Positions 1 through 64,000 of a DNA stretch of 64,000 bases are shown piece after piece; positions within the stretch are counted from its first letter, which is position 1, and each line of letters opens with the position of its first letter. The stretch covers positions 25,678-89,677 of the forward strand of contig NZ_JANIPD030000002.1 of NCBI RefSeq assembly GCF_024609215.1, read 5' to 3'. A program made the translations under genes and the position numbers. Origin of the DNA: Curtanaerobium respiraculi (GTDB lineage: Bacteria; Actinomycetota; Coriobacteriia; Coriobacteriales; Eggerthellaceae). The notes below the pieces were generated by a model, which searched no databases, was not told the DNA's origin, and saw only the letters and a program-made list of their open reading frames with translations.

Positions 1-176
1 TGGTCCCTCCAGCTGGCAACCGAACTCTTGGAGGAGCCGGTCACGCGGGCCGCTTCCGCGGCGTTGCCGCCGCACTCGCCGAGGACGTAGAGCGCCCATT
101 CCCCGTCTGCTTCGCTGTACACTCCAGCCTCCAATCTGGACACGTTGAAGTGTCCGGGTTTTTGTCCGGAGCCCAT
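1..176 (-). CDS. Partial helix-turn-helix (transposase-like) protein, N-terminal end
   Basis: An open frame runs leftward off the window edge from an ATG at 176, giving about 58 residues. The stretch GGNAAEAARVTGSSKSSVAS is a helix-turn-helix of the kind found at the N-terminus of IS3- or IS630-like transposases and some terminase small subunits. The rest lies outside the window, so the family cannot be settled. No good ribosome-binding site is visible, and this could be a fragment of an insertion sequence beside the ribosomal operon. Confidence 0.4.
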   Translation of the reverse strand, partial: MGSGQKPGHFNVSRLEAGVYSEADGEWALYVLGECGGNAAEAARVTGSSKSSVASWRD

Positions 177-691
177 TCGCTCATAACAGCGAAGGTTTTG
201 GCCCTTGCAAAAAGCTCATTGCAGGGGGTGTAATCAACAAATCGTCCTATGAAGTCCAAGGAGGCTGCGACGGCCTGGTTGATCTGGATGTGTCCGGCAA
301 CGCGCAGCTCTCCGGTCTTTCCTGTAACGACGACGTGAACATTGCCGGCCTTGAGTCCAGTCAGCTCGAGGAGCATTGGGTTCAGGCGTCCGTTCGCGGT
401 GGCGTTGGCGATGGCACGCGGTTCAACTACAAGCTCGGTTGGAGCGACGACGGGCTGCTGACGAAGGCGACCAGCACGGTGGGAGGCAAAACCGCTAACG
501 GCATCAGCTTCGTCTACGATTCCGACCGCAAGCTTCCCCAGAGGATACGGAAACAGGGCCCTTCGACATTCACCGATACGTGTGGCTACGATGGATCCGG
601 CTTGCTCCAGCGCATGGGATGCAAGGGCGAATGCCAACGCGGGGCGAGCGAGACGGCTACCGACCTGGAGCACGATGGCCAAGGGCGCCCC
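149..691 (+). pseudogene. Decayed leucine-rich-repeat surface protein fragment
   Basis: The frame has no start codon or ribosome-binding site of its own. It contains a segment LVDLDVSGNAQLSGLSCND that matches the repeat pattern of BspA/internalin-like bacterial leucine-rich repeats (LDxSxNxxLxxLxCxxN). It is followed by a region with tyrosine-aspartate pairs reminiscent of YD-repeat proteins. The frame then runs into a low-complexity tract and into rplB in another register. I read this as the remnant of a surface protein, but a chance open frame in high-GC DNA is possible. Confidence 0.28.
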
Positions 692-754
692 GAAGGGGGC
701 GAAGGGGGCGAAGGGGGCGAAGGGGGCGAAGGGGGCGAAGGGGGCGAAGGGGGC
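692..754 (+). repeat. Seven tandem copies of a 9-mer (GAAGGGGGC)
   Basis: Seven perfect head-to-tail copies of GAAGGGGGC lie here, about 190 bp before rplB. On the plus strand they could encode Glu-Gly-Gly or Lys-Gly-Ala repeats, but no credible gene carries them. The unit length keeps every frame open, so slippage would be silent for any overlapping frame. Confidence 0.9.
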
Positions 755-789
755 GCCTTTCGAGGGTTTGTGGCTGTTTCATGGGCCGC

Positions 790-818
790 TTGCCCGGATA
801 ACGCCCCGCCGCTAGAAT
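790..818 (+). promoter_or_regulatory. Sigma-70 type promoter for the rplB operon
   Basis: TTGCCC at 790-795 and TAGAAT at 813-818 are separated by 17 bp. Transcription would start near 825 and leave a leader of about 120 nt before the rplB start at 945. This fits rplB being the first gene of its transcript here. Confidence 0.6.
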
Positions 819-944
819 ACATCTTTGCGTCGCGGAGTGGATGGACACACCCGGACGCGTGGTTAAACCGGAGTCGTGCAGCGCAGTTCCCCATTCTGCG
901 TGTTGGCGGCAATCGGAGAACCACGGAGATAGAAAGGAATACGA

Positions 945-1775
<831 letters not shown>

Positions 1776-1793
1776 AGCTAGCTAGGAGATACT

Positions 1794-2054
1794 GTGAGCA
1801 GAAGTATGAAAAAAGGCCCCTTTGTGGAGCCGCGTCTCTTGAGCCGCATCGATGCGATGAACGCTGCAGGCACGAAGGACGTCATCAAGACATGGTCTCG
1901 TTCGAGCACCATCTTCCCGGAAATGGTGGGCCACACCATCGCCGTGCACGATGGCCGCAAGCACGTGCCCGTATACGTAACCGAATCCATGGTCGGACAC
2001 AAGCTGGGCGAGTTCGCGCCCACGCGCACGTTCCGCGGCCATGCGGCCAAATAG
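1794..2054 (+). CDS. rpsS: 30S ribosomal protein S19
   Basis: This 86-residue protein starts [11 protein letters not shown], the standard S19 N-terminus. That sets the start at the GTG at 1794, behind TAGGAG, rather than at the ATG four codons later. S19 binds 16S rRNA in the head of the small subunit with S13. It sits between rplB and rplV as in most bacteria. Confidence 0.97.
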
Positions 2055-2071
2055 GCAGGGGAAGGTAGAAC

Positions 2072-2413
2072 ATGGAAGCAAAAGCAATTGCTCGCTACGT
2101 GCGCGTCTCGCCCCGCAAGGCACGCATCGTCGTAGACCAGATCCGCGGCAAGTCCGTCGTGCAAGCGCGCGAGATTCTCGCATTCACCAACCGTGCGATC
2201 GCGGAGACCGTCGAGAAGACGCTCAACTCCGCCGTTGCGAACGCCGAGAGCAAAGACGGTGCCAACGCGAACCAGCTGTTCGTGAAGGCCTGCTTCGTTG
2301 ACGAGGGCCCCACGATGAAGCGCATCCGTCCCCGCGCCAAAGGCTCGGCATCGCGCATCCGCAAGCGCATGAGCCACATCACCATCATCGTTTCCACCCG
2401 AGAGGAGGCATAG
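2072..2413 (+). CDS. rplV: 50S ribosomal protein L22
   Basis: At 113 residues this is the expected size for L22, which lines the peptide exit tunnel with a long beta hairpin. The C-terminal stretch [13 protein letters not shown] corresponds to that hairpin region. The ATG at 2072 has GGGGAAGG upstream. rpsC follows 3 nt after the stop, consistent with translational coupling. Confidence 0.97.
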
Positions 2414-2416
2414 AGC

Positions 2417-3139
2417 ATGGGTCAGAAAGTAAGCCCCACCGGCTTCCGCATCGGCGTGATCGAAGACTGGCGCAGCCGCTGGTATGCAGATAAGAACTAC
2501 GCGGAATCGCTGGAGAACGACATCGCGATCCGCAAGTTCCTGGACAAGCAGCTTGCCCGTGCGGCGGTTTCCAAGGTGGAAATCGAACGTGCCGGCGACA
2601 AGATCAAGATCATCATCACCACTGCCCGCCCCGGTGTCGTCATCGGCAAGAAGGGCGCCGAGATCGACGCCCTGCGCAAAAAGCTGGGCAAGGTCGCCAA
2701 CGGCCCGGTCAACGTCGAGGTGGTCGAGGTCAAGCGCCCCGAGCTCGACGCTGTCCTGATCGCGCAGTCCGTCGCCGAGCAGCTGGAAGGCCGCGTCGCC
2801 TTCCGCCGCGCCATGCGCAAGGCGGTCCAGTCCGCCCGCAAGAGCGGTGCCAAGGGTATCCGCATCCAGTGCGCCGGCCGCCTGGGCGGCGCCGAGATGA
2901 GCCGTCGCGAATGGTACCGCGAGGGCCGCGTGCCCCTGCACACCCTGCGTGCCAAGATCGACTACGGTTTCTGCACCGCCCACACCCAGATGGGTTCCAT
3001 CGGCGTGCAGGTATGGGTCTACCACGGCGAGGTCATGCCGGGCCAGAAGGCCCCGCAGCCTGCTCTCGAGGGCACGAGCTCTCGTCCCGGCCGCCGTCGC
3101 GGCGACCGCAATGATCGCAACGAGAGGGGGAACCGTTAA
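2417..3139 (+). CDS. rpsC: 30S ribosomal protein S3
   Basis: This 240-residue protein begins [14 protein letters not shown], the typical S3 N-terminus. It carries the KH domain GxxG motif (VIGKKGAEI) near residue 77 and a basic, low-complexity C-terminal tail. S3 forms part of the mRNA entry channel. Its stop overlaps the rplP start by one base (TAATG). Confidence 0.98.
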
Positions 3140-3561
3140 TGCTGATACCCAAGCGTGTCAAGCACCGCAAGGTGCAGCGTGGTTCCATGAAGGGCAACGC
3201 CAAGGGCGGCACCCGTCTGAACCACGGCGAGTACGGCATCCAGGCCCTTGAGCGCCATTGGATCACGAACCGTCAGATCGAGGCGGCCCGTGTCGCCATG
3301 ACGCGTGAGATGAAGCGCGGCGGCCATGTCTGGATCACCATCTTCCCCGATAAGCCCATCTCCAAGAAGCCCGCTGAAACCCGCATGGGCAAGGGCAAGG
3401 GCGCCCCGGAGGAGTGGGTGGCCGTGGTCAAGCCCGGTCGGATCATGTTCGAAATCGGCGGAACCGACGAAGCGACCGCCAAGGAAGCTCTGCGTTTGGC
3501 CATCAACAAGCTTCCCATCAAGTGCAAGATCGTATCGCGCGAGACGGAGGGCCGGGAATAA
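3139..3561 (+). CDS. rplP: 50S ribosomal protein L16
   Basis: This 140-residue protein begins [15 protein letters not shown], diagnostic of L16, which helps position tRNA in the A site. The start overlaps the rpsC stop, and its own stop overlaps the rpmC start, both as TAATG. The three genes are therefore tightly coupled in translation. Confidence 0.98.
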
Positions 3562-3758
3562 TGAAGGCAGCAGAGATTCGTGAACTTTCGGCTGACGATT
3601 TGCAGTCGAAACTGAAGGAGGCGCGCGAAGAACTCTTCAATCTGCGCTTCCAGATGGCGACGAGCCAGCTTGACAACACGGCTCGCGTCAAACAGGTGAA
3701 GAAGGATATCGCCCGCATCTTGACCGAGATGCGCGCCCGCGAGCTTTCCGCCTCATAG
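3561..3758 (+). CDS. rpmC: 50S ribosomal protein L29
   Basis: This 65-residue, mostly helical protein has the L29 core ([16 protein letters not shown]). It lies near the exit of the peptide tunnel. The ATG at 3561 overlaps the rplP stop by one base, and a GAGGGCCGGG stretch upstream provides weak ribosome binding. Longer readings in the same frame start inside rplP and lack family similarity. Confidence 0.96.
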
Positions 3759-3787
3759 GTAAAGCGAACTGAAAGGAATCGGAGAGA

Positions 3788-4048
3788 ATGACTGAAGAGC
3801 GTAACTCTCGCAAGGTTCGCCAGGGCACCGTGGTAAGCACCGCTGGCGACAAGAGCATCGTGGTCGAGATCACCGACCGCAAGCCGCATCCCGTATACGG
3901 GAAGATGATGACCACGACGAAGAAGCTCCATGCGCATGACGAGAACAACGAGTGCGGCAGGGGCGATATCGTCCGCGTCATGGAAACCCGTCCGCTGTCC
4001 AAGACCAAGCGCTGGCGCTTGATCGAAATCGTCGAGAAGGCCAAGTAG
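3788..4048 (+). CDS. rpsQ: 30S ribosomal protein S17
   Basis: This 86-residue protein has the S17 OB-fold core, including [14 protein letters not shown] and the HPVYGK motif. S17 binds 16S rRNA early in small-subunit assembly. The start at 3788 has GGAGAG just upstream. It sits between rpmC and rplN as usual. Confidence 0.97.
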
Positions 4049-4090
4049 AGCGCGCACGCGCCCTACTCAATCACGAAAGGTTGGTTTGAA

Positions 4091-4459
4091 ATGATTCAGA
4101 TGCAAACCATGCTCGCGGTGGCCGACAACTCCGGCGCTCGCAAGGTGCAGTGCATCAAGGTCCTGGGAGGCAGCAAGCGCCGCTATGCCGGCGTCGGCGA
4201 CGTGATCATCTGCGCCGTCAAGGAAGCCCTGCCCAACGGCCAGGTCAAGAAGGGCGAAGTCGTGCGCTGCGTCATCGTCCGCCAGAAGAAGGAAATGCGC
4301 CGCTCCGACGGCAGCTACATCAAATTCGACCAGAACGCCTGCGTTCTCATCGATGCTTCCGGCGCCCCCCGCGGCACGCGCATCTTCGGGCCCGTCGCCC
4401 GCGAGCTACGCGATAAGAAGTACATGAAGATCGTGTCCCTGGCACCCGAGACGCTGTAG
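4091..4459 (+). CDS. rplN: 50S ribosomal protein L14
   Basis: At 122 residues this is exactly the typical L14 length. It opens with [18 protein letters not shown] and ends with the KIVSLAPE motif. L14 contributes to the intersubunit bridge with 16S rRNA. GAAAGG precedes the start, and rplX follows after 12 nt. Confidence 0.98.
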
Positions 4460-4471
4460 GGGAGGGATAGC

Positions 4472-4780
4472 ATGAAGATCAAGAAGAACGACAAGGTGCA
4501 GGTTCTCGCCGGCAAGGACAAGGGGGCCCAGGGCACCGTCATCCGCTCGTTGCCGCGCAAGGAACGCGTCGTCGTGGAGAAGGTGAACATGATCACCAAG
4601 GCCCAGCGCCCCACGCAGGCGAACCCGCAGGGCGGCCTCACCCACAAGGAGGCCCCCATCCACGTGAGCAACGTCGCGCTGGTTTGCCCCAAATGCGGCC
4701 AGCCCACGCGCGTCGCGATCAAACGCGTAGATGGTAAGAAGATTCGCGTTTGCAAGAAATGCGGCGCCGATATCGATTAA
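4472..4780 (+). CDS. rplX: 50S ribosomal protein L24
   Basis: This 102-residue protein has a KOW motif near the N-terminus ([17 protein letters not shown]) that binds 23S rRNA at assembly initiation. The C-terminal half has four cysteines in two CxxC pairs (CPKCG and CKKCG), a zinc-ribbon pattern seen in some L24 proteins. A terminator-like hairpin follows immediately, which is unusual inside this operon. Confidence 0.97.
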
Positions 4781-4798
4781 ATTGATACGGTTTGCGAG

Positions 4799-4848
4799 AC
4801 CTGCCCGCCTGGGCAGGTTTTTGCCATGACCCTGGCAAAATGCCAGGG
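4799..4848 (+). terminator. Two hairpins between rplX and rplE, the first like an intrinsic terminator
   Basis: ACCTGCCC at 4799-4806 pairs with GGGCAGGT at 4811-4818 and is followed by five T residues (4818-4822), the form of a rho-independent terminator. A second hairpin follows with arms CCCTGGCA (4830-4837) and TGCCAGGG (4841-4848). No clear promoter lies between them and rplE at 4898. They probably act as a partial terminator or attenuator, or mark an RNA processing site. Confidence 0.6.
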
Positions 4849-4897
4849 ACGCAGGGTCGGTAATCCTGTGTTCAAATCATCGGAAAGGGTACAGACA

Positions 4898-5440
4898 ATG
4901 GCTCCTCGTTTGAAGGAAAAGTACATCAGCGAGATTGCTCCGCAACTCGAGAAGGATCTGGGCATCACCAACGTGAACCAGATCCCCAAGATCGAGAAGA
5001 TCGTCGTGAACATGGGCGTCGGCGAGGCCGCCGGCGACTCCAAGCTCATCGAGGGCGCTATCGCCGACATGCGCACCATCACCGGCCAGCAGCCCAAGAT
5101 CTGCCGCGCGCGCAAGTCCATCGCCAACTTCCACCTGCGCGAAGGCCAGGCGATCGGCTGCAAGGTGACGCTGCGCGGCGATCGCATGTGGGAGTTCATG
5201 GACCGCCTGCTCGCCACCGCTCTTCCCCGTGTCCGCGACTTCCGCGGCATCTCCCCGAAGAGCTTCGACGGCCGCGGCAACTACACGCTGGGCGTCACCG
5301 AGCAGCTGATCTTCCCCGAGATCGAGTACGACAAGATCGACCGTACCCGTGGTATGGATATCACCTTCGTCACCACCGCTGAAGATGACGCGACCTCGAA
5401 GGCGCTTCTGGACGCCCTCGGGTTCCCGTTCAAGGATTAA
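4898..5440 (+). CDS. rplE: 50S ribosomal protein L5
   Basis: The ATG at 4898 follows GGAAAGG and gives 180 residues, the normal L5 length, starting [10 protein letters not shown]. An in-frame ATG at 4826 lies within the hairpins and would add 24 unrelated residues. L5 binds 5S rRNA and contacts P-site tRNA. The motif [15 protein letters not shown] is conserved in the family. Confidence 0.97.
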
Positions 5441-5482
5441 GCAACTGCACTCAATCGAGTGAAGCAAAGAAAGAAGGAATTA

Positions 5483-5668
5483 ATGGCTAAGAAATCGATG
5501 ATCGCCAAAGCGAAGCGCGAGCCGAAATTCTCGACTCGTCAGCACAATCGCTGCAGCCGTTGCGGGCGTCCTCGCGCGTACTACCGCAAGTTCGGCCTGT
5601 GCCGCGTGTGCCTGCGCGAGCTCGCTAACAAGGGCGAACTTCCCGGCGTAACGAAATCTTCCTGGTAA
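5483..5668 (+). CDS. rpsN: 30S ribosomal protein S14, zinc-binding type
   Basis: This 61-residue protein is the short, zinc-binding form of S14. Two CxxC pairs are visible (CSRCGRPR and CRVCLRE). The start [12 protein letters not shown] at 5483 follows AAGAAGGAA. An upstream in-frame GTG at 5459 would add eight atypical residues. The next gene, rpsH, follows after about 100 nt. Confidence 0.96.
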
Positions 5669-5769
5669 GACAAGATTCATCACGCAGGGTGTGCCGAGGA
5701 TAGCAGGCGTGCGGGCTACGGGTTCGCACGAACCGGATCTCCGGCTCATCACGGACCAAAGGAGTAACA

Positions 5770-6168
5770 ATGAGCATGAACGACCCCATCGCGGATATGC
5801 TTACGCGTGTGCGTAACGCCAATTCCGCGGGCCACGATACGGTGTCGATGCCCTCCAGCAAGAAACTGGTGGAAATCGCGCGCATCATGCAGGAAGAGGG
5901 CTACATCGCCGGCTACGAGATCGAGCCGAGCAACCCCCGCGACACGCTTGAGATCACGCTGAAGTACGGCGTCAAGAAGGCCCGCACCATCCGCGGCATC
6001 AAGCGCATCAGCAAGCCCGGCCTGCGCATCTACGCCGGCAAAGACGAGCTGCCCCGCGTCTTGGGCGGCCTGGGCACGGCCATCATCTCGACGAGCCAAG
6101 GCGTCATGGCCGACCGCGATGCCCGCAAGAAGGGCATCGGCGGCGAAGTCATCGCGTACGTGTGGTAG
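5770..6168 (+). CDS. rpsH: 30S ribosomal protein S8
   Basis: This 132-residue protein begins [17 protein letters not shown] and ends with GGEVIAYVW, both standard for S8. In many bacteria S8 binds 16S rRNA and represses its own operon by binding mRNA. The 100-nt gap before this gene would be a natural place to look for such a site, although I see no convincing mimic. GGAG precedes the start. Confidence 0.97.
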
Positions 6169-6186
6169 AAGGGAGATAGGATAGAT

Positions 6187-6729
6187 ATGTCTCGTATCGG
6201 TAAACAACCTGTCGCCATTCCCGCGGACGTCGAAGTCAAGATCGACGGTCATACCGTCACCGTGAAGGGCAAGCAGGGCGAGCTCACCCGTGCCTTCAAC
6301 CCCATGATGTCCATCAAGCAGGACGGCGACGCCATCGTCGTCGAGCGCCCCGATGACAGCCGCGAGGCAAAGAGCCTCCACGGCCTCACCCGCACGCTCG
6401 TCCACAACATGATGGTCGGCGTGTCCGAGGGATTCTCCAAGAAGCTCCAGCTGGTGGGCGTCGGCTACCGTGCTGCGCTCAAGGGCAAGGACCTCGAGCT
6501 GCAGCTCGGCTATTCCCACCCCGTGATCATCGCACCCCCCGCCGGCATCACCTTCGAGGTGCCCACCGCGACCGAGATCGTCGTCAAGGGCCCCAGCAAG
6601 GAGGAAGTCGGGCAGGTTGCAGCCAACGTCCGCGCATGGCGCAAGCCCGAGCCCTACAAGGGCAAGGGCATTCGCTACGACGGCGAATACGTGCGCCGCA
6701 AGCTCGGCAAAGCCGCCAAGTCCGAGTAG
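6187..6729 (+). CDS. rplF: 50S ribosomal protein L6
   Basis: This 180-residue protein starts [12 protein letters not shown] and ends with the conserved [21 protein letters not shown] region. L6 lies near the GTPase-associated centre of the large subunit. A GGGAGATAGG ribosome-binding region precedes the ATG at 6187. rplR follows after 23 nt. Confidence 0.97.
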
Positions 6730-6752
6730 TGAAGGCGAAGGGATTTTACGTT

Positions 6753-7121
6753 ATGAACAAGCTTCAGAAAAAGCAAGCAGGCCTGGCTCGTCGCCATCGT
6801 CGCGTTCGCGGCAAGGTCAGCGGCACGTCCGAGCGTCCGCGTCTGTGCGTGACGCGCAGCAATTCCAACATGTATGCTCAGGTTATCGACGATGTCGCGG
6901 GCAAGACCCTGTGCGGCGTCTCCACCCTCGGTCCCGACTTCAAGGCAACCGGCAAGAGCGGTGCGACCGTCGAGGGCGCTTCCGCGCTTGGCGAGATCAT
7001 CGGCAAGAAGGCCTTGGAAGCCGGCATCACCGCCGTCGTGTTCGACCGCGGCGGAAATCTGTACCACGGGCGCATCAAGGCTGTTGCCGAAAGTGCGCGC
7101 GAAGCTGGCCTGAAATTCTAA
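6753..7121 (+). CDS. rplR: 50S ribosomal protein L18
   Basis: The ATG at 6753 gives 122 residues with the L18 signature ([20 protein letters not shown] and [24 protein letters not shown]). L18 bridges 5S rRNA to the central protuberance with L5. A longer in-frame reading starts inside rplF and is not supported. The gene is followed by rpsE after 12 nt. Confidence 0.97.
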
Positions 7122-7133
7122 GGGAGGGTTTGA

Positions 7134-7661
7134 ATGCCTCGTAAGCAAGAACATCAGTCCGACGTGCCCGAGCTTCAGGAACGCGTCGTCTACATCAACC
7201 GCGTGTCGAAGGTCGTCAAAGGCGGCCGTCGTTTCGGCCTCACCGCCTTGGTGGTCGTCGGCGATGGCAACGGCAAGGTCGGCGTGGGCATGGGCAAGTC
7301 CCAGGAAGTGCCCATCGCCATCAAGAAGGGCGTGGAGGACGCGAAGAAGAACATGTTCACCGTTCCTCTGACCCCGGAGGGAACGCTCCCCCATGAGATC
7401 GAAGGCGTCTACGGCGCCGGTCGCGTGCTCATCAAGCCGGCTAGCCCCGGCACCGGCGTTATCGCCGGCGGCGCAGCACGTGCCGTCATGGAGCTGGCGG
7501 GGGTCAAGGACGTGTTCGCCAAGTCCCTGGGCACCGACAACGTCATGAACGTCGTCAAGGCGACGGCTGCCGGCCTGCAGGAGATGCAGAGCCCCGAAGC
7601 CGTATCAGAGCGCCGCGGCCTTTCCGTCGCGAAGATCTACGGCTGGAAGGAACGTGATTAA
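7134..7661 (+). CDS. rpsE: 30S ribosomal protein S5
   Basis: This 175-residue protein contains the double-stranded-RNA-binding fold segment [20 protein letters not shown] and the C-terminal [18 protein letters not shown] motif. S5 lines the mRNA entry tunnel and affects decoding accuracy. GGGAGGG precedes the start. Its stop overlaps the rpmD start as TAATG. Confidence 0.97.
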
Positions 7662-7852
7662 TGATGGCAGAAGCTAAGACCCTGCACGTGAAGCAGGTCC
7701 GCAGCGCCAACGGAACGCCGGAAACCCAGCGCCGCACGCTGCGCGCGCTCGGCCTGGGGCGCATCGGCAAGGAGCGCGACCTCGTGGACAACGAGAGCGT
7801 CCGCGGCCAGATCTTCAAAGTGAAGCACCTGGTCGAGGTCACCGAGAGGTAA
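7661..7852 (+). CDS. rpmD: 50S ribosomal protein L30
   Basis: This protein of 62-63 residues has the L30 pattern: KTLHVKQVRSANG, followed by the conserved RTLRALGLGRIG. Two adjacent ATG codons lie at 7661 and 7664; the first overlaps the rpsE stop and is favoured for coupling. A 110-nt gap rich in hairpins separates it from rplO. Confidence 0.95.
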   Translation: MMAEAKTLHVKQVRSANGTPETQRRTLRALGLGRIGKERDLVDNESVRGQIFKVKHLVEVTER

Positions 7853-7856
7853 TTTT

Positions 7857-7939
7857 GATGGCGGAGCGCGCGAGCGCTTCGCCATCGTTTTGGAAGTTGG
7901 CCGGCGGCGAGCTGCCGGCAGCGGGAAGGAATTTCCCGC
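7857..7939 (+). promoter_or_regulatory. Three consecutive hairpins between rpmD and rplO
   Basis: The first hairpin has outer arms GATGGCG (7857-7863) and CGCCATC (7880-7886) with a paired inner stem, followed by GTTTT, so it resembles an intrinsic terminator. The second pairs GCCGGC (7900-7905) with GCCGGC (7914-7919). The third pairs GCGGGAA (7921-7927) with TTCCCGC (7933-7939). The rplO ribosome-binding site lies just beyond. Partial termination or autogenous control of rplO-secY is possible. Confidence 0.5.
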
Positions 7940-7963
7940 AAGCGAAAACAAAGGAGAACCACC

Positions 7964-8413
7964 ATGGAACTCAAGGACTTGAAGCCCGCCGAGGGCTCCC
8001 GTCAGAATCGGAAGCGCAAGGGCCGCGGCCCCGCATCCGGCAACGGCAAAACCGCCGGCCGCGGCATGAACGGCCAGCTGTCCCGCGCGGGCGGCGGCAA
8101 GCGCGCCGGCTTCGAGGGCGGCCAGACCCCGCTGGCGCGCCGTCTTCCGAAGCTTCCCGGCTTCACCAACATCAACCGTGTGGAGTACCTCCCGGTCAAC
8201 GTGTCCCGCCTCGAGGAGAAGTTCGAGTCCGGCGAGGTCGTCGACGGTGCGAGCCTGAAGGCCAAGGGCATCATCAAGCATGATGACGCCCTGGTGAAGG
8301 TCCTGGGCGACGGCGAGCTGACCAAGGCGCTGACCGTCAAGGTCGACAAGGTTTCCGCCACTGCGGCCCAGAAGATCGAGGCCGCCGGAGGAAAGGTAGA
8401 ACTGCCTTGCTAA
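7964..8413 (+). CDS. rplO: 50S ribosomal protein L15
   Basis: This 149-residue protein has the glycine/arginine-rich N-terminus typical of L15 ([19 protein letters not shown]) and the [14 protein letters not shown] motif. L15 is a late assembly protein of the large subunit. AAAGGAG precedes the ATG at 7964. Its 3' end overlaps the secY start by 7 nt. Confidence 0.97.
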
Positions 8414-9690
8414 GATCCATCGTCGAAGCTTTCAAGGTCAAGGAGCTGCGGAACAAGATCCTGTTCACGCTGGCCATCCTCGCCCTGTATCGCTTGGGAT
8501 CTTTCATTCCAGTGCCCGGCATCCCGTTCAAGGCGTTCGCTGACGCCTATTCGGAAGCCGGCGGCGCTGCGATGACGATGATCGATGTCTTCAGCGGCGG
8601 CGCGCTCTCGAATTTCAGCGTCTTCGCCCTGGGCATCATGCCCTATATCACCGCATCGATCATCATGCAGCTGATGCAGAGCGTCATCCCCGCCGTGGGC
8701 CGCTGGGCGCGCGAGGGCGAAACCGGCCGCAAGAAGATAACGCAGACCACGCGTTGGCTGACGCTGGGCCTCGGCCTGATCAACGCCGTCGGCTACCTGC
8801 TGCTGTTCCAGTCCGACCGCTACGGGCTCACGTTCACCACCGAGATGCCCTATTGGCTGACGAGCGTCCTCGTCGTGTTCACGCTGGTTGCGGGCACCGC
8901 CTTCATCATGTGGATGGGCGAGCTCATCACCCAGCGCGGCGTCGGCAACGGCATGTCGCTGATCATCTTCACCAGCATCATCTCGCGGGTGCCCTCCGCG
9001 ATTTTCTCGAGCGGCACCAGCACCGATGATGCGGGCATGAACATCGCGGTCACCCTGCTCATCCTCGCGGTCATTGTGGCATGCATCCCGGCGATCATCT
9101 TCATGGAACGCGCGCAGCGGCGCATCCCCGTCAGCTACGCCAAGCGCGTGCAGGGGCGCAAGATGATGGGTGGCCAGTCCACCTACATCCCCCTGAAGGT
9201 GAATGCCGCGGGCGTCATCCCCATCATCTTCGCAAGCTGTCTGATCTACTTCCCGGCGCAGATCGCCGCCCTGTTCAACGTGGGCTGGCTCGACGCGTTC
9301 GCAAACGCGATCAGCTCCGGCTGGCTGAACTGGATCCTGACGTTCGGCTTGATCATCTTCTTCGCGTATTTCTACACGTCGATGGTGTTCAATCCCCAGG
9401 AGCTTTCCGACAACCTGCAGAAGCAGGGCGGGTTCGTGCCCGGGATCCGTCCCGGCACGGCGACGGTCAACTACATCAAGAACGTGATCAACCATGTGAC
9501 GCTGCCGGGTGCGATGTACATCGGCGCGGTGGCGGTGGTGCCGTCGATCCTGTTCGCCTTCACGAACAACTACCTGATCCAGGCGTTCGGGGGCACGTCC
9601 ATCCTCATCATGATCGGCGTTGCGCTCGATACCATGAGCAAGGTGGAAAGCCAGCTGAAGATGTACAACTACGACGGCTTCTTCAAGTAG
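8407..9690 (+). CDS. secY: Preprotein translocase subunit SecY
   Basis: This 427-residue membrane protein has ten predicted transmembrane segments and the SecY signatures [10 protein letters not shown] near the N-terminus and [11 protein letters not shown] in the middle. It forms the protein-conducting channel of the SecYEG translocon. The start is a TTG at 8407 inside the rplO 3' end, behind a strong GGAGGAAAGG. The adk gene that commonly follows secY is missing; a terminator and a tRNA gene come next. Confidence 0.97.
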
Positions 9691-9734
9691 GCGCAGTCGC
9701 AAGGCGGCATGCGGATTCCCAAACGTACGCATGA

Positions 9735-9765
9735 AAGGGGGCAGCGGAAAATCCGCCGCCCCCTT
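9735..9765. terminator. Hairpin between secY and tRNA-Gln, usable on both strands
   Basis: AAGGGGGC (9735-9742) pairs with GCCCCCTT (9758-9765), and an inner GCGGA/TCCGC extends the stem around an AAAA loop. It lies between two converging units and probably ends secY transcription from the left and the tRNA from the right. Confidence 0.65.
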
Positions 9766-9775
9766 CGACGTTCCG

Positions 9776-9849
9776 TGGCTGGGCCAGCAGGATTCGAACC
9801 TACATAGCTGGTACCAAAAACCAGAGTCCTGCCGTTGGACGATGGCCCA
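9776..9849 (-). tRNA. tRNA-Gln (anticodon TTG)
   Basis: The minus strand folds as a tRNA of 74 nt with the CCA encoded. The acceptor arms are TGGGCCA and TGGCCCA. The anticodon stem CTGGT/ACCAG holds loop TTTTGGT with anticodon TTG, and the T-loop reads GGTTCGAATCC. It lies convergent to secY. Confidence 0.95.
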
Positions 9850-9908
9850 GTGCGTTGCACGAGTCTATCGTGGTGGGCGGGATCCGTCAATTGGGCTAAA
9901 CTGGTTCC

Positions 9909-10391
9909 ATGGCTAAGATTCACAAGACAAATGCGATGCGAGAACTGGAATCCGCAGACGTTCCGTACCGCAGCGCAGCCTACGAGGTGGACGAGCGCGA
10001 CCTTTCGGGGATGCATGTGGCGCTGCAGCTCGGGCAAGACCCCAACATGCTTTTCAAGACGTTGGTGCTCAGCGGCGAGCGCACCGGTTACCTGGTTTGC
10101 TGCATACCTACGAACGCCGACCTCGACTTGAAGAAGGCCGCACGCGCCGCTGGCGACAAGAAAGTCGAGATGCTCCCCCTGAGGAAGCTGACCGCCGTAA
10201 CCGGGTACGTGCGTGGCGGTTGCAGCCCCCTCGCGATGAAGAAGCGGTTCCCCACGTTCATCGATGAGACCGCTATCCTCTATGACGAGATATACGTGAG
10301 CGCGGGCGAACGTGGCGAGCAGATCATCGTGAACGGCGAGGCGCTTGCCGAGCTCATCGGCGCGCAGCTCGTCGATTTGATCGCCGAGTGA
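9909..10391 (+). CDS. ybaK: Cys-tRNA(Pro)/Cys-tRNA(Cys) deacylase, YbaK/EbsC family
   Basis: This 160-residue protein belongs to the YbaK family, which hydrolyses Cys-tRNA(Pro) mischarged by prolyl-tRNA synthetase. Family features visible include the VFKTLVL-like LFKTLVLSG strand, the conserved lysine and the YVRGGCSPLAMKK loop of the active site. Length is typical. It lies 8 nt upstream of map, and the two are probably cotranscribed. Confidence 0.92.
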   Translation: MAKIHKTNAMRELESADVPYRSAAYEVDERDLSGMHVALQLGQDPNMLFKTLVLSGERTGYLVCCIPTNADLDLKKAARAAGDKKVEMLPLRKLTAVTGYVRGGCSPLAMKKRFPTFIDETAILYDEIYVSAGERGEQIIVNGEALAELIGAQLVDLIAE

Positions 10392-10398
10392 GGTTTCC

Positions 10399-11184
10399 AT
10401 GATCGCATTGAAGACGCGGGCGGAGGTTGCCCAGATGAAGGAGGCAGGATGGCTGTCCGCCGCCGTGCTGCGCGAGGTGGGCATGCGCGTCGAGCCGGGC
10501 ATCACCACGCTCGAACTCGACCGATTCGCGGAGAGGTTCATACGGGGCAACGGCGGCGTGCCCACCTTCAAAGGGTACGGGGGATTTCCCGGCAGCATCT
10601 GCGCTTCCGTGAACGAGCAGATCGTCCATGGGATCCCCAGTTCCCAGACCGTGCTCAAGGAGGGGGATATCGTCTCCATCGACGTGGGAGCCTCCGTCGG
10701 TTCATGGGCGGGGGATAATGCCTGGACGTTCCCCGTGGGGGAGGTGTCCCCGGAGGTGCAGCGGCTGCTCGATGTGACGGAGCAGAGCATGTGGGCCGCG
10801 ATCGCGGCCGCCCGGGAGGGGCGCTGCATCGGGGATATCGGGCATGCCTGCCAGAGGGTCGCCGAAAGCGCGGGGTTTGGAGTTATCAGGGAATACACCG
10901 GGCACGGCATCGGCCACGACATGCACGAGAGCCCCCCGGTGCCGAATTTCGGGCACCGGCATTGGGGGAAGAAGCTGAAGGCCGGCATGGTGTTGGCGAT
11001 CGAGCCGATGGTCGCGATGGGGACATGCTCGACCGTGCAAGGCGCCGACGGCTGGCTGGTCTGCACCGCCGACGGCAAACCCGCCGCGCATTTCGAGAAG
11101 ACGGTCGCCATCACGCCCGACGGCCCCGAATTGATCAGCGTCGAACCGGGCTACAAGCGCCCGGTCACCGAGCCGAACGGGTAA
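10399..11184 (+). CDS. map: Methionine aminopeptidase, type I
   Basis: This 261-residue protein removes N-terminal methionine from new proteins. All five metal ligands can be placed: Asp in SIDVGA, Asp in GDNAWTF, His in GHGIGHDMHE, Glu in AIEPM and Glu in HFEKTV. map usually sits in the ribosomal superoperon after adk; here it stands apart, preceded by ybaK and a tRNA gene. The ATG at 10399 follows GAGG. Confidence 0.95.
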   Translation: MIALKTRAEVAQMKEAGWLSAAVLREVGMRVEPGITTLELDRFAERFIRGNGGVPTFKGYGGFPGSICASVNEQIVHGIPSSQTVLKEGDIVSIDVGASVGSWAGDNAWTFPVGEVSPEVQRLLDVTEQSMWAAIAAAREGRCIGDIGHACQRVAESAGFGVIREYTGHGIGHDMHESPPVPNFGHRHWGKKLKAGMVLAIEPMVAMGTCSTVQGADGWLVCTADGKPAAHFEKTVAITPDGPELISVEPGYKRPVTEPNG

Positions 11185-11241
11185 GACGGACCGCCGGGCT
11201 GCCTTCGGATGAAATCCTAAATGCGATGGCGTTCAGAGTGA

Positions 11242-11262
11242 AAAGGCGGAGGCGCCGTCTTT
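11242..11262 (+). terminator. Intrinsic terminator after map
   Basis: AAAGGCGG (11242-11249) pairs with CCGTCTTT (11255-11262), with one G-T pair, around a five-base loop. It lies between the convergent map and murJ genes. The T tract is short, so efficiency is uncertain. Confidence 0.45.
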
Positions 11263-11313
11263 GGAATGCGATGAAATCGGAATGCGGCGGGCCTCCGGGG
11301 CCACGTACGCTGT

Positions 11314-12942
11314 TTAGCGGCGGCGCAGGCGGGAGGCTATGCGGGCGAGGGTGGCGAATTCCCCGACATTGAACACCTTCGTCAAGCCGAAGGCGATGCC
11401 CAGCCCGACGATGCCGCAGATCGCGATCTCCACGACGGCGACGCCGATATGGCCGATTGCCGCTCCGATGGTCGCGGAGAGCAGGGGGTCGCCGGCGAGC
11501 AGGGCGATATCCGCCACGACGGCGACGGCGGTGGCCGCTACCGTGAGGAAGGCGGTGCGCCAGACGGCGTTGGCGCCGCCCTTGCCCACATAGTGCCGCA
11601 AGAGCACGATGCTGGCAGCGCATCGCAGCGTGTAGTAGATCATGTCGGACACCGGCACGCCGTAGAGCCCCAGCACGCCGGGCTGGCATAGCACCGCGTA
11701 CAGGATGAGCTGGAGGACCACGATGGCGCAGTTGACGACCGCAAACGTCATGAGCTTGCGTAGGCTGGCGAATGCTTTGTACATGTACATGCCCACGGAG
11801 TAGATGGGCAGGCTCAGGACCCATACGCGCAGAAGGTTGGATACTTGCGTCACGTCTGAGCCGCCGAACGCGCCCGCGTGGAACAGCTGGAAAAGCGGCT
11901 CGGACAGGGCGAACAGCATGCCGGTGAGCGGGATGATGAGGAAGAGCGTGCCGGCGAGCCCGCGGTGCACGTGGTTGCGGAAGGATGCGATGTCGCCGCG
12001 GGCCACATCGTCGCTCATCTCGGTGAACATGGTGCTCGACAGCGAGACCGCGACGATGCCGTACGGCAGCTGATACCACATCCAGGCATATGCGAGGGCC
12101 GAGGGCCCGTTATCCGCCGCGGAGAGGCTGAAGGCGTTGCGGAACGTGTATGCGACCAGGTTCGCGACGATGTATATGAGGGAGGGGAGGGCGATCTTGA
12201 TGGTCTCGATGATCGCCGGATCCTTCAGCTTCAGATACGGTTCCCATCGGTACCCGGTCTTGATCAAGGCAGGGATCTGGATGAGGAACTGCACGGCGAC
12301 GCCCGCCGTGGTGCCGATGGCGAGCACGACGATGCCCAGCTCCTGGTCGGGGATGAGGGCGAAGGCGATGAACGCTGCGATGACGACGAAATTGTTGAGC
12401 GCCGGCGCGATGGAGGTGAGGAAGAACGAGCGCTCCGCGTTGAGCACGCCCGTGATCACGCCGCCTAGGCCGTAGAATACGATTTGGAACGCGAAAACCT
12501 GGAAGAACTGCACGGTGCGCCGATGGACTTCGGCGCCTTCGCCCACGGTGAACGTCTGCGTGGTGACCACCGCATCGGCGAATACGCACGAGAGGATCGA
12601 GAGCGCTCCCAGCAGTATGAGCGTGATGTTGAGGATATTCGACGTGTAGCGGTTGGCGCCGCGCTTGCCGTACCTCTCCTTCTCCAGTAGCAGCACGGGG
12701 AGGAACGCCGTCGCCAAAAAGCCACCGGCGACCAGGTCGTACAGCACGTTGGGGAGGTTGTTGGCGACCTGGTAGGCGCTGGTGAGCAGCGTGTTCCCTA
12801 GCGCGAAGGCCATCGCCCAGGTGCGCGCCAGGCCCGTGATGCGCGAGAGCAACGTGCCCACGGTCATCAGACCGGTGTTCTTCACCACGCTCGCATCTGT
12901 CGGGTGGGATGGATGTTGTTCCTCTTCAGGCATAAGGTGCAT
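11314..12942 (-). CDS. murJ: Lipid II flippase MurJ (MviN family)
   Basis: This 542-residue protein is nearly all transmembrane, with about 14 predicted helices. It starts with the MurJ pattern (TVGTLLSRITGLARTWAMAFALG) and has the FxVAN-like AYQVANNLPNVLYDLVAGG region. MurJ flips the peptidoglycan precursor lipid II across the membrane. The start is set at the ATG at 12942; an ATG at 12933 is equally possible, and neither has a strong ribosome-binding site. It is divergent from nadK. Confidence 0.93.
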   Translation of the reverse strand: MHLMPEEEQHPSHPTDASVVKNTGLMTVGTLLSRITGLARTWAMAFALGNTLLTSAYQVANNLPNVLYDLVAGGFLATAFLPVLLLEKERYGKRGANRYTSNILNITLILLGALSILSCVFADAVVTTQTFTVGEGAEVHRRTVQFFQVFAFQIVFYGLGGVITGVLNAERSFFLTSIAPALNNFVVIAAFIAFALIPDQELGIVVLAIGTTAGVAVQFLIQIPALIKTGYRWEPYLKLKDPAIIETIKIALPSLIYIVANLVAYTFRNAFSLSAADNGPSALAYAWMWYQLPYGIVAVSLSSTMFTEMSDDVARGDIASFRNHVHRGLAGTLFLIIPLTGMLFALSEPLFQLFHAGAFGGSDVTQVSNLLRVWVLSLPIYSVGMYMYKAFASLRKLMTFAVVNCAIVVLQLILYAVLCQPGVLGLYGVPVSDMIYYTLRCAASIVLLRHYVGKGGANAVWRTAFLTVAATAVAVVADIALLAGDPLLSATIGAAIGHIGVAVVEIAICGIVGLGIAFGLTKVFNVGEFATLARIASRLRRR

Positions 12943-13002
12943 GGTAGCAGCGCGCGCCGCCCGGCACGGGCTGCTTTCGCGATGCCCCCACAATTTCCAA
13001 TG

Positions 13003-13012
13003 CTGGTATACT
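13003..13012 (+). promoter_or_regulatory. Extended -10 element upstream of nadK
   Basis: TGGTATACT, ending at 13012, is an extended -10 sequence 36 bp before the nadK start. No good -35 is visible, as is common for extended -10 promoters. It lies in the 105-bp gap shared with the divergent murJ gene. Confidence 0.45.
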
Positions 13013-13047
13013 TCTCGGATTGGACGGGGCCGAGGGAAGGGGCCGGT

Positions 13048-13905
13048 ATGCGCATCGTGGTGGTCTATAACGCGTCGAACGCGATGGCGGTCGATTCCTC
13101 GATGCTGGTCTCCGCCTACTGCGCGTCGCAGGGGTTCGATTGCGTGCTCGTGTCCAGCCTGCAAGGCGGCCGCGAGCCGGTGCGCGGGTGCGATCTGGTG
13201 GTCGCCCTGGGCGGCGACGGTACCATGCTGCGCGCGGCGCATCTGGCGAGCGCCGAAGGCACCCCGATCCTGGGCATCAACTACGGTCATCTGGGCTTTC
13301 TGGCCAATCGCGTGGAGCAGGGCGTCATCGCGGCGATCGCGTCGGCGCTGTCGGGCGACATCGCCCGCGATGAGCGCGCGAACCTGCGGATCGACGTGCT
13401 CTGCGAAGGCGACGACGAGGATGCTTTCGAGGGCGCCGGGGCGGCGGGAGCGTGGCATCGTTCGTACTTCGCCCTGAACGAGGTCGCCATCGCGCGTGGG
13501 CCCGCAGGGCGCATCGTCCATTTCGAGATGTTTTTCAACGGATTCGAGATGGGACGGGTGAGGGGAGACGGGGTCGTCGTCTCCAGCGCAACGGGGTCGA
13601 CCGCCTATGCCCTGTCGGCGGGTGGGCCGCTGGTTGCGCCGGGCTATAAGGGCCTCATCGTCGTGCCCATCGCGCCGCACTCGTTGATGTCGCGGGCGAT
13701 TCTCACCGACCCCAACGACGTCGTCGAAGTCGCCATGGGCGATGATGACGGAGATAGGGAGGCGGTGCTGTTCGTGGACGGTCTTCTCGAGGATTTGGAG
13801 AACCCGGCCAAGCGCGTCCGGGTCGTCCGCGGCTCCGTTCCCACCACGCTGCTCCGATACAGCTCCGATGGCTTCTACGCTCATGCGGCGAGCGTGTTCT
13901 TCTAA
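13048..13905 (+). CDS. nadK: NAD kinase
   Basis: This 285-residue enzyme phosphorylates NAD to NADP. The signature GGDGTML lies at about residues 55-61, and a later SATGSTAYALSAGGPL segment is the substrate-binding region of the family. The ATG at 13048 follows GAGGGAAGGGG. An upstream in-frame ATG at 12904 would overlap the murJ start and adds unrelated sequence. Confidence 0.95.
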   Translation: MRIVVVYNASNAMAVDSSMLVSAYCASQGFDCVLVSSLQGGREPVRGCDLVVALGGDGTMLRAAHLASAEGTPILGINYGHLGFLANRVEQGVIAAIASALSGDIARDERANLRIDVLCEGDDEDAFEGAGAAGAWHRSYFALNEVAIARGPAGRIVHFEMFFNGFEMGRVRGDGVVVSSATGSTAYALSAGGPLVAPGYKGLIVVPIAPHSLMSRAILTDPNDVVEVAMGDDDGDREAVLFVDGLLEDLENPAKRVRVVRGSVPTTLLRYSSDGFYAHAASVFF

Positions 13906-14168
13906 AGGTTCGCCGCATTCCCCGACCCGAATATTGTGGAGAGGGTATGGGGTGGGTATGCACTGCACCTGGAATCACCCTGCTTGCGAGCCACGGTATG
14001 GTGAAAATCGATGAATGACGCCGCATGGGGCGCCGAATCCCTCTATACTTCATACGTTTGCGGTTTGGGATTCCCCACATGCGCGTCTTGGCGTTCCCGT
14101 GGAAGGAATGACCGCGGACACGCTCGGCGGCACGGCCGCCGGCGCTTCGGTCCGGCAAAGGAGGCAAT

Positions 14169-15479
14169 GTGATAGACCTCATGTTCGCGCAGGTGTCGTT
14201 CGTCGACGTCTTCAACTTCTGCGTGTTCATCGTTTTCACGTGCTGCTACGCATATCAGCTGTTCTACGTGTTCGTCACGTTGACGCGCCGTCCGCCGAAG
14301 CACATCTCCCAAGTCGATCATAAGTTTGCGGTCCTCATCTCCGCGCGTAACGAAAGCGCCGTCATCGGGGACCTCATCCACAGCATCCGCGTGCAGAATT
14401 ACCCGAGCGACAAGATCGACGTATTCGTCATCGCGGACAACTGCACGGACAACACCGCGGAGGTCGCGCGTTTGGCGGGGGCGAACGTGTTCGAGCGCGA
14501 GAACCTTCAGCAGAAGGGCAAGGGATACGCGCTCGATTACGGTTATAAGCGTATCCAGCAATATTACGGCGATGAAGGCTACGAGGCGTACTTCGTGTTC
14601 GATGCCGACAACGTGCTCGACGTCAACTATTTCCGCGAGATGAACAACACGTTCGATTCCGGTGCCATAGCAAGCACCAGCTACCGCAATTCGAAGAACT
14701 TCGCCAGCAACTGGATTTCCGCGGGCTACGGCGTGTGGTTCCTGCGCGAGGGGAAGTACATCAACCAGAGCCGCTTGACACTGCAGACCAGCTGCGCGGT
14801 GTCCGGGACGGGCTTCTTCATCCGCGCCGACGTGCTCGAGCGCGCAGGCGGTTGGAAATGGCATCTGCTGACGGAGGATATCGAGTTCTCCACGAGCACC
14901 ATCTGCGACGGCGGGCGCATCGCCTATTGTCCCACGGCCGTGCTCTACGATGAGCAACCCACGACGTTCCGCGATTCGTGGAACCAGCGCGAACGTTGGG
15001 CGAAGGGTTTCTACCAGGTGTTCGGCAACTACGGTGCCGGGTTGGTGCGCGGCATCTTCAGGAACGGCAAGGGCCGCCGATTCGCCTGCTACGACATGCT
15101 GATGACCATCGCCCCCGGCATGCTGCTCACCATCGTCATGATCATCTTCAACGCAATCATCATCGCGCTGTCGTTCATGGGGCTCATGTCCACCGGCCAG
15201 ATGATCGCATCCAGCCTGTCGTCGATTGTCTTCTGCTTGGCAAGCTACATGCTGTTCATGTTCCTGAACGGCGTCCTCACCATATTCACTGAATGGGACA
15301 ACATCCACACCAGCACGGCCAAGAAGGTGCGCTATCTGTTCACCTTCCCGTTCTTCATGATCACCTACATCCCCATTGCGATCGCAGCGCTGTTCATGAA
15401 GCCCGAATGGAAGCCCATCAAGCACAGCGTCTCCGTGAACGTGAACGAGTTTTCGACCGCGCAGCTCCAGCAGCGCTAG
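14169..15479 (+). CDS. Family 2 glycosyltransferase, membrane-bound
   Basis: This 436-residue protein has an N-terminal membrane segment, a GT-A catalytic domain and three or four C-terminal membrane segments. Motifs are those of processive GT2 enzymes: DAD (FVFDADNVLD), a TED motif (HLLTEDIEFS) and QRERW (WNQRERWAKGF). It is likely to make or extend a cell-surface polysaccharide or glycolipid; the product cannot be told from sequence. The start is GTG at 14169 behind a perfect AAAGGAGG. It stands alone between nadK and a repeat region. Confidence 0.88.
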   Translation: MIDLMFAQVSFVDVFNFCVFIVFTCCYAYQLFYVFVTLTRRPPKHISQVDHKFAVLISARNESAVIGDLIHSIRVQNYPSDKIDVFVIADNCTDNTAEVARLAGANVFERENLQQKGKGYALDYGYKRIQQYYGDEGYEAYFVFDADNVLDVNYFREMNNTFDSGAIASTSYRNSKNFASNWISAGYGVWFLREGKYINQSRLTLQTSCAVSGTGFFIRADVLERAGGWKWHLLTEDIEFSTSTICDGGRIAYCPTAVLYDEQPTTFRDSWNQRERWAKGFYQVFGNYGAGLVRGIFRNGKGRRFACYDMLMTIAPGMLLTIVMIIFNAIIIALSFMGLMSTGQMIASSLSSIVFCLASYMLFMFLNGVLTIFTEWDNIHTSTAKKVRYLFTFPFFMITYIPIAIAALFMKPEWKPIKHSVSVNVNEFSTAQLQQR

Positions 15480-15563
15480 CGCAGCGCTGGCGGATCCCGC
15501 TTCCATCGAACCGCCTCTGCCCCTTCATCTCGAGAGGCTTTTATCGCTGCATGCGCAGATTGG

Positions 15564-15737
15564 GTGACAGGCAACCGTATTGTTTGTCACATTTTGATGT
15601 GGACTCCGAAGAGCGGACATTCGACCCCCGCTGAATGACAGCGAGCTTCTCCCGGGTGACAGGCAACCGCGGGTGACAGGCAACCGTATTGTTTGTCACG
15701 CGATTCCGTGTGACAAACAATACGGTTGCCTGTCACC
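15564..15737. repeat. Palindromic repeat cluster (REP-like), four copies
   Basis: A 27-bp unit beginning GTGACAGGCAACCGTATTG and ending TTTGTCAC occurs at 15564-15590 and about 15672-15698 on the plus strand and inverted at about 15710-15737; a partial copy lies at about 15654-15670. The last two full copies face each other across a gap of about 11 bp and would form a very stable hairpin. Each unit is itself an imperfect palindrome. The rest of the 15480-15892 gap shows no gene. Confidence 0.85.
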
Positions 15738-15892
15738 TGTCGCCTGTCCTTTTGTCGCAGAGTGCAGGATGCGGTCGGGGCGGGGATGTTCCGGTGATGC
15801 GGACGGGATCGGCGCGGGGTGCTTGCGCCCGGGGGCGGAGGCTTCTGGGGTGACGCCGCGGCGGTATCCTGTCTACAGGCGAAAGGGGGAGC

Positions 15893-16684
15893 TTGGATCA
15901 GGGGGATAGATTCAAGAGGGATGCAGGTTCCCCCGCCCTTTCGCCACTGCGGGACGAGGGAGCCGTCGCGTATGCGAAGGCGATGGCCCTCAGTTTTGCC
16001 GAGGTGCTCTGGCCGACGAGATGCGCGATATGCGACGCCCCGGGCGAAGTGCTCTGCGAACGGTGCAAAGGAGAGCTCGCTTTCGTGGACTACTGGAAAT
16101 CCTGCCCGCGGTGCGGCGCTCCATGGGGGATGTACCAATGCACGGAATGCAACGCCCTGGTCCTGCAAGAGGCAGGCTACGTCCGCGTTCCCTACCGGGG
16201 ATTGGCATGCGCGGTCCATTTCGACGACCGCAGCGCACAGGTGGTTCGCGTCTACAAGGATGCGGGGGAGCGGCGGCTTGCCGCGGATATCGCCTACTTC
16301 ATCGCGAGTGCGATACCCCCGGGTTGGCTGGAGGGGGCCGCCATCACCTTCGTGCCTGCAACCCGCAAAGCGCACCGCAGACGCGGGTTCGACCATGCGG
16401 AGGAGATCGCCCGCCATACGGCCGGTTTGCTCAAGGCGCCCCTTGTTCAATTGCTCCTTCCCCCGGATGCCCATGACCAGCGCGCCCTTTCCCGCAAGGA
16501 GCGGTTCGCCAACCTGGGCGCGGCGGTCCGGGCACGGCGCGCCGTCCATCTAGCTCCGCCGCAGCGGGTCATCGTGGTGGACGATGTGGTCACGACGGGC
16601 GCGACGATATCGGCGGCCTCTCGGGCCCTGCTGGATGCGGGGGTCGGCTGCGTGTACGGAGCGGCCTTCGCACGCGTCTGCTAG
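15893..16684 (+). CDS. ComF family protein (phosphoribosyltransferase fold)
   Basis: This protein of about 263 residues has an N-terminal four-cysteine zinc motif (CAICDAPGEVLCERC), a second pair (CPRCG and CTEC), and a C-terminal phosphoribosyltransferase signature VVDDVVTTGAT. ComFC/GntX-like proteins are linked to DNA uptake in naturally competent bacteria, but no other competence gene is in view. The TTG at 15893 has a purine-rich site very close to it; an ATG at 15983 (MALSFAEVLWP) is a credible alternative start. Confidence 0.85.
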   Translation: MDQGDRFKRDAGSPALSPLRDEGAVAYAKAMALSFAEVLWPTRCAICDAPGEVLCERCKGELAFVDYWKSCPRCGAPWGMYQCTECNALVLQEAGYVRVPYRGLACAVHFDDRSAQVVRVYKDAGERRLAADIAYFIASAIPPGWLEGAAITFVPATRKAHRRRGFDHAEEIARHTAGLLKAPLVQLLLPPDAHDQRALSRKERFANLGAAVRARRAVHLAPPQRVIVVDDVVTTGATISAASRALLDAGVGCVYGAAFARVC

Positions 16685-16776
16685 CTTTTCCGCCGCCTTC
16701 CACCCCTTACTCTTCCACCGCTCACGCGGGTGGAAGGATTTATACGGCAATTCGGCAACGGTGCAGTTCCTTCTGA

Positions 16777-17051
16777 TACAATCTCAAGAGTTTTTCGCGG
16801 GCTGTAGTTGCGAGATGCGCTCGTCGCATCTCAATTCCATGGCAGATGCGGCCGAAAGGATCCACGTAAGCGGGCAACCGTGAGCATGGCGCATTCTAGA
16901 GGTAAGTCGCACCGCCCGTTTACATCATGCGGCACGGTGCCGCGCGGGCGAGAGGGTGATGGTGCAAGCTCAGCCCCGGTGCGCGAGTGTGGGGGCAAAG
17001 ACTAGGTCAGCCGCGAAACTACGACGGTGAGGGTCAAGGAGGATCTTGCTT
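16777..17051 (+). promoter_or_regulatory. Long structured leader upstream of a solute-binding lipoprotein
   Basis: A -10-like TACAAT at 16777-16782 precedes about 260 nt without a gene. The stretch contains several strong hairpins: GAGATGCG/CGCATCTC (16812-16819 and 16825-16832), the near-perfect palindrome GCGGCACGGTGCCGC (about 16929-16943) nested inside CGCCCG/CGGGCG arms, and a GCCCC/GGGGGC pair further on. The AAGGAGG of the next gene is at 17037-17043. This suggests a cis-acting RNA, but it does not match any riboswitch class I can name. From 16685 to 16776 I see nothing definite. Confidence 0.35.
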
Positions 17052-17927
17052 ATGAAGCGCCGGTTAATGGCAATTGCCGCTGCTGCGGCCATGTGCGTGA
17101 TAGCGTTCGGCTTATGCGGCTGCCAGGTGCTGGCAAGCTCGTCTGCCTATTCGCCCGAAAAGAAGCAGGCGACGGTGTCATCTCCCGCTTTGGGCAAGGA
17201 TGGCGTGCTCCGCGTCGGAGTCAACTCATCGAACGCGCCATTCTCCACCCAGGTTTCCGGCAGGCTCGTGGGAATCGACGTCGACATCGCCGCGGCGCTT
17301 GCGACCGAGATGGGGCTCGATCTCGAGCTGGTGGACGTGGGGAGTGATTCTCGAGGCGCCCTCACCGACGGAACGGTGGACGTGGTCATGAACATGAGCC
17401 AGTCCGACACCTCGGCCACCGCGTGGCTTTCCGATACGTACATCCCCACGGCCGTGGTCCTGTTCGCCCAGTCCGCGGACGCCGGCATGCCCATCTCCGA
17501 TTCGAAGACCACCATCGAGGCCCAGGCCACGTCGTTGAGCTCCTGGGAGGCGACGAACCAGTTCACGGCTGCGACGGTGCAAAGCGTGTCCGATTTGAAG
17601 ACGGCCTTCTCCGACCTCGAGTCCGGAAAGGTGAAGTACGTCGCCTCGGATGCCGTCATCGGCTCGTACGTCGCCCACACCTCGGGCTCGTCGGCGGTCA
17701 TCGTCGGCTCCCTTCAGAAGGTCGGCGGCTACAGCATCGGCCTGTCCACTTCGAACGACCAGCTGAAGACGGCCGTTTCCAATGCTCTCGATACGATTTC
17801 GTCCAACGGCGTGATCGGCGTGATCGAAACCAAGTGGCTGGGCAAGGAGATTGACCTGTCCAACGTCGCCTTGTCGGTCGCGGCCCAGAAGGCCTCCGAT
17901 TCCAAGACGACCGCCGCAGGCGCGTAA
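17052..17927 (+). CDS. Amino-acid-type ABC transporter solute-binding lipoprotein
   Basis: This 291-residue protein has a lipoprotein signal peptide with lipobox LCGC (cysteine 24). The mature part is a family 3 solute-binding protein (VLRVGVNSSNAPFS and GRLVGIDVDIAAALATEMGLDL). It should be anchored outside the membrane and bind a polar amino acid or similar solute. No permease or ATPase gene is next to it, so it is an orphan or works with a remote transporter. The ATG at 17052 follows AAGGAGG; an upstream TTG at 17046 is less likely. A long structured leader precedes it. Confidence 0.88.
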   Translation: MKRRLMAIAAAAAMCVIAFGLCGCQVLASSSAYSPEKKQATVSSPALGKDGVLRVGVNSSNAPFSTQVSGRLVGIDVDIAAALATEMGLDLELVDVGSDSRGALTDGTVDVVMNMSQSDTSATAWLSDTYIPTAVVLFAQSADAGMPISDSKTTIEAQATSLSSWEATNQFTAATVQSVSDLKTAFSDLESGKVKYVASDAVIGSYVAHTSGSSAVIVGSLQKVGGYSIGLSTSNDQLKTAVSNALDTISSNGVIGVIETKWLGKEIDLSNVALSVAAQKASDSKTTAAGA

Positions 17928-17945
17928 GCACGGGAGAGAGAGGAC

Positions 17946-17961
17946 ACGCCCATTCGGGCGT
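17946..17961 (+). terminator. Hairpin after the solute-binding protein gene
   Basis: ACGCCC (17946-17951) and GGGCGT (17956-17961) form a short stem with an ATTC loop. The T tract is weak. It separates the lipoprotein gene from the tetrapyrrole cluster. Confidence 0.35.
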
Positions 17962-18119
17962 CTACCATCGGTGGGTTATCCCTTCTGCGCTGCTACCCCC
18001 CGTGGAGTATCGTAGTCTGTGCATCATTCGAAGCCCCTCCGGCAGGCGCGGGCGGACGGACGGCATACTCTACGCTCATGTTGCTTTTTGCAGCGCAGGA
18101 GGAAGAGCGGAGGAGCGCC

Positions 18120-18797
18120 ATGCAAAGCAAGCGAGGGGAAGGCTCCCGCACGGGTGCGGGATATCCGATTTTTGTCGATTTGAACCAGCGCCGGGTCGTC
18201 GTCATAGGCGGCGGATCGGTCGCCGAACGCAAAATAGCCACGTTGCTCGAGTTCGGGGCGGACGTGCGCGTGGTGTCCCCCGAGGTCACCGATCCCATTG
18301 CCCGGCTCGCTGCGGAAGGCGGGATCGAGCTGCGAAAACGCGTGTACGAGCCCGGCGATCTGGAGGGCGCTTTCCTGGCCATATGCACGTGCGGCAAGCC
18401 CGAGGAGGATGCCCGCGTCCACGACGAGGCCCGTCGGCGGAATTGCCTGCTCAACGTTGCCGATGTTCCATCGGAGTGCGATTTCATCCTCCCGTCGTTC
18501 ATGAGCCGCGGCAGGTTGCAGATCGCGGTGTCCACCAACGGGTCGGCTTGCACGGAGGCGAAGAACATCCGGCGCCACCTCGAGGAGGAGTACGATGAGA
18601 GCTGGGAGGCGTACCTCGACCTGCTCTATGAGATGCGCCAATTGGTGAAGCAGCGCATCGAAGGCCAAGAGGAGCATCGGAAGCCCATCTTCGAAGCCGC
18701 GACCCGCGTCGGATTCCGGCAGCGGTTGGCCGCAGGCGAGGATATCACGGCCGAAGACGCCTATGCTGAAGCGGTCCGCGCAGCTCGGGAGGATTAG
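18120..18797 (+). CDS. Precorrin-2 dehydrogenase (siroheme synthase N-terminal type)
   Basis: This 225-residue protein oxidises precorrin-2 to sirohydrochlorin with NAD and, as in Met8p, may also insert iron to give siroheme. The N-terminal Rossmann motif VVVIGGGSVAERK and the later STNGSACTEAKNIRRHLEEE segment are typical of the CysG-N/Met8p/SirC family. The ATG at 18120 follows GGAGGAG; an ATG at 18078 would add 14 unlikely residues. No separate SirB chelatase is in the window. It opens the tetrapyrrole cluster, with hemA one base after its stop. Confidence 0.88.
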   Translation: MQSKRGEGSRTGAGYPIFVDLNQRRVVVIGGGSVAERKIATLLEFGADVRVVSPEVTDPIARLAAEGGIELRKRVYEPGDLEGAFLAICTCGKPEEDARVHDEARRRNCLLNVADVPSECDFILPSFMSRGRLQIAVSTNGSACTEAKNIRRHLEEEYDESWEAYLDLLYEMRQLVKQRIEGQEEHRKPIFEAATRVGFRQRLAAGEDITAEDAYAEAVRAARED

Positions 18798-18798
18798 C

Positions 18799-20325
18799 AT
18801 GCAAGTGTATATGGTCGGCCTATCCCATAAGACCGCCGAAGTGGACGTGCGCGAGGCCGTGTCCATCACGCATGTGAGGTGCGAGAGCGCCGACCGCGTG
18901 CTCGCCCAGCAGCCCGCGATCCGCGGCGCCGTCATCCTGTCCACATGCAACCGGACTGAAATCTACGTCGATACCGACGATTCCCGTGCCGCCCACGAGC
19001 AGATCTGCGATTTCATCGCATCGTTCAACTCCATCGACCGCAGCGTGTTCGAAGGCCATCTGTACAAGCGCAACGGGTTCGAGGCGGTGCACCATCTGTT
19101 CAGCGTGGTATCCTCGCTGGAATCCATGGTGCTAGGCGAGCAGCAGATCACCGGGCAGGTGCGCGAGGCCTTCAAGAAGAGCATGCAGGCCGGTACCTGC
19201 ACCATGGTCCTCGCGCGGCTGTTCCGCCAAGCGCTGTCCTGCGGCAAGCGCGTCCGAAACGAAACTGCGATCAGCGAGAACCACATCTCCCTGTCGACGG
19301 TCGCGATCGATGTCGCGCGCGATGAATTCGACATCTTCGACGATAAGACCGTCTTGGTCGTCGGATCGGGGGAGATGAGCGAGCTTGCGGCGCGTTACCT
19401 GCGCGAACTGGGCGTGCGATCCTTCATCGTCAGCAGCCGCACGTTCGCCCACGCCTGCACCCTCGCCCAGGAACTGGGCGGCGATGCGCAGCCGTACGAG
19501 AATCTTCCCGAGTTGCTGAGCCATGCGGATATCGTCATCTCGTCCACGGCGGCGCCCCGCACGATCATCGAACCCGCCATGCTGCAACGATGCAAGGAAC
19601 ATCTGCTCATCCTGGACATCGCGCTGCCCCGCGATGTCGATCCCGCCTGCGCCGGCGTTCCGGGCGTGACATTGTACGACCTCGACAACCTGGGTCGCAT
19701 CATCAGCGAAAACCAGCGGAAGCGCCGCAAAGCCGCCGATGCCGCCCGCGCTATCGTCGAGAACGAGACCCGGAACTTCCTTTTGTGGGTCGCCGAGCAT
19801 GCGGTGACGCCGACCATCAAACGGATGCGCGCGGATGCGGAAACCATGCGCGTGTCCGAGGTGGACCATCTGGTGCGCAAGCTCACGGTGGACCTGAGCG
19901 ACGACGATCGCGCCTCCCTTGATGCGGCAACGCGCGCCATCGTGAAGAAGATGCTGCACGAGCCGACGGTGCGCATGAAGCAGAGCGCCGCGCACAATCG
20001 CGATTTCGAATGCGTCGAGGCGGTGCGCTACCTGTATGGCTATTCGAATCCTGGCGAGATGGTGGAGCATGCCGCTTCCATCTCGGATGACATGGCCGCG
20101 ATCGGCGGCCCCCGCTCGCCGAAGGGCGGTATGCCGCCCCATCCGATTCCCCGCAATACCCATATCGCGGGACTGAACGGGAGCTTGAGCCGCAAGGACA
20201 TGATCGCCATGTGCCGCCATATATTGGATTCGCTTGACGCCGAGGGCGGCATGCCGACCGACCGGATTCCCCTGGCGCGCGTGCAGGCGTACGCGCAGCA
20301 GGTTGCGAAGGCGAAGGAGGAATAG
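18799..20325 (+). CDS. hemA: Glutamyl-tRNA reductase
   Basis: This 508-residue enzyme reduces glutamyl-tRNA to glutamate-1-semialdehyde, the first committed step of tetrapyrrole synthesis. The catalytic cysteine sits in STCNRTEIY, and MVLGEQQITGQV is diagnostic. A Rossmann domain (VLVVGSGEMSELAARYL) follows. The C-terminus is longer than the usual 420-450 residues, ending in a variable tail of about 70. The start at 18799 has GGGAGGA upstream. Confidence 0.96.
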   Translation: MQVYMVGLSHKTAEVDVREAVSITHVRCESADRVLAQQPAIRGAVILSTCNRTEIYVDTDDSRAAHEQICDFIASFNSIDRSVFEGHLYKRNGFEAVHHLFSVVSSLESMVLGEQQITGQVREAFKKSMQAGTCTMVLARLFRQALSCGKRVRNETAISENHISLSTVAIDVARDEFDIFDDKTVLVVGSGEMSELAARYLRELGVRSFIVSSRTFAHACTLAQELGGDAQPYENLPELLSHADIVISSTAAPRTIIEPAMLQRCKEHLLILDIALPRDVDPACAGVPGVTLYDLDNLGRIISENQRKRRKAADAARAIVENETRNFLLWVAEHAVTPTIKRMRADAETMRVSEVDHLVRKLTVDLSDDDRASLDAATRAIVKKMLHEPTVRMKQSAAHNRDFECVEAVRYLYGYSNPGEMVEHAASISDDMAAIGGPRSPKGGMPPHPIPRNTHIAGLNGSLSRKDMIAMCRHILDSLDAEGGMPTDRIPLARVQAYAQQVAKAKEE

Positions 20326-20326
20326 G

Positions 20327-21262
20327 TTGACGAAGAGGAAGATCGTCCTGGGGAGCCGCGGCAGCAAGCTGGCGCTCTGGCAGGCGAGCCACGTGCGCGA
20401 CCTGCTTGCGGAGCGAGCGCCCGAGTATGAGTATGACATCCGCGTCATCCATACCAAGGGCGACAAAATCCTGGATGTCGCCCTGTCGAAGATAGGGGAC
20501 AAGGGACTGTTCACCAAGGAGCTCGAACGCGAGCTCATGCGCGGCGGCGTCGATCTGTGCGTGCATTCGATGAAGGACATGCCCACGCAGCTGCCCGACG
20601 GCCTGGCGATCCTCGGCGTGCCGGAGCGCGCCGTCCCCTTCGATGCCCTGGTGGGACCTGCGGGCATCGCGCTTGAGGGCCTGCCAGCCGGAGCGCGCGT
20701 GGCGACGGGGTCGCTGCGCCGCATCGCCCAGCTGAAGCGCCTGCGCCCCGATATCCAAACGTGCGAGATGCGCGGCAACATCGACACGCGCATCGGCCGC
20801 GTGATGGCGGGCGAGTTCGACGCGGCCATCCTCGCCGCCGCCGGCCTGCACCGTTTGGGGCTGCATGAGAACATCGCGCAGGTCCTGCCCGCTGCCACCA
20901 TGATTCCCGCCGTTGGCCAGGGGGCCATCGCCGTCGAGGCCCGCGAGGGCGACGACGAGGTTCGTCGGCTATGCGCGGCGATCACGAATGATTCCACCCT
21001 GCGATGCGTGTCCGCGGAGCGCTACGTCCTGCGCGAGCTGGAGGGCGGATGCCAGGTTCCCATGGGTGCCCATGCGGGCATCGCGGGCGAAGGGGACCGT
21101 GCCGTCTTCGCCATGACCGCGTTCGTGAGCTCGCTCGACGGATCGCGCTTCCTGCAAGCCGCGGGCCAGGGGGCGTGCGACGGCTGGCTGGATGTCGCGA
21201 GTCGCATCACGGACGATTTGGTCGCGCAAGGCGCCGAGGAGATTCTGGAGGAACTGCGATGA
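20327..21262 (+). CDS. hemC: Porphobilinogen deaminase (hydroxymethylbilane synthase)
   Basis: This 311-residue enzyme joins four porphobilinogens into hydroxymethylbilane. The N-terminal GSRGSKLALWQA and the dipyrromethane cofactor cysteine in LEGGCQVPMG are both present. The start is a TTG at 20327 behind AAGGAGG, immediately after the hemA stop. The stop overlaps the next start as ATGA. Confidence 0.95.
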   Translation: MTKRKIVLGSRGSKLALWQASHVRDLLAERAPEYEYDIRVIHTKGDKILDVALSKIGDKGLFTKELERELMRGGVDLCVHSMKDMPTQLPDGLAILGVPERAVPFDALVGPAGIALEGLPAGARVATGSLRRIAQLKRLRPDIQTCEMRGNIDTRIGRVMAGEFDAAILAAAGLHRLGLHENIAQVLPAATMIPAVGQGAIAVEAREGDDEVRRLCAAITNDSTLRCVSAERYVLRELEGGCQVPMGAHAGIAGEGDRAVFAMTAFVSSLDGSRFLQAAGQGACDGWLDVASRITDDLVAQGAEEILEELR

Positions 21263-22827
21263 GCGATACGTGCGTGTACCTTGTCGGAGCCGGACCGGGC
21301 GACCCGGGCCTGCTGACCCTTCGCGCGAAGGAGCTGCTGCAGCGGGCGGACGCGATCGTCTACGATTACCTGGCAAGCGATGCCGTCATCAGGTTCGCGT
21401 CGCCCGCCGCGGAACGGCATTTCGTGGGGAAAAAGGGCTTCTCCCGGCATGTGACCCAACCGGAGATCAACGATCTTCTGGTCGAGCTCGCGCGGATGGA
21501 AAAGGGCTCCATCGTCCGGCTGAAGGGCGGAGATCCCTTCGTGTTCGGACGCGGTGGGGAAGAGGCGCTCGCCCTGCGCGCGGAGGGCATCCCCTTCGAG
21601 GTCGTCCCGGGTGTGACCGCGGGCGTTGCCGCGCCGGCGTATGCGGGCATCCCCGTAACCCATCGTCATGTGGCGAGCAGCGTCGCGCTGATCACGGGGC
21701 ACGAGACGCCCGAGAAGAACGAATCCGCCATCGATTGGGAGAGCCTCGCCAAAGGCGCGGATACCCTGTGTTTCTACATGGGCATCCGGGACCTCCCCCT
21801 CATCGTGCGCCGCCTGACCGAGGCGGGACGGGCGGGAAGCACGCCGGTCGCCCTGGTCCGCTGGGGCACCACGGTGCGGCAGGAGACGCTGGTCGCCACG
21901 CTGGACTCCGTGGTGGAATCGGCGGAGCGCGCCCGATTCAAGGCGCCGGCAATCATCGTGGTGGGCGAAGTCGTCGCGCTGCGCGACCGGCTGAACTGGT
22001 TCGAGAAGAAGCCGCTGTTCGGCAAAACTGTCGTGGTCACCCGCTCGCGCGAGCAGGCGAGCGCGCTGTCCGCCCGCCTGCGGGACGCGGGTGCCGAGGT
22101 GGTTGAGTTCCCCACGATCGAGATTGCGCCGCGGCCTCTCGATGCGCGGGCCAGGGAGGCCATCGCCCGCCTTGCAAGCGATGCCGCAGCGGTTCGGGAG
22201 GCCTACGATTGGGTGGTGTTCACCAGCGTCAACGGCGTGTCGTGCTTCTTCGACATGCTGAAGGAGGCAGAAAGCGACGCCCGCGTGTTCGGCGGCGTGA
22301 AAGTTGCCGCCATCGGTCCCGCCACGGCGGCGGCGCTCGCATCGCATGGCATCGCCGCCGACCTCGTCCCACCTCGTTTCGTTGCGGAAAGCGTCGTCGA
22401 GGCGCTTCGCGCGAGCGGTGTGGGCGGGGGGGCCAGCGTGCTCATTCCCCACGCGGCAGCCGCCCGCGACGCCCTGCCCCGGCTGTTGGAGGGGGCGCGC
22501 GTCCGGGTGGACGTGCTGCCCGTATACGACACGGTCATGCCCGCCGAGTCCGATCAGGCCTCCGATTTGGTTGATCGCCTGCGTGCCGGATCGGTCGATG
22601 CCGTCACGTTCACGAGTTCCTCGACCGCGCGCAATTTCGCCGCGCTGCTCGACCGGGCGGCGCCGGGCGAGCGTGCGAACCTCGTCGAGGGAGTCGTGGG
22701 CGCGAGCATCGGCCCCGTCACGAGTGAGACGATGCGCAGCCTCGGCCTGCCTGTTTCGGCAGAGGCGCCCGAATACACCATCCCCGCCCTCGCGCGAACC
22801 GTCGAAGAGGCGCTCGCCGACGAATAG
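21259..22827 (+). CDS. cobA-hemD: Fused uroporphyrinogen-III C-methyltransferase / uroporphyrinogen-III synthase
   Basis: This 522-residue protein joins two enzymes. Residues 1 to about 245 are the SAM-dependent methyltransferase (VYLVGAGPGDPGLLTLRA and GGDPFVFGRGGEE) that makes precorrin-2. Residues from about 250 to the end are uroporphyrinogen-III synthase, with the weak conservation typical of HemD (VVFTSVNGV and TFTSSSTARNF). Such fusions are common in clostridia and actinobacteria. It commits uroporphyrinogen to the siroheme branch. Confidence 0.94.
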   Translation: MSDTCVYLVGAGPGDPGLLTLRAKELLQRADAIVYDYLASDAVIRFASPAAERHFVGKKGFSRHVTQPEINDLLVELARMEKGSIVRLKGGDPFVFGRGGEEALALRAEGIPFEVVPGVTAGVAAPAYAGIPVTHRHVASSVALITGHETPEKNESAIDWESLAKGADTLCFYMGIRDLPLIVRRLTEAGRAGSTPVALVRWGTTVRQETLVATLDSVVESAERARFKAPAIIVVGEVVALRDRLNWFEKKPLFGKTVVVTRSREQASALSARLRDAGAEVVEFPTIEIAPRPLDARAREAIARLASDAAAVREAYDWVVFTSVNGVSCFFDMLKEAESDARVFGGVKVAAIGPATAAALASHGIAADLVPPRFVAESVVEALRASGVGGGASVLIPHAAAARDALPRLLEGARVRVDVLPVYDTVMPAESDQASDLVDRLRAGSVDAVTFTSSSTARNFAALLDRAAPGERANLVEGVVGASIGPVTSETMRSLGLPVSAEAPEYTIPALARTVEEALADE

Positions 22828-22897
22828 ATTGCGCATCGGGCGGATTCGCATCCGAGGGGTCTGCCCGCGTGCCCGATGACCGAGAAGGAGAAGCAAG

Positions 22898-24142
22898 TTG
22901 ATCGGTATTTCCAAACTCTATTGCGGTGCCGTGGAGCCGGCGGACGTGCTGCGCTACCGCCGCATGTCCAAGGAGCTGCCCAGCGGCCTGCTGCAGTTCA
23001 GCAAGGACAAGAAGCCCGTGGTGGTGTGGAACTGCACGCGCACCTGCAATCTGAAGTGCGAGCATTGCTACGCGCAATCCGATGCGCAGGCCTACGACCA
23101 GCTCTCGACCGACGAGGCGAAGGCGATGATCGATGACTTGGCAGCATTCGGCGCCCCTGTGCTGCTGTTCAGCGGCGGTGAGCCCACCGTGTGTCCCGAC
23201 CTGCTCGAGCTCATGCATCATGCGAAGAAGCAGGGGATGCGCGTGGTGATCTCCACCAATGGCACGCTCATCAGCAAGGACATGGCCGAGAAGTTCGCCG
23301 AGGTGGGTCTTTCGTACGTGGGGGTCTCCTTCGACGGCGATCCGGCCACGCACGATAGGTTCCGCGGCGTCGACGGCGCCTTCGACATGGCGCTGCGCGG
23401 GCTGAAGAACAGCCAGGAAGCCGGCATCAAGGTGGGGCTGCGCTTCACCATCAACAAGCACAACTGGCGCGAGATCAACGACATCTTCGACCTGATGCAG
23501 CGCGAGAACATCAACCGCGCCTGCTTCTACCATCTGGTGTATTCCGGTCGAGGCACCGAGATGATGGACGAGGATCTGGACCACGGGGAGACGCGCCAGG
23601 CGGTCCGCCTGATCATGGACCGCACGAAGCAGTGGTTCGACGCCGGCGGGACGCCCGAGATCCTGACGGTGGACAACCACGCCGACGCCCCGTTCGTGTA
23701 CATGGAGCTTCTGAAGGAGGATCCCGAGCGTGCGGCCAAGGTCATGCAGTTGCTGCAATGGAACCAGGGGAACAGCAGCGGCAACGGAATCGGGTGCGTC
23801 AGCTGGGACGGCGAGGTGTATGCCGACCAGTTTTGGCGGCATTTCAGCTTCGGCAACGTGAAGGAGCGCCCCTTCAGCGAGATTTGGAGCGACGTGAGCC
23901 GTGCCACCGAGGGAAGCGAGTTGATGTTCCGCCTGAAGGACAAGCGCCCCTGGGTGAAAGGCCGCTGCGCCGGGTGCCGCTGGCTCGACATCTGCGGCGG
24001 CAATTTCCGCGTGCGGGCGGAGGCGGCCACGGGCGATCTGTGGGCTCCCGATCCCGCATGCTACCTGACCGATGAGGAGATCGCGAAGCACGCCGACGAC
24101 CCCGAGAAGCGCGTCGTCGAGGCGCCCGCATACGAAAACTAG
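22898..24142 (+). CDS. ahbC: Radical SAM protein AhbC (didecarboxysiroheme deacetylase, NirJ-like)
   Basis: This 414-residue protein has the radical SAM cluster motif CNLKCEHC, GGEP, and a C-terminal cysteine set (CVSWDG, CAGCRWLDIC and DPACYL) for an auxiliary iron-sulfur cluster. The N-terminus MIGISKLYCG and LLQFSKDKKPVVVWN are characteristic of the AhbC/NirJ1 group. AhbC removes the acetate side chains of 12,18-didecarboxysiroheme to give Fe-coproporphyrin III. Neighbours favour AhbC over the heme d1 enzyme NirJ. The start is a TTG at 22898 with AAGGAG upstream. Confidence 0.88.
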   Translation: MIGISKLYCGAVEPADVLRYRRMSKELPSGLLQFSKDKKPVVVWNCTRTCNLKCEHCYAQSDAQAYDQLSTDEAKAMIDDLAAFGAPVLLFSGGEPTVCPDLLELMHHAKKQGMRVVISTNGTLISKDMAEKFAEVGLSYVGVSFDGDPATHDRFRGVDGAFDMALRGLKNSQEAGIKVGLRFTINKHNWREINDIFDLMQRENINRACFYHLVYSGRGTEMMDEDLDHGETRQAVRLIMDRTKQWFDAGGTPEILTVDNHADAPFVYMELLKEDPERAAKVMQLLQWNQGNSSGNGIGCVSWDGEVYADQFWRHFSFGNVKERPFSEIWSDVSRATEGSELMFRLKDKRPWVKGRCAGCRWLDICGGNFRVRAEAATGDLWAPDPACYLTDEEIAKHADDPEKRVVEAPAYEN

Positions 24143-24190
24143 GTTCGTCCGCGCCGGCGGCTGGACTGCCGGCGCGTTGTTGGAAGGAAG

Positions 24191-25186
24191 ATGGGTTCGA
24201 TGGAGTACGGCAAATTCCCCGCCTACCGCCCGCGCCGCATGCGCGATGGCGAGCTGGCGCGAAACATGATCCGCGAGACGGTGCTTTCGGCGGATGATTT
24301 CATCTATCCGCTGTTCGTGAAGCCGGGCGAGGGCAGGCGCGACGAGATCGCCTCCATGCCGGGCGTGTTCCAGGTGTCGTTGGACATGCTGATGGATGAG
24401 ATCCGCGAGCTGCTCGAGCTGGGCATCCATTACGTGCTGCTCTTCGGGATCCCGGCGAGCAAGGACGAGCTCGGGTCATCGGCGTGGGACGAGCACGGCA
24501 TCGTGCAGGAGGCGTGCCGCATCATCCGCGCTGAGGCTCCCGAGATGTACATCATCTGCGACGTGTGCATGTGCGAATACACGAGCCACGGCCATTGCGG
24601 CAAGCTCGACGCAGACGGCTACGTGAACAACGACGACACGCTTCAGCTGCTGGCCAACGAGGCCGTGAGCATGGCGAAAGCAGGGACGCACATGGTGGCC
24701 CCGAGCGACATGATGGACGGTCGCATCGGCTTTATGCGGCGGGCCCTCGACGAAGCCGGATTCGAGCGCGTGCCCATCATGAGCTACTCGACCAAATACG
24801 CCAGCGGATTCTACGGGCCGTTCCGCGACGCCGCCGACAGCACGCCGTCGTTCGGCGACCGGCGCGCCTACCAGATGGACCCCGCGAACTCCCAGGAAGG
24901 CGTGCGCGAGGCGCTCTACGACATCGCCGAGGGCGCCGATATGGTGATGGTGAAGCCCGCGCTGCCATACCTGGACGTGCTCCAGCGCGTGAAGGCGGAA
25001 ACCGGCTTCCCCACGGCTGCCTACAATGTGAGCGGCGAATACTCGATGGTCAAGGCGGCCGCGCGTAACGGATGGATCGACGAGAGGCGCGTGGTGCTCG
25101 AGTTGCTCTGCGGCATCAAGCGGGCAGGTGCCGACATGATCATCACCTACCATGCCAAAGATGCCGCCCGCTGGCTGGCCGAATAA
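24191..25186 (+). CDS. hemB: Delta-aminolevulinic acid dehydratase (porphobilinogen synthase)
   Basis: This 331-residue enzyme condenses two aminolevulinate molecules to porphobilinogen. The Schiff-base lysines are Lys202 in SYSTKYAS and Lys255 in MVKPALPYLD. A cysteine cluster at residues 123-136 (CDVCMCEYTSHGHCG) marks the zinc-dependent form. The start at 24191 has GGAAGG upstream, though a second ATG three codons in is possible. It lies between the two radical SAM genes. Confidence 0.96.
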   Translation: MGSMEYGKFPAYRPRRMRDGELARNMIRETVLSADDFIYPLFVKPGEGRRDEIASMPGVFQVSLDMLMDEIRELLELGIHYVLLFGIPASKDELGSSAWDEHGIVQEACRIIRAEAPEMYIICDVCMCEYTSHGHCGKLDADGYVNNDDTLQLLANEAVSMAKAGTHMVAPSDMMDGRIGFMRRALDEAGFERVPIMSYSTKYASGFYGPFRDAADSTPSFGDRRAYQMDPANSQEGVREALYDIAEGADMVMVKPALPYLDVLQRVKAETGFPTAAYNVSGEYSMVKAAARNGWIDERRVVLELLCGIKRAGADMIITYHAKDAARWLAE

Positions 25187-25198
25187 GAGGAGCCGTCG

Positions 25199-26545
25199 GT
25201 GAGTGGGGAACGCAACATGCGCCTTGGGCAGATGATGCTCGATGCCAAGGATGCCGCGCAGGCCGCGGGGAAGATCGACGACGGGTCCCGGCCGCACGGC
25301 GGGCACCCCTCGTGGGTTCCCAAATCGGGAAAGCGGCCGGAATGGACGAAGGGAAGGGGTGGCGAACGCAGGGCGTCCGACGCTGCGCCGCCGCGTGGGC
25401 ATCCCGGCAGCCATGCTGGCGCCCGCCCCGGGGGCGGTGCGGCGGCGCTGGCGTATCAGGAGCGCACGGGCATCAAGGCCCCCCGCATCGTCGCGTGGGA
25501 GATCACGCGCAGCTGCAACCTGTCCTGCGCGCATTGCCGCGCGGCGGCGGAATTCGGGGCGTATCCGGGCGAGCTCTCGCTCGATGAGTGCAAAGCGCTC
25601 ATCGACGATATCGCCAGCATCACCAACCCCATCCTCATCCTCACCGGCGGCGAGCCGTTCATGCGGCCCGATATCTGGCAGATAATCGACTACGCACGGG
25701 ATCGCAGCTGCATGCCCGTCATCGGCACGAACGCCACCACCATCACCGAAGATATCGCGCGGAACATGCAGGAGCATGGGATCACCCGTATGAGCGTGTC
25801 GCTGGACTTCCCCGACGCCGAGCGCCATGATGCGTTCCGTGGCCAGAAAAGCGCCTACGACGACGCCGTGCGGGGGATCAAGCTGGCGCAGCAGCACGGC
25901 GTGGGGGTGCAGATCAACACGACCGTCACCAAGCAGAACGCCAAGGTGCTCGACGAGATGCACGGCCTCGCCAAGGATTTGGGGGCGGTTGCGTTCCATC
26001 CGTTCCTTTTGGTGCCCACGGGACGCGGTGAGAACCTGCGCGATATCGAGCTGACGCCCGAGGAATACGAAGAGGTGCTCACCTGGGCATACTACAAATC
26101 GAAGACGAGCCCGCTGCATTTCAAGCCCACGGACGCCCCCCAGTATTACCGCATCGCGCATCAGAAGGCGCGCGAGGAGGGCAGCCGAGTTACCGCCGAG
26201 GAATACGGCACCGAGGCCATGACGCGCGGCTGCCTCGGCGGGATCACGTTCGTGTTCATCAGCCATACCGGCGATGTGCAGCCCTGCGGGTACTTCGATA
26301 TGCAGCTGGGAAACGTGAAGGAGACGCCCTTCAGCGAGATCTGGACGAACTCGCCGGTGTTCAACGACCTGCGCGACTTCGGCAAGCTGAAGGGGAAGTG
26401 CGGCGCCTGCGAGTACAAGGCCGTCTGCGGCGGGTGCCGTGCGCGCGCCCTTTCCGCTACCGGCGACTACATGGAAGAGGAGCCGTACTGCGCCTACGTG
26501 CCGCGCTCGATGAGGGCGCGCGGGGAAGCGGATGGAGCCGTCTAG
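25199..26545 (+). CDS. ahbD: Radical SAM heme synthase AhbD, with a long N-terminal extension
   Basis: This 448-residue protein is a radical SAM enzyme (CNLSCAHC near residue 107, GGEP) with a C-terminal SPASM-like cysteine set (CGACEYKAVCGGC and YCAY). AhbD oxidatively decarboxylates two propionates of Fe-coproporphyrin III to make heme b. The first 85 or so residues are rich in Gly, Pro, Arg and Lys and look disordered. An annotator could place the start later, but the GTG at 25199 has GAGG upstream and the frame is open throughout. It lies 12 nt after hemB. Confidence 0.85.
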   Translation: MSGERNMRLGQMMLDAKDAAQAAGKIDDGSRPHGGHPSWVPKSGKRPEWTKGRGGERRASDAAPPRGHPGSHAGARPGGGAAALAYQERTGIKAPRIVAWEITRSCNLSCAHCRAAAEFGAYPGELSLDECKALIDDIASITNPILILTGGEPFMRPDIWQIIDYARDRSCMPVIGTNATTITEDIARNMQEHGITRMSVSLDFPDAERHDAFRGQKSAYDDAVRGIKLAQQHGVGVQINTTVTKQNAKVLDEMHGLAKDLGAVAFHPFLLVPTGRGENLRDIELTPEEYEEVLTWAYYKSKTSPLHFKPTDAPQYYRIAHQKAREEGSRVTAEEYGTEAMTRGCLGGITFVFISHTGDVQPCGYFDMQLGNVKETPFSEIWTNSPVFNDLRDFGKLKGKCGACEYKAVCGGCRARALSATGDYMEEEPYCAYVPRSMRARGEADGAV

Positions 26546-26637
26546 AAGCTTTTCTCCACGGGCGACGCCCCGATCAAGGAATATCAAAAGCCCATGGAAC
26601 CGCATGGGGCCTGCACCTTTCGTCCTAAGGAGCGAGA

Positions 26638-27720
26638 ATGGTCGTCGATGATGCCAAACAGGAAGTGCTCGATGCCATCCAATCCCGATTCCCCCTGGTC
26701 CACGATCCATACGGCCAGCTCGCCGCAGAACTCGGGCTCGACCGCGACGAGGTGAAGCGGGCGGTCGTCGATCTGTATGCCGATGCGAGCATACGGAGGA
26801 CCGGGGGCTCGTTCGATTCCCGGCGGCTGGGCTATACGAGCACGCTGTGCGCGCTCGCGGTTCCCGGCGGCCCCGAACGCGTGCAGGCGGCCGCCGACGT
26901 GTGCAACCGGTACACGGGCATCACGCACAACTACGGGCGCGAGAACCGCTACAACCTGTGGTTCACGCTGATCACGCCAAGCCCGGAGGTCCGTGCGCGG
27001 ATACTTGCGGAGATCAAGCGGGATTCGGGGTGCGAGGATCTGCTCGACATGCCGGCTCTGCGGATCTTCAAGATCAACGGGGACTTCGGTAGGCAGCAGC
27101 GCGCGCTATCCGGGAAGGCGGATTCGATCGATTCGACACTGCGGCGCGAGGACAAGGAGGTCGAAGCGGTTCCGTTCGACTCCGGCAATCCCTTCGACGT
27201 CGCCTTGGTGCGGTGGGCGCAGGACGATATGGCGCGTTCGAGCGAGGGGGAGGTGCTCGATTTCCCCTTCGAGCGGGGAGCCCGCCAGATATCCGCGGAA
27301 ACGCGCGAGGATGCGACCGAGGAGCAGGTGCTGCTGCGGCTGCGGCAGCTGCGCGCCGCCCGCGCCCTCCGCAGGTTCGGCGCCATGGTCCGTCACCAGG
27401 TTATCGGATTCGGATTCAACTGCATGACCGCTTGGGACATCCCCGACGAGCACGTCGAGCGTGCCGGCATGCTGCTCAAGGAGAAGGTATTCGTGAGCCA
27501 TTGCTATGCCCGCCCGCGCCAGGGATTGTGGAGCGCGAACATCTATGCCATGATTCATGCGAAGACCGTCGAGCAGGAATCGCGGCAAATCGCCGAGCTT
27601 GAGGAGGCCCTGAACGAAGCGGGCGTGCCCTTCAACGAGCGGTTCGTGCTCAACACGACGCACGAGTACAAGAAGTGTTCCATGAGATATTTCGTAGGGG
27701 AGCGTACCTATGGCAACTAG
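26638..27720 (+). CDS. ahbAB: Fused siroheme decarboxylase, AhbA-AhbB
   Basis: This 360-residue protein holds two Lrp/AsnC-like units in one chain. The first, about residues 1-150 (FPLVHDPYGQLAAELGL, then THNYGRENRYNLWFTLI), matches AhbA. The second, about 200-360 (RALRRFGAMVRHQVIGFGFN, then VSHCYARP, NIYAMIHAK and KKCSMRYF), matches AhbB. Together they decarboxylate siroheme to 12,18-didecarboxysiroheme. The two subunits are separate genes in Desulfovibrio; a comparable fusion, NirDL, is known in heme d1 operons. The start has AAGGAGCGAG upstream, and the end overlaps hemL by 11 bp. Confidence 0.87.
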   Translation: MVVDDAKQEVLDAIQSRFPLVHDPYGQLAAELGLDRDEVKRAVVDLYADASIRRTGGSFDSRRLGYTSTLCALAVPGGPERVQAAADVCNRYTGITHNYGRENRYNLWFTLITPSPEVRARILAEIKRDSGCEDLLDMPALRIFKINGDFGRQQRALSGKADSIDSTLRREDKEVEAVPFDSGNPFDVALVRWAQDDMARSSEGEVLDFPFERGARQISAETREDATEEQVLLRLRQLRAARALRRFGAMVRHQVIGFGFNCMTAWDIPDEHVERAGMLLKEKVFVSHCYARPRQGLWSANIYAMIHAKTVEQESRQIAELEEALNEAGVPFNERFVLNTTHEYKKCSMRYFVGERTYGN

Positions 27721-28993
27721 CAGGTCGGAAGCTGATTTCGAAGCGGCGAAGCAGGTGATTCCCGGCGGGGTCAACAGCCCCGTGCGGGCGTTCGCGAACG
27801 TGGGACGGACGCCGGTGTTCTACGACCGCGCGCAGGGGAGCCGCGTGTGGGATGTCGATGGCAACGAGTACGTCGATTTCATCTGCAGCTGGGGACCGAT
27901 GATCCTGGGGCATCGGCCCCGGGCGGTGATCGATGCGGTCGAGGCGCAGCTGGCGCGCGGGATGAGCTTCGGTGCCCCGTGCGAGGCGGAAATCGCGCTT
28001 GCGGAGGAGATCGTGAAGCTCGTGCCCGCCGCCGAGAAGGTGCGCATGACCTCCAGCGGGACCGAGGCGACCATGAGCGCCATCCGCTTGGCGCGCGGAT
28101 ACACGCACCGCGACAAGTTCATCAAGTTCGAGGGGAACTACCACGGCCATTCCGATGCGCTGCTGGTGTCGGCGGGCAGCGGGGTCGCCACGTTCTCGAT
28201 TCCCGGAACGCCGGGCGTCACGGCGGGCGCCGCCGCGGACACGCTGGTCGCGCGCTACAACGACCTCGCGTCGGCGCGGGCGGCGCTCGAGGCGAATCCC
28301 CGGGATATCGCTTGCATCATCGTCGAGCCCATCGCAGGGAACATGGGCGTCGTGCCGCCTGCGGAGGGGTTCCTGCAGGGCTTGCGCGACCTGTGCGACG
28401 AATTCGGCGCGCTGCTCATATTCGATGAGGTGATCAGCGGGTTCCGCGCTTCCCTGGGCGGGGCGCAGCAGCTGTACGGCGTAATGCCGGATCTATGCAC
28501 GTTCGGCAAGATCATCGGCGGGGGGTTCCCGGTGGGATGCTTCGCGGGCCGTGCCGACATCATGGATGAGCTTGCCCCGACGGGGCCTGTGTACCAGGCG
28601 GGAACGCTTTCCGGAAACCCGGTAGCGATGGAGGCGGGCCTGGCCCAGCTTCGCGCGCTGGAGGAGCCGGGCGTGTACGACCGGCTCGAGATGCTGGGCG
28701 CGCGTTTGGAAGCGGGCTTGGTTGCGGCGATCGAGCAGTCCGGCGCGTCCGCTACCGTCAACCGTGCAGGCAGCGTGGCGACGCTGTTCTTCACCGACCG
28801 CACCGTGCGCAATTGGGACGATGCGGCAACATGCGATACTGACGCGTTCTCCCGCTACTTCGCGGGCATGCTCGAACGTGGGCTCCTCATCGCGCCCAGC
28901 CAGTTCGAAGCGCTGTTCGTAAGCGCCGCACACACGGAAGACGAGATCGACTCTTTCTGCGCTGCGGCGACAGAAAGCCTTTCGTCCTTGTAG
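27710..28993 (+). CDS. hemL: Glutamate-1-semialdehyde 2,1-aminomutase
   Basis: This 427-residue PLP enzyme turns glutamate-1-semialdehyde into 5-aminolevulinate. The N-terminal PGGVNSPVRAF and the PLP lysine in TFGKIIGGGFPVG are family hallmarks. The start at 27710 lies inside the end of the ahbA-ahbB gene, so the two are probably translationally coupled. It closes the tetrapyrrole cluster. Confidence 0.96.
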   Translation: MATSRSEADFEAAKQVIPGGVNSPVRAFANVGRTPVFYDRAQGSRVWDVDGNEYVDFICSWGPMILGHRPRAVIDAVEAQLARGMSFGAPCEAEIALAEEIVKLVPAAEKVRMTSSGTEATMSAIRLARGYTHRDKFIKFEGNYHGHSDALLVSAGSGVATFSIPGTPGVTAGAAADTLVARYNDLASARAALEANPRDIACIIVEPIAGNMGVVPPAEGFLQGLRDLCDEFGALLIFDEVISGFRASLGGAQQLYGVMPDLCTFGKIIGGGFPVGCFAGRADIMDELAPTGPVYQAGTLSGNPVAMEAGLAQLRALEEPGVYDRLEMLGARLEAGLVAAIEQSGASATVNRAGSVATLFFTDRTVRNWDDAATCDTDAFSRYFAGMLERGLLIAPSQFEALFVSAAHTEDEIDSFCAAATESLSSL

Positions 28994-29093
28994 CGAGGAG
29001 GGCTCAGGTTGCCAGGACGCTTGAATGCGGCATATCCTGGATGGATGCTACAGGATGCATGCTCGCAAGCCGGCAGGAGCGATCGAGCGGGAA

Positions 29094-29112
29094 TAGCCTG
29101 AGCTAGGCTTTT
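29094..29112 (+). terminator. Intrinsic terminator after hemL
   Basis: AGCCT (29095-29099) and AGGCT (29105-29109) form a short stem followed by TTTT. It marks the end of the tetrapyrrole transcript. The stretch 29113-29290 shows no gene. Confidence 0.5.
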
Positions 29113-29295
29113 GGGTACAACAACCCACGCCGTCCAAGTGGTCGTGCATACGAGTAAAGGATACCCCGGCGGCGAGGACATCGCTGCCGGCGTTGCTCAT
29201 TAGGCCTCAGTAAGGTGCAGTAAGCGCAACGGACGTCGAGAAGACGGCGTCCTCTCGGAATATGGCCCCAACTCGCTCTCTCAAGCTCTCGCGTG

Positions 29296-29342
29296 TTGAC
29301 GAGATTCCCGATTCGGGCTATAAAGTATCCGAAAACGGACAC
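29296..29342 (+). promoter_or_regulatory. Promoter and overlapping palindromic operator of the MarR gene
   Basis: TTGACG (29296-29301) and TATAAA (29319-29324) are 17 bp apart, a near-consensus promoter. The palindrome GTATCCGAAAACGGACAC (29325-29342) covers the expected start of transcription. It is 20 bp before the MarR gene, which is the most likely protein to bind it. Confidence 0.65.
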
Positions 29343-29362
29343 TTACTGAGGGAGGGCCGCAG

Positions 29363-29815
29363 ATGGAAAGGCAGGAGAGCCGGCTTCTCAGCGAGATCGG
29401 GGCGACGGAGAAGCAGTTCGACGCCCTGTATCGCAGGGCCTCGCGCAATCTCCACCTCTCGGATTGCTCGATGTGGGTCCTCTATTATCTCCACCTCTCG
29501 GACGAGCCCCTCACGCAGCAAGAGCTCATAGAGATGATGGCGTTTCCCAAACAGACCATCAACTCCGCGGTTTCAAGCCTCTCCAAAAGCGGAACGGTCG
29601 AGCTCGAGATGATCCCCGGCACGAGGAACAAGAAGGTCATCGCGCTCACGGACGCCGGAATGGAGCTTGTCTCATCTACCGTCGCGCGCATGCGCTCCGC
29701 AGAGGAGCGAGCCGTAGCGTCGATGGGAGCGGAAAAGTTGAGGCAGCTCTCACGGCTCTACGGCGAGTTCCACAAGGCCTTGGAGAAGAGCTTCGAGGAG
29801 GAGGGCATCGTATGA
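29363..29815 (+). CDS. MarR family transcriptional regulator
   Basis: This 150-residue protein has the MarR winged helix: LTQQELIEMMAFPKQTINSA is the helix-turn-helix, followed by the wing (IPGTRNKKVIALTDAG). It probably represses itself and the downstream ATPase gene by binding the palindrome at 29325-29342. The stop overlaps the next start as ATGA. The inducing ligand is unknown. Confidence 0.9.
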   Translation: MERQESRLLSEIGATEKQFDALYRRASRNLHLSDCSMWVLYYLHLSDEPLTQQELIEMMAFPKQTINSAVSSLSKSGTVELEMIPGTRNKKVIALTDAGMELVSSTVARMRSAEERAVASMGAEKLRQLSRLYGEFHKALEKSFEEEGIV

Positions 29816-32103
29816 GGGAAGCAGGGGAAAGCCGCGCGATCGAAGTGCGCGGCGCATGCGAGAACAACCTCAGGCACGTCGACGTGGACATCCCGAAGGA
29901 CAAGCTCGTGGTACTCGCCGGGGTGTCCGGCTCGGGCAAGAGCTCGCTGGCCTTCGATACCATCGCAACTGAAAGCGAGCGGCAATGGCAGCAGGGCTAC
30001 CCCTTGTTCGTCCGCAACAAGATGCCCCACTACGAGCGCCCCAAGGTGGAGTCCATAGGGCATCTCACGCCCGTCGTGGTGGTGGACCAGCGCGCGTACG
30101 GGGCGAACGCGCGTTCCACGGTGGGGACCGCCATCGATGCGGCGCCGCTCCTACGCCTGCTGTTCAGCCGTGTGGGCGAACCCTCTGCCGGCGGCTCGAT
30201 GGCCTACTCCTTCAACCACCCGCACGGCATGTGCCCCGACTGCACCGGCCTGGGAAAGCGCCTCACGCTCGTGGAGGACCGTCTCTTCAACCTTGGCGGC
30301 ACGCTGCGCGACGGGGGCCTCACGTTCAGCCAGTTCGCCGCCGGCTGGCAGAGCGTGCTCTACACCCAGAACCCCTACCTCGATCCCGACAAGCGCCTGC
30401 GCGACTTCACGGACTCCGAGTGGGAGCTGCTGAGGTACGGCGCAGACGAACCCGTGAACATCGTGATGCACGGTAACGGCGCGGGCATGACGTGGAACAA
30501 CGACTACGAGGGCGTCGTCCCGCGCTTCCTGCGGCTGTACGTCAACCGCGACATCTCCAAGCTCAAGAAGGGGCTCCGCGACGAGATCGCCACCTACGTG
30601 GAGGACGCGCCCTGCCCCACCTGCGGAGGCACGGGGCTCAATCCCGCCGCCCTCGCATCGAAGATCAACGGGCGCAACATCGCCGACGTCCAGAACATGC
30701 AGATAGACGAGCTGCTCGCCTGGCTTCGCGGCATCGAAAGCCCCGTGGGGGCCTCCATTGCCGGCCAGATCGCCGTGACGCTGGAGAACATGGTGCGTGT
30801 GGGAGTCGGCTATCTCACGCTGGGCCGGCGGACCGATACGCTCTCCGGCGGCGAGGTGCAGCGCCTGAAGATCGTGCGCCATCTGGGCAGTAGCCTCTCC
30901 GACGTCACCTATGTCTTCGACGAACCCACGGCGGGCCTTCACCCCGCCGACGCCGAGCGCATCTCGCGCCTGCTCGTGGACCTGCGTGACAAGGGCAACA
31001 CCGTTCTCGTGGTGGAGCACAGCCGCGACATCGTCGGGCTGGCAGACGAGGTCATCGAGCTGGGGCCGCTTGCGGGCGAGAGGGGCGGCGAGGTGGTCTT
31101 CCAGGGCAGCGTGCGGGACCTCATGCGGGCGGACACGTTCACGGCGGAGGCGCTGGTCCGGAAGGCGAGGCTCAACGAGCGTCCGAGATCCTGGTCCGAG
31201 GCATTCGACATCGAGCACGCCTGCATTCACAATCTCAAGGACGTGAGCATCCGCATCCCCAAGGGCGTGCTCACCGCCGTCTGCGGCGTCGCGGGCAGCG
31301 GCAAGAGCAGCCTCGTCCGCCACGAGTTCGCGCGGCGCTATCCCGACGTCGTCGTCATCGACCAGAAGCCCATCGGGACATCGAGCCGCTCCACGCCGGC
31401 GACCTTCACCGGAGCGATGGACCTGATCCGCAGGCTCTTCGCTGAGGCGAATGGCGTCGAAGCATCGTGGTTCTCCAACGACTCCAAGGGAGCCTGCGAC
31501 GTGTGCGGCGGCCGCGGCTCCGTCAAGCCCGAGATTGCCTTCGCCGACCCCGTGGAGATCCGCTGCGAGGAGTGCGGGGGCAGCGGCTTCAATCCCGAGG
31601 CGCTCTCGTACCGCTACCGGGGCGAGACCATCGAGGACGTGATGGAGCTTACCGTCGACGAGGCGCTCGGGTTCTTCGCCGGTCAGGGGAAGGTCGTCGG
31701 CAAGCTCCGCCAGCTCCGCGACGTGGGGCTCGGCTACCTGCGCCTGGGGCAGCAGACCTCGAGCATGTCCGGAGGCGAGAACCAGCGCCTCAAGCTCGCC
31801 CGCGAGCTTGGCAGGAAGGCGGGCGTCTACGTGCTCGACGAGCCCTCGACTGGCCTGCACTATCGCGACATCCAGGGCCTTATCGCGCTCTTCGGAAACA
31901 TGGTCGAGCGCGGCAGCACGGTCATCATGATAGAGCACCGCATGGAGATGATCGCTGCTTCCGACTGGATCATAGAGATGGGCCCCGAGGGCGGAAGCGC
32001 GGGCGGCCGCGTGCTTTACGAGGGCGCTCCTACCGGAATGCTCGACTGCGCGAATTCGGTTACCGCCCCGTATCTTCGCAGGGCGTGCGGGGTGGGTGCA
32101 TAG
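29812..32103 (+). CDS. UvrA-like ABC ATPase, probable drug-resistance type
   Basis: This 763-residue protein has two ABC ATPase cores (GVSGSGKSSLAFDTI near residue 39, GVAGSGKSSLV about two thirds in), the TLSGGE and SMSGGE signatures, and several zinc-finger cysteine pairs (CPTCGGTG, CDVCGGRG and CEECGGSG). It is shorter than housekeeping UvrA (about 940 residues). Small UvrA paralogues such as DrrC confer resistance to DNA-binding drugs, and MarR-UvrA pairs are widespread in Firmicutes and Coriobacteriia. Self-resistance is therefore likelier than general repair. The substrate is unknown. Confidence 0.85.
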   Translation: MREAGESRAIEVRGACENNLRHVDVDIPKDKLVVLAGVSGSGKSSLAFDTIATESERQWQQGYPLFVRNKMPHYERPKVESIGHLTPVVVVDQRAYGANARSTVGTAIDAAPLLRLLFSRVGEPSAGGSMAYSFNHPHGMCPDCTGLGKRLTLVEDRLFNLGGTLRDGGLTFSQFAAGWQSVLYTQNPYLDPDKRLRDFTDSEWELLRYGADEPVNIVMHGNGAGMTWNNDYEGVVPRFLRLYVNRDISKLKKGLRDEIATYVEDAPCPTCGGTGLNPAALASKINGRNIADVQNMQIDELLAWLRGIESPVGASIAGQIAVTLENMVRVGVGYLTLGRRTDTLSGGEVQRLKIVRHLGSSLSDVTYVFDEPTAGLHPADAERISRLLVDLRDKGNTVLVVEHSRDIVGLADEVIELGPLAGERGGEVVFQGSVRDLMRADTFTAEALVRKARLNERPRSWSEAFDIEHACIHNLKDVSIRIPKGVLTAVCGVAGSGKSSLVRHEFARRYPDVVVIDQKPIGTSSRSTPATFTGAMDLIRRLFAEANGVEASWFSNDSKGACDVCGGRGSVKPEIAFADPVEIRCEECGGSGFNPEALSYRYRGETIEDVMELTVDEALGFFAGQGKVVGKLRQLRDVGLGYLRLGQQTSSMSGGENQRLKLARELGRKAGVYVLDEPSTGLHYRDIQGLIALFGNMVERGSTVIMIEHRMEMIAASDWIIEMGPEGGSAGGRVLYEGAPTGMLDCANSVTAPYLRRACGVGA

Positions 32104-32136
32104 ACCCTGTCCGATGTGCGCTGGCTATGCCGGACT

Positions 32137-32364
32137 TTGATTCGGAGGAAGATGCTCCAAATAAAGCCACCGACAGTCACTCCCGCTGGGAAAACGGGGA
32201 ATGCCCCGCCGAAGCTGACGGCGGTTGGCGAGATTTGGCGCCATCTGGAAATCATTCTCCGCCCTTTTGAATCACGGGATGATTTGGGATTGGTTCGGAC
32301 AAGACGGCGCCATATGGACGATATAGAACCACATGGATTCAGGTGGAAGCACACAGGCAGGGCG
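32137..32364. repeat. Direct repeat, copy 1, flanking the AbiE island
   Basis: This segment recurs at 35268-35495 in the same orientation, offset by exactly 3,131 bp with no gaps. From 32167 to 32364 (198 bp) I count three differences; the first 30 bp are more diverged. It holds no recognised gene. It may be a mobile-element end, a duplicated target or a conserved noncoding segment. The rest of 32104-32718 has no supported gene. Confidence 0.9.
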
Positions 32365-32718
32365 GGTCACTGATTGGGAGTAGCTTGGGGAAATAACCCC
32401 CCGGACCCACTCTCGACGGGCAGCTTTCCAAACCCTTCGATTGATTGCACCCTACCCCCGAGGACATGCAGGCGTTCTCGGGAATTGCGTTTCGGGTGTC
32501 CATAGGGCCCTCCAAGTTTATGCTTGGCTTCCAACTCGCTCATAGTAGAGGTGAAGAGAGCGTATTTGCTCAAGACGACGTATCCCAGGTTCCCTAGGGG
32601 GTCTGCATCTCGGGAATTATTCAGCGCCTCAACAGCCGGGTTCAGACTAATTTATCGCCCGTTTATCACCCATGTTTATCACCCGCCTGTGATAACCTCA
32701 TGGCTGATAAGCATCGGC

Positions 32719-33215
32719 ATGGCGGAAGACGGAACTATGCTGGACATCGGAGGCTTCGTCAGCGACCTGAGGGCATACGGCTCCGAACGAGAGTGGTTCG
32801 AGTTCAAAGAGAGCTCCATCGTTGTCGCGATCCCGTTCAACTGGCTAAATGCAGTGAGTGATAAACCGGGCGATAATACGGGCGGCAAAGCAGGTTTGGA
32901 CGCCCGCCTCGACGGGTTCTCGAGAACGCAGGTACGCGTGCTCGCCGAGATTCGCGACGACCCCAACGCCACGAAGCCCGTCATCGCGAACAGGGTCTCG
33001 GCGTCGGTAAGACAACCGTCGACAACGCGATTGCCGCGTTGAAGAAGCACGGCCTGATAGAGCGAATCGGGTCGAACAAGACCGGCTACTGGCAAGTCAT
33101 CGAGAGGAGGCAACAGGATGCCCGATCGAATCAAGGAAAGCGATTGGAAGCTGCTCAACAAGAATCTTCCCGGCTGGCAGGAAGCGCATATGGAGAAGCT
33201 CCTGAAAGGCTATAA
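32719..33215 (+). pseudogene. Broken AlbA_2/Schlafen-type DNA-binding regulator
   Basis: The first part, from the ATG at 32719, has the EREWFEFKES motif of AlbA_2-domain (Schlafen-like) regulators. It jumps directly to the family's C-terminal IVVAIPFNW strand, so most of the middle is deleted. A winged-helix tail starts well (FSRTQVRVLAEIRDDPNATK) but a frameshift near 33000 moves the rest (VGKTTVDNAIAALKKHGLIE) to another frame. Upstream, 32645-32700 carries repeated TTTATCACCC-like units that look like inverted scraps of the linker region. Confidence 0.65.
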
Positions 33216-33450
33216 GGAACTTCTCTGCATGGACGAAGGAGCAGCGGAACGCTTTTGGGAGCTTGACGATCGCATGAAAAGGAATAAGAGAAGTGCAGGC
33301 GTCATAGTGCGCGGTCTGAGCCGCTCGAACGCTCTGGCTAACATCATTAGCCTCCTCGGAGATGAGGTCATCGCTGTCGAGGACCTTTACGGGTTCAGCG
33401 GCGAAGTGCTGGAGGCTGCCGAGCCCTACATCGAACGGCAAGATTCGTGA
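33118..33450 (+). CDS. Small hypothetical protein, 110 residues
   Basis: The ATG at 33118 has a good GAGGAGG site. The product is charged and helical at the N-terminus (KLLNKNLPGWQEAHMEKLLKG), with no signal peptide or membrane segment. I do not recognise a functional domain. It overlaps the tail of the broken regulator and the start of the next fragment. Similar short genes occur in coriobacterial accessory regions, but I cannot assign a role. Confidence 0.6.
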   Translation: MPDRIKESDWKLLNKNLPGWQEAHMEKLLKGYKELLCMDEGAAERFWELDDRMKRNKRSAGVIVRGLSRSNALANIISLLGDEVIAVEDLYGFSGEVLEAAEPYIERQDS

Positions 33451-33680
33451 AGGTAATGCGAAAGCGGGAGATGCGGTTTCCTGACGGTGCGGTGCGTTAC
33501 TGGGTGAGTGCCGAAAGGCAAACCGGCGACAGTTGGCTCGTCTTCCTCCCGGGGCTCACCGCCGACCACAGGCTGTTCGGCGCGCAAATCGCCCCGAGCG
33601 CCCGGGTTGTCGGCACGCACGTGGAGATGACTACCAGTTGGGTGCAGGTTCCGGCACAGGTTTTGAGACTCCGTAAATAG
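33447..33680 (+). pseudogene. N-terminal fragment of an alpha/beta hydrolase
   Basis: Residues about 9-47 (RFPDGAVRYWVSAER, then SWLVFLPGLTADHRLF) match the first strands and oxyanion-hole region of alpha/beta hydrolases. The similarity then breaks off and a stop follows after 77 residues. The catalytic Ser, Asp and His are absent, so this is a remnant. Its start overlaps the end of the preceding gene by 4 nt. Confidence 0.55.
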
Positions 33681-33833
33681 AAAACCCGCTGTTCAGCGCG
33701 TTGTCGATCGGAAAAAAGCTGCATTAACAATAGTGGGAATGAGATTTTTAAACGCTCTGCGGCGCATGGCGTTTCAATGCGTCGCAGCGGCGTGATCTGG
33801 TAATGCGCCGGCTTGGCCGAGATTCGAATTACA

Positions 33834-33871
33834 ATGGCAGAACAATACCGTTTATGGTATTGTTCTGCCAT
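33834..33871. promoter_or_regulatory. Perfect 16-bp inverted repeat at the start of the AbiE operon
   Basis: ATGGCAGAACAATACC (33834-33849) and its exact reverse complement (33856-33871) are separated by six bases. The right arm ends at the start codon of the AbiEi gene. An extended -10-like TGGTATTGT lies within the right arm. AbiEi antitoxins are known to repress their operon by binding inverted repeats at the promoter, so this is the likely operator. Confidence 0.75.
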
Positions 33872-34409
33872 GACGTATTACGACGACATATACGAATATG
33901 CGGTGGACAACCACTATCTCGTCAGCACCGCCGACGTGCGCGATCTGGGGATTCCCGCGGTCGAGCTCGCCAAGCTCGCCAAACGTGGCAAGCTCGAGAA
34001 CATCGGGCGCGGCCTCTACCGGCTCTCCCGCTACGTCCCAAGCGAAAGCGACCCTTACGCCATCTCGGTTGCACTCGTGGGCGAGCACGCGTACCTTTAC
34101 GGGGAATCCGTCATCGCGATGCTGGGGCTGGCGCCCACCAACCCAAACCGCATCTGGGTCGCGTCCCCCAGGCGGGTGCGCCTGGCTCACCCGCCCGAAG
34201 GGCTGACGATAGTCACCTCAGACGAGGGCTATGCCCCAACAACATACAACGGCGTGAGAAGCCAGAAGGCACGCGACGCAATCGAGGCGTGCAAGGGGAA
34301 GATGATGCCGGAGCGGCTGGCGCAAGCCGCGAAGGCCGCCCTCGAACAGGGATACGTGACCCCGCGGGAATACGGTGGGATAGCGAATGCGGAAGGCGGC
34401 ATGAAGTGA
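33870..34409 (+). CDS. abiEi: AbiEi-type antitoxin and transcriptional repressor
   Basis: This 179-residue protein has the N-terminal winged helix of AbiEi antitoxins (YLVSTADVRDLGIPAVELAKLAKRG, then LENIGRGLYRL) and the C-terminal domain with the ALVGEHAYLYGESVIAMLGL segment. In type IV toxin-antitoxin systems it represses the operon and counters the toxin without binding it. The start is taken at the ATG at 33870, just inside the inverted repeat, where no ribosome-binding site is visible; the transcript may be leaderless. It overlaps the toxin gene as GTGA. Confidence 0.85.
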   Translation: MTYYDDIYEYAVDNHYLVSTADVRDLGIPAVELAKLAKRGKLENIGRGLYRLSRYVPSESDPYAISVALVGEHAYLYGESVIAMLGLAPTNPNRIWVASPRRVRLAHPPEGLTIVTSDEGYAPTTYNGVRSQKARDAIEACKGKMMPERLAQAAKAALEQGYVTPREYGGIANAEGGMK

Positions 34410-35224
34410 AGACCCCGAACAGCAGGAGGAACCTCGACCGGGCGATAATCCGTCTGGCCGGCTCCCAGGACGGCTTCGTTCGCACGAGGACCGCCATCGC
34501 CAACGGCCTCGTCGGGCAAATGCTGCCGAACGGCGCGGTGAAGGGCGGCTCCTCGCTGAAGATAAGGTTCGGGGACGCGGTCACCCGCGCGACCACCGAT
34601 CTGGATGCCGCGAGGGCGACGGGCCTCGACGCGTTCATCGCCGACATGGCGGATTCGCTCGCGCGCGGCTGGAACGGGTTCTCTGGTCGTATGGTCCCCC
34701 AAAGCCCCGCGGCTCCGCGCGACGTTTCCCCGTCCTACGCGATGCGGCCGTTCGACATCAAGCTCGAGTACCTCGGCCAGCCCTGGTGCACGGTGCGGTT
34801 CGAGCTCGGCCACGACGAGATTGGCGACGCAGACAACCCGGAGTTCCGCATTCCCGAGGAGGCGAACCGGATCCTCGCCCAGCTCGGTTTCCCCGGCCTC
34901 GGCCCCGTCCCCCCCCTCATGCCGCTCCACCACCAGATTGCGCAGAAGCTACACGGCGCGAGCGAGCCGGGCAGCAGAAGGGCGCACGACCTTATAGACC
35001 TCCAGGTGATAATGGCGAACGCAGAAGTCGACCCGCCCCTCGTGCGCAGAACGTGCGAGAGGCTGTTCGCATACAGAAAGATGCAGGCATGGCCCCCGAA
35101 GATAGAGAATGTCCCGGGCTGGGACGAACTCTACGCCGCCCAAGCGCTTTCCTCCGTGGCGCCCACCGTCGGCGAGGCGATCGAGTGGGCGAACGGGCTC
35201 ATAGCCGCGATCTGCTCCGCATAA
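34406..35224 (+). CDS. abiEii: AbiEii-type nucleotidyltransferase toxin
   Basis: This 272-residue protein has the nucleotidyltransferase pattern GGSSLKIRFG (about residues 47-56) and TTDLD (63-67), with a later HHQIAQKLHG segment typical of AbiEii/AbiGii toxins. Members act on nucleic acid, and MenT relatives add nucleotides to tRNA, stopping growth or blocking phage. The start is GTG at 34406, overlapping the antitoxin stop by four bases. The pair lies between the two copies of the 198-bp repeat. Confidence 0.88.
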   Translation: MKTPNSRRNLDRAIIRLAGSQDGFVRTRTAIANGLVGQMLPNGAVKGGSSLKIRFGDAVTRATTDLDAARATGLDAFIADMADSLARGWNGFSGRMVPQSPAAPRDVSPSYAMRPFDIKLEYLGQPWCTVRFELGHDEIGDADNPEFRIPEEANRILAQLGFPGLGPVPPLMPLHHQIAQKLHGASEPGSRRAHDLIDLQVIMANAEVDPPLVRRTCERLFAYRKMQAWPPKIENVPGWDELYAAQALSSVAPTVGEAIEWANGLIAAICSA

Positions 35225-35267
35225 CCCGTTCAAGCCCGCGACTGCCTCAGATTGGTTCTCCCTGGAA

Positions 35268-35495
35268 TTGATTCGAGAAAAATCGGCCCATATTAAACCA
35301 CCGACAGTCACTCCCGCTGGGAAAACGGGGAATGCCCCGCCGAAGCTGACGGCGGTTGGCGAGATTTGGCGCCATCTGGAAATCATTCTCCGTCCTTTTG
35401 AGTCACGGGATGATTTGGGATTGGTTCGGACAAGACGGCGCCATATGGATGATATAGAACCACATGGATTCAGGTGGAAGCACACAGGCAGGGCG
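35268..35495. repeat. Direct repeat, copy 2, flanking the AbiE island
   Basis: This is the second copy of the segment at 32137-32364, same orientation, lying 44 bp after the AbiEii stop. The core 35298-35495 differs from copy 1 at three positions. Together the copies bracket about 2.9 kb holding two broken genes, one small gene and the AbiE pair. Confidence 0.9.
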
Positions 35496-35679
35496 CGCCA
35501 TCGAGCGGGAGCAAATCAGGGATGCGACGGCATAAGACGCCATAAGACGATGTGTAGCGTTTGCGCAGGCAGATTGCGCGTTTCGCACAACCGCAAGCTA
35601 CACCGCGCAACCCTATAAACCGACCGAACCGGATCCTTTGATGAGCTATTGACGACGCGAGGCGGTTCCGTAGCTGCGT
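35496..35679. other. Intergenic stretch with a long-arm inverted repeat
   Basis: GTGTAGC (35552-35558) and GCTACAC (35597-35603) form inverted arms with further pairing inside (TTGCG/CGCAA). A CATAAGACG motif occurs twice just before. No gene is visible. Confidence 0.5.
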
Positions 35680-36087
35680 CTAGACGAGTCGGATGCAGTC
35701 TTCCTTGTAGTTGGGCAACATCGAATCGTGCGTGACGAAGGCCATTCCCTCCGATTTCGCCTGAGCGATGAGCATCCGGTCGAAGGGGTCCTTGTGCGCT
35801 GGGGCATCTTTATCACGGCTGAGGGAATCGAGGGGTTCCGAGTGCTCCGCACGCATGGGGAGCTCGAGGTATCCGGCATCGAGGCACATCCTGATGAATT
35901 CGCCGGGAGATTGCGTGACGCTGTTGGGACGCAAGGCGTGCTTGATGGCAAGCTCCCAAATCGACACCGCACTGAAGTAAATCCGGTTCTCTTCATCGAG
36001 AAGAATCTCTTTGGCAGCATCGGGCAGGCGGCTGTCGTCCATAAGCGTCTAAATAATGATGTGAGAGTCGATGAGAACGTCCATCAT
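35680..36087 (-). pseudogene. VapC-type PIN-domain toxin with an in-frame stop at codon 13
   Basis: From the ATG at 36087 the product reads MMDVLIDSHIII, then a TAG at 36051-36049, then TLMDDSRLPDAAKEILLDEE and onward. PIN toxins usually have tryptophan or leucine at this point, so one TGG to TAG change is the simple explanation. The remaining acidic residues (AVSIWELAIK, DPFDRMLIAQA and FVTHD) are intact. A restart at the ATG at 36042 would lack the first catalytic aspartate. The start overlaps the antitoxin stop by four bases. Confidence 0.75.
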
Positions 36088-36299
36088 GCGATGCCAAACA
36101 GCTCGGCTATCTCGTCGTTGCACTCGTCGAGATCATCGGGGGCGGGAAAAACGCCTTCGGCAATACCAATCCTCTTGGAAACATCCGCCCTCTCTGCGGG
36201 CTTCTGCTTCTCACTTAAAAATGTGACGAACTTGACAACGGTCTCGTAGTCCTCCTTGTCGAGGCCGTCTATGAGCTTTTCCAGCTCCGCTGTAGGCAT
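36084..36299 (-). CDS. Antitoxin partner of the PIN-domain toxin
   Basis: This 71-residue protein starts MPTAELEKLIDGLDKEDYETV at 36299 behind GGAGGTG. It has an acidic C-terminus (DDLDECNDEIAELFGIA) of the sort that wraps a VapC active site. A longer reading from 36377 lacks a ribosome-binding site. With the toxin broken, it may be a relic or may counter related toxins elsewhere. Confidence 0.7.
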   Translation of the reverse strand: MPTAELEKLIDGLDKEDYETVVKFVTFLSEKQKPAERADVSKRIGIAEGVFPAPDDLDECNDEIAELFGIA

Positions 36300-36534
36300 G
36301 GCAGTCACCTCCGGACATTCTCGCAGCGACATGCAATCCAGCGCGTACGCATCGGACATAGCTTTGTGCGGTTTCATGATATCACGCTGGTGGCGTTTGC
36401 CGCGGCGTCATCAGGGGTGAGAGGCGCTATTGCGCAATCGCAATTTAGGAACCCAGCTTCATGGAAAATCGGCCGTCTCGTCTCCCGCCGCCCCCTCTGC
36501 GACCTGGCCTGTCAGCCGCAAATAATCATGCTAC

Positions 36535-37418
36535 TTGCCACCCATGAAATGGATTTTCCAGTCTTTGGCCAAAGGCGTGCTTGACTTGGATATCTCGACC
36601 GCCGGACTATTCGGCGTGTTCGTTTCCTTCCTGAAGCTGTTGCTAAAGGGCTGCTCTCACTCTTTCATCAGTACCTGGTCGTGGGCGGCATGCCCGCCGT
36701 GGTCGCGGGGTTCGCCGAAACTCAGAACTACACCTTGGCGAAGCGTGAGCAGGACGACATCCTCGCATTCTACAAGATGGACATCGCCAAGTACGTCAAG
36801 GGCGACACTCTCTGGATAAAGGAGATATTCGACCAGATCCCCTCGCAGCTCGACACGCAGTCGAAGCGATTCTCGTTCGCCAGCATGAAGAAGGGCGCCA
36901 CATACGACGACTACATGCGCGATTTCCTATGGCTTTCGAACGCGGGCATTGCGCTGCCCACGAGGATCGTGACCGAGCCCCGCCATCCGCTGAGGCTCGC
37001 TGAGAATCGCGGGTACTTCAAGCTTTTCATGAACGACGTCGGACTGCTCGCCGCGTCATGCGGGCTCAAGGTGGCGAAGAGCGTCGTGAGCGACCAGCTG
37101 GGCGTGAACTGCGGTTCGATATACGAGAACGCCATCGCTCAGGAGCTCAAGTGCCACGGCTTCTCCCTCTACTACTATCGCAGCAAGGGGATTGGGGAGC
37201 TCGACTTCGTGATCGAGCAGAACGACGGCACCGTCTTGCCTATAGAGGTGAAGTCCGGTAAGAGCTACAAGCGCCACGCGGCACTCGACAATGTCCTTTC
37301 CTCGCCGAACTACAGGATCGATCGTGCTCTCGTGCTTTGCGAGGACAATGTCCGCATGGAGGGCAGGGTGATCTACTGCCCTGCCTACTGCGTCGGCCTC
37401 CTCTCCGCTGCCGTATGA
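36535..37418 (+). pseudogene. Truncated DUF4143-type AAA ATPase
   Basis: From about 36600 the frame reads LLSLFHQYLVVGGMPAVVAG and continues through the DUF4143 domain to the nuclease-like tail (GELDFVIEQNDGTVLPIEVK). The N-terminal AAA domain with Walker A and B is missing, and stops and a frameshift occur before 36600, where scraps such as EMDFPVFG remain. The preserved part, from an ATG at 36681, is 245 residues and could still be made. The 36300-36534 stretch shows nothing. Confidence 0.7.
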
Positions 37419-37876
37419 CCTTCAGGGGAGAGACTTCCCCGAAGGAGCGCATCCTGCTTTTAGGCATCTTTATGGAAACCCATTGCGCCATGGCATATGC
37501 TCGCTGTGGAGGAAGGTGCCCGTAAGCACCTGAAGCAAAATCCCCGAGAGCACTTAGCACATCTCGGAGACGGTACCTGTTGCCATGGAAACTCGCAAGC
37601 CGCAATCAGCAAGTATCCTATAAGCATATATCAGAATGTTTTGCGTGGCTTGCCGACCGGCGAGGGATGGATCGGGGAGACCGTCTCCCGTCCTGCCGTT
37701 CCAGCTCACAAAACGATGTCGACATTACGGTCACGCTTCAAAACCAGGCTGCGGACAACCTGCTTGGACGAGAAATCGCGAACGCGCTGTAACATTTTGC
37801 GCATCGGATTCGTTATATGAGGTGGAACGTTCCTTCTTGCATCTGCAAACCGATTGAAACGACGAAAGGATGTAAG
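37419..37876. other. Gene-free stretch before the sigma factor
   Basis: No supported gene. A perfect short palindrome GGGAGACCGTCTCCC lies near 37676-37690. GGAACGTTC near 37822, with CCGATT about 17 bp later, loosely resembles an ECF-type promoter and could serve the following sigma factor. Confidence 0.35.
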
Positions 37877-38386
37877 GTGGTTTTGAAGCCCCGCAAAAGA
37901 AAGGAGCAGCTCGAGAGCCTTTTCGAGTTGCATGAGCAGGGCATGTACCGGATCGCGTACGCAATCCTGCACGATGAGGGCCAAGCGGAGGACGCGGTCA
38001 TGTCGGCGTTCGAGCGTATCGTGCGCTGCGAGGGCCTGCCGAGGCGGGCGGACTCCGATGACGCCCGACGGTTGTGCGGCTCCATCGTCAAGTCCTGTGC
38101 GATAGACATTTACCGAAAGAATGCCCGCACCTGGGAGCGCGAGATGCTGACTGGCGACGCAACCATGCAGGGAACGACGATGGAGCCGCTGAAAGAAGAC
38201 GCTCCGGGTTTCGACGAAATGGTCGAAACATTGCCAGTTCGCTATCGCGAGGTTGTCGTCGAGCGATTCGGCAATGGCCTTTCCATAAAAGAAACCGCCG
38301 ATAAACTCGGCATTTCGGAAGGAAATGTTCGCACTCGCCAGCATCGGGCTATTACGGTGCTCCGATCGATAAGAGAGGAAGAATGA
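37877..38386 (+). CDS. ECF-type RNA polymerase sigma factor
   Basis: This 169-residue protein has region 2 (YRIAYAILHDEGQAEDAVMSAFERI) and region 4 (LPVRYREVVVERFGNGLSIKETADKLGISEGNVRTRQHRA) of ECF sigma factors. The GTG at 37877 follows GAAAGGA; an upstream start at 37817 adds 20 atypical residues. The stop overlaps the next gene as ATGA, the usual arrangement with a cognate anti-sigma factor. Confidence 0.9.
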   Translation: MVLKPRKRKEQLESLFELHEQGMYRIAYAILHDEGQAEDAVMSAFERIVRCEGLPRRADSDDARRLCGSIVKSCAIDIYRKNARTWEREMLTGDATMQGTTMEPLKEDAPGFDEMVETLPVRYREVVVERFGNGLSIKETADKLGISEGNVRTRQHRAITVLRSIREEE

Positions 38387-39603
38387 TGGACATCAACGCT
38401 AAAGCGACTGCAGCCGGGTATGATGAGCCGCATGTGTTTTCAAAATCCTACGAGTGGCGCAAGCACGCGCTGCTGGCCGAAGTCTCAGGCGAAGGGGCGC
38501 AGACGGGGGCAAAAGCTCCTGCAAACAATCGGCCCTTACGCCTGCGCTTCACGTGGCGCATGGTCGCGATCGCAGCAGCTGTCTGCGTGGCGCTTCCCAT
38601 GGCAGCATACGCTGCCATCACACACGCCGACCTGTTCAACGACCTGTTCGGCATAGGGTTTCGCGAAAGCGTTCCTGCCGCGCAAGTCATCCAGCCGGGC
38701 GTTGGCGACAAGACCGACGTCATGGTGACGCTGCCTGCCAAGGATTACGTGGATGTGGATCCCAAGACGGCCGAGGCGATGCTGGGGCAGTACATGAGCA
38801 CCGAGTCCGTGACCGTGCAGAGCGCTGACGGGCACACGCTGACCATCAGCAATGCCGTGCGTAGCGACGAGGCGCTGCTGTACCGCTTCACGCTGGAACG
38901 CGAGGGCGGTCAGACAGCCCTTTTCTACAGCGAGCATACAAATCGCGCGAAGGGCGCCATGGCATCCGAGAGCGCACAGATGAGCTGGACGGTCGCCGGA
39001 GACGAGTTTCTCTACATCGACCTAGACGCGAGCACCGACGAGCGCGTGGTCGGATATGCCTACTCCGCGCTCGACGGCTTGCTCGCTGGCCAAGAGCTTA
39101 CCGGCGTGCTACGGGATTACTCCGGGCCCGCGAGCAACACCGAGACGCTCGGGGTCGCCGAGACCGAGTTCGCCGTCCCCTGCGGTGCAACCGTGCCGTC
39201 TACATCGTTCACGAACATCGACGGCGGCTTGGCTATGCTCTCGCCGCTCGGGCTTTCGCTTGACACCCACGTGGGATTGTTCAGTCCCTTCGCTAGCAGT
39301 GGCTGCTCGATGGCCGACGACCCGTTTTGGGTACGCAAGATCCAGGTGAACTATGCCGATGGCACGTCCTACACGGTGCTTGACGAAGATTCCGAAATCG
39401 ATAACACGGCAAGCCTGTGCGGCTACAACTCCGGCCTTGCCCTGGTGTTCAACCGCCTCGTCGACCCCGCGAAGGTGAAGAGCATCGACGTCATCGTCAT
39501 CGACGTGCCAAGCGGCGATCCCGCCGACCTGCGCGTGGTAGATGGCGACTGGCCCGAGACGTATCCCAAGAAGACCGCGACGTATACCCTCACGCAACAT
39601 TAA
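38383..39603 (+). CDS. Membrane-anchored anti-sigma factor (DUF4179-like)
   Basis: This 406-residue protein has a cytoplasmic N-terminus of about 57 residues, one membrane segment (VAIAAAVCVALPMAAYAAI, about 60-79) and a large extracellular part. This is the layout of DUF4179/RsgI-like anti-sigma proteins, which hold the sigma factor until an outside signal arrives. It overlaps the sigma gene by four bases. The signal sensed by the outer domain is unknown. Confidence 0.75.
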   Translation: MMDINAKATAAGYDEPHVFSKSYEWRKHALLAEVSGEGAQTGAKAPANNRPLRLRFTWRMVAIAAAVCVALPMAAYAAITHADLFNDLFGIGFRESVPAAQVIQPGVGDKTDVMVTLPAKDYVDVDPKTAEAMLGQYMSTESVTVQSADGHTLTISNAVRSDEALLYRFTLEREGGQTALFYSEHTNRAKGAMASESAQMSWTVAGDEFLYIDLDASTDERVVGYAYSALDGLLAGQELTGVLRDYSGPASNTETLGVAETEFAVPCGATVPSTSFTNIDGGLAMLSPLGLSLDTHVGLFSPFASSGCSMADDPFWVRKIQVNYADGTSYTVLDEDSEIDNTASLCGYNSGLALVFNRLVDPAKVKSIDVIVIDVPSGDPADLRVVDGDWPETYPKKTATYTLTQH

Positions 39604-39776
39604 ACCCTTCGAGGCGTGCAAGTTGCATGAAATCCCATCGCCGAAAACTGCGGCGGGATCTCCTTCAGGGATACGGACGTGGATGTTTGCGCATCGGTCG
39701 ATCCTCCTCTCGTATAGGCCGGCGGGAAGCGTGAGCCCATCCAGCCGGGGATTCCCCGAATGCCCTTGGCGGATGC

Positions 39777-41531
39777 TCAAACGCGCGGCACCATCCAGTC
39801 GAGCCAGCGTTCGGCATCTTCGCGCGTGACATCCCAGAGCGTCGTGGCGGTGTTGCGTGTGCCCGCCGCCGTCACCATCTTCAGGCTGGCGACTTTCGCG
39901 AGGCGCTGGAAGGGGTTGGTGCGCGTCTGCCCCGACTGGATCTTCTGACGGGGGACGGTTATGAGCTCGGTGGTGAGGCCGTCGTTGCAGATGCTGGCAA
40001 AGCGCCTGTTCAGAGAGAAACCCGAACCCTTGAACCAGAGCACGGCGCTCAAGGCGGAAGCAGCGGTCGCGAGCGCGCACAACACATAGACGGCTATGCA
40101 TATCGCGAGGACGGGCGAGGCTATGGGCGCATCGCTCTGCCGCTCCCATAGCCCTGCCGATGCGAGGAATGCTTGGAAAGCGGCGCAGCAAAGCGCGATG
40201 TACAACGCTGCGTTCTGCCAGATGCAACGCCGCATAAGCGCGCGTCTCAGCGCGACGCGGGGTGCGTGGGAAAGCTCCTCACGTTGCGGCATGTCGGCGA
40301 ACTCGGGCAGGAGCTGTGCCAGGACTCCATCGACCTTGTCGAGCTTCACGAACGGGTGCACGGTGAGGCCCCGTGTCATGGCGGACGTGTTGCCTTGCGA
40401 GGACTTGCCCTCGTTGCCGGTGGCCGAGTCGATGCGCCCTAGCGAGATCTCGCAGTATCCCATAAGGCGCCTGATGAACGACTGCTTGATCACGACGGAC
40501 TGGATACGGTCGATGTCGATGCTGCTGGACGTGTGCTGGAGGAGCCCGTGCTCGACCTCGATGCGCGATGCGCGGCGCACGAGGCTGAAGTTCCCGTACG
40601 CGAGCATGGACGAACCGACGCCGATGGCGTATCCGATCAGGGCGAACAGGGCGATCACCACGGGAACGAACGGGCCGCTGAAGAATGCCGGGGCAAGGCC
40701 GACCAATCCCATCATCGCCACGAAGACGGTGCTGTTCGAGTGGGAGAGTGCGGAGAAGAGCAGCTCCTTGCCGGTGAGCCCCGTGCGGTAGCTCTCCTGC
40801 TCCGCCTCGAAGGCGGAGCCTGCGAATACTCCGCGCCACTCGCCGACATCCGATGTGTCGCGGGCCTGCGCCGCCGCGTCCTGCGCCGCAGGCGGCACGG
40901 GCATGACGGCATCGGGGGGCGTGGGCGCTTCCGTGGCAGCTGCGGATGCCATCGCGTCCGCAGCCTGATAGGCGACATGTGCGTGCTCTCCGGCCAGGAC
41001 CGCCGCCTTGCGCATGAAGAGGTCGCGGCGCAGCGCCTCGGCATCTTTCAGGGAGACATAGGGGATGCGCACGCCCCTGTTGGACGAGCCGCCGGCCGTC
41101 TCTATCTTCACGGTGCATACGCCGACGATGCGCTGGATGATGGTGGCCGTGTGGTTGACGGACTGGACGCGCGCGTAGGGAACGTGCACCCGTCGTTTCG
41201 TAACGATGCCGGAGTACAGGCTCAGCTCCTTTTCGTCGAATACGTAGTTCAGGCGCTTGTAAGCCAAGACGTGCACGAGCAGGGCCAGGAGGTATACGGC
41301 GACGAGCAGGCCGAAGCCGAGAGCGAGCAGAAGGACGATGCCCGATGCGCCGGTGCCTGGGAGGAGCCTCGCGATGCTCGAAAGGGACTGGATCCCGCCT
41401 GCGCCGAGGAAGATCAGGGCGGTGAAAGCATAGCCGATTGGCTGGAGCCAGACGTAGCTCGGGTGCACCTGGTAGCGCCGTCCCGTCTCGAACGCGCTCG
41501 TGTATTCCGCCGTCTGCTGCCGGTTCGCCAT
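39777..41531 (-). CDS. Membrane protein with bacterial PH domains (YdbT-like)
   Basis: This 584-residue protein has paired membrane segments alternating with bPH2 domains. The first PH unit (LNYVFDEKELSLYSGIVTKRRVHVPYARVQSVNHTATIIQRIVGVCT is its span, about residues 95-141) and a second near residues 320-400 (HGLLQHTSSSIDIDRIQSVVIKQ region) are clear, and a third lies near the end. The start is the ATG at 41531, two bases after the upstream gene ends. YdbS/YdbT pairs have been linked to resistance to bacteriocins in Bacillus. Confidence 0.82.
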   Translation of the reverse strand: MANRQQTAEYTSAFETGRRYQVHPSYVWLQPIGYAFTALIFLGAGGIQSLSSIARLLPGTGASGIVLLLALGFGLLVAVYLLALLVHVLAYKRLNYVFDEKELSLYSGIVTKRRVHVPYARVQSVNHTATIIQRIVGVCTVKIETAGGSSNRGVRIPYVSLKDAEALRRDLFMRKAAVLAGEHAHVAYQAADAMASAAATEAPTPPDAVMPVPPAAQDAAAQARDTSDVGEWRGVFAGSAFEAEQESYRTGLTGKELLFSALSHSNSTVFVAMMGLVGLAPAFFSGPFVPVVIALFALIGYAIGVGSSMLAYGNFSLVRRASRIEVEHGLLQHTSSSIDIDRIQSVVIKQSFIRRLMGYCEISLGRIDSATGNEGKSSQGNTSAMTRGLTVHPFVKLDKVDGVLAQLLPEFADMPQREELSHAPRVALRRALMRRCIWQNAALYIALCCAAFQAFLASAGLWERQSDAPIASPVLAICIAVYVLCALATAASALSAVLWFKGSGFSLNRRFASICNDGLTTELITVPRQKIQSGQTRTNPFQRLAKVASLKMVTAAGTRNTATTLWDVTREDAERWLDWMVPRV

Positions 41532-41533
41532 GA

Positions 41534-42025
41534 TCACACATCCTCGCGGGCGAGACGGGCGAGCTCGGCGGCGCGCTCCCTGAGATCGTCTGCGACGCTG
41601 TCGCTTAAGCCGGGTATGACGTGCTCCTCGGCCGCCGTGGCGACCGTCACGCTCTTGAGCTTGAATGCGCGCAGGAGCGGTCCTTGGCGCGTGTCGGTGT
41701 TCTGCACGCGGATGAAGGGGATGACGTAGCGCTTGCGCCAGATGATGCCCTTCGCGATATCGAGATACTGTTCGGAGACCTCGTAGCGCCAGCGCATATA
41801 GCGTATAGGCGGGAGCACGAGCAGCCATAGGATGAGCGCCGCCCCATAGAACAGGCAGGTTGCCGTCGTGAGCAGGTTGCAGGCAGCGGCGGCCGCCGGA
41901 TCGAGAGCGATAAGGCGCACGGGCACGATCACGCACAGGGCAGTGAGTGTGATCCATAGGAAGTCGTTGATGCGCCAGACGTTCTTGACGCGTGGGTCGA
42001 GCTTTTGGCTCGGTGTTTCCTTCAT
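41534..42025 (-). CDS. PH-domain membrane protein (YdbS-like)
   Basis: This 163-residue protein has two membrane segments (about residues 21-70) and a bPH2 domain (RYEVSEQYLDIAKGIIWRK and IPFIRVQNTDTRQGPLLRAF). It precedes the larger PH protein by two bases on the same strand, so they form an operon, as ydbS-ydbT do. Together they probably form a membrane complex; the role is not established. The 42026-42229 gap holds the divergent promoters. Confidence 0.82.
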   Translation of the reverse strand: MKETPSQKLDPRVKNVWRINDFLWITLTALCVIVPVRLIALDPAAAAACNLLTTATCLFYGAALILWLLVLPPIRYMRWRYEVSEQYLDIAKGIIWRKRYVIPFIRVQNTDTRQGPLLRAFKLKSVTVATAAEEHVIPGLSDSVADDLRERAAELARLAREDV

Positions 42026-42229
42026 GTGCTCCTCGTCTCTGTTCGATTAGGCGGTTATCTCCTGAGAGGGATGCGCGCGAAACGCCGATTATTTGCGAAT
42101 AGTATAACCCCGCTGTTCTCCCCATGGGAAAGTTACGTTGCGGGGGTAAGATGAAAGTCATCGGGTGCCAGGCGCCACCGTGATCGAATTGCGTGCGGGG
42201 TCTGGTGGTAAGCGAGAAAGGCGGGGGAC

Positions 42230-43147
42230 GTGGGGAGCTTGACGAAAAAGCGAATTGCGATTTTCCTGCTTGTGACGTTCGCCCTCTCGTGGACGTATGA
42301 GTTTGGCGTGGTCTATCCAGCGAACTCGGGGGACATGAGCGGTCTGCCGCCCGCTTCGGTTCAGCTTCTCGTGGGTGCGGTGATGCTCGTGCCCGCCATC
42401 GGCGTGGCCGTCACGCGGGCGATGACGAAAGAGGGCTTCAAGGGGACGTCCTGCATCGCCCCGGTGGATTTCAGGCGAACCTGGAAGTATTGGGCGATGG
42501 GGTGCTTCGGCCCCTTCCTGCTCATCATCGCAGGCGCCGCGTTCTATTACCTGGTCGTTCCGGGGAGTTTCGACCCGGAGATGGGCTATGCGGAGAGCAT
42601 GATCCCCCAACTGGAGGGGATCGATCCCGTGGCGCAGGGGATCCCGCTCGTCATCGTGGTTGCGATCGCCGCGCCCCTGGCCAATTTGATCACCTGCTTC
42701 GGGGAGGAATGGGGCTGGAGGGGCTACCTGCTGCCGAAGCTGCTCGAGGAGCATCGCGTGATCCCGTCGCTGCTTGCAAGCGGCATCATCTGGGGCCTGT
42801 GGCATGCGCCGCTCACGGTTCTGGGGCATAACTACGGTTTGGGGTATCCCGGCTATCCTGCAACCGGCATCGTCGCCATGTGCTGCTTTTGCGTGGTCGT
42901 CGGGGTCTTCCTGAGCTACGTCACCCTGCGATCCGGGAGCTGCATCCCCGCGGCGCTTGCCCATGGCTCGCTCAACGGGACCGTGAGCATGAGCTATATC
43001 TTCGCCTCATCCGCGAGCAGCCCCTTCGTAGGCCCTGCTCCCATGGGAATCGTGGGCGGCATGGGATTCATCGTCGCAGCCGCCATCCTGGGCATCGCGC
43101 TTTGGAAGACCGAGAAGCGCGGGGAACCTTTGATGCGGAAAGGGTAG
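42230..43147 (+). CDS. CPBP family intramembrane metalloprotease
   Basis: This 305-residue protein has about eight membrane segments and the three motifs of the CAAX/CPBP protease family: EEWGWRGYLLP near residue 164, the HAPLTVL motif and a late HGSLN. Bacterial members process membrane peptides or protect against self-made bacteriocins. The start is a GTG at 42230. It is divergent from the PH-domain pair, which may be functionally related. Confidence 0.87.
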   Translation: MGSLTKKRIAIFLLVTFALSWTYEFGVVYPANSGDMSGLPPASVQLLVGAVMLVPAIGVAVTRAMTKEGFKGTSCIAPVDFRRTWKYWAMGCFGPFLLIIAGAAFYYLVVPGSFDPEMGYAESMIPQLEGIDPVAQGIPLVIVVAIAAPLANLITCFGEEWGWRGYLLPKLLEEHRVIPSLLASGIIWGLWHAPLTVLGHNYGLGYPGYPATGIVAMCCFCVVVGVFLSYVTLRSGSCIPAALAHGSLNGTVSMSYIFASSASSPFVGPAPMGIVGGMGFIVAAAILGIALWKTEKRGEPLMRKG

Positions 43148-43188
43148 GGCGTTGCTTTTGCCGGGCGAGCACAGGTCGCTTGCTGCTG

Positions 43189-43227
43189 CACCCCGCCGCT
43201 CCCTAATTCCGTGGGAACGGCGGGGTG
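43189..43227. terminator. Bidirectional terminator hairpin
   Basis: CACCCCGCCG (43189-43198) pairs perfectly with CGGCGGGGTG (43218-43227), with an inner TCCC/GGGA stem. It lies between two converging genes. Confidence 0.7.
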
Positions 43228-43251
43228 TGTTCGCTTCGGATCGGCTTTCGC

Positions 43252-43986
43252 CTACAGGTCCAGGGCGCCGCCGCAGTATTCGCAACGGCCGTTGGCGTCG
43301 GGCATCGTCGTCGCCTTGCAATGCGGGCAAACCACCGCCGACTTGGGGGTCCGGTCCGCTTCCACCGCCTCGTGGATGCGCTCCCGTTCGGTGGTGAGCG
43401 CATCGCAGATCTCCTGGGCCGCAGCGCGCGATTGCTCCGATTCGAGCGAATGCGGCATGGGCGATGTCCCGCTCGAAACGTCGATCGTGAATCCATCGAA
43501 CCAGGGGTTGTTCACGTTGACGACCACCTCGGAACTATACGAATAGGTAAAGCGCGGCGGAATATAGCTCTTGCGGTTGCCCTCCTTGTCGGTATAGGTT
43601 TCCTCTTGGCGCGTCTCGTCGAAATCAACCTGCGCGCCGGTTACCTGGCTTAAGGGGATGACGTCTGGATTGGCATCCCGCCATCCGCGCCCGCCTCGCA
43701 CGACCACGAATGTGCCGTGCATATCGTCGATCATGACTTTCTCGTCAAGTCCCAGCGTGCGCGCCGCTTGGAACGCCTCGACGTCCGCCTTGTTGGCTTC
43801 GCGGTATTCCAACTGCGCCCTGATGTCGTCAAGCGTCGATCTCTTCCGCCCCGTATAGAACGGCGAGAGCTTTCCGGCGCATTCCTTGCAAATGTATCCG
43901 TCATCGATCTTGCGCTTGCCTAGAGCGCCGATCTCCTTGCCGCATACCAGACATTCGCCCTTTTTGAAACGGTCGAACAATCCCAT
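43252..43986 (-). CDS. Zinc-ribbon protein, DUF4428-like
   Basis: This 244-residue protein opens MGLFDRFKKGECLVCGKEIG and has CKEC close by, the four-cysteine N-terminal ribbon of DUF4428 proteins. The middle has a beta-rich domain (YSSEVVVNVNNPWFDGFTIDV). The C-terminus has a second zinc ribbon (CPHCKATTMPDANGRCEYCG). It is probably cytoplasmic, and no enzyme motif is visible. Function is unknown. Confidence 0.8.
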   Translation of the reverse strand: MGLFDRFKKGECLVCGKEIGALGKRKIDDGYICKECAGKLSPFYTGRKRSTLDDIRAQLEYREANKADVEAFQAARTLGLDEKVMIDDMHGTFVVVRGGRGWRDANPDVIPLSQVTGAQVDFDETRQEETYTDKEGNRKSYIPPRFTYSYSSEVVVNVNNPWFDGFTIDVSSGTSPMPHSLESEQSRAAAQEICDALTTERERIHEAVEADRTPKSAVVCPHCKATTMPDANGRCEYCGGALDL

Positions 43987-44778
43987 GGTTTCCCCCTTCT
44001 CGCGCGCGGGTTCTCGGAAACTTCAGCCCAATTCGCTGTTCCATCAGCTGATCCCATCCTGTCCGATGCGCCCGCGCCCGCATAGAGTAAAATTACTCCT
44101 TTCTGCCGGGGCTGTTGAAGGGGTAGTTGCTATTCACAGTCGATTCCCCAGCGTCATTAACTTAGCTTTCGCGGAATGCGCTATCAAGTAGCTTCATCGT
44201 GTTCGTTGGCGACCCCGAACGCGTCGACCGGCGCTTTGGCGGCCCGCCTCCACCCCCGACGCGATGATCGAGCAGAGGTTGTTGCAAAAATCAAGCACTT
44301 TTTCCTTGGTAGGGTAGGAGAAGATGATGTCGGAGAGCCGTCAGCGGGCAGCATTGGACCTGTCAATTGAGGTGGTATCCTCCATTCAGTCGGCTGGCCG
44401 AATACCATCCGCCCGACATCCACCTTACTTGACCGTGGTCCGCTCGATCCGGCAGTTTCCTATGAGTCGTTCTGGATGGTGACCGCACCCGGTGGCAACA
44501 CCCCCCGGGCCCTCGCCGGGGCAGGGGCAGACGGCCATCCGGGGCGGCCGGCCGGCAACCCTGGAAAGGGCTGCCGTCATCCTAGACCAACGAGCGGGCA
44601 CCGCTCTGCCGCCGAGCATCGCTTCGCTCGCTCTGCCGATCGGTTTTTACTGTAAGGGGGAATCGGGTAGCGCTCGTGCGAAAGCGAAGAGTAGCATCGA
44701 CGAGTGTATCCGAGAGAACGGGTAGATGACCAGATCGAATCGAGTCAGATTCAGAAAGCTCGACCAACTTGGCCGCAC
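43987..44778. other. Gene-free 0.8-kb stretch with a short coding scrap
   Basis: I find no supported gene. On the minus strand near 44190-44340 a frame reads LSDIIFSYPTKEKVLDFCNN and continues briefly, which looks protein-like but has no start and a stop just before it. The stretch 44480-44590 is very GC-rich and unlike its surroundings. This may be the scar of a lost mobile element. Confidence 0.4.
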
Positions 44779-45882
44779 TTATCGTCCGAGCAGGGCCAAG
44801 ATCTCGTCGCCGTTCGCGCGGGAGTAGCCGGTGAGAACGTAGGAGCGGATCCTCTGCCCGGAGAGCACCGGCTCGACGAACCCGTTCTCCACGAGTGCAG
44901 CCGTCCAGTTGATGACGGTCCTGTTCGTCACTCCCAATGCCCTTGATACGTCAATCGGCGCGTACTCGCGCACGCCATGTTCGAGCAGGTGGGCAAGGAG
45001 CCCCTTCTCCTTGGGGTTCAGACGCACCAGGCCGGCCCCGACGTCTGCCTCGACCGCTCCGCTTGCGAGGGAGGCCGCCTTGCCGGCGTAGAGTTCGACC
45101 ATCCTCAGGAAGTAGTCTATCCAGATCTCGGAGTGGGGAGGGTCCTCCCTGCCGTCGTAGTAGAGCGCGGGGAGCTCCATCTGCAGCGATGCGTAGTACT
45201 CGTCCGGGTCGTAGGCGAAGTACTCCTCGAGCGAGCCTATGCCCTGGAACCCGTAGCCGCTCCGATCCAGGATATAGCCGGAGACGAGCCTGGCGGTCCT
45301 GCCGTTCCCGTCCTCGAAGGGGTGGATGGTGACCAGCTGATAGTGGGTGACCGCGGCGACGATGAGCGGGTGGTCGTCGGTTTTCGCTATGTAGCCCTCC
45401 AACTCTCGGAGCAGGGTGGGAACCTCGGAGCTGTCCGGCGGGATGTAGTCGGGGCTTCCCGTCTGCGAGTCGTACACCGCGAACAGCACGCCGGGCGGCA
45501 TCGGCCCCCTGAGGCCGATCTTCTCCTCGGGCGCCCCCTTCTCGACGATGGCCTGCACTTCCAGGATGAATTCGACGGTGACCGGCGCATCTTCGCCGAG
45601 CTTGCCCTCCAGGAACGAAAGGGCGGAGAAGTAGTTCCGGACCTCCTGCTCGGGCTTGAGGAAGTGCCTGTGCGGGTCGCGGTCGATGGCGTCGTCCGCC
45701 TGCCGCTCCGTGAGTGGGTTTCCCTCGATCTTGTTGGAGGCGTACGAGCTCTTCTTCTTCGAGTTCTTCCGCAGCCTGTTCATGGCAAGCGCGGGGAGCT
45801 TGACGTTCGATACTCGGAACCTGCACTCCTCTATCGCGCTTATGCGCTTGAGCATGTCCGGCGTGACCGTGGCCTTGATCAT
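44779..45882 (-). CDS. Class II Fic-domain AMP transferase
   Basis: This 367-residue protein has the full Fic motif HPFEDGNGRTAR at residues 187-198. An inhibitory-helix motif SNKIEG (residues 49-54) upstream of the Fic core makes it a self-inhibited class II member. A C-terminal winged helix (APIDVSRALGVTNRTVINWTAAL) is typical of this group. Fic proteins transfer AMP to target proteins, often gyrase or topoisomerase IV. The ATG at 45882 follows GGAGGAG. Confidence 0.92.
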   Translation of the reverse strand: MIKATVTPDMLKRISAIEECRFRVSNVKLPALAMNRLRKNSKKKSSYASNKIEGNPLTERQADDAIDRDPHRHFLKPEQEVRNYFSALSFLEGKLGEDAPVTVEFILEVQAIVEKGAPEEKIGLRGPMPPGVLFAVYDSQTGSPDYIPPDSSEVPTLLRELEGYIAKTDDHPLIVAAVTHYQLVTIHPFEDGNGRTARLVSGYILDRSGYGFQGIGSLEEYFAYDPDEYYASLQMELPALYYDGREDPPHSEIWIDYFLRMVELYAGKAASLASGAVEADVGAGLVRLNPKEKGLLAHLLEHGVREYAPIDVSRALGVTNRTVINWTAALVENGFVEPVLSGQRIRSYVLTGYSRANGDEILALLGR

Positions 45883-45903
45883 CGCTACTCCTCCGGCGCG
45901 GCG

Positions 45904-45941
45904 TTTCACTGACTTTCACTATTATTTCACTAAATTTCATT
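45904..45941 (-). promoter_or_regulatory. Four phased direct repeats upstream of the Fic gene
   Basis: TTTCACT occurs at 45904-45910, 45914-45920 and 45925-45931, and TTTCATT at 45935-45941. Start-to-start spacings are 10, 11 and 10 bp, one helical turn each. They lie 22-59 bp before the Fic start. This is a likely cooperative binding site, perhaps for the Fic protein's own winged helix. Confidence 0.65.
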
Positions 45942-46639
45942 GGAGGAAAGTGACAGCTAGTAATCCTCGTCCGCCACGTGCTGCATCGCCCGAATCACGT
46001 GAATCGCAGGCTGTCGTTCGCATGGGATAGAAGCGATTGGCTTTCGGGCGCCCGCCACATCTGCTGTCCCGGAACAGGTGCCGCGCGATCGCACGGAAAT
46101 GGCGCTCGCGGCCAGCTCGCACCAGGCGGGTATCTGCTAGAGCGCATGGCGGATGTTGCTACCATGACGGCAATGACGCCGAGGCGGACATCGTCGTCGA
46201 GCTGTCGGACACACCCCCGCGTCTGCAGCCGTACGGCCGTAAGGCCGGCCTTCTTGATTTTCACGGGATCCACCTGGGATTCCGTGTCCGCCTCGATCGC
46301 GCCCACCGTACCGTGCCGCGTGATGTGGGGCGCAAGCGCCAGCTTCAACTACCGGTTCGCCTAGCCCGGCGCCGACGAATACGCATAGAAGGATACTGCC
46401 CGGGCCGGTCGTTTTGCAGCCCGCAGAGCGCTGCGCGCAAAATCGGATCGCAAAGCGGCACCGGGGGACGGCGGAAGCTCGTAATGCGACGAGCCGCCTC
46501 TCTCCAGTCGGCTATAGGCAGGTATTCCCGCTGCAAAGACTGAAGTCGGCGATGTCGGATAGCGCGGGGTGGTCCTTATCGAAATGACATTGGCCGTGAA
46601 CGGTAACAAGGGGTAGGCCGCTTCTCTCTTCGCGTTTGC
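45942..46639. other. Gene-free stretch
   Basis: About 700 bp with only short frames that lack ribosome-binding sites and family similarity. I see nothing functional in it. Confidence 0.5.
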
Positions 46640-47140
46640 TCAGTTGCCGTGCTTCCGACGGTACGCTTCGAGCCGTTCCGTGTAGCTCGCTCCCCGCAAG
46701 CGGAAGACGATGGTGAAGGCGGCGGTGATGACGGCAAGGATCGCCACATACAGGATCGCGAAGCTCATCCATGCTTGCGGCTGTCCGCCGGGCAGCCAGT
46801 TGCCGATAGCCGCGCATGCAGCGAGCGCGACGAAATAAGTGAGCCCGAACCCGGCGATGCGCACCGGGTAGCTTGGCTTCACGAGCACCGAATAACCGAG
46901 CCAGAACTGTTGCAGGAGCCCGCCCGCAATGCCCGCCAATATGGCCGAGATGCACCAAGCCATGCCTTGATTCCATTGCCCCGCCGCGGCGCCGACGGCG
47001 CAAAACGCCGCGAGCATGATTACCGCGATGAGCGATCCTCCCAAGATGCCCTTCGCCACCGCATTGCCGAGACCGCGGTCGATATCCTCGCTGAACAGTG
47101 TCGTGGTCCGTGTCGAGTTGTTTTTCGCCATGGTGATCAT
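46640..47140 (-). CDS. DUF3021 family membrane protein
   Basis: This protein of about 166 residues has four predicted membrane segments and ends in a short basic tail (YTERLEAYRRKHGN). DUF3021 proteins are usually encoded next to a LytTR regulator, as here, and probably modulate its activity. Starts at 47140 (MITMAKNN) or 47131 (MAKNN) are both possible behind AAGGAAGG. Confidence 0.78.
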   Translation of the reverse strand: MITMAKNNSTRTTTLFSEDIDRGLGNAVAKGILGGSLIAVIMLAAFCAVGAAAGQWNQGMAWCISAILAGIAGGLLQQFWLGYSVLVKPSYPVRIAGFGLTYFVALAACAAIGNWLPGGQPQAWMSFAILYVAILAVITAAFTIVFRLRGASYTERLEAYRRKHGN

Positions 47141-47168
47141 CGCCTTCCTTGCGAATCGGGGGTCGTTC

Positions 47169-47621
47169 CTAACGTGATATTCCAAGCCGCTGTTTGATAT
47201 TCTGCGCGTATGCCCGCGTGGCGAGCACTTCGATGCCGCCTTCGAGCCGCAGCAGGAGCCGTCGGTTGAGCTCGGGCCTGAACGAGGTCACTTTGTCGAA
47301 GTTCACGATCACCTGTTTGGAGACGCGTATGAACTCGGTGCCGCCGAGGGCCTCTTCCATCTCATACAGTTTGAGCGGGCTCTCCAGCGCACCTCCCGAG
47401 CACGTGTGCACCCATACGCGCTCGTCACGCGCTTCGATGAGGAGCACCTGGTCGAGCGGAACGATTTTGCGGACGATCGTTCCCGGCTCGTAGGCCACGA
47501 TCCGCTCCCCGATCGACTGCAGGCGGTCGACGAGCCTTGCGGCGCGGATGTCGCCCGGGGCGCACGTCACGGCAACGTCGATGCCCCGGTGCCCCTCTTG
47601 TTCTATCAGCCGTACGTCCAT
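47169..47621 (-). CDS. LytTR-type DNA-binding regulator
   Basis: This 150-residue protein consists of a short N-terminal domain and a LytTR DNA-binding domain (VWVHTCSGGALESPLKLYEMEEAL, spanning about residues 70-93, and FIRVSKQVIVNFDKV). The ATG at 47621 follows GGAGG; a longer reading to 47705 is not supported. It lies upstream of the DUF3021 gene with 28 bp between, forming a standard two-gene unit. Targets are unknown. Confidence 0.85.
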   Translation of the reverse strand: MDVRLIEQEGHRGIDVAVTCAPGDIRAARLVDRLQSIGERIVAYEPGTIVRKIVPLDQVLLIEARDERVWVHTCSGGALESPLKLYEMEEALGGTEFIRVSKQVIVNFDKVTSFRPELNRRLLLRLEGGIEVLATRAYAQNIKQRLGISR

Positions 47622-48045
47622 GTTCCTCCAATCTTTCTTTCGTTTGAGGATACGGGATGCTTGCGCGTTGGTGGCCGTTGCAGCATCAAGATGCACAAAG
47701 CCCAAGGCAACATGCCGAAATCTCGGTTTCCGGGTCGGGGGTTTTCAATCCTCGGAAAGCGGGATGGGCTGGGTATGGGCAGGTGGATGGGCCAGGCGAT
47801 CAAATGCCTGTGCCCTTCTCGTCGATACACGATTGATCGGTGATCGCGAAATGGAAGGCCGGGCTTTTCTGATGTAGAATTAGCAATGCCTTACTGTCAT
47901 TCTGGGCGCTGGATTCGTTTTGGCGGCTGGGGGATTTCGAGCTGTTTGCGAGGCGGGAGGTTTTGCCGTGCCGAGTGGAAAAACGCTTCGATCGAGAAAG
48001 TGGATGCGAGCCGGTGCTGGTCGGGAAAACGAGGGGGATGCTGCC
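47622..48045. other. Divergent intergenic stretch
   Basis: About 420 bp between LytTR and the methyltransferase gene. TGTAGAAT at about 47873-47880 is an extended -10-like element pointing right. No gene is supported. Confidence 0.4.
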
Positions 48046-48561
48046 ATGAGGGGTAAGCGCGAGCATCTTCCGGTCATCGGCGTGGGTCCCCTCATCGTGG
48101 GCGTGATGATCACGCTGACCGCTGTCGGCATCGCCGCCGTCTCGGTGGGGCTGCTTGCTGGTGGAGCCGTCCATGCCCTGGAGGCACCCTTCCGCATCGC
48201 CGGAATCGCGCTGATCGCGGCGGGCATTGGCCTTTGGTTCTGGGGGGTCGTTCCAAGTAGGATCGACGAGCGCATAAAACGCAACGAGCTTGCAACGGAC
48301 GGGGCGTTCGCCGTCGTGCGCAATCCGATTTACTCTGCGTTCTTCATAGCCTGCACGGGCGCAACGCTGATTGCATGCAATAGATGGCTCCTTCTTATCC
48401 CGTTCGTCCTCTGGGTGTGGATGACCGTAATGCTCAAGCTGACCGAAGAACGCTGGCTGCTCGGTCTCCACGGACAACTCTATGCCGACTATTGCCTACG
48501 CGTGAACCGCTGCATACCCTGGTTTGCGAAGGGCAGGCGGGAAAACGAGGGATCGGCTTAG
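48046..48561 (+). CDS. Isoprenylcysteine carboxyl methyltransferase-like membrane protein
   Basis: This 171-residue protein has four or five membrane segments and the signature ATDGAFAVVRNPIYSAF near residue 85, where PEMT/ICMT methyltransferases bind SAM. It also has the C-terminal EERWLLGLHGQLYADYC segment. Bacterial members methylate lipids or small molecules; the substrate is unknown. The ATG at 48046 has GAGGGGG upstream; a longer reading from 47920 lacks support. Confidence 0.78.
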   Translation: MRGKREHLPVIGVGPLIVGVMITLTAVGIAAVSVGLLAGGAVHALEAPFRIAGIALIAAGIGLWFWGVVPSRIDERIKRNELATDGAFAVVRNPIYSAFFIACTGATLIACNRWLLLIPFVLWVWMTVMLKLTEERWLLGLHGQLYADYCLRVNRCIPWFAKGRRENEGSA

Positions 48562-48708
48562 GGCGTACGGTCAGGCTTTCTTATTCGGATCGGAATTCCT
48601 CGGATGGGATGGGCCCGCCCTGTTTGATATGGGCATGGTTCCCGATGCCGCGGCGTTGTGCGGAAACGAATTCCCCCGGGGGCTGCAATCACCGGGGGAG
48701 AAGGCGCG

Positions 48709-48730
48709 GGATCTGCGACGTTGCAGATCC
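48709..48730. terminator. Perfect hairpin between converging genes
   Basis: GGATCTGC (48709-48716) and GCAGATCC (48723-48730) pair around a six-base loop. No T tract follows. It sits between the converging methyltransferase and CMD-cupin genes. Confidence 0.4.
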
Positions 48731-48755
48731 TCATCTCGGCATCGGCAGATGCACC

Positions 48756-49508
48756 CTACGCCAGCTTGGCGTACTCCTCGTCGGAGACAGGCTCGAGCCA
48801 TTCGTTGCTCGCGTCTTCGCCCGCCACGGGGATCGCGAGGTGCGCCATCCAGCTATCGGCCGAGGCGCCGTGCCAGTGCTCCACGTTCGCCGGGATGTTC
48901 ACCACCGTGCCGGGCACGAGCTCCACGGCATCCTTGCCGCGTTCCTGGTACCAGCCGCGTCCACCCACGCAGACGAGCATCTGCCCGCCGCCGCGCTTCG
49001 CATGGTGGATATGCCAGTTGTTACGGCAGCCTGGCTCGAAGGTCACGTTGGAGATGGGCACCTGCTCGGTCGACATCGGCGCCAGATAGCTCTGCCCGAC
49101 GAAATACCGGGCATATGCATCGTTCGGCTCGCCGATGGGGAACATGAGCTGTTTTTGGAAGCGGTCCTTATCCGTGAGCGCCGGCTCGTCGTCTGCCCAC
49201 ACCTCCTTGGCCATGTTGAATACCGCCCATGCGATGGGCCAGCCGGCATAGAAAGCCGCGTGGGTGATGATCGCCGCGATCTCGTCGCGCGTGACGCCGT
49301 TCTTCTTCGCAGTCGATAGGTGGTATTTAAGAGAGCTGTCGGCCATCCCGCGGCCCATGAACACCGAGATGACGATGGTGCTCTTCGTCTTCAGATCGAT
49401 TGTCTCATCGGACCAGACGCGCCCGAACAGCACGTCGTCGTTGAATTCCGCAAAGTCCGGGGCGAATTCGCCTAGCTGGTTGCGTCCCGCTGTCTGCACG
49501 ATTTTCAT
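48756..49508 (-). CDS. Carboxymuconolactone decarboxylase-like / cupin fusion protein
   Basis: This 250-residue protein joins an N-terminal CMD-family domain (about residues 1-110; VISVFMGRGMADSSLKYHL and AAIITHAAFYAGWP) to a C-terminal cupin (about 135-240; WHIHHAKRGGGQMLVC and PANVEHWHGA, with metal-binding histidines). The CMD half lacks the CxxC of peroxidase-type members. Such fusions are common in gut anaerobes and are thought to be small-molecule oxidoreductases or isomerases. AAGGAAG precedes the ATG at 49508. Confidence 0.88.
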   Translation of the reverse strand: MKIVQTAGRNQLGEFAPDFAEFNDDVLFGRVWSDETIDLKTKSTIVISVFMGRGMADSSLKYHLSTAKKNGVTRDEIAAIITHAAFYAGWPIAWAVFNMAKEVWADDEPALTDKDRFQKQLMFPIGEPNDAYARYFVGQSYLAPMSTEQVPISNVTFEPGCRNNWHIHHAKRGGGQMLVCVGGRGWYQERGKDAVELVPGTVVNIPANVEHWHGASADSWMAHLAIPVAGEDASNEWLEPVSDEEYAKLA

Positions 49509-49809
49509 GTCGGCTTCCTTCCTTTCGACGTTGATGCCATCTTGGCACAACGCGTGTCGTGATGGGCATGAAACTTGGAATACTGGCAAAAGCGGAAAGG
49601 CGGATGTCGGCTTCGGAGAGATCGTCCAATCTCGCCGACGCTTTCGCGGCACATCGGAAAAACGACAGGATGGAGGAGATGGAGGGCGAAACGGATAACG
49701 TATCGATAGCCTTGCCACCCGCCCATTCGCCCGCGTTGGCGAATGGGCGCAGAAACCCGAATGGCAAGAGAGAAAATCCGGCGAGGGTGATGTCTACGAT
49801 CATGGAGAA

Positions 49810-49907
49810 CGGGGCTGCATCAAAAGCCCCGCTAGAAAGCCGGTGTCCTTGCGTGCCGAAACATGATGAAGACGAGGGCGGGACCCCGCTATTGGGGCCC
49901 CGCCCTC
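49810..49907. terminator. Two hairpins between the CMD-cupin and small-protein genes
   Basis: CGGGGCT (49810-49816) pairs with AGCCCCG (49825-49831). Further on, GAGGGCGGG (49874-49882) pairs with CCCGCCCTC (49899-49907) with additional inner pairing, a very stable stem. The second probably ends transcription of the small-protein gene on the minus strand. Confidence 0.55.
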
Positions 49908-49962
49908 TTCATAATGGGGTTATTGATACAGCCCCCTGCGCTTCAAGGGCCGTAGTCGGCGG

Positions 49963-50187
49963 TTACTTGCCGCCTTTCTCGTGCACGGTGCCGTCGTCGC
50001 ACAGGATGGTGTACTGCAGGCCCCACCTGTCGACGGCCTCCTGGAAGCTCTCGCAGCCTTCTGCGACCACGATCGCGTTGTCGACCTCGTCGTCGTCGCA
50101 CAGGATGGTGTAACCGTATTTCGAAACGATCCGCTGTGCTTGCTTGCAGGCCTCGTTCTCGTCCAAAAACTTATTGTCTTCTGCCAT
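49963..50187 (-). CDS. Small acidic protein with a duplicated YTILCDD motif
   Basis: This 74-residue protein starts at the ATG at 50187 behind AAGGGG. YTILCDD occurs twice, about 35 residues apart, each with a cysteine followed by two or three aspartates and preceded by a short helix. A 21-bp perfect DNA repeat (49993-50013 and 50092-50112) underlies it. I do not recognise the family. The paired Cys-Asp-Asp sites could bind metal or be redox active, which is speculation. Confidence 0.65.
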   Translation of the reverse strand: MAEDNKFLDENEACKQAQRIVSKYGYTILCDDDEVDNAIVVAEGCESFQEAVDRWGLQYTILCDDGTVHEKGGK

Positions 50188-50256
50188 TCCGACCCCTTCC
50201 ATCGAAATCTTTTTTAGCTTCGGCGATGGTAGCACAGCTCGGAATCCGATGAAATC

Positions 50257-50295
50257 GCATGAAAACATTTCGTTTCAAAAATCGCGTTTTCATGC
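50257..50295. promoter_or_regulatory. Inverted repeat in the divergent promoter region
   Basis: GCATGAAAAC (50257-50266) and GTTTTCATGC (50286-50295) are perfect inverted arms 19 bp apart. They lie between the divergent small-protein and DJ-1 genes and could bind a regulator of both. Confidence 0.5.
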
Positions 50296-50419
50296 TCTGA
50301 TGTGCGATGTTTCCCTTCAAATGTGCCATTATGGGAAATGCGCTGCCTTCCGCATCGCGCCTAAGTTAAAAACGAGCAAAGCGGACCCGGCCGGGTTGCG
50401 CAGGAGAGGAGATGCAGCC

Positions 50420-50968
50420 ATGAATGCTGTGATTATTTTCGCCGACGGTTTCGAGGAATGCGAGGGGCTGTTGTTCGTCGACGTCCTCCGTCGCGCCGAA
50501 ATTCCCATCACGACGGTTTCCATTTCGGACAGCCTGACCGTGCACTCCCTGCACGATGTCGATGTGAAGGCGGATGCGCTGCTAAAGGACGTGAAGCCCG
50601 AGGACTTCGACGTGTGCATCGTCCCCGGCGGATTTATCGGCATGGACAACCTGAAAGCGAGCGCCGAGACCCGCGAGTTCGTGCAGGCGTTCGACAAACA
50701 GGATAAGCCGATCGCCGCGGTGTGCTCCGGGCCTGCGGTCCTCAAATCCTACGGTGTGGGGGAGGGGCATAAGGTCACGTCGCATTTCAGTGTGAAGGAA
50801 GAGATCGCCCCCACCGATTTCGTCGACCAGTCCGTTGTGGAAGACGGCAAGCTGATCACAGGCAACGGCATGGCCGCTTCCATTCCCGCCGCGCTCGCCC
50901 TCGTCGAGAAGATGAAGGGGCGCGAAGCACGCGATGCGACCGCCCACGCGATCGCCTACGTCGAATAG
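50420..50968 (+). CDS. DJ-1/PfpI family protein
   Basis: This 182-residue protein has the DJ-1 fold signature, with the reactive cysteine Cys102 in AAVCSGPAVL and the partner glutamate near residue 15. Members act as glyoxalases, deglycases or redox-responsive chaperones. The ATG at 50420 has AGGAGAGGAG upstream. Together with the thioredoxin reductase that follows, a redox-stress role is plausible. Confidence 0.88.
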   Translation: MNAVIIFADGFEECEGLLFVDVLRRAEIPITTVSISDSLTVHSLHDVDVKADALLKDVKPEDFDVCIVPGGFIGMDNLKASAETREFVQAFDKQDKPIAAVCSGPAVLKSYGVGEGHKVTSHFSVKEEIAPTDFVDQSVVEDGKLITGNGMAASIPAALALVEKMKGREARDATAHAIAYVE

Positions 50969-50994
50969 GGTCGCGCATGCTGCTGCTCATACGG

Positions 50995-51043
50995 CATATA
51001 GTGCTTCAAAAACAGGTAGACACTATATGTTATATGCTTGAAG
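50995..51043. promoter_or_regulatory. Nested inverted repeats upstream of the thioredoxin reductase gene
   Basis: CATATAGTG (50995-51003) and CACTATATG (51021-51029) are perfect arms 17 bp apart. CTTCAA (51004-51009) and TTGAAG (51038-51043) overlap them. They lie 290-340 bp before the coding start, in an AT-rich patch that may hold the promoter. From 51044 to 51332 I see only a long leader. Confidence 0.45.
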
Positions 51044-51332
51044 GGATTGACAGGAGTTTCTAGATAACATGAGGGGGAGCGCGCGGCATCCTCCAGGACC
51101 TCACCTGACGGTAAACCTGCGCATCGAAACAGGCAAACGACCCCCGAAGGGCATCTATTTCGTTTCGCCTACGGTTGCCGTCTATGCATCGGAAAAGCGA
51201 ATAGCCAACGCACGCGCCATACGCTTGCATTATACCAAACGACTATATGAAAATTACAGAAACCAATGGCATCAAATCTTGTGTGCGATATTGCGAAAAC
51301 CAATAATGAGACGCAGGGAGAAGGGAGAACCT

Positions 51333-52511
51333 GTGGACGAATACTATGACTTGATAATCATCGGCGGCGGCCCGGCCGGGCTGGCCGCGGGCATCTACGG
51401 CGGGCGCGCTTGCCTGAAGACGCTCCTGCTGGAGAAGGGCAACATCGGCGGCCGCGTGTTCACCACGCGCGAGATCGTCAACTATCCCTCGGTGGAGGAG
51501 TCCTCCGGCCCGGAGCTGATGGAGAAGATGGAGAAGCACGCGCGCGATTTCGGCGTCGAAATCCGCAAAGAGCGCGTGAAGGCCGTCGACCTGAACACGC
51601 CGGACAAGATCGTCCGCACGCGCAAGAACACCTACCATGCCAAGGCGGTCATCATCGCCACCGGCACGTCCGAGCGCATCCTCGGGGTCCCCGGCGAGCG
51701 CGAGTTCACTGGTTCCGGCGTCAGCTATTGCGCCACCTGCGATGCCGCGTTCTACCAGGATCAGGATGTGGTCGTGTTGGGCAGCGGCGACCAGGCGGTC
51801 GAGGAGAGCGGCTTCATCGCCAAGTACGCTAAGAGCGTCACCATCGTCGTCGTGCACGACGAGGGCATATTGGACTGCAACCAGATGTCCGCCGAGCAGG
51901 CGTTCAAGAACCCCAAGCTGCATTTCGTGTGGAACAGCACCATCGCCGAAGTCTACGGCGGGGACGAGGTCGAGGGCGTGAAGCTGAAGAACGTCCAGAC
52001 CGGCGAGATTTCCGACATGCCGTGCCAAGGCGTGTTCTTCTTCGTGGGCGCGGTGCCCGAGACCGAATTCCTGGAGGGCGAGGTTCCGCGGGGCTTCGGC
52101 GGCTGGCTCGAGACCGGCGACGATTTGAAGACCGCCGTCTGCGGCGTGTACGCGGCGGGCGATGTGCGTAAGAAGTACCTGCGCCAGGTTGCCACGGCGG
52201 TAGGCGACGGCGCCACGGCGGCGACGGCGGCAGAGCGCTATATCACCGAGATGGACCAGTTCAACGATGACGTGGTGAATTCCGACGAGCCCGTGCTGGT
52301 TGGCTTCTGGGACCCCAACATTCCCGGCAGCATGGACATGCTCGCCTCCATCCGCGAGCACAACCGCAACGCCGAGCATCCGCTCCGCTTCGTCGAGCTG
52401 GATGTGAGCCGCAAGCGCTGGATCGCACATCAGTACAATATCCACCTCAACGAAGGCAACAAGGCCCAAGCCATGCGCATGGGCAAGGATACCGAGGTTT
52501 CATACGTTTGA
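51333..52511 (+). CDS. trxB: Thioredoxin reductase-like flavoprotein with a cysteine-less thioredoxin-like tail
   Basis: This 392-residue protein has the FAD-binding GGGPAGLAAG, a redox-active CATC (Cys133 and Cys136) and the second dinucleotide fold (VVVLGSGDQAVEESGF). After the usual end near residue 310 comes an 80-residue tail, VLVGFWDPNIPGSMDML and beyond, which aligns with thioredoxin but has IPGS where CGPC should be. The start is GTG at 51333 behind AGGGAG; an ATG at 51306 adds nine residues. The stop overlaps the next start. Confidence 0.85.
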   Translation: MDEYYDLIIIGGGPAGLAAGIYGGRACLKTLLLEKGNIGGRVFTTREIVNYPSVEESSGPELMEKMEKHARDFGVEIRKERVKAVDLNTPDKIVRTRKNTYHAKAVIIATGTSERILGVPGEREFTGSGVSYCATCDAAFYQDQDVVVLGSGDQAVEESGFIAKYAKSVTIVVVHDEGILDCNQMSAEQAFKNPKLHFVWNSTIAEVYGGDEVEGVKLKNVQTGEISDMPCQGVFFFVGAVPETEFLEGEVPRGFGGWLETGDDLKTAVCGVYAAGDVRKKYLRQVATAVGDGATAATAAERYITEMDQFNDDVVNSDEPVLVGFWDPNIPGSMDMLASIREHNRNAEHPLRFVELDVSRKRWIAHQYNIHLNEGNKAQAMRMGKDTEVSYV

Positions 52512-52993
52512 TAGCCCGCGCGATCAACAAGTCATCGGTTAAGCGAACCATCGACGAGCGCGATCATGTCGCGCTCGTCGCGATGTTCGACGAAGACCCC
52601 GCGCGCGTCCTGCGCTTCCTCACCAGGCTCACGTACAATCCGTCGGGAGACACGCACGATGCCGCGATCGAGGGGCTGCGCGTGCTGTCCGAGCAGCGTT
52701 CGGAGCAGCATCCCGATTTCTTCCGCGAGATCATGCGCCGCAGCTTATGGGCGATGAACGAGGAGGGCGGGAACAACTCGTGGTCTGCGCCCGAGATCAT
52801 CGGTGCCGTGATCGCGGGCAATCCGCACCGTTTCGACACGTTCTTCTCATACAACTATTGCGCGGCGGTGGAGGAGCTGATGTTCCAGCCAAGCTTGGTC
52901 AAGGCATACCAGATGGTCGCAGATGCCGACAAAGGGCTGGCGGCCGAGTTCGCCGAGCGCATCGCAACCCTCGAGTCCGAGTTGCAGGAATAA
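52508..52993 (+). CDS. DVU0298-like armadillo/HEAT-fold protein
   Basis: This 161-residue helical protein contains MRRSLWAMNEEGGNNSWSAP, close to the pattern (RRLMWxLNDESGGxGWGxPE) of the DVU0298 family known from sulfate reducers. It starts with a TTG at 52508 overlapping the previous stop, so it is coupled to the reductase. Function is not established. The family link comes from memory of the motif, not a search. Confidence 0.6.
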   Translation: MIARAINKSSVKRTIDERDHVALVAMFDEDPARVLRFLTRLTYNPSGDTHDAAIEGLRVLSEQRSEQHPDFFREIMRRSLWAMNEEGGNNSWSAPEIIGAVIAGNPHRFDTFFSYNYCAAVEELMFQPSLVKAYQMVADADKGLAAEFAERIATLESELQE

Positions 52994-53073
52994 CTGTAAA
53001 TCCTAATAATCGATATCGGAATTATGATTAACTATATCTGAAACTATCGTCCATCGATGGGAATCCCAGCTTA

Positions 53074-53091
53074 CGGGAGTCCTTTCTCCCG
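53074..53091 (+). terminator. Hairpin downstream of the DVU0298-like gene
   Basis: CGGGAG (53074-53079) and CTCCCG (53086-53091) form a stem with a TCCTTT loop. No T tract follows. The 52994-53274 gap is AT-rich and probably holds the promoter of the next gene. Confidence 0.35.
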
Positions 53092-53227
53092 GTACCGCGT
53101 CTGATAGATCGATTTCATAGGCTAATATGGGGTAATCTGAATTTGCCATAGTCTACGCCGATACCAAGATGAAGTCATTGTATTTTACAGGGGAAAACCC
53201 TCGTGTTTTACTTCTTTTATGGAAACG

Positions 53228-53251
53228 GCGTGGCATACGTATGCCTGCGCC
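53228..53251. promoter_or_regulatory. Palindrome upstream of the DsrD-like gene
   Basis: GGCATACGTATGCC (53232-53245) is a perfect 14-bp palindrome. The flanks GGCG and CGCC extend it with one mismatched position. It is 30 bp before the coding start and could be an operator or an RNA hairpin in the leader. Confidence 0.5.
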
Positions 53252-53274
53252 ACGATTTTGAAGGGGGTCACATC

Positions 53275-53496
53275 ATGGATAAGGGTCCTGCCGATCCGAA
53301 GATCAAGGAAGAGGTTCTCGCTTATCTTGCCACGATCGAGAAGGCGAAGAGCAAGGAAATCGCCAAGGCCATCGGCCGTCCCAAAAAGGATGTAGACCTG
53401 GCGGTCAAGGAGCTTGCCGCCGAGGACAAGGTCGAGTACCTCTACATCACCACGACGTTCGTCGCGTTGAAGGGGAAGGTCGCCGAGCCCGAGTAG
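53275..53496 (+). CDS. DsrD-like small winged-helix protein
   Basis: This 73-residue protein has a winged-helix pattern: AKSKEIAKAIGRPKKDVDLAVKEL, spanning about residues 24-47, then VEYLYITTTFVALKG. The spacing and the final EY-x-TT-x-LKG wing resemble DsrD (about 78 residues), which in sulfate reducers activates dissimilatory sulfite reductase. The adjacent dsr genes support this, but dsrAB is not next to it here. The ATG at 53275 follows AAGGGGG. A generic small DNA-binding protein is the alternative. Confidence 0.5.
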   Translation: MDKGPADPKIKEEVLAYLATIEKAKSKEIAKAIGRPKKDVDLAVKELAAEDKVEYLYITTTFVALKGKVAEPE

Positions 53497-53508
53497 GCTT
53501 TCCGCGTT

Positions 53509-53552
53509 CGCTCCCCTGCTTGTAGGAGGGCAGGGGAGCGTTGTGTTTTTTT
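53509..53552 (+). terminator. Strong intrinsic terminator just before the dsrMKJOP operon
   Basis: CGCTCCCCTGC (53509-53519) pairs with GCAGGGGAGCG (53530-53540), and a run of seven T residues lies at 53546-53552. The next gene starts at 53582 with its ribosome-binding site in between, leaving no room for a separate promoter downstream. It is either a partial terminator or a regulated one. Confidence 0.85.
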
Positions 53553-53581
53553 GGAGAGGAAAAAAAGGAGAAGGAGGGCAG

Positions 53582-54094
53582 ATGGGCCATTTGGCACATC
53601 GAGCGATGAGGAAGGACGAGGCAGATTCGATTGCCCGCGAATGGTGCGTTGAATTGTATGCAACGCCCGATTCGAAGGTATTCGAGGGGGATGTTTCCGA
53701 CACGAGGTTCAGCAACCCCGTCGCTTACCATATCGCCCAGACGTCCCAGGACGTCGTCGGGTATCTTTTTTCAAACGAGCGCGATCCGGAGGTGCCGGAA
53801 TCCGTCGATGATCTGTGCCGCCTCATCGCGCTTCAGGAGGCGAGGCCTTCCGAGGCTTTCGCCTCCTTCTTCAAGCTGCGCTCCATCGTGTTCTCACGCG
53901 CGGGCAAAAGCGGCATGGATGCGAAGACGCTTTCCGTCGTCAACGATCGCATCGACGCTTGCCTGCTGCGCGCGATGGACTGCTACACGCGTTTCCGCGA
54001 GCAGATCATGCAGCTTCGAATCGACGAGCTGAAGAGAAGTCGTGGGGCCTTCGAGGGCCGGTACAACGCGGCGCGCGTCCAAGTGGGAGCGTAG
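53582..54094 (+). CDS. RsbRD N-terminal domain protein heading the dsrMKJOP operon
   Basis: This 170-residue, mostly helical protein (LCRLIALQEARPSEAFASFF, then MDCYTRFREQIMQLRIDELK) resembles the RsbRD_N domain (PF14361). A gene of this type precedes dsrM in Desulfovibrio and its relatives, and the domain can be a heme-free or heme-binding globin-like sensor. The ATG at 53582 has AAGGAGGGC upstream. dsrM begins one base after its stop. Confidence 0.72.
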   Translation: MGHLAHRAMRKDEADSIAREWCVELYATPDSKVFEGDVSDTRFSNPVAYHIAQTSQDVVGYLFSNERDPEVPESVDDLCRLIALQEARPSEAFASFFKLRSIVFSRAGKSGMDAKTLSVVNDRIDACLLRAMDCYTRFREQIMQLRIDELKRSRGAFEGRYNAARVQVGA

Positions 54095-54095
54095 T

Positions 54096-55106
54096 ATGAA
54101 AATCATAGTTCCATTGTGTCTGGTTGTGCTCTTGGCGCTCATCGCCTGGGTCGGCACGTCCATATTGAATCTGACATTTCTGTTCGGCGTGGTCATCCCC
54201 TATGCGGCGTTCGCCGTGTTCGTGGTGGGCTTCGTCGTGCGCATCGTGCGTTGGGGAAAGTCCGCGGTCCCGTTCCGCATCCCCACCACGGGTGGGCAGC
54301 AGAAGAGCCTGCCTTGGATCAAGTATGCCAAGACGGATAACCCATCCACATTCGCCGGTGTCATCGGGCGCATGTTGCTCGAGGTGCTCTTCTTCCGCTC
54401 GCTGTTCCGCGGCACCAAGACCGAGAAGAAGGGCGACAAGCTCTACATCAGCTCCGCGAAATGGCTGTGGTTCTTCGCCCTGCTGTTCCATTGGTCCATG
54501 CTTCTCGTGGTCCTGCGCCACTTCCGCCTGTTCCTCGATCCCGTGCCCGCATGGGTGACGGCGATCGAGGGGCTCGACGGCATGTTCCAGATCGGCGTGC
54601 CGGTGCTGTATCTGACCGACGCGCTTCTGGTCAGCGCCCTCACGTTCCTGTTCCTGCGTCGCGTGGTCATCCCGCGGCTGCGTTACATCTCGCTCTCGGT
54701 CGACTACTTCCCGCTGTTCTTGTTGCTGGGTATCGCGATCACGGGCATCTGCATGCGCTACGTCTACCGCATCGACATCACCACGGTCAAGTCTCTCACG
54801 ATGGCGCTGGTCAGCTTCCAGCCCGCCATCATCGGCGAGATCCAGCCCATCTTCTACATGCACCTGTTCCTGGTCAGCACGCTTCTGGCGTACTTCCCGG
54901 CCAGCAAGCTCATGCACGCGGGCGGCATCTTCCTGAGCCCCACGCGCAACCTTGCCAACAACAGCAGGGCGGTCCGTCATGTCAATCCGTGGAACTACCC
55001 GGTCAAGGTGCACACCTATGCCGAATACGAGGAGGAGTTCGGGGAGAAAATGAAGAACGTCGGTTTGCCTTTGGATTCTGATGCGGGGGTGACCGAGAAT
55101 GTCTAA
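54096..55106 (+). CDS. dsrM: DsrMKJOP complex subunit DsrM, membrane cytochrome b
   Basis: This 336-residue protein has about six membrane segments and is related to the NarI family of diheme cytochromes b. The LLFHWSMLLVVLRHFR region carries heme-ligand histidines. DsrM takes electrons from the menaquinone pool and passes them to DsrK. The ATG at 54096 follows the previous stop directly, and the end overlaps dsrK by 8 bp. Confidence 0.93.
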   Translation: MKIIVPLCLVVLLALIAWVGTSILNLTFLFGVVIPYAAFAVFVVGFVVRIVRWGKSAVPFRIPTTGGQQKSLPWIKYAKTDNPSTFAGVIGRMLLEVLFFRSLFRGTKTEKKGDKLYISSAKWLWFFALLFHWSMLLVVLRHFRLFLDPVPAWVTAIEGLDGMFQIGVPVLYLTDALLVSALTFLFLRRVVIPRLRYISLSVDYFPLFLLLGIAITGICMRYVYRIDITTVKSLTMALVSFQPAIIGEIQPIFYMHLFLVSTLLAYFPASKLMHAGGIFLSPTRNLANNSRAVRHVNPWNYPVKVHTYAEYEEEFGEKMKNVGLPLDSDAGVTENV

Positions 55107-56763
55107 GACGCCTGATCAGAAAGAAATGTTCAACTTCGACTATTCCATGCCCGAGAAGGGCTGGATGCACACGCCCACCGAGTTCAAAGAGGGCATGTAC
55201 TGCTACGGCACCAAGCCGGACAAGCTTGAGACGATCGGCTTCCCGCATCCGCATAAGTGGAGCTCCAGCGACGAGGATTGGAACCTTCCGGAGAATTGGA
55301 AGGAGATCATCCTCAACGGCATGGAAGACCTCATGAAGAAGTACCGCTCCTTCAAGCTGTTCATGGATGTGTGCGTGCGCTGCGGCGCCTGCGCCGACAA
55401 GTGCCACTTCTACATGTCAACGGGCGACCCGAAGAACATGCCGGTCATCCGCGCCGAGCTCTTGCGCAGTGTATACAAGCGCTACTTCACCACGGCCGGC
55501 AAGCTGTTCGGCGAAGCCGTGGGCGCGCGCGACCTGACGGAGGACGTGCTGAAGGAGTGGTGGTACTACTTCTTCCAGTGCACCGAATGCCGCCGCTGCT
55601 CGCTGTTCTGCCCCTACGGTATCGACCAGGCGGAAATCACCATCATGGGCCGCGAGCTCCTGAACCTGATCGGCCTCAACACCGACTGGATCGCCGGCCC
55701 TGTGGCGAACTGCTACATGAAGGGTAACCACGTCGGCCTCGAACCCCAGGCCATCATCGGTAACGTCGAGTTCATGATGGAAGACCTGGAGGACGTCACC
55801 GGGCACCATTACGAGCCCTCCTTCAACCGCAAGGGCGCGGAGATCCTGCTCGTCGTTCCCTCCGGCGACCTGTTCGCCGAACCCGGCACATTCACCTTCA
55901 TGGGGTACATCACGTTGCTCGAGCACCTGGGCATCGACTACACGCTGAGCACCTACGCATCCGAGGGCGGGAACTTCGGCTTCTTCACGACCAACGAGAT
56001 GGCGAAGCGCCTGAACGCGAAGATCTACGCCGAAGCCGAGCGCTTGGGCGTCAAATGGATCCTCGGCGGCGAGTGCGGCCACATGTGGCGCGTCATGAAC
56101 CAGTACATGGACACATGGAACGGCCCCGCCGATTTCCTGGAGCAGCCCGTCTCGCCTATCACGGGCACAGTGTTCCACAATGCGGCCTCCACCAAGATGG
56201 TGCACATCTGCGAGTTCACCGCAGACCTGATCCACCACGACAAGCTGAAGTTCGACAAGAGCCGCAACGACCACCTGCGCGTGACGTTCCACGACTCCTG
56301 CAACCCGGCTCGTGGCATGGGCATGTTCGAGGAGCCGCGCTACATCATCAAGAACGTGTGCAACAACTTCTTCGAGATGCCCGACGAGACCATCCGCGAG
56401 CGCACGCTCTGCTGCGGCAGCGGCGCGGGCTTGAACGCCGGCGAGAACATGGAGCTGCGCTTGCGCGGCGGCATGCCCCGTGCGGAGGCGGTCCGTTCCG
56501 TGCGCGACAAGTACGGAGTCAACACCCTTGCCAATATCTGCGCTATCGACCGCGTCGCCTTCCCGCCGCTGATGGACTACTGGGTGCCCGGCACCCGCGT
56601 CACCGGCGTCCACGAGATGGTGGCGAACGCCCTCATCTTGGACGAGAACGACGATCGCCAGATGGATATGCGGCTTGAGGAGCTGCCGAGTGCCGTGAAG
56701 AAGCGCGAGGCGGCCGAAGCGGCGGCCAAGACGGCTGAAGCTGAGAAGGAGGAAAACAAATGA
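55099..56763 (+). CDS. dsrK: DsrMKJOP complex subunit DsrK, HdrD-like iron-sulfur protein
   Basis: This 554-residue cytoplasmic subunit has two 4Fe-4S motifs (CVRCGACADKC near residue 91, CTECRRCSLFC near 162) and CCG-domain cysteines (TFHDSCNPARG, then LCCGSGAGLNAG). These bind the special cubane cluster used by heterodisulfide reductases. DsrK is the site that reduces the DsrC trisulfide. It ends in an Ala/Glu-rich tail. The start overlaps dsrM and the end overlaps dsrJ by four bases. Confidence 0.96.
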   Translation: MSKTPDQKEMFNFDYSMPEKGWMHTPTEFKEGMYCYGTKPDKLETIGFPHPHKWSSSDEDWNLPENWKEIILNGMEDLMKKYRSFKLFMDVCVRCGACADKCHFYMSTGDPKNMPVIRAELLRSVYKRYFTTAGKLFGEAVGARDLTEDVLKEWWYYFFQCTECRRCSLFCPYGIDQAEITIMGRELLNLIGLNTDWIAGPVANCYMKGNHVGLEPQAIIGNVEFMMEDLEDVTGHHYEPSFNRKGAEILLVVPSGDLFAEPGTFTFMGYITLLEHLGIDYTLSTYASEGGNFGFFTTNEMAKRLNAKIYAEAERLGVKWILGGECGHMWRVMNQYMDTWNGPADFLEQPVSPITGTVFHNAASTKMVHICEFTADLIHHDKLKFDKSRNDHLRVTFHDSCNPARGMGMFEEPRYIIKNVCNNFFEMPDETIRERTLCCGSGAGLNAGENMELRLRGGMPRAEAVRSVRDKYGVNTLANICAIDRVAFPPLMDYWVPGTRVTGVHEMVANALILDENDDRQMDMRLEELPSAVKKREAAEAAAKTAEAEKEENK

Positions 56764-57152
56764 GCGCCAAAGCGAAAATCGCGCTGTTCTCCATCGTCTT
56801 CTGCGTGCTGATCGCCCTTCCGTTCGCTGCGAACATCGGCTCCGCGAGCGAGCAGCCCGAGCCCAGCTTGGACACGCCTGCCATCAACGCCATGAAGGAC
56901 AAGAAGTGCGTCGACGACACTGAGTACATGCGCACCTCGCATATGAAGATGCTGATCGAATGGCGTGACGAGGTCGTGCGCAGCGGCAACCGCTACTACA
57001 CCAACGAAGACGGCCAGGTGTACGAGATGAGCATCGACAAGACGTGCCTCCAATGCCACTCGAACCCCAGTGAGTTCTGCGACAGCTGCCACACCTACGC
57101 GAACGTGAATATCAGCTGCTGGGATTGTCACGACTCATTCGAGGAGATGTAG
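56760..57152 (+). CDS. dsrJ: DsrMKJOP complex subunit DsrJ, triheme cytochrome c
   Basis: This 130-residue protein has an N-terminal signal anchor (IALFSIVFCVLIALPFAANI) and three CxxCH heme sites (CLQCH, CDSCH and CWDCH). DsrJ faces outward and is part of the complex in sulfate and sulfite reducers and sulfur oxidisers. Size and heme count match the family. dsrO starts immediately after its stop. Confidence 0.95.
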   Translation: MSAKAKIALFSIVFCVLIALPFAANIGSASEQPEPSLDTPAINAMKDKKCVDDTEYMRTSHMKMLIEWRDEVVRSGNRYYTNEDGQVYEMSIDKTCLQCHSNPSEFCDSCHTYANVNISCWDCHDSFEEM

Positions 57153-57971
57153 ATGATCATGGCGACTGAGACGAAAAAAGGTTCACCTATGAAAAGGCGT
57201 GACTTCATCAAATTAGGCGCGGCAAGCTGTGCCGCGGCGGCTGGCCTGCTGTCCTTGAACGGCTGTCAGGTGGCGGAGATCTCCCACGGCGAGATCGTCG
57301 CGAGCATGGACGGTAAGACCAACAAGCAGTACGGCATGGTCGTCAACGTGAGCGAACTCAACAAGCTCGGCGTGATGGACGATATCATCCACGCGTGCCA
57401 TTCCGCGCATAACGTTCCCGACACGGGGAGCAAGCGGACCGAGGTCAAGTGGATTTGGGAGACTTCCTACGAGAAGGCTTTCGAGGAGATCAGCAGCAAA
57501 TACCTCTCCGAAGACGTGGAGAAGTACGAGTACCCGGTGCTCTGCAACCACTGCGAATCGCCGGCGTGCGTGCGCGTGTGCCCCACGCGCGCCACGTTCA
57601 AGCGCCCGGACGGCATCGTCATGATGGACTTCCACCGCTGCATCGGCTGCCGCTTCTGCATGGAGGCCTGCCCCTACGGCGCCCGCAGCCTGAACTTCAG
57701 CGACCCGCGCGAATACCTTGACGGCATCAACGACCAGTTCCCCACGCGCAGCAAGGGCGTGGTGGAGAAGTGCCTGTTCTGTTACGAGCGCATCGACAAG
57801 GGGCTGCAGCCCCTGTGCGTTGAGGCGTCGAAGGGCTCCATCCTGTTCGGCGACCTTACCGACGCGACGTCCGACGTGCGTCGAGCGCTTGCCAAGGCAT
57901 TCTCGATCCGCCGCCGCGTCGAGCTCGGCACCGGTCCGTGCGTCTACTATATTTTCGAAGAAGGTGAATAA
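57153..57971 (+). CDS. dsrO: DsrMKJOP complex subunit DsrO, Tat-exported ferredoxin
   Basis: This 272-residue protein has a Tat signal (KRRDFIKLG, residues 14-22) and cysteine motifs for several 4Fe-4S clusters (CNHCESPACVRVCP, CIGCRFCMEACPYG and CLFC). It sits on the outer face with DsrP and DsrJ. The ATG at 57153 directly follows the dsrJ stop; a second start at 57189 (MKRRDF) would also keep the signal. Confidence 0.95.
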   Translation: MIMATETKKGSPMKRRDFIKLGAASCAAAAGLLSLNGCQVAEISHGEIVASMDGKTNKQYGMVVNVSELNKLGVMDDIIHACHSAHNVPDTGSKRTEVKWIWETSYEKAFEEISSKYLSEDVEKYEYPVLCNHCESPACVRVCPTRATFKRPDGIVMMDFHRCIGCRFCMEACPYGARSLNFSDPREYLDGINDQFPTRSKGVVEKCLFCYERIDKGLQPLCVEASKGSILFGDLTDATSDVRRALAKAFSIRRRVELGTGPCVYYIFEEGE

Positions 57972-57973
57972 GC

Positions 57974-59164
57974 ATGCTAGAACGAATCTTCCACGGCTCC
58001 AAACTGTACTGGGGCTGGGTCATCGCCCTGGCGGTCATCATCGGCTTGGGTGTTCTCGCATATCTCAACCAGCTTCAGCACGGCCTTATCCTCACCGGTA
58101 TGAGCCGAGATGTGAGCTGGGGTTTGTACATCGGCCAGATGGCGTTCTTCGTCGGTGTCGCCGCATCGGGCATCATGGTCGCCATCCCGTTCTACCTGCA
58201 CGATTACAAGACGTTCCAGCCCGTGCTCATCTTCGGTGAGTTCATGGCTGTGGCCGCCGTCCTCGTCGCGGTGCTCTTCGTCATCATCGACCTGGCGTAC
58301 CCGGCGCGCGTGTTCAACATGATCTTGTACCCCACGCCGACGGCGATCGTGTTCTGGGACGTCGTGGTGCTCTCGTCCTACCTGATCGTGAACCTGATCA
58401 TCGGGTGGACGGCCATCCAGTGCGAGCGCAAGGGCTGCCCGCCGCCGCGCTGGTGCCACAACCTCGCGATTTTCGCGATCCCCCTGGCAGTCAGCATCCA
58501 CACGGTCACGGCGTTCCTGTACTCCGGCACGCCCGGCAGGTCCTATTTCCTGACCGCGATCATGGCAGGGCGCTTCCTGTCCTCCGCCTTCGCGGCCGGT
58601 CCGGCGCTGCTGATCATCATCTGCCTGATCATGCGAGGCACGAAGGCGTTCCGCGTGTCAGATAAGGCGATCGACAGCCTGGCGAAAGTCGTCGCCTACG
58701 CGACGATCGTCAACGTGTTCTTCTTCCTGTGCGAGGTCTATACGTCCTTCTACAGCAACATCCCTGGTCACATGGCGCCTATTCAGTATCTGTTTGTGGG
58801 TCTTGATGGGCAGAACGGTATGGTACCATTCATGTGGGAAGCAGCCATCTTCGCTTTCGCGGGTATCGGCATGCTCCTGTTCAAGAAGGTGCGCCGCAAC
58901 CTGAAGGCCCTGCCGTTTGCGCTGGTCATGGTCTTTCTGGCATGCTACTTGGACAAGGGCGTCGGCCTGGTGCTCGGTGGCTACAATCCCAACTCCTTCG
59001 GTGACATCGTCGGGTACGTTCCCACGCTGAACGAGCTCACGATCATCGCGGGTGTCTACGCGATAGGATTGCTGGTCCTCACCTTCCTGTACAAGGTGGT
59101 CGTGGACGTGCGCGCGCGCAACGACCAGGAACCGGCGCTTGAGACGGCGGACTCGCTCGAATAA
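57974..59164 (+). CDS. dsrP: DsrMKJOP complex subunit DsrP, NrfD-family membrane protein
   Basis: This 396-residue protein has ten predicted membrane segments and belongs to the NrfD/PsrC family. It exchanges electrons with quinone and pairs with DsrO. It lies two bases after dsrO. The length matches DsrP of Desulfovibrio. Confidence 0.93.
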   Translation: MLERIFHGSKLYWGWVIALAVIIGLGVLAYLNQLQHGLILTGMSRDVSWGLYIGQMAFFVGVAASGIMVAIPFYLHDYKTFQPVLIFGEFMAVAAVLVAVLFVIIDLAYPARVFNMILYPTPTAIVFWDVVVLSSYLIVNLIIGWTAIQCERKGCPPPRWCHNLAIFAIPLAVSIHTVTAFLYSGTPGRSYFLTAIMAGRFLSSAFAAGPALLIIICLIMRGTKAFRVSDKAIDSLAKVVAYATIVNVFFFLCEVYTSFYSNIPGHMAPIQYLFVGLDGQNGMVPFMWEAAIFAFAGIGMLLFKKVRRNLKALPFALVMVFLACYLDKGVGLVLGGYNPNSFGDIVGYVPTLNELTIIAGVYAIGLLVLTFLYKVVVDVRARNDQEPALETADSLE

Positions 59165-59187
59165 ACCGCCCGCAGCTGAAGAAGCCG

Positions 59188-59203
59188 CCTGACAATCAGG
59201 TTT
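59188..59203 (+). terminator. Weak hairpin between dsrP and dsrC
   Basis: CCTGA (59188-59192) and TCAGG (59196-59200) pair around CAA and are followed by TTT. It may reduce read-through from dsrP into dsrC, or be a processing site that lets dsrC be expressed separately. Confidence 0.35.
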
Positions 59204-59264
59204 GTCGCTTTCGGGAGAGAGCTACAAAACATAGAAGTTAAGAGATGAGAGTTAGGAGTCAACG

Positions 59265-59579
59265 ATGGCAGAACTGCAAGTTGGCGATCGTGTGATCGCC
59301 CTTGACGAGGATGGCTTCCTGGAAGACGCCACTCAGTGGGACGAGGAAGTCGCCGAGGCTTTGGCCAAGACCGAAGAGGTCGAGCTGACCGATGCGCATT
59401 GGGCAGTCATCAACTACCTGCGCAAGTACTATGCCGACTTCGGCGTGGCCCCCATGGTTCGCAAGATGCTGCGCGACACCAAGCTGTCCAATGCCGAGAT
59501 GTATGAACTGTTCCCCAGCGGCCCGGGTAAAGGAGCCTGCAAAATCGCCGGCCTCATGAAGCCGACCGGCTGCGTGTAA
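59265..59579 (+). CDS. dsrC: DsrC, sulfur-carrier protein of dissimilatory sulfite reduction
   Basis: This 104-residue protein ends GKGACKIAGLMKPTGCV. Both functional cysteines are present: Cys103, second from the end, and Cys92, eleven residues earlier. This separates true DsrC from TusE, which has only one. DsrC receives sulfur from DsrAB as a trisulfide that DsrMKJOP reduces to sulfide. It has its own leader 100 nt after dsrP. Confidence 0.95.
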   Translation: MAELQVGDRVIALDEDGFLEDATQWDEEVAEALAKTEEVELTDAHWAVINYLRKYYADFGVAPMVRKMLRDTKLSNAEMYELFPSGPGKGACKIAGLMKPTGCV

Positions 59580-59602
59580 GCCTTTTCCGATTCAGGTTCG
59601 TG

Positions 59603-61168
59603 ATGGATGCCCGACGGCAAGATGTCTCTCCCGACAGTTATAGCTCTTCCATGACGGGTGAAATCCTCTCGCTTCCGCGCGTGATGATCGCAGCCTCCCA
59701 TGGAAAAAGCGGCAAAACGATTCTTGTCTCGGGCATCCTGCGAGCTTTGAAGAAACGCGGGGTCGATGTCCAGCCTTTCAAGAAAGGCCCTGACTACATC
59801 GACCCCGGCTGGCATTCCCTGGCGGCAGGTAGGCCATGCCGCAACCTCGACAGCCTGTTCATGGATGAGGATGCCATGCATGCCGTGCTGCTGGAAGCTT
59901 CGGCGGGCGCGCGATTAGAGCTGATCGAAGGGGCCATGGGCTTGTTCGACGGTTCCGATGTCCAGGGGAGCAGCTCCTCTGCGGAAGTTGCGAAACAGAC
60001 GAAAACACCGGTTGTGCTCGTGATGGATGTCACGCGCATGACGCGGACCGCGGCTGCGCTTCTCAAAGGGTGCATGGAGTTCGACGACGGGGTTCATGTC
60101 GTCGGCGTCATCCTAAATCGCATTCGCGGTGCACGTCATGAGGCTCGTATTCGCGAGTCGATCGAGCATTACTGCGGCATCCCCATCATCGGGGCGGTGC
60201 CTGAGGATGCGCGGCTTGTGCTCCCCGATAGGCATCTCGGACTTGTCACCAGCGTGGAGTCGGATTCCGCCGAATCTTTTCTCGACGGCGTCGCTGACGT
60301 GATCGAGGAGCATGTCGATATCGACCTCTTGATACGCGTTGCCGCCGAAGCCGAGCCGATCGTCTGCCCGACGGCCGACGATCTGTACGGGCCTGGCCAA
60401 TCCGATGCGGCGGATCCTGTCACCATCGCCGTCGTGCGCGACCGATCCTTCGAGTTCTATTATCCGGAGAACCTCAAAGCTCTTGAGCGCGCCGGGGCCA
60501 GATTGGCCTTCGTCGACAGCATGGAGGACAATGCGCTTCCCGCCGATGCGAGCGGGCTGTATATCGGCGGCGGGTTCCCGGAGGTCTTCGCCCCGCAGCT
60601 GCAGGAGAATGCTTGCCTCCGGGCCGATATCAAGTCGGCGCTCGATCGCGGCATGGCGTGCTTCGCCGAATGCGGCGGCCTCATGTACCTGGCGCGCACG
60701 CTCACCGTCGACGGCGTGCCGTATGAGATGGTGGGGGCTCTCGATATCGACATCGAGATGAAGCAGAAACGCCAAGCCCATGGATATGCGCATGTGGTCG
60801 TGCGCGATGAGCATCCTTGGCTGCCGGCGGGCACCGCGATGATGTGCCACGAGCACCATCATTCCCGCGCATCGCGTATAGGGGAGGGCGTTGTATTCGG
60901 CTTGGAGAACATGCGGGGAAAGGGCATCTCCGGCCATCTGGATGGCGTGTGCTACAAGCGCACGTGTGCCGGCTATGCTCACGTGAACGCCATCGCATCC
61001 CCGGCGTGGGCACCGGCCTTCGTTGCCGCTGCACGCGAATTCGAGACGGAGGGCGATCGGGGAGGGGAGGTAGCGTCTAAGCGGATCCCGCTTCCATTCC
61101 GCTACAACACCTCCGTATGCGCATCGATGTCGGGTTCTTTTCCATCGTGCACCCAGCTCATACCGTGA
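59603..61168 (+). CDS. dsrN: CbiA-family glutamine amidotransferase, probably DsrN siroheme amidase
   Basis: This 521-residue protein has a P-loop domain (IAASHGKSGKTILVSGIL) and a C-terminal glutaminase domain (FAECGGLMYLA with the nucleophilic cysteine), as in cobyrinate a,c-diamide synthase. In dsr loci the homologue DsrN amidates siroheme for sulfite reductase. No cobalamin gene is nearby, so DsrN is favoured. The C-terminus runs on past the usual end (about PAWAPAFVAAAREF) and overlaps the convergent TetR gene by 67 bp. Confidence 0.78.
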   Translation: MDARRQDVSPDSYSSSMTGEILSLPRVMIAASHGKSGKTILVSGILRALKKRGVDVQPFKKGPDYIDPGWHSLAAGRPCRNLDSLFMDEDAMHAVLLEASAGARLELIEGAMGLFDGSDVQGSSSSAEVAKQTKTPVVLVMDVTRMTRTAAALLKGCMEFDDGVHVVGVILNRIRGARHEARIRESIEHYCGIPIIGAVPEDARLVLPDRHLGLVTSVESDSAESFLDGVADVIEEHVDIDLLIRVAAEAEPIVCPTADDLYGPGQSDAADPVTIAVVRDRSFEFYYPENLKALERAGARLAFVDSMEDNALPADASGLYIGGGFPEVFAPQLQENACLRADIKSALDRGMACFAECGGLMYLARTLTVDGVPYEMVGALDIDIEMKQKRQAHGYAHVVVRDEHPWLPAGTAMMCHEHHHSRASRIGEGVVFGLENMRGKGISGHLDGVCYKRTCAGYAHVNAIASPAWAPAFVAAAREFETEGDRGGEVASKRIPLPFRYNTSVCASMSGSFPSCTQLIP

Positions 61169-61716
61169 TACACCATTTTGAAAGCGAATGAGATGAGCTC
61201 TTCGAGGGATACCTTCCCGTCCAACTCCACCCAACGGCGGTAAAGGTTGAACATGTTGTTCGCAGCGTAATCTTGGAAGAGAAGCCGCTCTTTCTCGGTC
61301 ATGTTGGTGAGAATATTCTTGCGGTTGCGGTTCGCCTGCGCACAGCTTTTGATGATGCGCTCGCGATAGGGATAGTACGTGGGGTTGCAGAGCAACCGCT
61401 CGACATAGAGATCCTGGCTGGCGAAGAACTCGAAGAACTTCCGATAGAATTGCACCGTGAAATCCGCGTCGTCGACTTTATCCATAAAAAGGGCGTACCG
61501 CTCGACGATCTCGTCGCAGGTTTCCAGAAAGATATCCTCGCGGCAGCCGTAATAGAAGTAGAACGTTTTCCGGCTGATGCCCGCTTGGCCGGCGATGTCG
61601 GAGATCGTGATCTTGTTGGCATCGAGGTTCCGGACCATGTCCTTAAAAGTCGCCTGGATTATGTAATGGGTTTTGATGGACCTCTGATCGGTCAAGGCCG
61701 TATTCTTCAAGTGCAC
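61102..61716 (-). CDS. TetR/AcrR family regulator
   Basis: This 204-residue protein has the TetR helix-turn-helix near residues 38-58 (ITISDIAGQAGISRKTFYFYYG) and a helical ligand-binding part. It is transcribed away from the DASS transporter gene across a 300-bp gap and probably controls it. The 3' end overlaps the dsrN gene on the other strand. Confidence 0.9.
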   Translation of the reverse strand: MHLKNTALTDQRSIKTHYIIQATFKDMVRNLDANKITISDIAGQAGISRKTFYFYYGCREDIFLETCDEIVERYALFMDKVDDADFTVQFYRKFFEFFASQDLYVERLLCNPTYYPYRERIIKSCAQANRNRKNILTNMTEKERLLFQDYAANNMFNLYRRWVELDGKVSLEELISFAFKMVYHGMSWVHDGKEPDIDAHTEVL

Positions 61717-61779
61717 GTCGTCCCTTGCCTTGTAAATACGATTGTTTCTCTCCTGAAGCCATCATACCTGATTGTTCGC

Positions 61780-61890
61780 ATTTTTCCCATTTCGAAAAAT
61801 ATGTGGCATATCTCACACTCGAGCAATGGTTGAGCATAGGTTTCGAGACGGGCGTTCGACATAATGTACTCGATAAACGCACGTCGAACG
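61780..61890. promoter_or_regulatory. Candidate operators between TetR and the DASS transporter
   Basis: ATTTTTC (61780-61786) and GAAAAAT (61794-61800) are arms 7 bp apart near the TetR start. CGTTCGAC (61853-61860) and GTCGAACG (61883-61890) are perfect arms 22 bp apart nearer the transporter. Either could be the TetR operator. Confidence 0.4.
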
Positions 61891-62017
61891 TGCGGAATCA
61901 TTCGATGCGCTTCGTCTGCCAAGGAGGGAAGGAAGCAGCGGGCCGAAGCGAATGCAGGGCCGCAGAATAGAGAGGTCTGCGGAATCGAGTACATAATATA
62001 TCGAGGAGGAACATCGT

Positions 62018-63502
62018 ATGGAGGGTGAAAAGAAAAAGGACCTCACCTTCGTGCACGCAGCAATCGGTGCCGCGATTTGCGCGATCTTCTGGATCATCCC
62101 GCCGATCGCACCGATCACTGAGGTTGGCATGAGGTGCGTGGGCGGATTCTTGGCCATGGTGTACCTGTGGTCGGCAGTCGGGACCCTATGGCCGAGCATC
62201 TTCGGTTTGTTCATGATCAGCATCTCGGGCATCGGCGTCGGGGATACCGGTAGCGCTCAATTCAACAACGTGTGGATGACCGCCGTCGGCACCAATACCG
62301 TGCTTCTGACGCTGTTCGCCATGACGTTGTTCGGCGCTGTCGACGAGGTCGGCGTGACCAAGTACATCGCACGCTGGCTTCTGACCCGCAAGGTCTATGC
62401 AGGCAAGCCGATCGCGTTTTTGGCGGTCTTCTACCTGTGCTGCTTCGTGCTGTCGACCCTGGTCACTCCCATCGCCGAGCTCATCATGCTGTGGCCCGTC
62501 GCTATCCGCGTGGTCGAGGTTCTCGAAATCAAGCGCGAGGATCCCATTTGGAAGTGGTTCTTCGTAGGCATGTTCCTGGTGTCCACGCTCGGCCAGCCGT
62601 TCTTCCCGTTCATGGGCGCGCAGCTCATCCCGCTGAGCGCGTTCGCCACGATGACCCAGCAGATGGGCATGCCGATGGAAGTCCCCATGGTCCAATACAT
62701 GTTCATGGATCTCATCATGACCGCGTTTGTCATGGCACTCTACCTGGTGCTCATCAAGCTGATGCGCGTTGACACGAGCAAGTTCAAGGCCATGGATCCG
62801 AAGATCATCGAGGAGCAGATGCCGCTTCCCGCGATGAACTTCCAGCAGAAGGCGTTCCTGTACATGATTCCCCTGTACCTGATTGCCGTCCTGCTTCCGC
62901 AGTTCATCAAGGGCAATCCCGTTTCCGATTTCCTGAACATGATTTCCACGCTGGGCATCACCATACTGTTCACGCTCGTCATGCTCGTCATCAAATGGAA
63001 CGGCAAGCCGCTGCTCGATTTCCAGCGCGTTGCCTACAAGCAGATGAACTGGGGCATCTTCTTCATGATCGCCGCTGCCGTATACGCCGCGGGCACGCTG
63101 TCCAACAAGGCGACCGGCGTGACCGAGTTCCTCATGCAGACGCTTACCCCCATCCTGGGCGGGCAGCCCGAGATGATCTTCATCGCCCTCATGTTCACCG
63201 TGGCGCTGGTCATCACCAACTTCGCGAACAATGCCGCCATGGCCGTCGTGCTCATGCCCGTCGTCATCAACTTCAGCAACCAATTGGGCATCAATCCGAT
63301 CCCCGTTGCCGCCGGCGTCGTGCTCATGGTCTTCGTGGCCATGCTGACACCTGCCGCCTCGCCGCATGCGGGCATGATGTGGGGTAGGCGCGACCTGTAC
63401 ACTCCGAAGGATATCCTGTCCATCGGGTTGCCCATGTGCGCCATCACCCTGGTGTCCTATATCTTCGTCGGCTACCCGCTGCTGAAGATGATCATGGGTT
63501 AA
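62018..63502 (+). CDS. DASS-family (SLC13-type) anion transporter
   Basis: This 494-residue protein has 11 or 12 membrane segments and the internal two-fold layout of the DASS/ion-transporter superfamily, including VITNFANNAAMAVVLMPVVI near residue 405, which corresponds to the SNT-like substrate site. Members take up dicarboxylates, sulfate or organosulfonates with sodium. GAGGAGG precedes the ATG at 62018. The substrate is not readable from sequence; its partner is the arylsulfotransferase-like gene downstream. Confidence 0.85.
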   Translation: MEGEKKKDLTFVHAAIGAAICAIFWIIPPIAPITEVGMRCVGGFLAMVYLWSAVGTLWPSIFGLFMISISGIGVGDTGSAQFNNVWMTAVGTNTVLLTLFAMTLFGAVDEVGVTKYIARWLLTRKVYAGKPIAFLAVFYLCCFVLSTLVTPIAELIMLWPVAIRVVEVLEIKREDPIWKWFFVGMFLVSTLGQPFFPFMGAQLIPLSAFATMTQQMGMPMEVPMVQYMFMDLIMTAFVMALYLVLIKLMRVDTSKFKAMDPKIIEEQMPLPAMNFQQKAFLYMIPLYLIAVLLPQFIKGNPVSDFLNMISTLGITILFTLVMLVIKWNGKPLLDFQRVAYKQMNWGIFFMIAAAVYAAGTLSNKATGVTEFLMQTLTPILGGQPEMIFIALMFTVALVITNFANNAAMAVVLMPVVINFSNQLGINPIPVAAGVVLMVFVAMLTPAASPHAGMMWGRRDLYTPKDILSIGLPMCAITLVSYIFVGYPLLKMIMG

Positions 63503-63514
63503 CCACTCGAGAAC

Positions 63515-63549
63515 ATGCGGCTGGGTGGACGCGACTCGCTCAGCCGCAT
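63515..63549 (+). other. Hairpin between the transporter and arylsulfotransferase genes
   Basis: ATGCGGCTG (63515-63523) and CAGCCGCAT (63541-63549) are perfect arms 17 bp apart. There is no T tract, so it is more likely an mRNA stabiliser or processing site than a terminator. Confidence 0.45.
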
Positions 63550-63600
63550 ATTCGAAGGTGTTTAGTTGTGTCCGTCTTACCCGGAAAAGGAGATTAGAAC

Positions 63601-64000
63601 ATGGGTAAACCGAATGTCTATCCCACCAGTACGACTATCTACAAACCGGAGAAGTGCTATAGCGGCTACACGCTGTTTTCCGTCATGGGGCACGGTGCGA
63701 TTCTTGTCGATATGAACGGCCGCGTCGTGCGCCATTGGAAGGATTTCATGGGTTTCCCGCCCAAGATGATCCCCGGCGGATATCTGTTTGGCAGCCGTGG
63801 CCTGCGCGATCGCACGCGTGCGTACCAAGACCAGTCCGACGTGACCATGGTGGATATGGACGGTAATGTGATCTGGTCGTTCAACCGCAACCAGGAGATC
63901 GAGGACAACGGGACGAAGGAGTGGTATGCCCGCCAGCACCACGACTACCAGATCGAGGGCAACCCCGTGGGCTACTTCGTGCCCGGCATGGAGTCGAGCC
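63601..64000 (+). CDS. Arylsulfotransferase (ASST)-like protein, 5' part
   Basis: The first 133 residues are visible before the window ends. VYPTSTTIYKPEKCYSGYTL, the repeated blade motifs (VDMNGRVVRHW and VDMDGNVIWSF) and ARQHHDYQIEGNPVGYFVPG match the arylsulfotransferase family (PF05935), a beta-propeller. Classical ASST moves sulfate between phenols in the periplasm, but no signal peptide is present here, so this form appears cytoplasmic. AAAGGAG precedes the ATG at 63601. Confidence 0.85.
   Translation, partial: MGKPNVYPTSTTIYKPEKCYSGYTLFSVMGHGAILVDMNGRVVRHWKDFMGFPPKMIPGGYLFGSRGLRDRTRAYQDQSDVTMVDMDGNVIWSFNRNQEIEDNGTKEWYARQHHDYQIEGNPVGYFVPGMESS

Follow-up and report, generated by a model that had tools for sequence, protein, structure and literature searches.

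Gene content of the heme cluster

The window (the whole 64,000-nucleotide stretch of DNA analysed here) contains at positions 18120-28993 a same-strand run of nine genes whose profile matches span the path from glutamyl-tRNA to heme via siroheme:

18120..18797, + strand: precorrin-2 dehydrogenase, possibly also sirohydrochlorin ferrochelatase, CysG-B/Met8p type (TIGR01470 146.8 bits, cut-off 62.3; ORF opens at 18078)
18799..20325, + strand: hemA, glutamyl-tRNA reductase with a C-terminal extension of ~90 residues (TIGR01035 412.1, cut-off 209.55; ORF opens at 18763)
20327..21262, + strand: hemC, hydroxymethylbilane synthase, TTG start (TIGR00212 317.4, cut-off 164; ORF opens at 20234)
21259..22827, + strand: cobA-hemD fusion, uroporphyrinogen-III methyltransferase and synthase (TIGR01469 307, cut-off 185; PF02602 209 bits; ORF opens at 21004)
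22898..24142, + strand: ahbC, 12,18-didecarboxysiroheme deacetylase, radical SAM/SPASM, TTG start (TIGR04546 670.5, cut-off 650; tree)
24191..25186, + strand: hemB, porphobilinogen synthase (NF006762 502.8, cut-off 297)
25199..26545, + strand: ahbD, heme b synthase (coproheme decarboxylase), radical SAM/SPASM, with an N-terminal extension of ~95 residues (TIGR04545 482.6, cut-off 500)
26638..27720, + strand: ahbA-ahbB fusion, siroheme decarboxylase (NF040708 171.1, cut-off 140; NF040707 162.9, cut-off 125)
27710..28993, + strand: hemL, glutamate-1-semialdehyde aminomutase (TIGR00713 606.7, cut-off 527.3)

The preliminary description had claimed nine consecutive genes in this order, free of coproporphyrin-branch genes, and both claims are borne out: profile matches recover all nine, and no hemE, hemN, hemG, hemH or hemQ gene lies among them. 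The gaps between the genes are, in order, 1, 1, -4, 70, 48, 12, 92 and -11 bases, figures that depend on the starts at 18120, 18799, 20327 and 21259, which were picked by eye on the ribosome-binding site. Scores of 670.5 bits for AhbC, 482.6 for AhbD, 171.1 for AhbA, 162.9 for AhbB and 606.7 for HemL exclude chance matches.

Siroheme supply

The methyltransferase and dehydrogenase domains needed for siroheme supply are both above cut-off. Where SirC has SSFS, the Met8p-type protein retains the D-x-P loop (NVADVPS) known from bifunctional CysG, and it has a cysteine at the position of CysG P133, where changes in CysG lowered both activities. Because of this cysteine, and because CbiX was not found in the genome, no gene can be firmly assigned to the iron-insertion step, for which the Met8p-type protein is perhaps the candidate chelatase. 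An orphan ferrochelatase gene (hemH), encoded in the genome outside the window, is another candidate for the missing sirohydrochlorin ferrochelatase, but HemH is about equally frequent in family genomes without AhbC (52/60) and with it (18/19).

Radical SAM enzymes and the siroheme decarboxylase

The AhbA-AhbB fusion retains HXYXR, the siroheme decarboxylase motif (PMC4145669), in both halves, as HNYGR and HCYAR, and matches chains A and B of PDB 4ch7 and 4czd. AhbD scores best on its own family, TIGR04545, ~17 bits below the cut-off, with TIGR04053 next at 349.5 (133 bits lower); seven relatives with AhbD in the operon score between 479.6 and 495.7 against the same cut-off of 500. Its cysteines, CX3CX2C and a C-terminal CX2CX5CX20C (spacing read from the sequence), fit the AhbD motif CX3CX2C and CX2CX5CX20-38C taken from PMC10452713. 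The first cysteine of the AuxI cluster is replaced by aspartate (KPTD), a replacement present in 21/21 class sequences seen. AhbD thus departs from the full eight-cysteine SPASM pattern of the methanogen and sulfate-reducer type, CX20-33CX17CX36-37CX2CX5CX2CX17-35C, having seven cysteines at the correct spacings and an aspartate in first position, 32 residues ahead of the second. The score 17 bits below the NCBIfam cut-off and the loss of one AuxI cysteine count against an Ahb assignment.

Another role for these genes would be heme d1 synthesis, the two radical SAM proteins acting as NirJ and the AsnC-like fusion as NirD-L rather than making heme b. AhbC does match NirJ1 with 523.6 bits and NirJ with 386.9, and an AhbC-like protein from another member of the phylum sits beside NirJ in the tree (0.805). 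Both of these scores are below their cut-offs, however, whereas AhbC passes that of its own equivalog model (670.5 vs 650), and the early hem genes belong to the same operon. The four NirJ sequences in the tree, three adjoining a cd1 or nitrite-reductase gene and one from Sedimenticola, form a separate clade (1.0). AhbC stands apart from them and AhbD from the NirJ2 clade, so the grouping with NirJ that the preliminary description had raised is not seen; in this comparison NCBIfam equivalog models stood in for biochemically tested AhbC and AhbD. The cytochrome cd1 (NirS) domain PF02239 has 0 matches in the genome, which therefore offers no outlet for heme d1. On the profile scores, the tree and the missing cd1 we reject a heme d1 function as extremely unlikely.

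Other heme routes in the genome

The preliminary description had named a complete coproporphyrin-dependent pathway elsewhere in the genome as evidence against its interpretation. Searches for hemE, hemQ, hemN and hemH revealed no complete route of this kind. The genome of the window is 99.5% complete and has 0 matches to hemE and 0 to hemQ, the genes of the coproporphyrin-dependent pathway, and no hemN above cut-off; of two weaker hemN matches, one is HemW and the other belongs to a different HemN-like family. A protoporphyrin-dependent pathway is likewise incomplete, with hemE absent and hemN below cut-off, although hemH is present. As far as these searches go, the interpretation in the preliminary description is supported, with the orphan hemH as a caveat.

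This orphan keeps alive the idea that heme is made or finished via a protoporphyrin or coproporphyrin branch, with HemH and a HemN-like protein acting last and the ahb genes making something else. HemH shares 34% identity with the E. coli enzyme across 334 positions and occurs in 70/79 family genomes irrespective of AhbC, and the HemN-like protein (NF006385 499 bits, cut-off 355), which carries the name 'coproporphyrinogen III oxidase family', precedes cydAB. Against such a branch, this genome lacks hemE and hemQ, and none of the 53 genomes of the family included in the class scan has hemE above cut-off. In the HemN-like protein, moreover, SF follows CX3CX2C, and the additional cysteine needed by oxygen-independent coproporphyrinogen oxidase is missing. 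We regard this alternative as quite unlikely. Synthesis through siroheme by the Ahb route is instead supported by the missing hemE and hemQ, the sub-cut-off hemN and the separation of AhbC and AhbD from NirJ and NirJ2.

Dissimilatory sulfite reduction genes

Two further groups of genes in the window bear on the use of siroheme and heme:

54042..59164, + strand: dsrM, dsrK, dsrJ (three CXXCH), dsrO and dsrP, context; heme users (NF038037, NF045796, NF045797 and NF045798, all above cut-off)
59265..61168, + strand: dsrC and a CobB/CbiA-type amidase, dsrN-like by position, context (dsrC PF04358 130 bits; amidase NF002204 453, cut-off 254)

DsrJ is assigned by position and its three CXXCH motifs, having no Pfam match, and DsrC carries the CX10C tail; dsrA of the same genome is on contig 24, outside the window. 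The preliminary description had contrasted the cluster with those of sulfate reducers. The surprise is smaller than that description implied because the window has dsrMKJOP and dsrC and the genome has dsrA, giving the host dissimilatory sulfite reductase genes.

These genes, together with the dsrN-like one, also suggest that the cluster might mainly supply siroheme to dissimilatory sulfite reductase, with heme being scavenged. None of AhbA, AhbB, AhbC and AhbD is needed for siroheme, however, and AhbC is above cut-off in 2 of the 9 dsrA-positive genomes among the 246 class genomes, which makes this use as the main one very unlikely. A general coupling of the two systems was rejected on the same count: with AhbC in 2/9 dsrA genomes, Ahb and Dsr are therefore not generally coupled.

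Proposed pathway

We conclude that the cluster is very probably a nine-gene operon for anaerobic heme b synthesis from glutamyl-tRNA through siroheme (the Ahb route). Gene identity and order are read from the sequence, and from these we infer the reactions in the host, the source of the ferrochelatase and co-transcription. HemA, HemL, HemB, HemC and the HemD half would produce uroporphyrinogen III, which the CobA half would methylate to precorrin-2. The Met8p-type protein is predicted to oxidise precorrin-2 to sirohydrochlorin and may also insert iron to give siroheme, from which the fused AhbA-AhbB would remove two acetate carboxyls. AhbC would then take off the other two acetate chains, yielding coproheme, and AhbD would decarboxylate two propionates of coproheme to form heme b. 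The heme would be destined for cytochrome bd, DsrM and DsrJ, and siroheme also for DsrAB; the genome encodes cydAB, DsrM and DsrJ as heme users and the heme chaperone HemW.

Distribution and variants in relatives

The same gene set occurs in the same order in relatives. Because the operon recurs across the class, it is probably old. AhbC is above cut-off in 34 of the 246 class genomes, 31 of them with a strong AhbB match (the exceptions being G139, G055 and G037), and one genome (G117) has AhbB with AhbC not above cut-off. This co-occurrence of AhbC and AhbB, like the shared gene order, favours the Ahb reading. A scan of genome contigs with the AhbAB protein returned only two relatives, a Spirochaetaceae and a Sedimenticola MAG.

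Several variants of the operon are apparent. AhbD-AhbA-AhbB is a single ORF in 6 of 12 family loci, the window not being one of them, and NirJ2 replaces AhbD in six relatives. In the hemE-bearing relatives (3/3 examined: G016, G047 and G010) the operon is still present and includes AhbD, but AhbC and CobA are missing from it and AhbAB lacks HXYXR. All three have hemE and ferrochelatase together elsewhere, joined in G016 and G047 by a protoporphyrinogen-oxidase-type gene. Judging from this gene content, these relatives likely switched to a coproporphyrin-AhbD hybrid.

We tentatively propose, as a possibility rather than the expected case, that one old actinobacterial heme operon was rewired while its last enzyme stayed the same, namely AhbD, whose auxiliary cluster would be either ligated by Asp or open. 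In the siroheme mode, seen in the window, CobA, AhbC and catalytic AhbAB would feed AhbD. In the coproporphyrin mode, represented by the hemE-bearing relatives, CobA and AhbC would be gone and the HXYXR of AhbAB lost, with a hemE-hemH-hemY set elsewhere giving AhbD its coproheme. AhbD and AhbAB would have become one polypeptide in one subclade, and in another NirJ2 would stand in for AhbD and so be a heme synthase. A relative that has NirJ2 and HemH but lacks AhbC would scavenge tetrapyrroles and complete heme from them.

According to a 2024 review, the siroheme route occurs in archaea and some sulfate reducers, and gram-positive bacteria use the coproporphyrin route (PMC10991733). The cluster and its relatives would place the siroheme route and an apparent AhbD-sharing hybrid within one bacterial class, and relatives whose cluster was rebuilt for other heme routes would be a useful natural experiment. 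Three natural variants, with aspartate for cysteine, AhbD fused to AhbAB, or NirJ2 in place of AhbD, lend themselves to probing the roles of the AuxI cluster and NirJ2. The host is probably a gut-dwelling actinobacterium, and any model of heme cross-feeding or of inhibitors would err in assuming a single heme route for bacteria of this kind.

Comparison with known systems

The cluster resembles the Ahb pathway of Desulfovibrio and Methanosarcina barkeri in AhbA, AhbB, AhbC, AhbD and the siroheme precursor steps, with HXYXR and CX3CX2C kept. It differs in that all nine genes from glutamyl-tRNA onward are in one cluster, AhbA and AhbB are fused, and AhbD has aspartate for the first AuxI cysteine. 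Fusion of AhbA and AhbB is reported for most archaea having them (PMC4145669). The ahb set of Dehalobacter is similar, with an AhbAB fusion, an AhbD-like protein and AhbC under consecutive gene numbers and the same inferred route (PMC4751268), but Dehalobacter is not an actinobacterium and the passages of that paper describing the set do not mention early hem genes as neighbours. The NirJ1-NirJ2-AsnC fusion cassette on a Paenibacillus polymyxa plasmid likewise places an AhbAB-like fusion, carrying HNYRR and HCYKR, after two radical SAM genes. Its AhbC-like member is only 50% identical, however, its second member is of the NirJ2 rather than the AhbD type, and early hem genes are absent from the stretch shown. 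PMC8587615 names the option of a coproporphyrin-dependent pathway in which AhbD takes the place of HemQ. The three hemE-bearing relatives fit this hybrid, combining a window-type operon containing AhbD with hemE and ferrochelatase, whereas the genome of the window lacks hemE and keeps CobA, AhbC and an apparently catalytic AhbAB.

The Siroheme-to-Heme Operon

The preliminary description had claimed a siroheme-to-heme (Ahb) cluster, and profile matches confirm nine genes on one strand in the order that it gave.

18120-28993, one strand: CysG-N/Met8p-type precorrin-2 dehydrogenase, HemA, HemC, CobA-HemD fusion, AhbC (12,18-didecarboxysiroheme deacetylase), HemB, AhbD (heme b synthase), AhbA-AhbB fusion (AhbAB, siroheme decarboxylase), HemL

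Starts with a good ribosome-binding site, picked by eye for the first four genes, lie at 18120, 18799, 20327, and 21259; from the chosen starts, the intergenic gaps along the cluster are 1, 1, -4, 70, 48, 12, 92, and -11 bases, and we infer that the nine genes are co-transcribed. AhbC scores 670.5 bits on its own NCBIfam equivalog model (cut-off 650) and falls below the cut-offs of the NirJ1 (523.6) and NirJ (386.9) models. Both halves of AhbAB also pass (AhbA 171.1 over 140, AhbB 162.9 over 125), and the protein carries the HXYXR motif described for siroheme decarboxylase (PMC4145669) twice, as HNYGR and HCYAR; it also matches NirD-like and AhbA/AhbB-type chains of known structure (4ch7 and 4czd). 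AhbD, at 482.6, is 17 bits below its cut-off of 500 (next-best family 349.5); because seven relatives that carry the gene in their operons have AhbD scores of 479.6 to 495.7, the lineage evidently sits just below this cut-off. In FastTree phylogenies of 42 AhbC-like and 36 AhbD-like sequences, a set without biochemically tested AhbC or AhbD, the window's AhbC falls inside an actinobacterial AhbC clade (0.992). NirJ of Thioclava, Eleftheria, Ruegeria, and Sedimenticola form a clade of their own (1.0), beside which an AhbC-like protein of the window's phylum (locus L079) groups (0.805), and AhbD-type sequences group apart from NirJ2-type ones (0.94 and 0.988). The evidence for a genuine Ahb operon is good, and the genome that holds it also has dissimilatory sulfite reductase genes. 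Just downstream (29464-32103) lies a gene for a UvrA-like ABC protein of 879 aa, scoring 659.6, below the UvrA cut-off of 729.8.

Iron Insertion and Other Heme Genes

Candidates for the sirohydrochlorin ferrochelatase are the Met8p-type protein, HemH, and a hypothetical CbiK; CbiX had no match in the window's genome. The first gene's loop (NVADVPS) keeps the Asp and Pro aligned with CysG D104-P106, and bifunctional enzymes are described as having this D-x-P loop, with SSFS in the dehydrogenase-only SirC (PMC7018833). Counting against a chelatase role is Cys at the CysG P133 position, since P133 variants of CysG are reported to retain each activity only partly (PMC7018833). Among 13 other family sequences in which this position is visible, three have Cys and ten Pro.

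The genome (2.50 Mb in 44 contigs, completeness 99.5%, contamination 1.4%) had been expected to lack genes of other routes. This held in profile searches for hemE (PF01208, TIGR01464) and hemQ but not for hemH; cytochrome cd1 likewise had no match. The ferrochelatase (HemH; G000:C1:163203-164198, L046 10105-11232), 34% identical to that of E. coli, is an orphan because hemE is missing, and may serve porphyrin salvage or the removal of iron from heme. Its gene adjoins a DUF3793 gene and an FtsX-type ABC transporter, and a ferrochelatase was found in 70 of 79 family genomes, with or without AhbC. Two proteins match the HemN model TIGR00538 below cut-off. HemW, a heme chaperone, accounts for the first (255.6 over 205.4), and the second is a HemN-like protein (NF006385, 499 over 355) encoded directly upstream of the cytochrome bd genes cydAB (L088 5852-7231 and 7314-9676). 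Oxygen-independent coproporphyrinogen oxidase needs an extra cysteine, and the HemN-like protein, with CERLCPYCSF, is without it; this protein may instead insert heme into the cytochrome bd oxidase or modify its heme.

Dissimilatory Sulfite Reductase Genes

The window's dsr genes are the following.

Within 54042-61168: dsrM, dsrK, dsrO, and dsrP, profiles over cut-off
Within 54042-61168: dsrJ, by position and three CXXCH
Within 54042-61168: dsrC, profile match
Within 54042-61168: CobB/CbiA-type gene, dsrN-like, by position

With dsrA and a second, dsrB-like match on contig 24 of the same genome (L086), outside the window, the organism is predicted to be a dissimilatory sulfite reducer. Gene content and literature point to a host that is probably a gut-dwelling actinobacterium of the Coriobacteriia. 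Ahb and Dsr are not generally coupled: dsrA exceeds its cut-off in 9 of 246 class genomes, all in the window's family, and AhbC passes as well in just two of them, the window's genome and G220. Each of four genomes, G074 (L050), G090 (L051), G154 (L052), and G156, has one in-frame TAG inside the dsrA match, which could be recoding, a genuine stop, or an error.

Distribution of the Operon

AhbC exceeds its cut-off in 34 of the 246 class genomes, including 12 of 53 from the window's family by row count; G190, the sole other species of the window's genus in the scan, is not among them. A strong AhbB match accompanies AhbC in 31 of the 34 (exceptions G139, G055, and G037) and occurs besides in G117. 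hemE is over cut-off in 61 class genomes, none of them in the window's family; eight AhbC-positive genomes have it as well and in a ninth (G103) it is split in two, and all of these belong to other families. Across the phylum, AhbC passes in 13 of 396 genomes (358 outside the class by our own count), seven of the 13 being outside the class.

The order HemA, HemC, CobA-HemD, AhbC, HemB, AhbD, AhbAB, HemL recurs in another class family (L067, L068), from HemC onward in a third (L070), and, with AhbA and AhbB as separate genes, outside the class (L074). Such sharing argues for an old operon rather than a recent transfer. The order does vary: HemB precedes AhbC in G260, and AhbC and HemB are spaced 4-5 kb apart in L073 and L075.

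Variants of the Terminal Step

The AuxI (auxiliary SPASM cluster) ligands proposed for Methanosarcina barkeri AhbD are C223, C256, C274, and C324 (PMC10452713). The window's AhbD carries Asp (KPTDAPQ) at the first of these positions, which lies 32 residues ahead of the second, and retains the remaining seven SPASM cysteines. The same Asp occurs in all class AhbD viewed (18 in the tree set and three from hemE-bearing relatives) and in L074; five other AhbD of the phylum (L072, L073, L075, L077, L078) and all 11 NirJ2 have Cys, and the L079 AhbD has lost several cysteines. An Asp ligand is mentioned for AuxII of PqqE (PMC10452713); in the window's AhbD the Asp may ligate AuxI.

AhbD and AhbAB are separate in the window. 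Twelve family loci, the window's among them, have AhbD in the cluster; in six of them AhbD, AhbA, and AhbB form one uninterrupted reading frame of 708 to 999 codons (G220, G274, G246, G039, G223, G282). The fused AhbD sequences form one FastTree clade together with the unfused G256.

AhbD-AhbA-AhbB single reading frames
L035 8562-11195
L036 9041-11665
L037 3838-6450
L080 7681-10677
L081 7422-9854
L082 1749-3872

Six other family loci (G030, G070, G138, G208, G009, G175) have the operon without AhbD. The radical SAM protein upstream passes the NirJ2 cut-off in all five scored, and that of G138 groups with the other five in the tree; papers use the names NirJ1 and NirJ2 in opposite senses, and NirJ2 here means TIGR04055. 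Across 79 family genomes, NirJ2 is over cut-off in 23 and an AhbD-type match present in 15 (fragmentary in one genome, split in another), and no genome has both. An AhbC-type match occurs in 19 family genomes, two of them (G277 and G281) taken from the family listing alone, and each of the 19 has either NirJ2 or an AhbD-type match. This replacement, with NirJ2 between AhbC and AhbAB in the ahb operon of a Spirochaetaceae MAG (L015), suggests that NirJ2 may be a heme synthase. Eighteen of the family genomes with NirJ2 show no AhbC-type match, and in L044 (160-4184) genes for a periplasmic binding protein, a FecCD permease, and an ATPase come after NirJ2, suggesting tetrapyrrole uptake and salvage.

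In fifteen class genomes outside the family, AhbC does not reach its cut-off and the only AhbB-like matches are weak; cross-reading of the scans places hemE over cut-off in all 15. Three were examined in detail: G016, G047, and G010 (operons L089, L090, L091; hemE regions L092, L093, L094). Their operons hold HemA, HemC, HemD, HemB, AhbD (70-72% identical to the window's), an AhbAB-like protein, and HemL; AhbC is missing, CobA-HemD is represented by its HemD part alone, and the AhbAB-like protein has no HXYXR and is below the AhbA and AhbB cut-offs in both relatives scored. The hemE stretches of G047 and G016 encode a ferrochelatase (136.3 and 137.4; TIGR00109, cut-off 124.6) followed by a protoporphyrinogen-oxidase-type gene (223.5 and 240.8; TIGR00562, cut-off 97.85), and in G010 a ferrochelatase-like frame adjoins hemE. 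The simplest reading, offered as a lead, is that these three may have switched to a coproporphyrin route ending in AhbD, which has been named as an alternative to HemQ (PMC8587615).

Comparison with Known Pathways

Among the papers listed in a literature search mostly outside subscription journals, we recognised none that describes the Ahb route in Coriobacteriia, and the cluster's gene names are presumably already present in automated annotation. The siroheme route has been assigned to archaea and some sulfate reducers, and the coproporphyrin route almost exclusively to gram-positives (PMC10991733); the Ahb route has been inferred in Dehalobacter (PMC4751268). The pathway itself is known and has variant features in this lineage.
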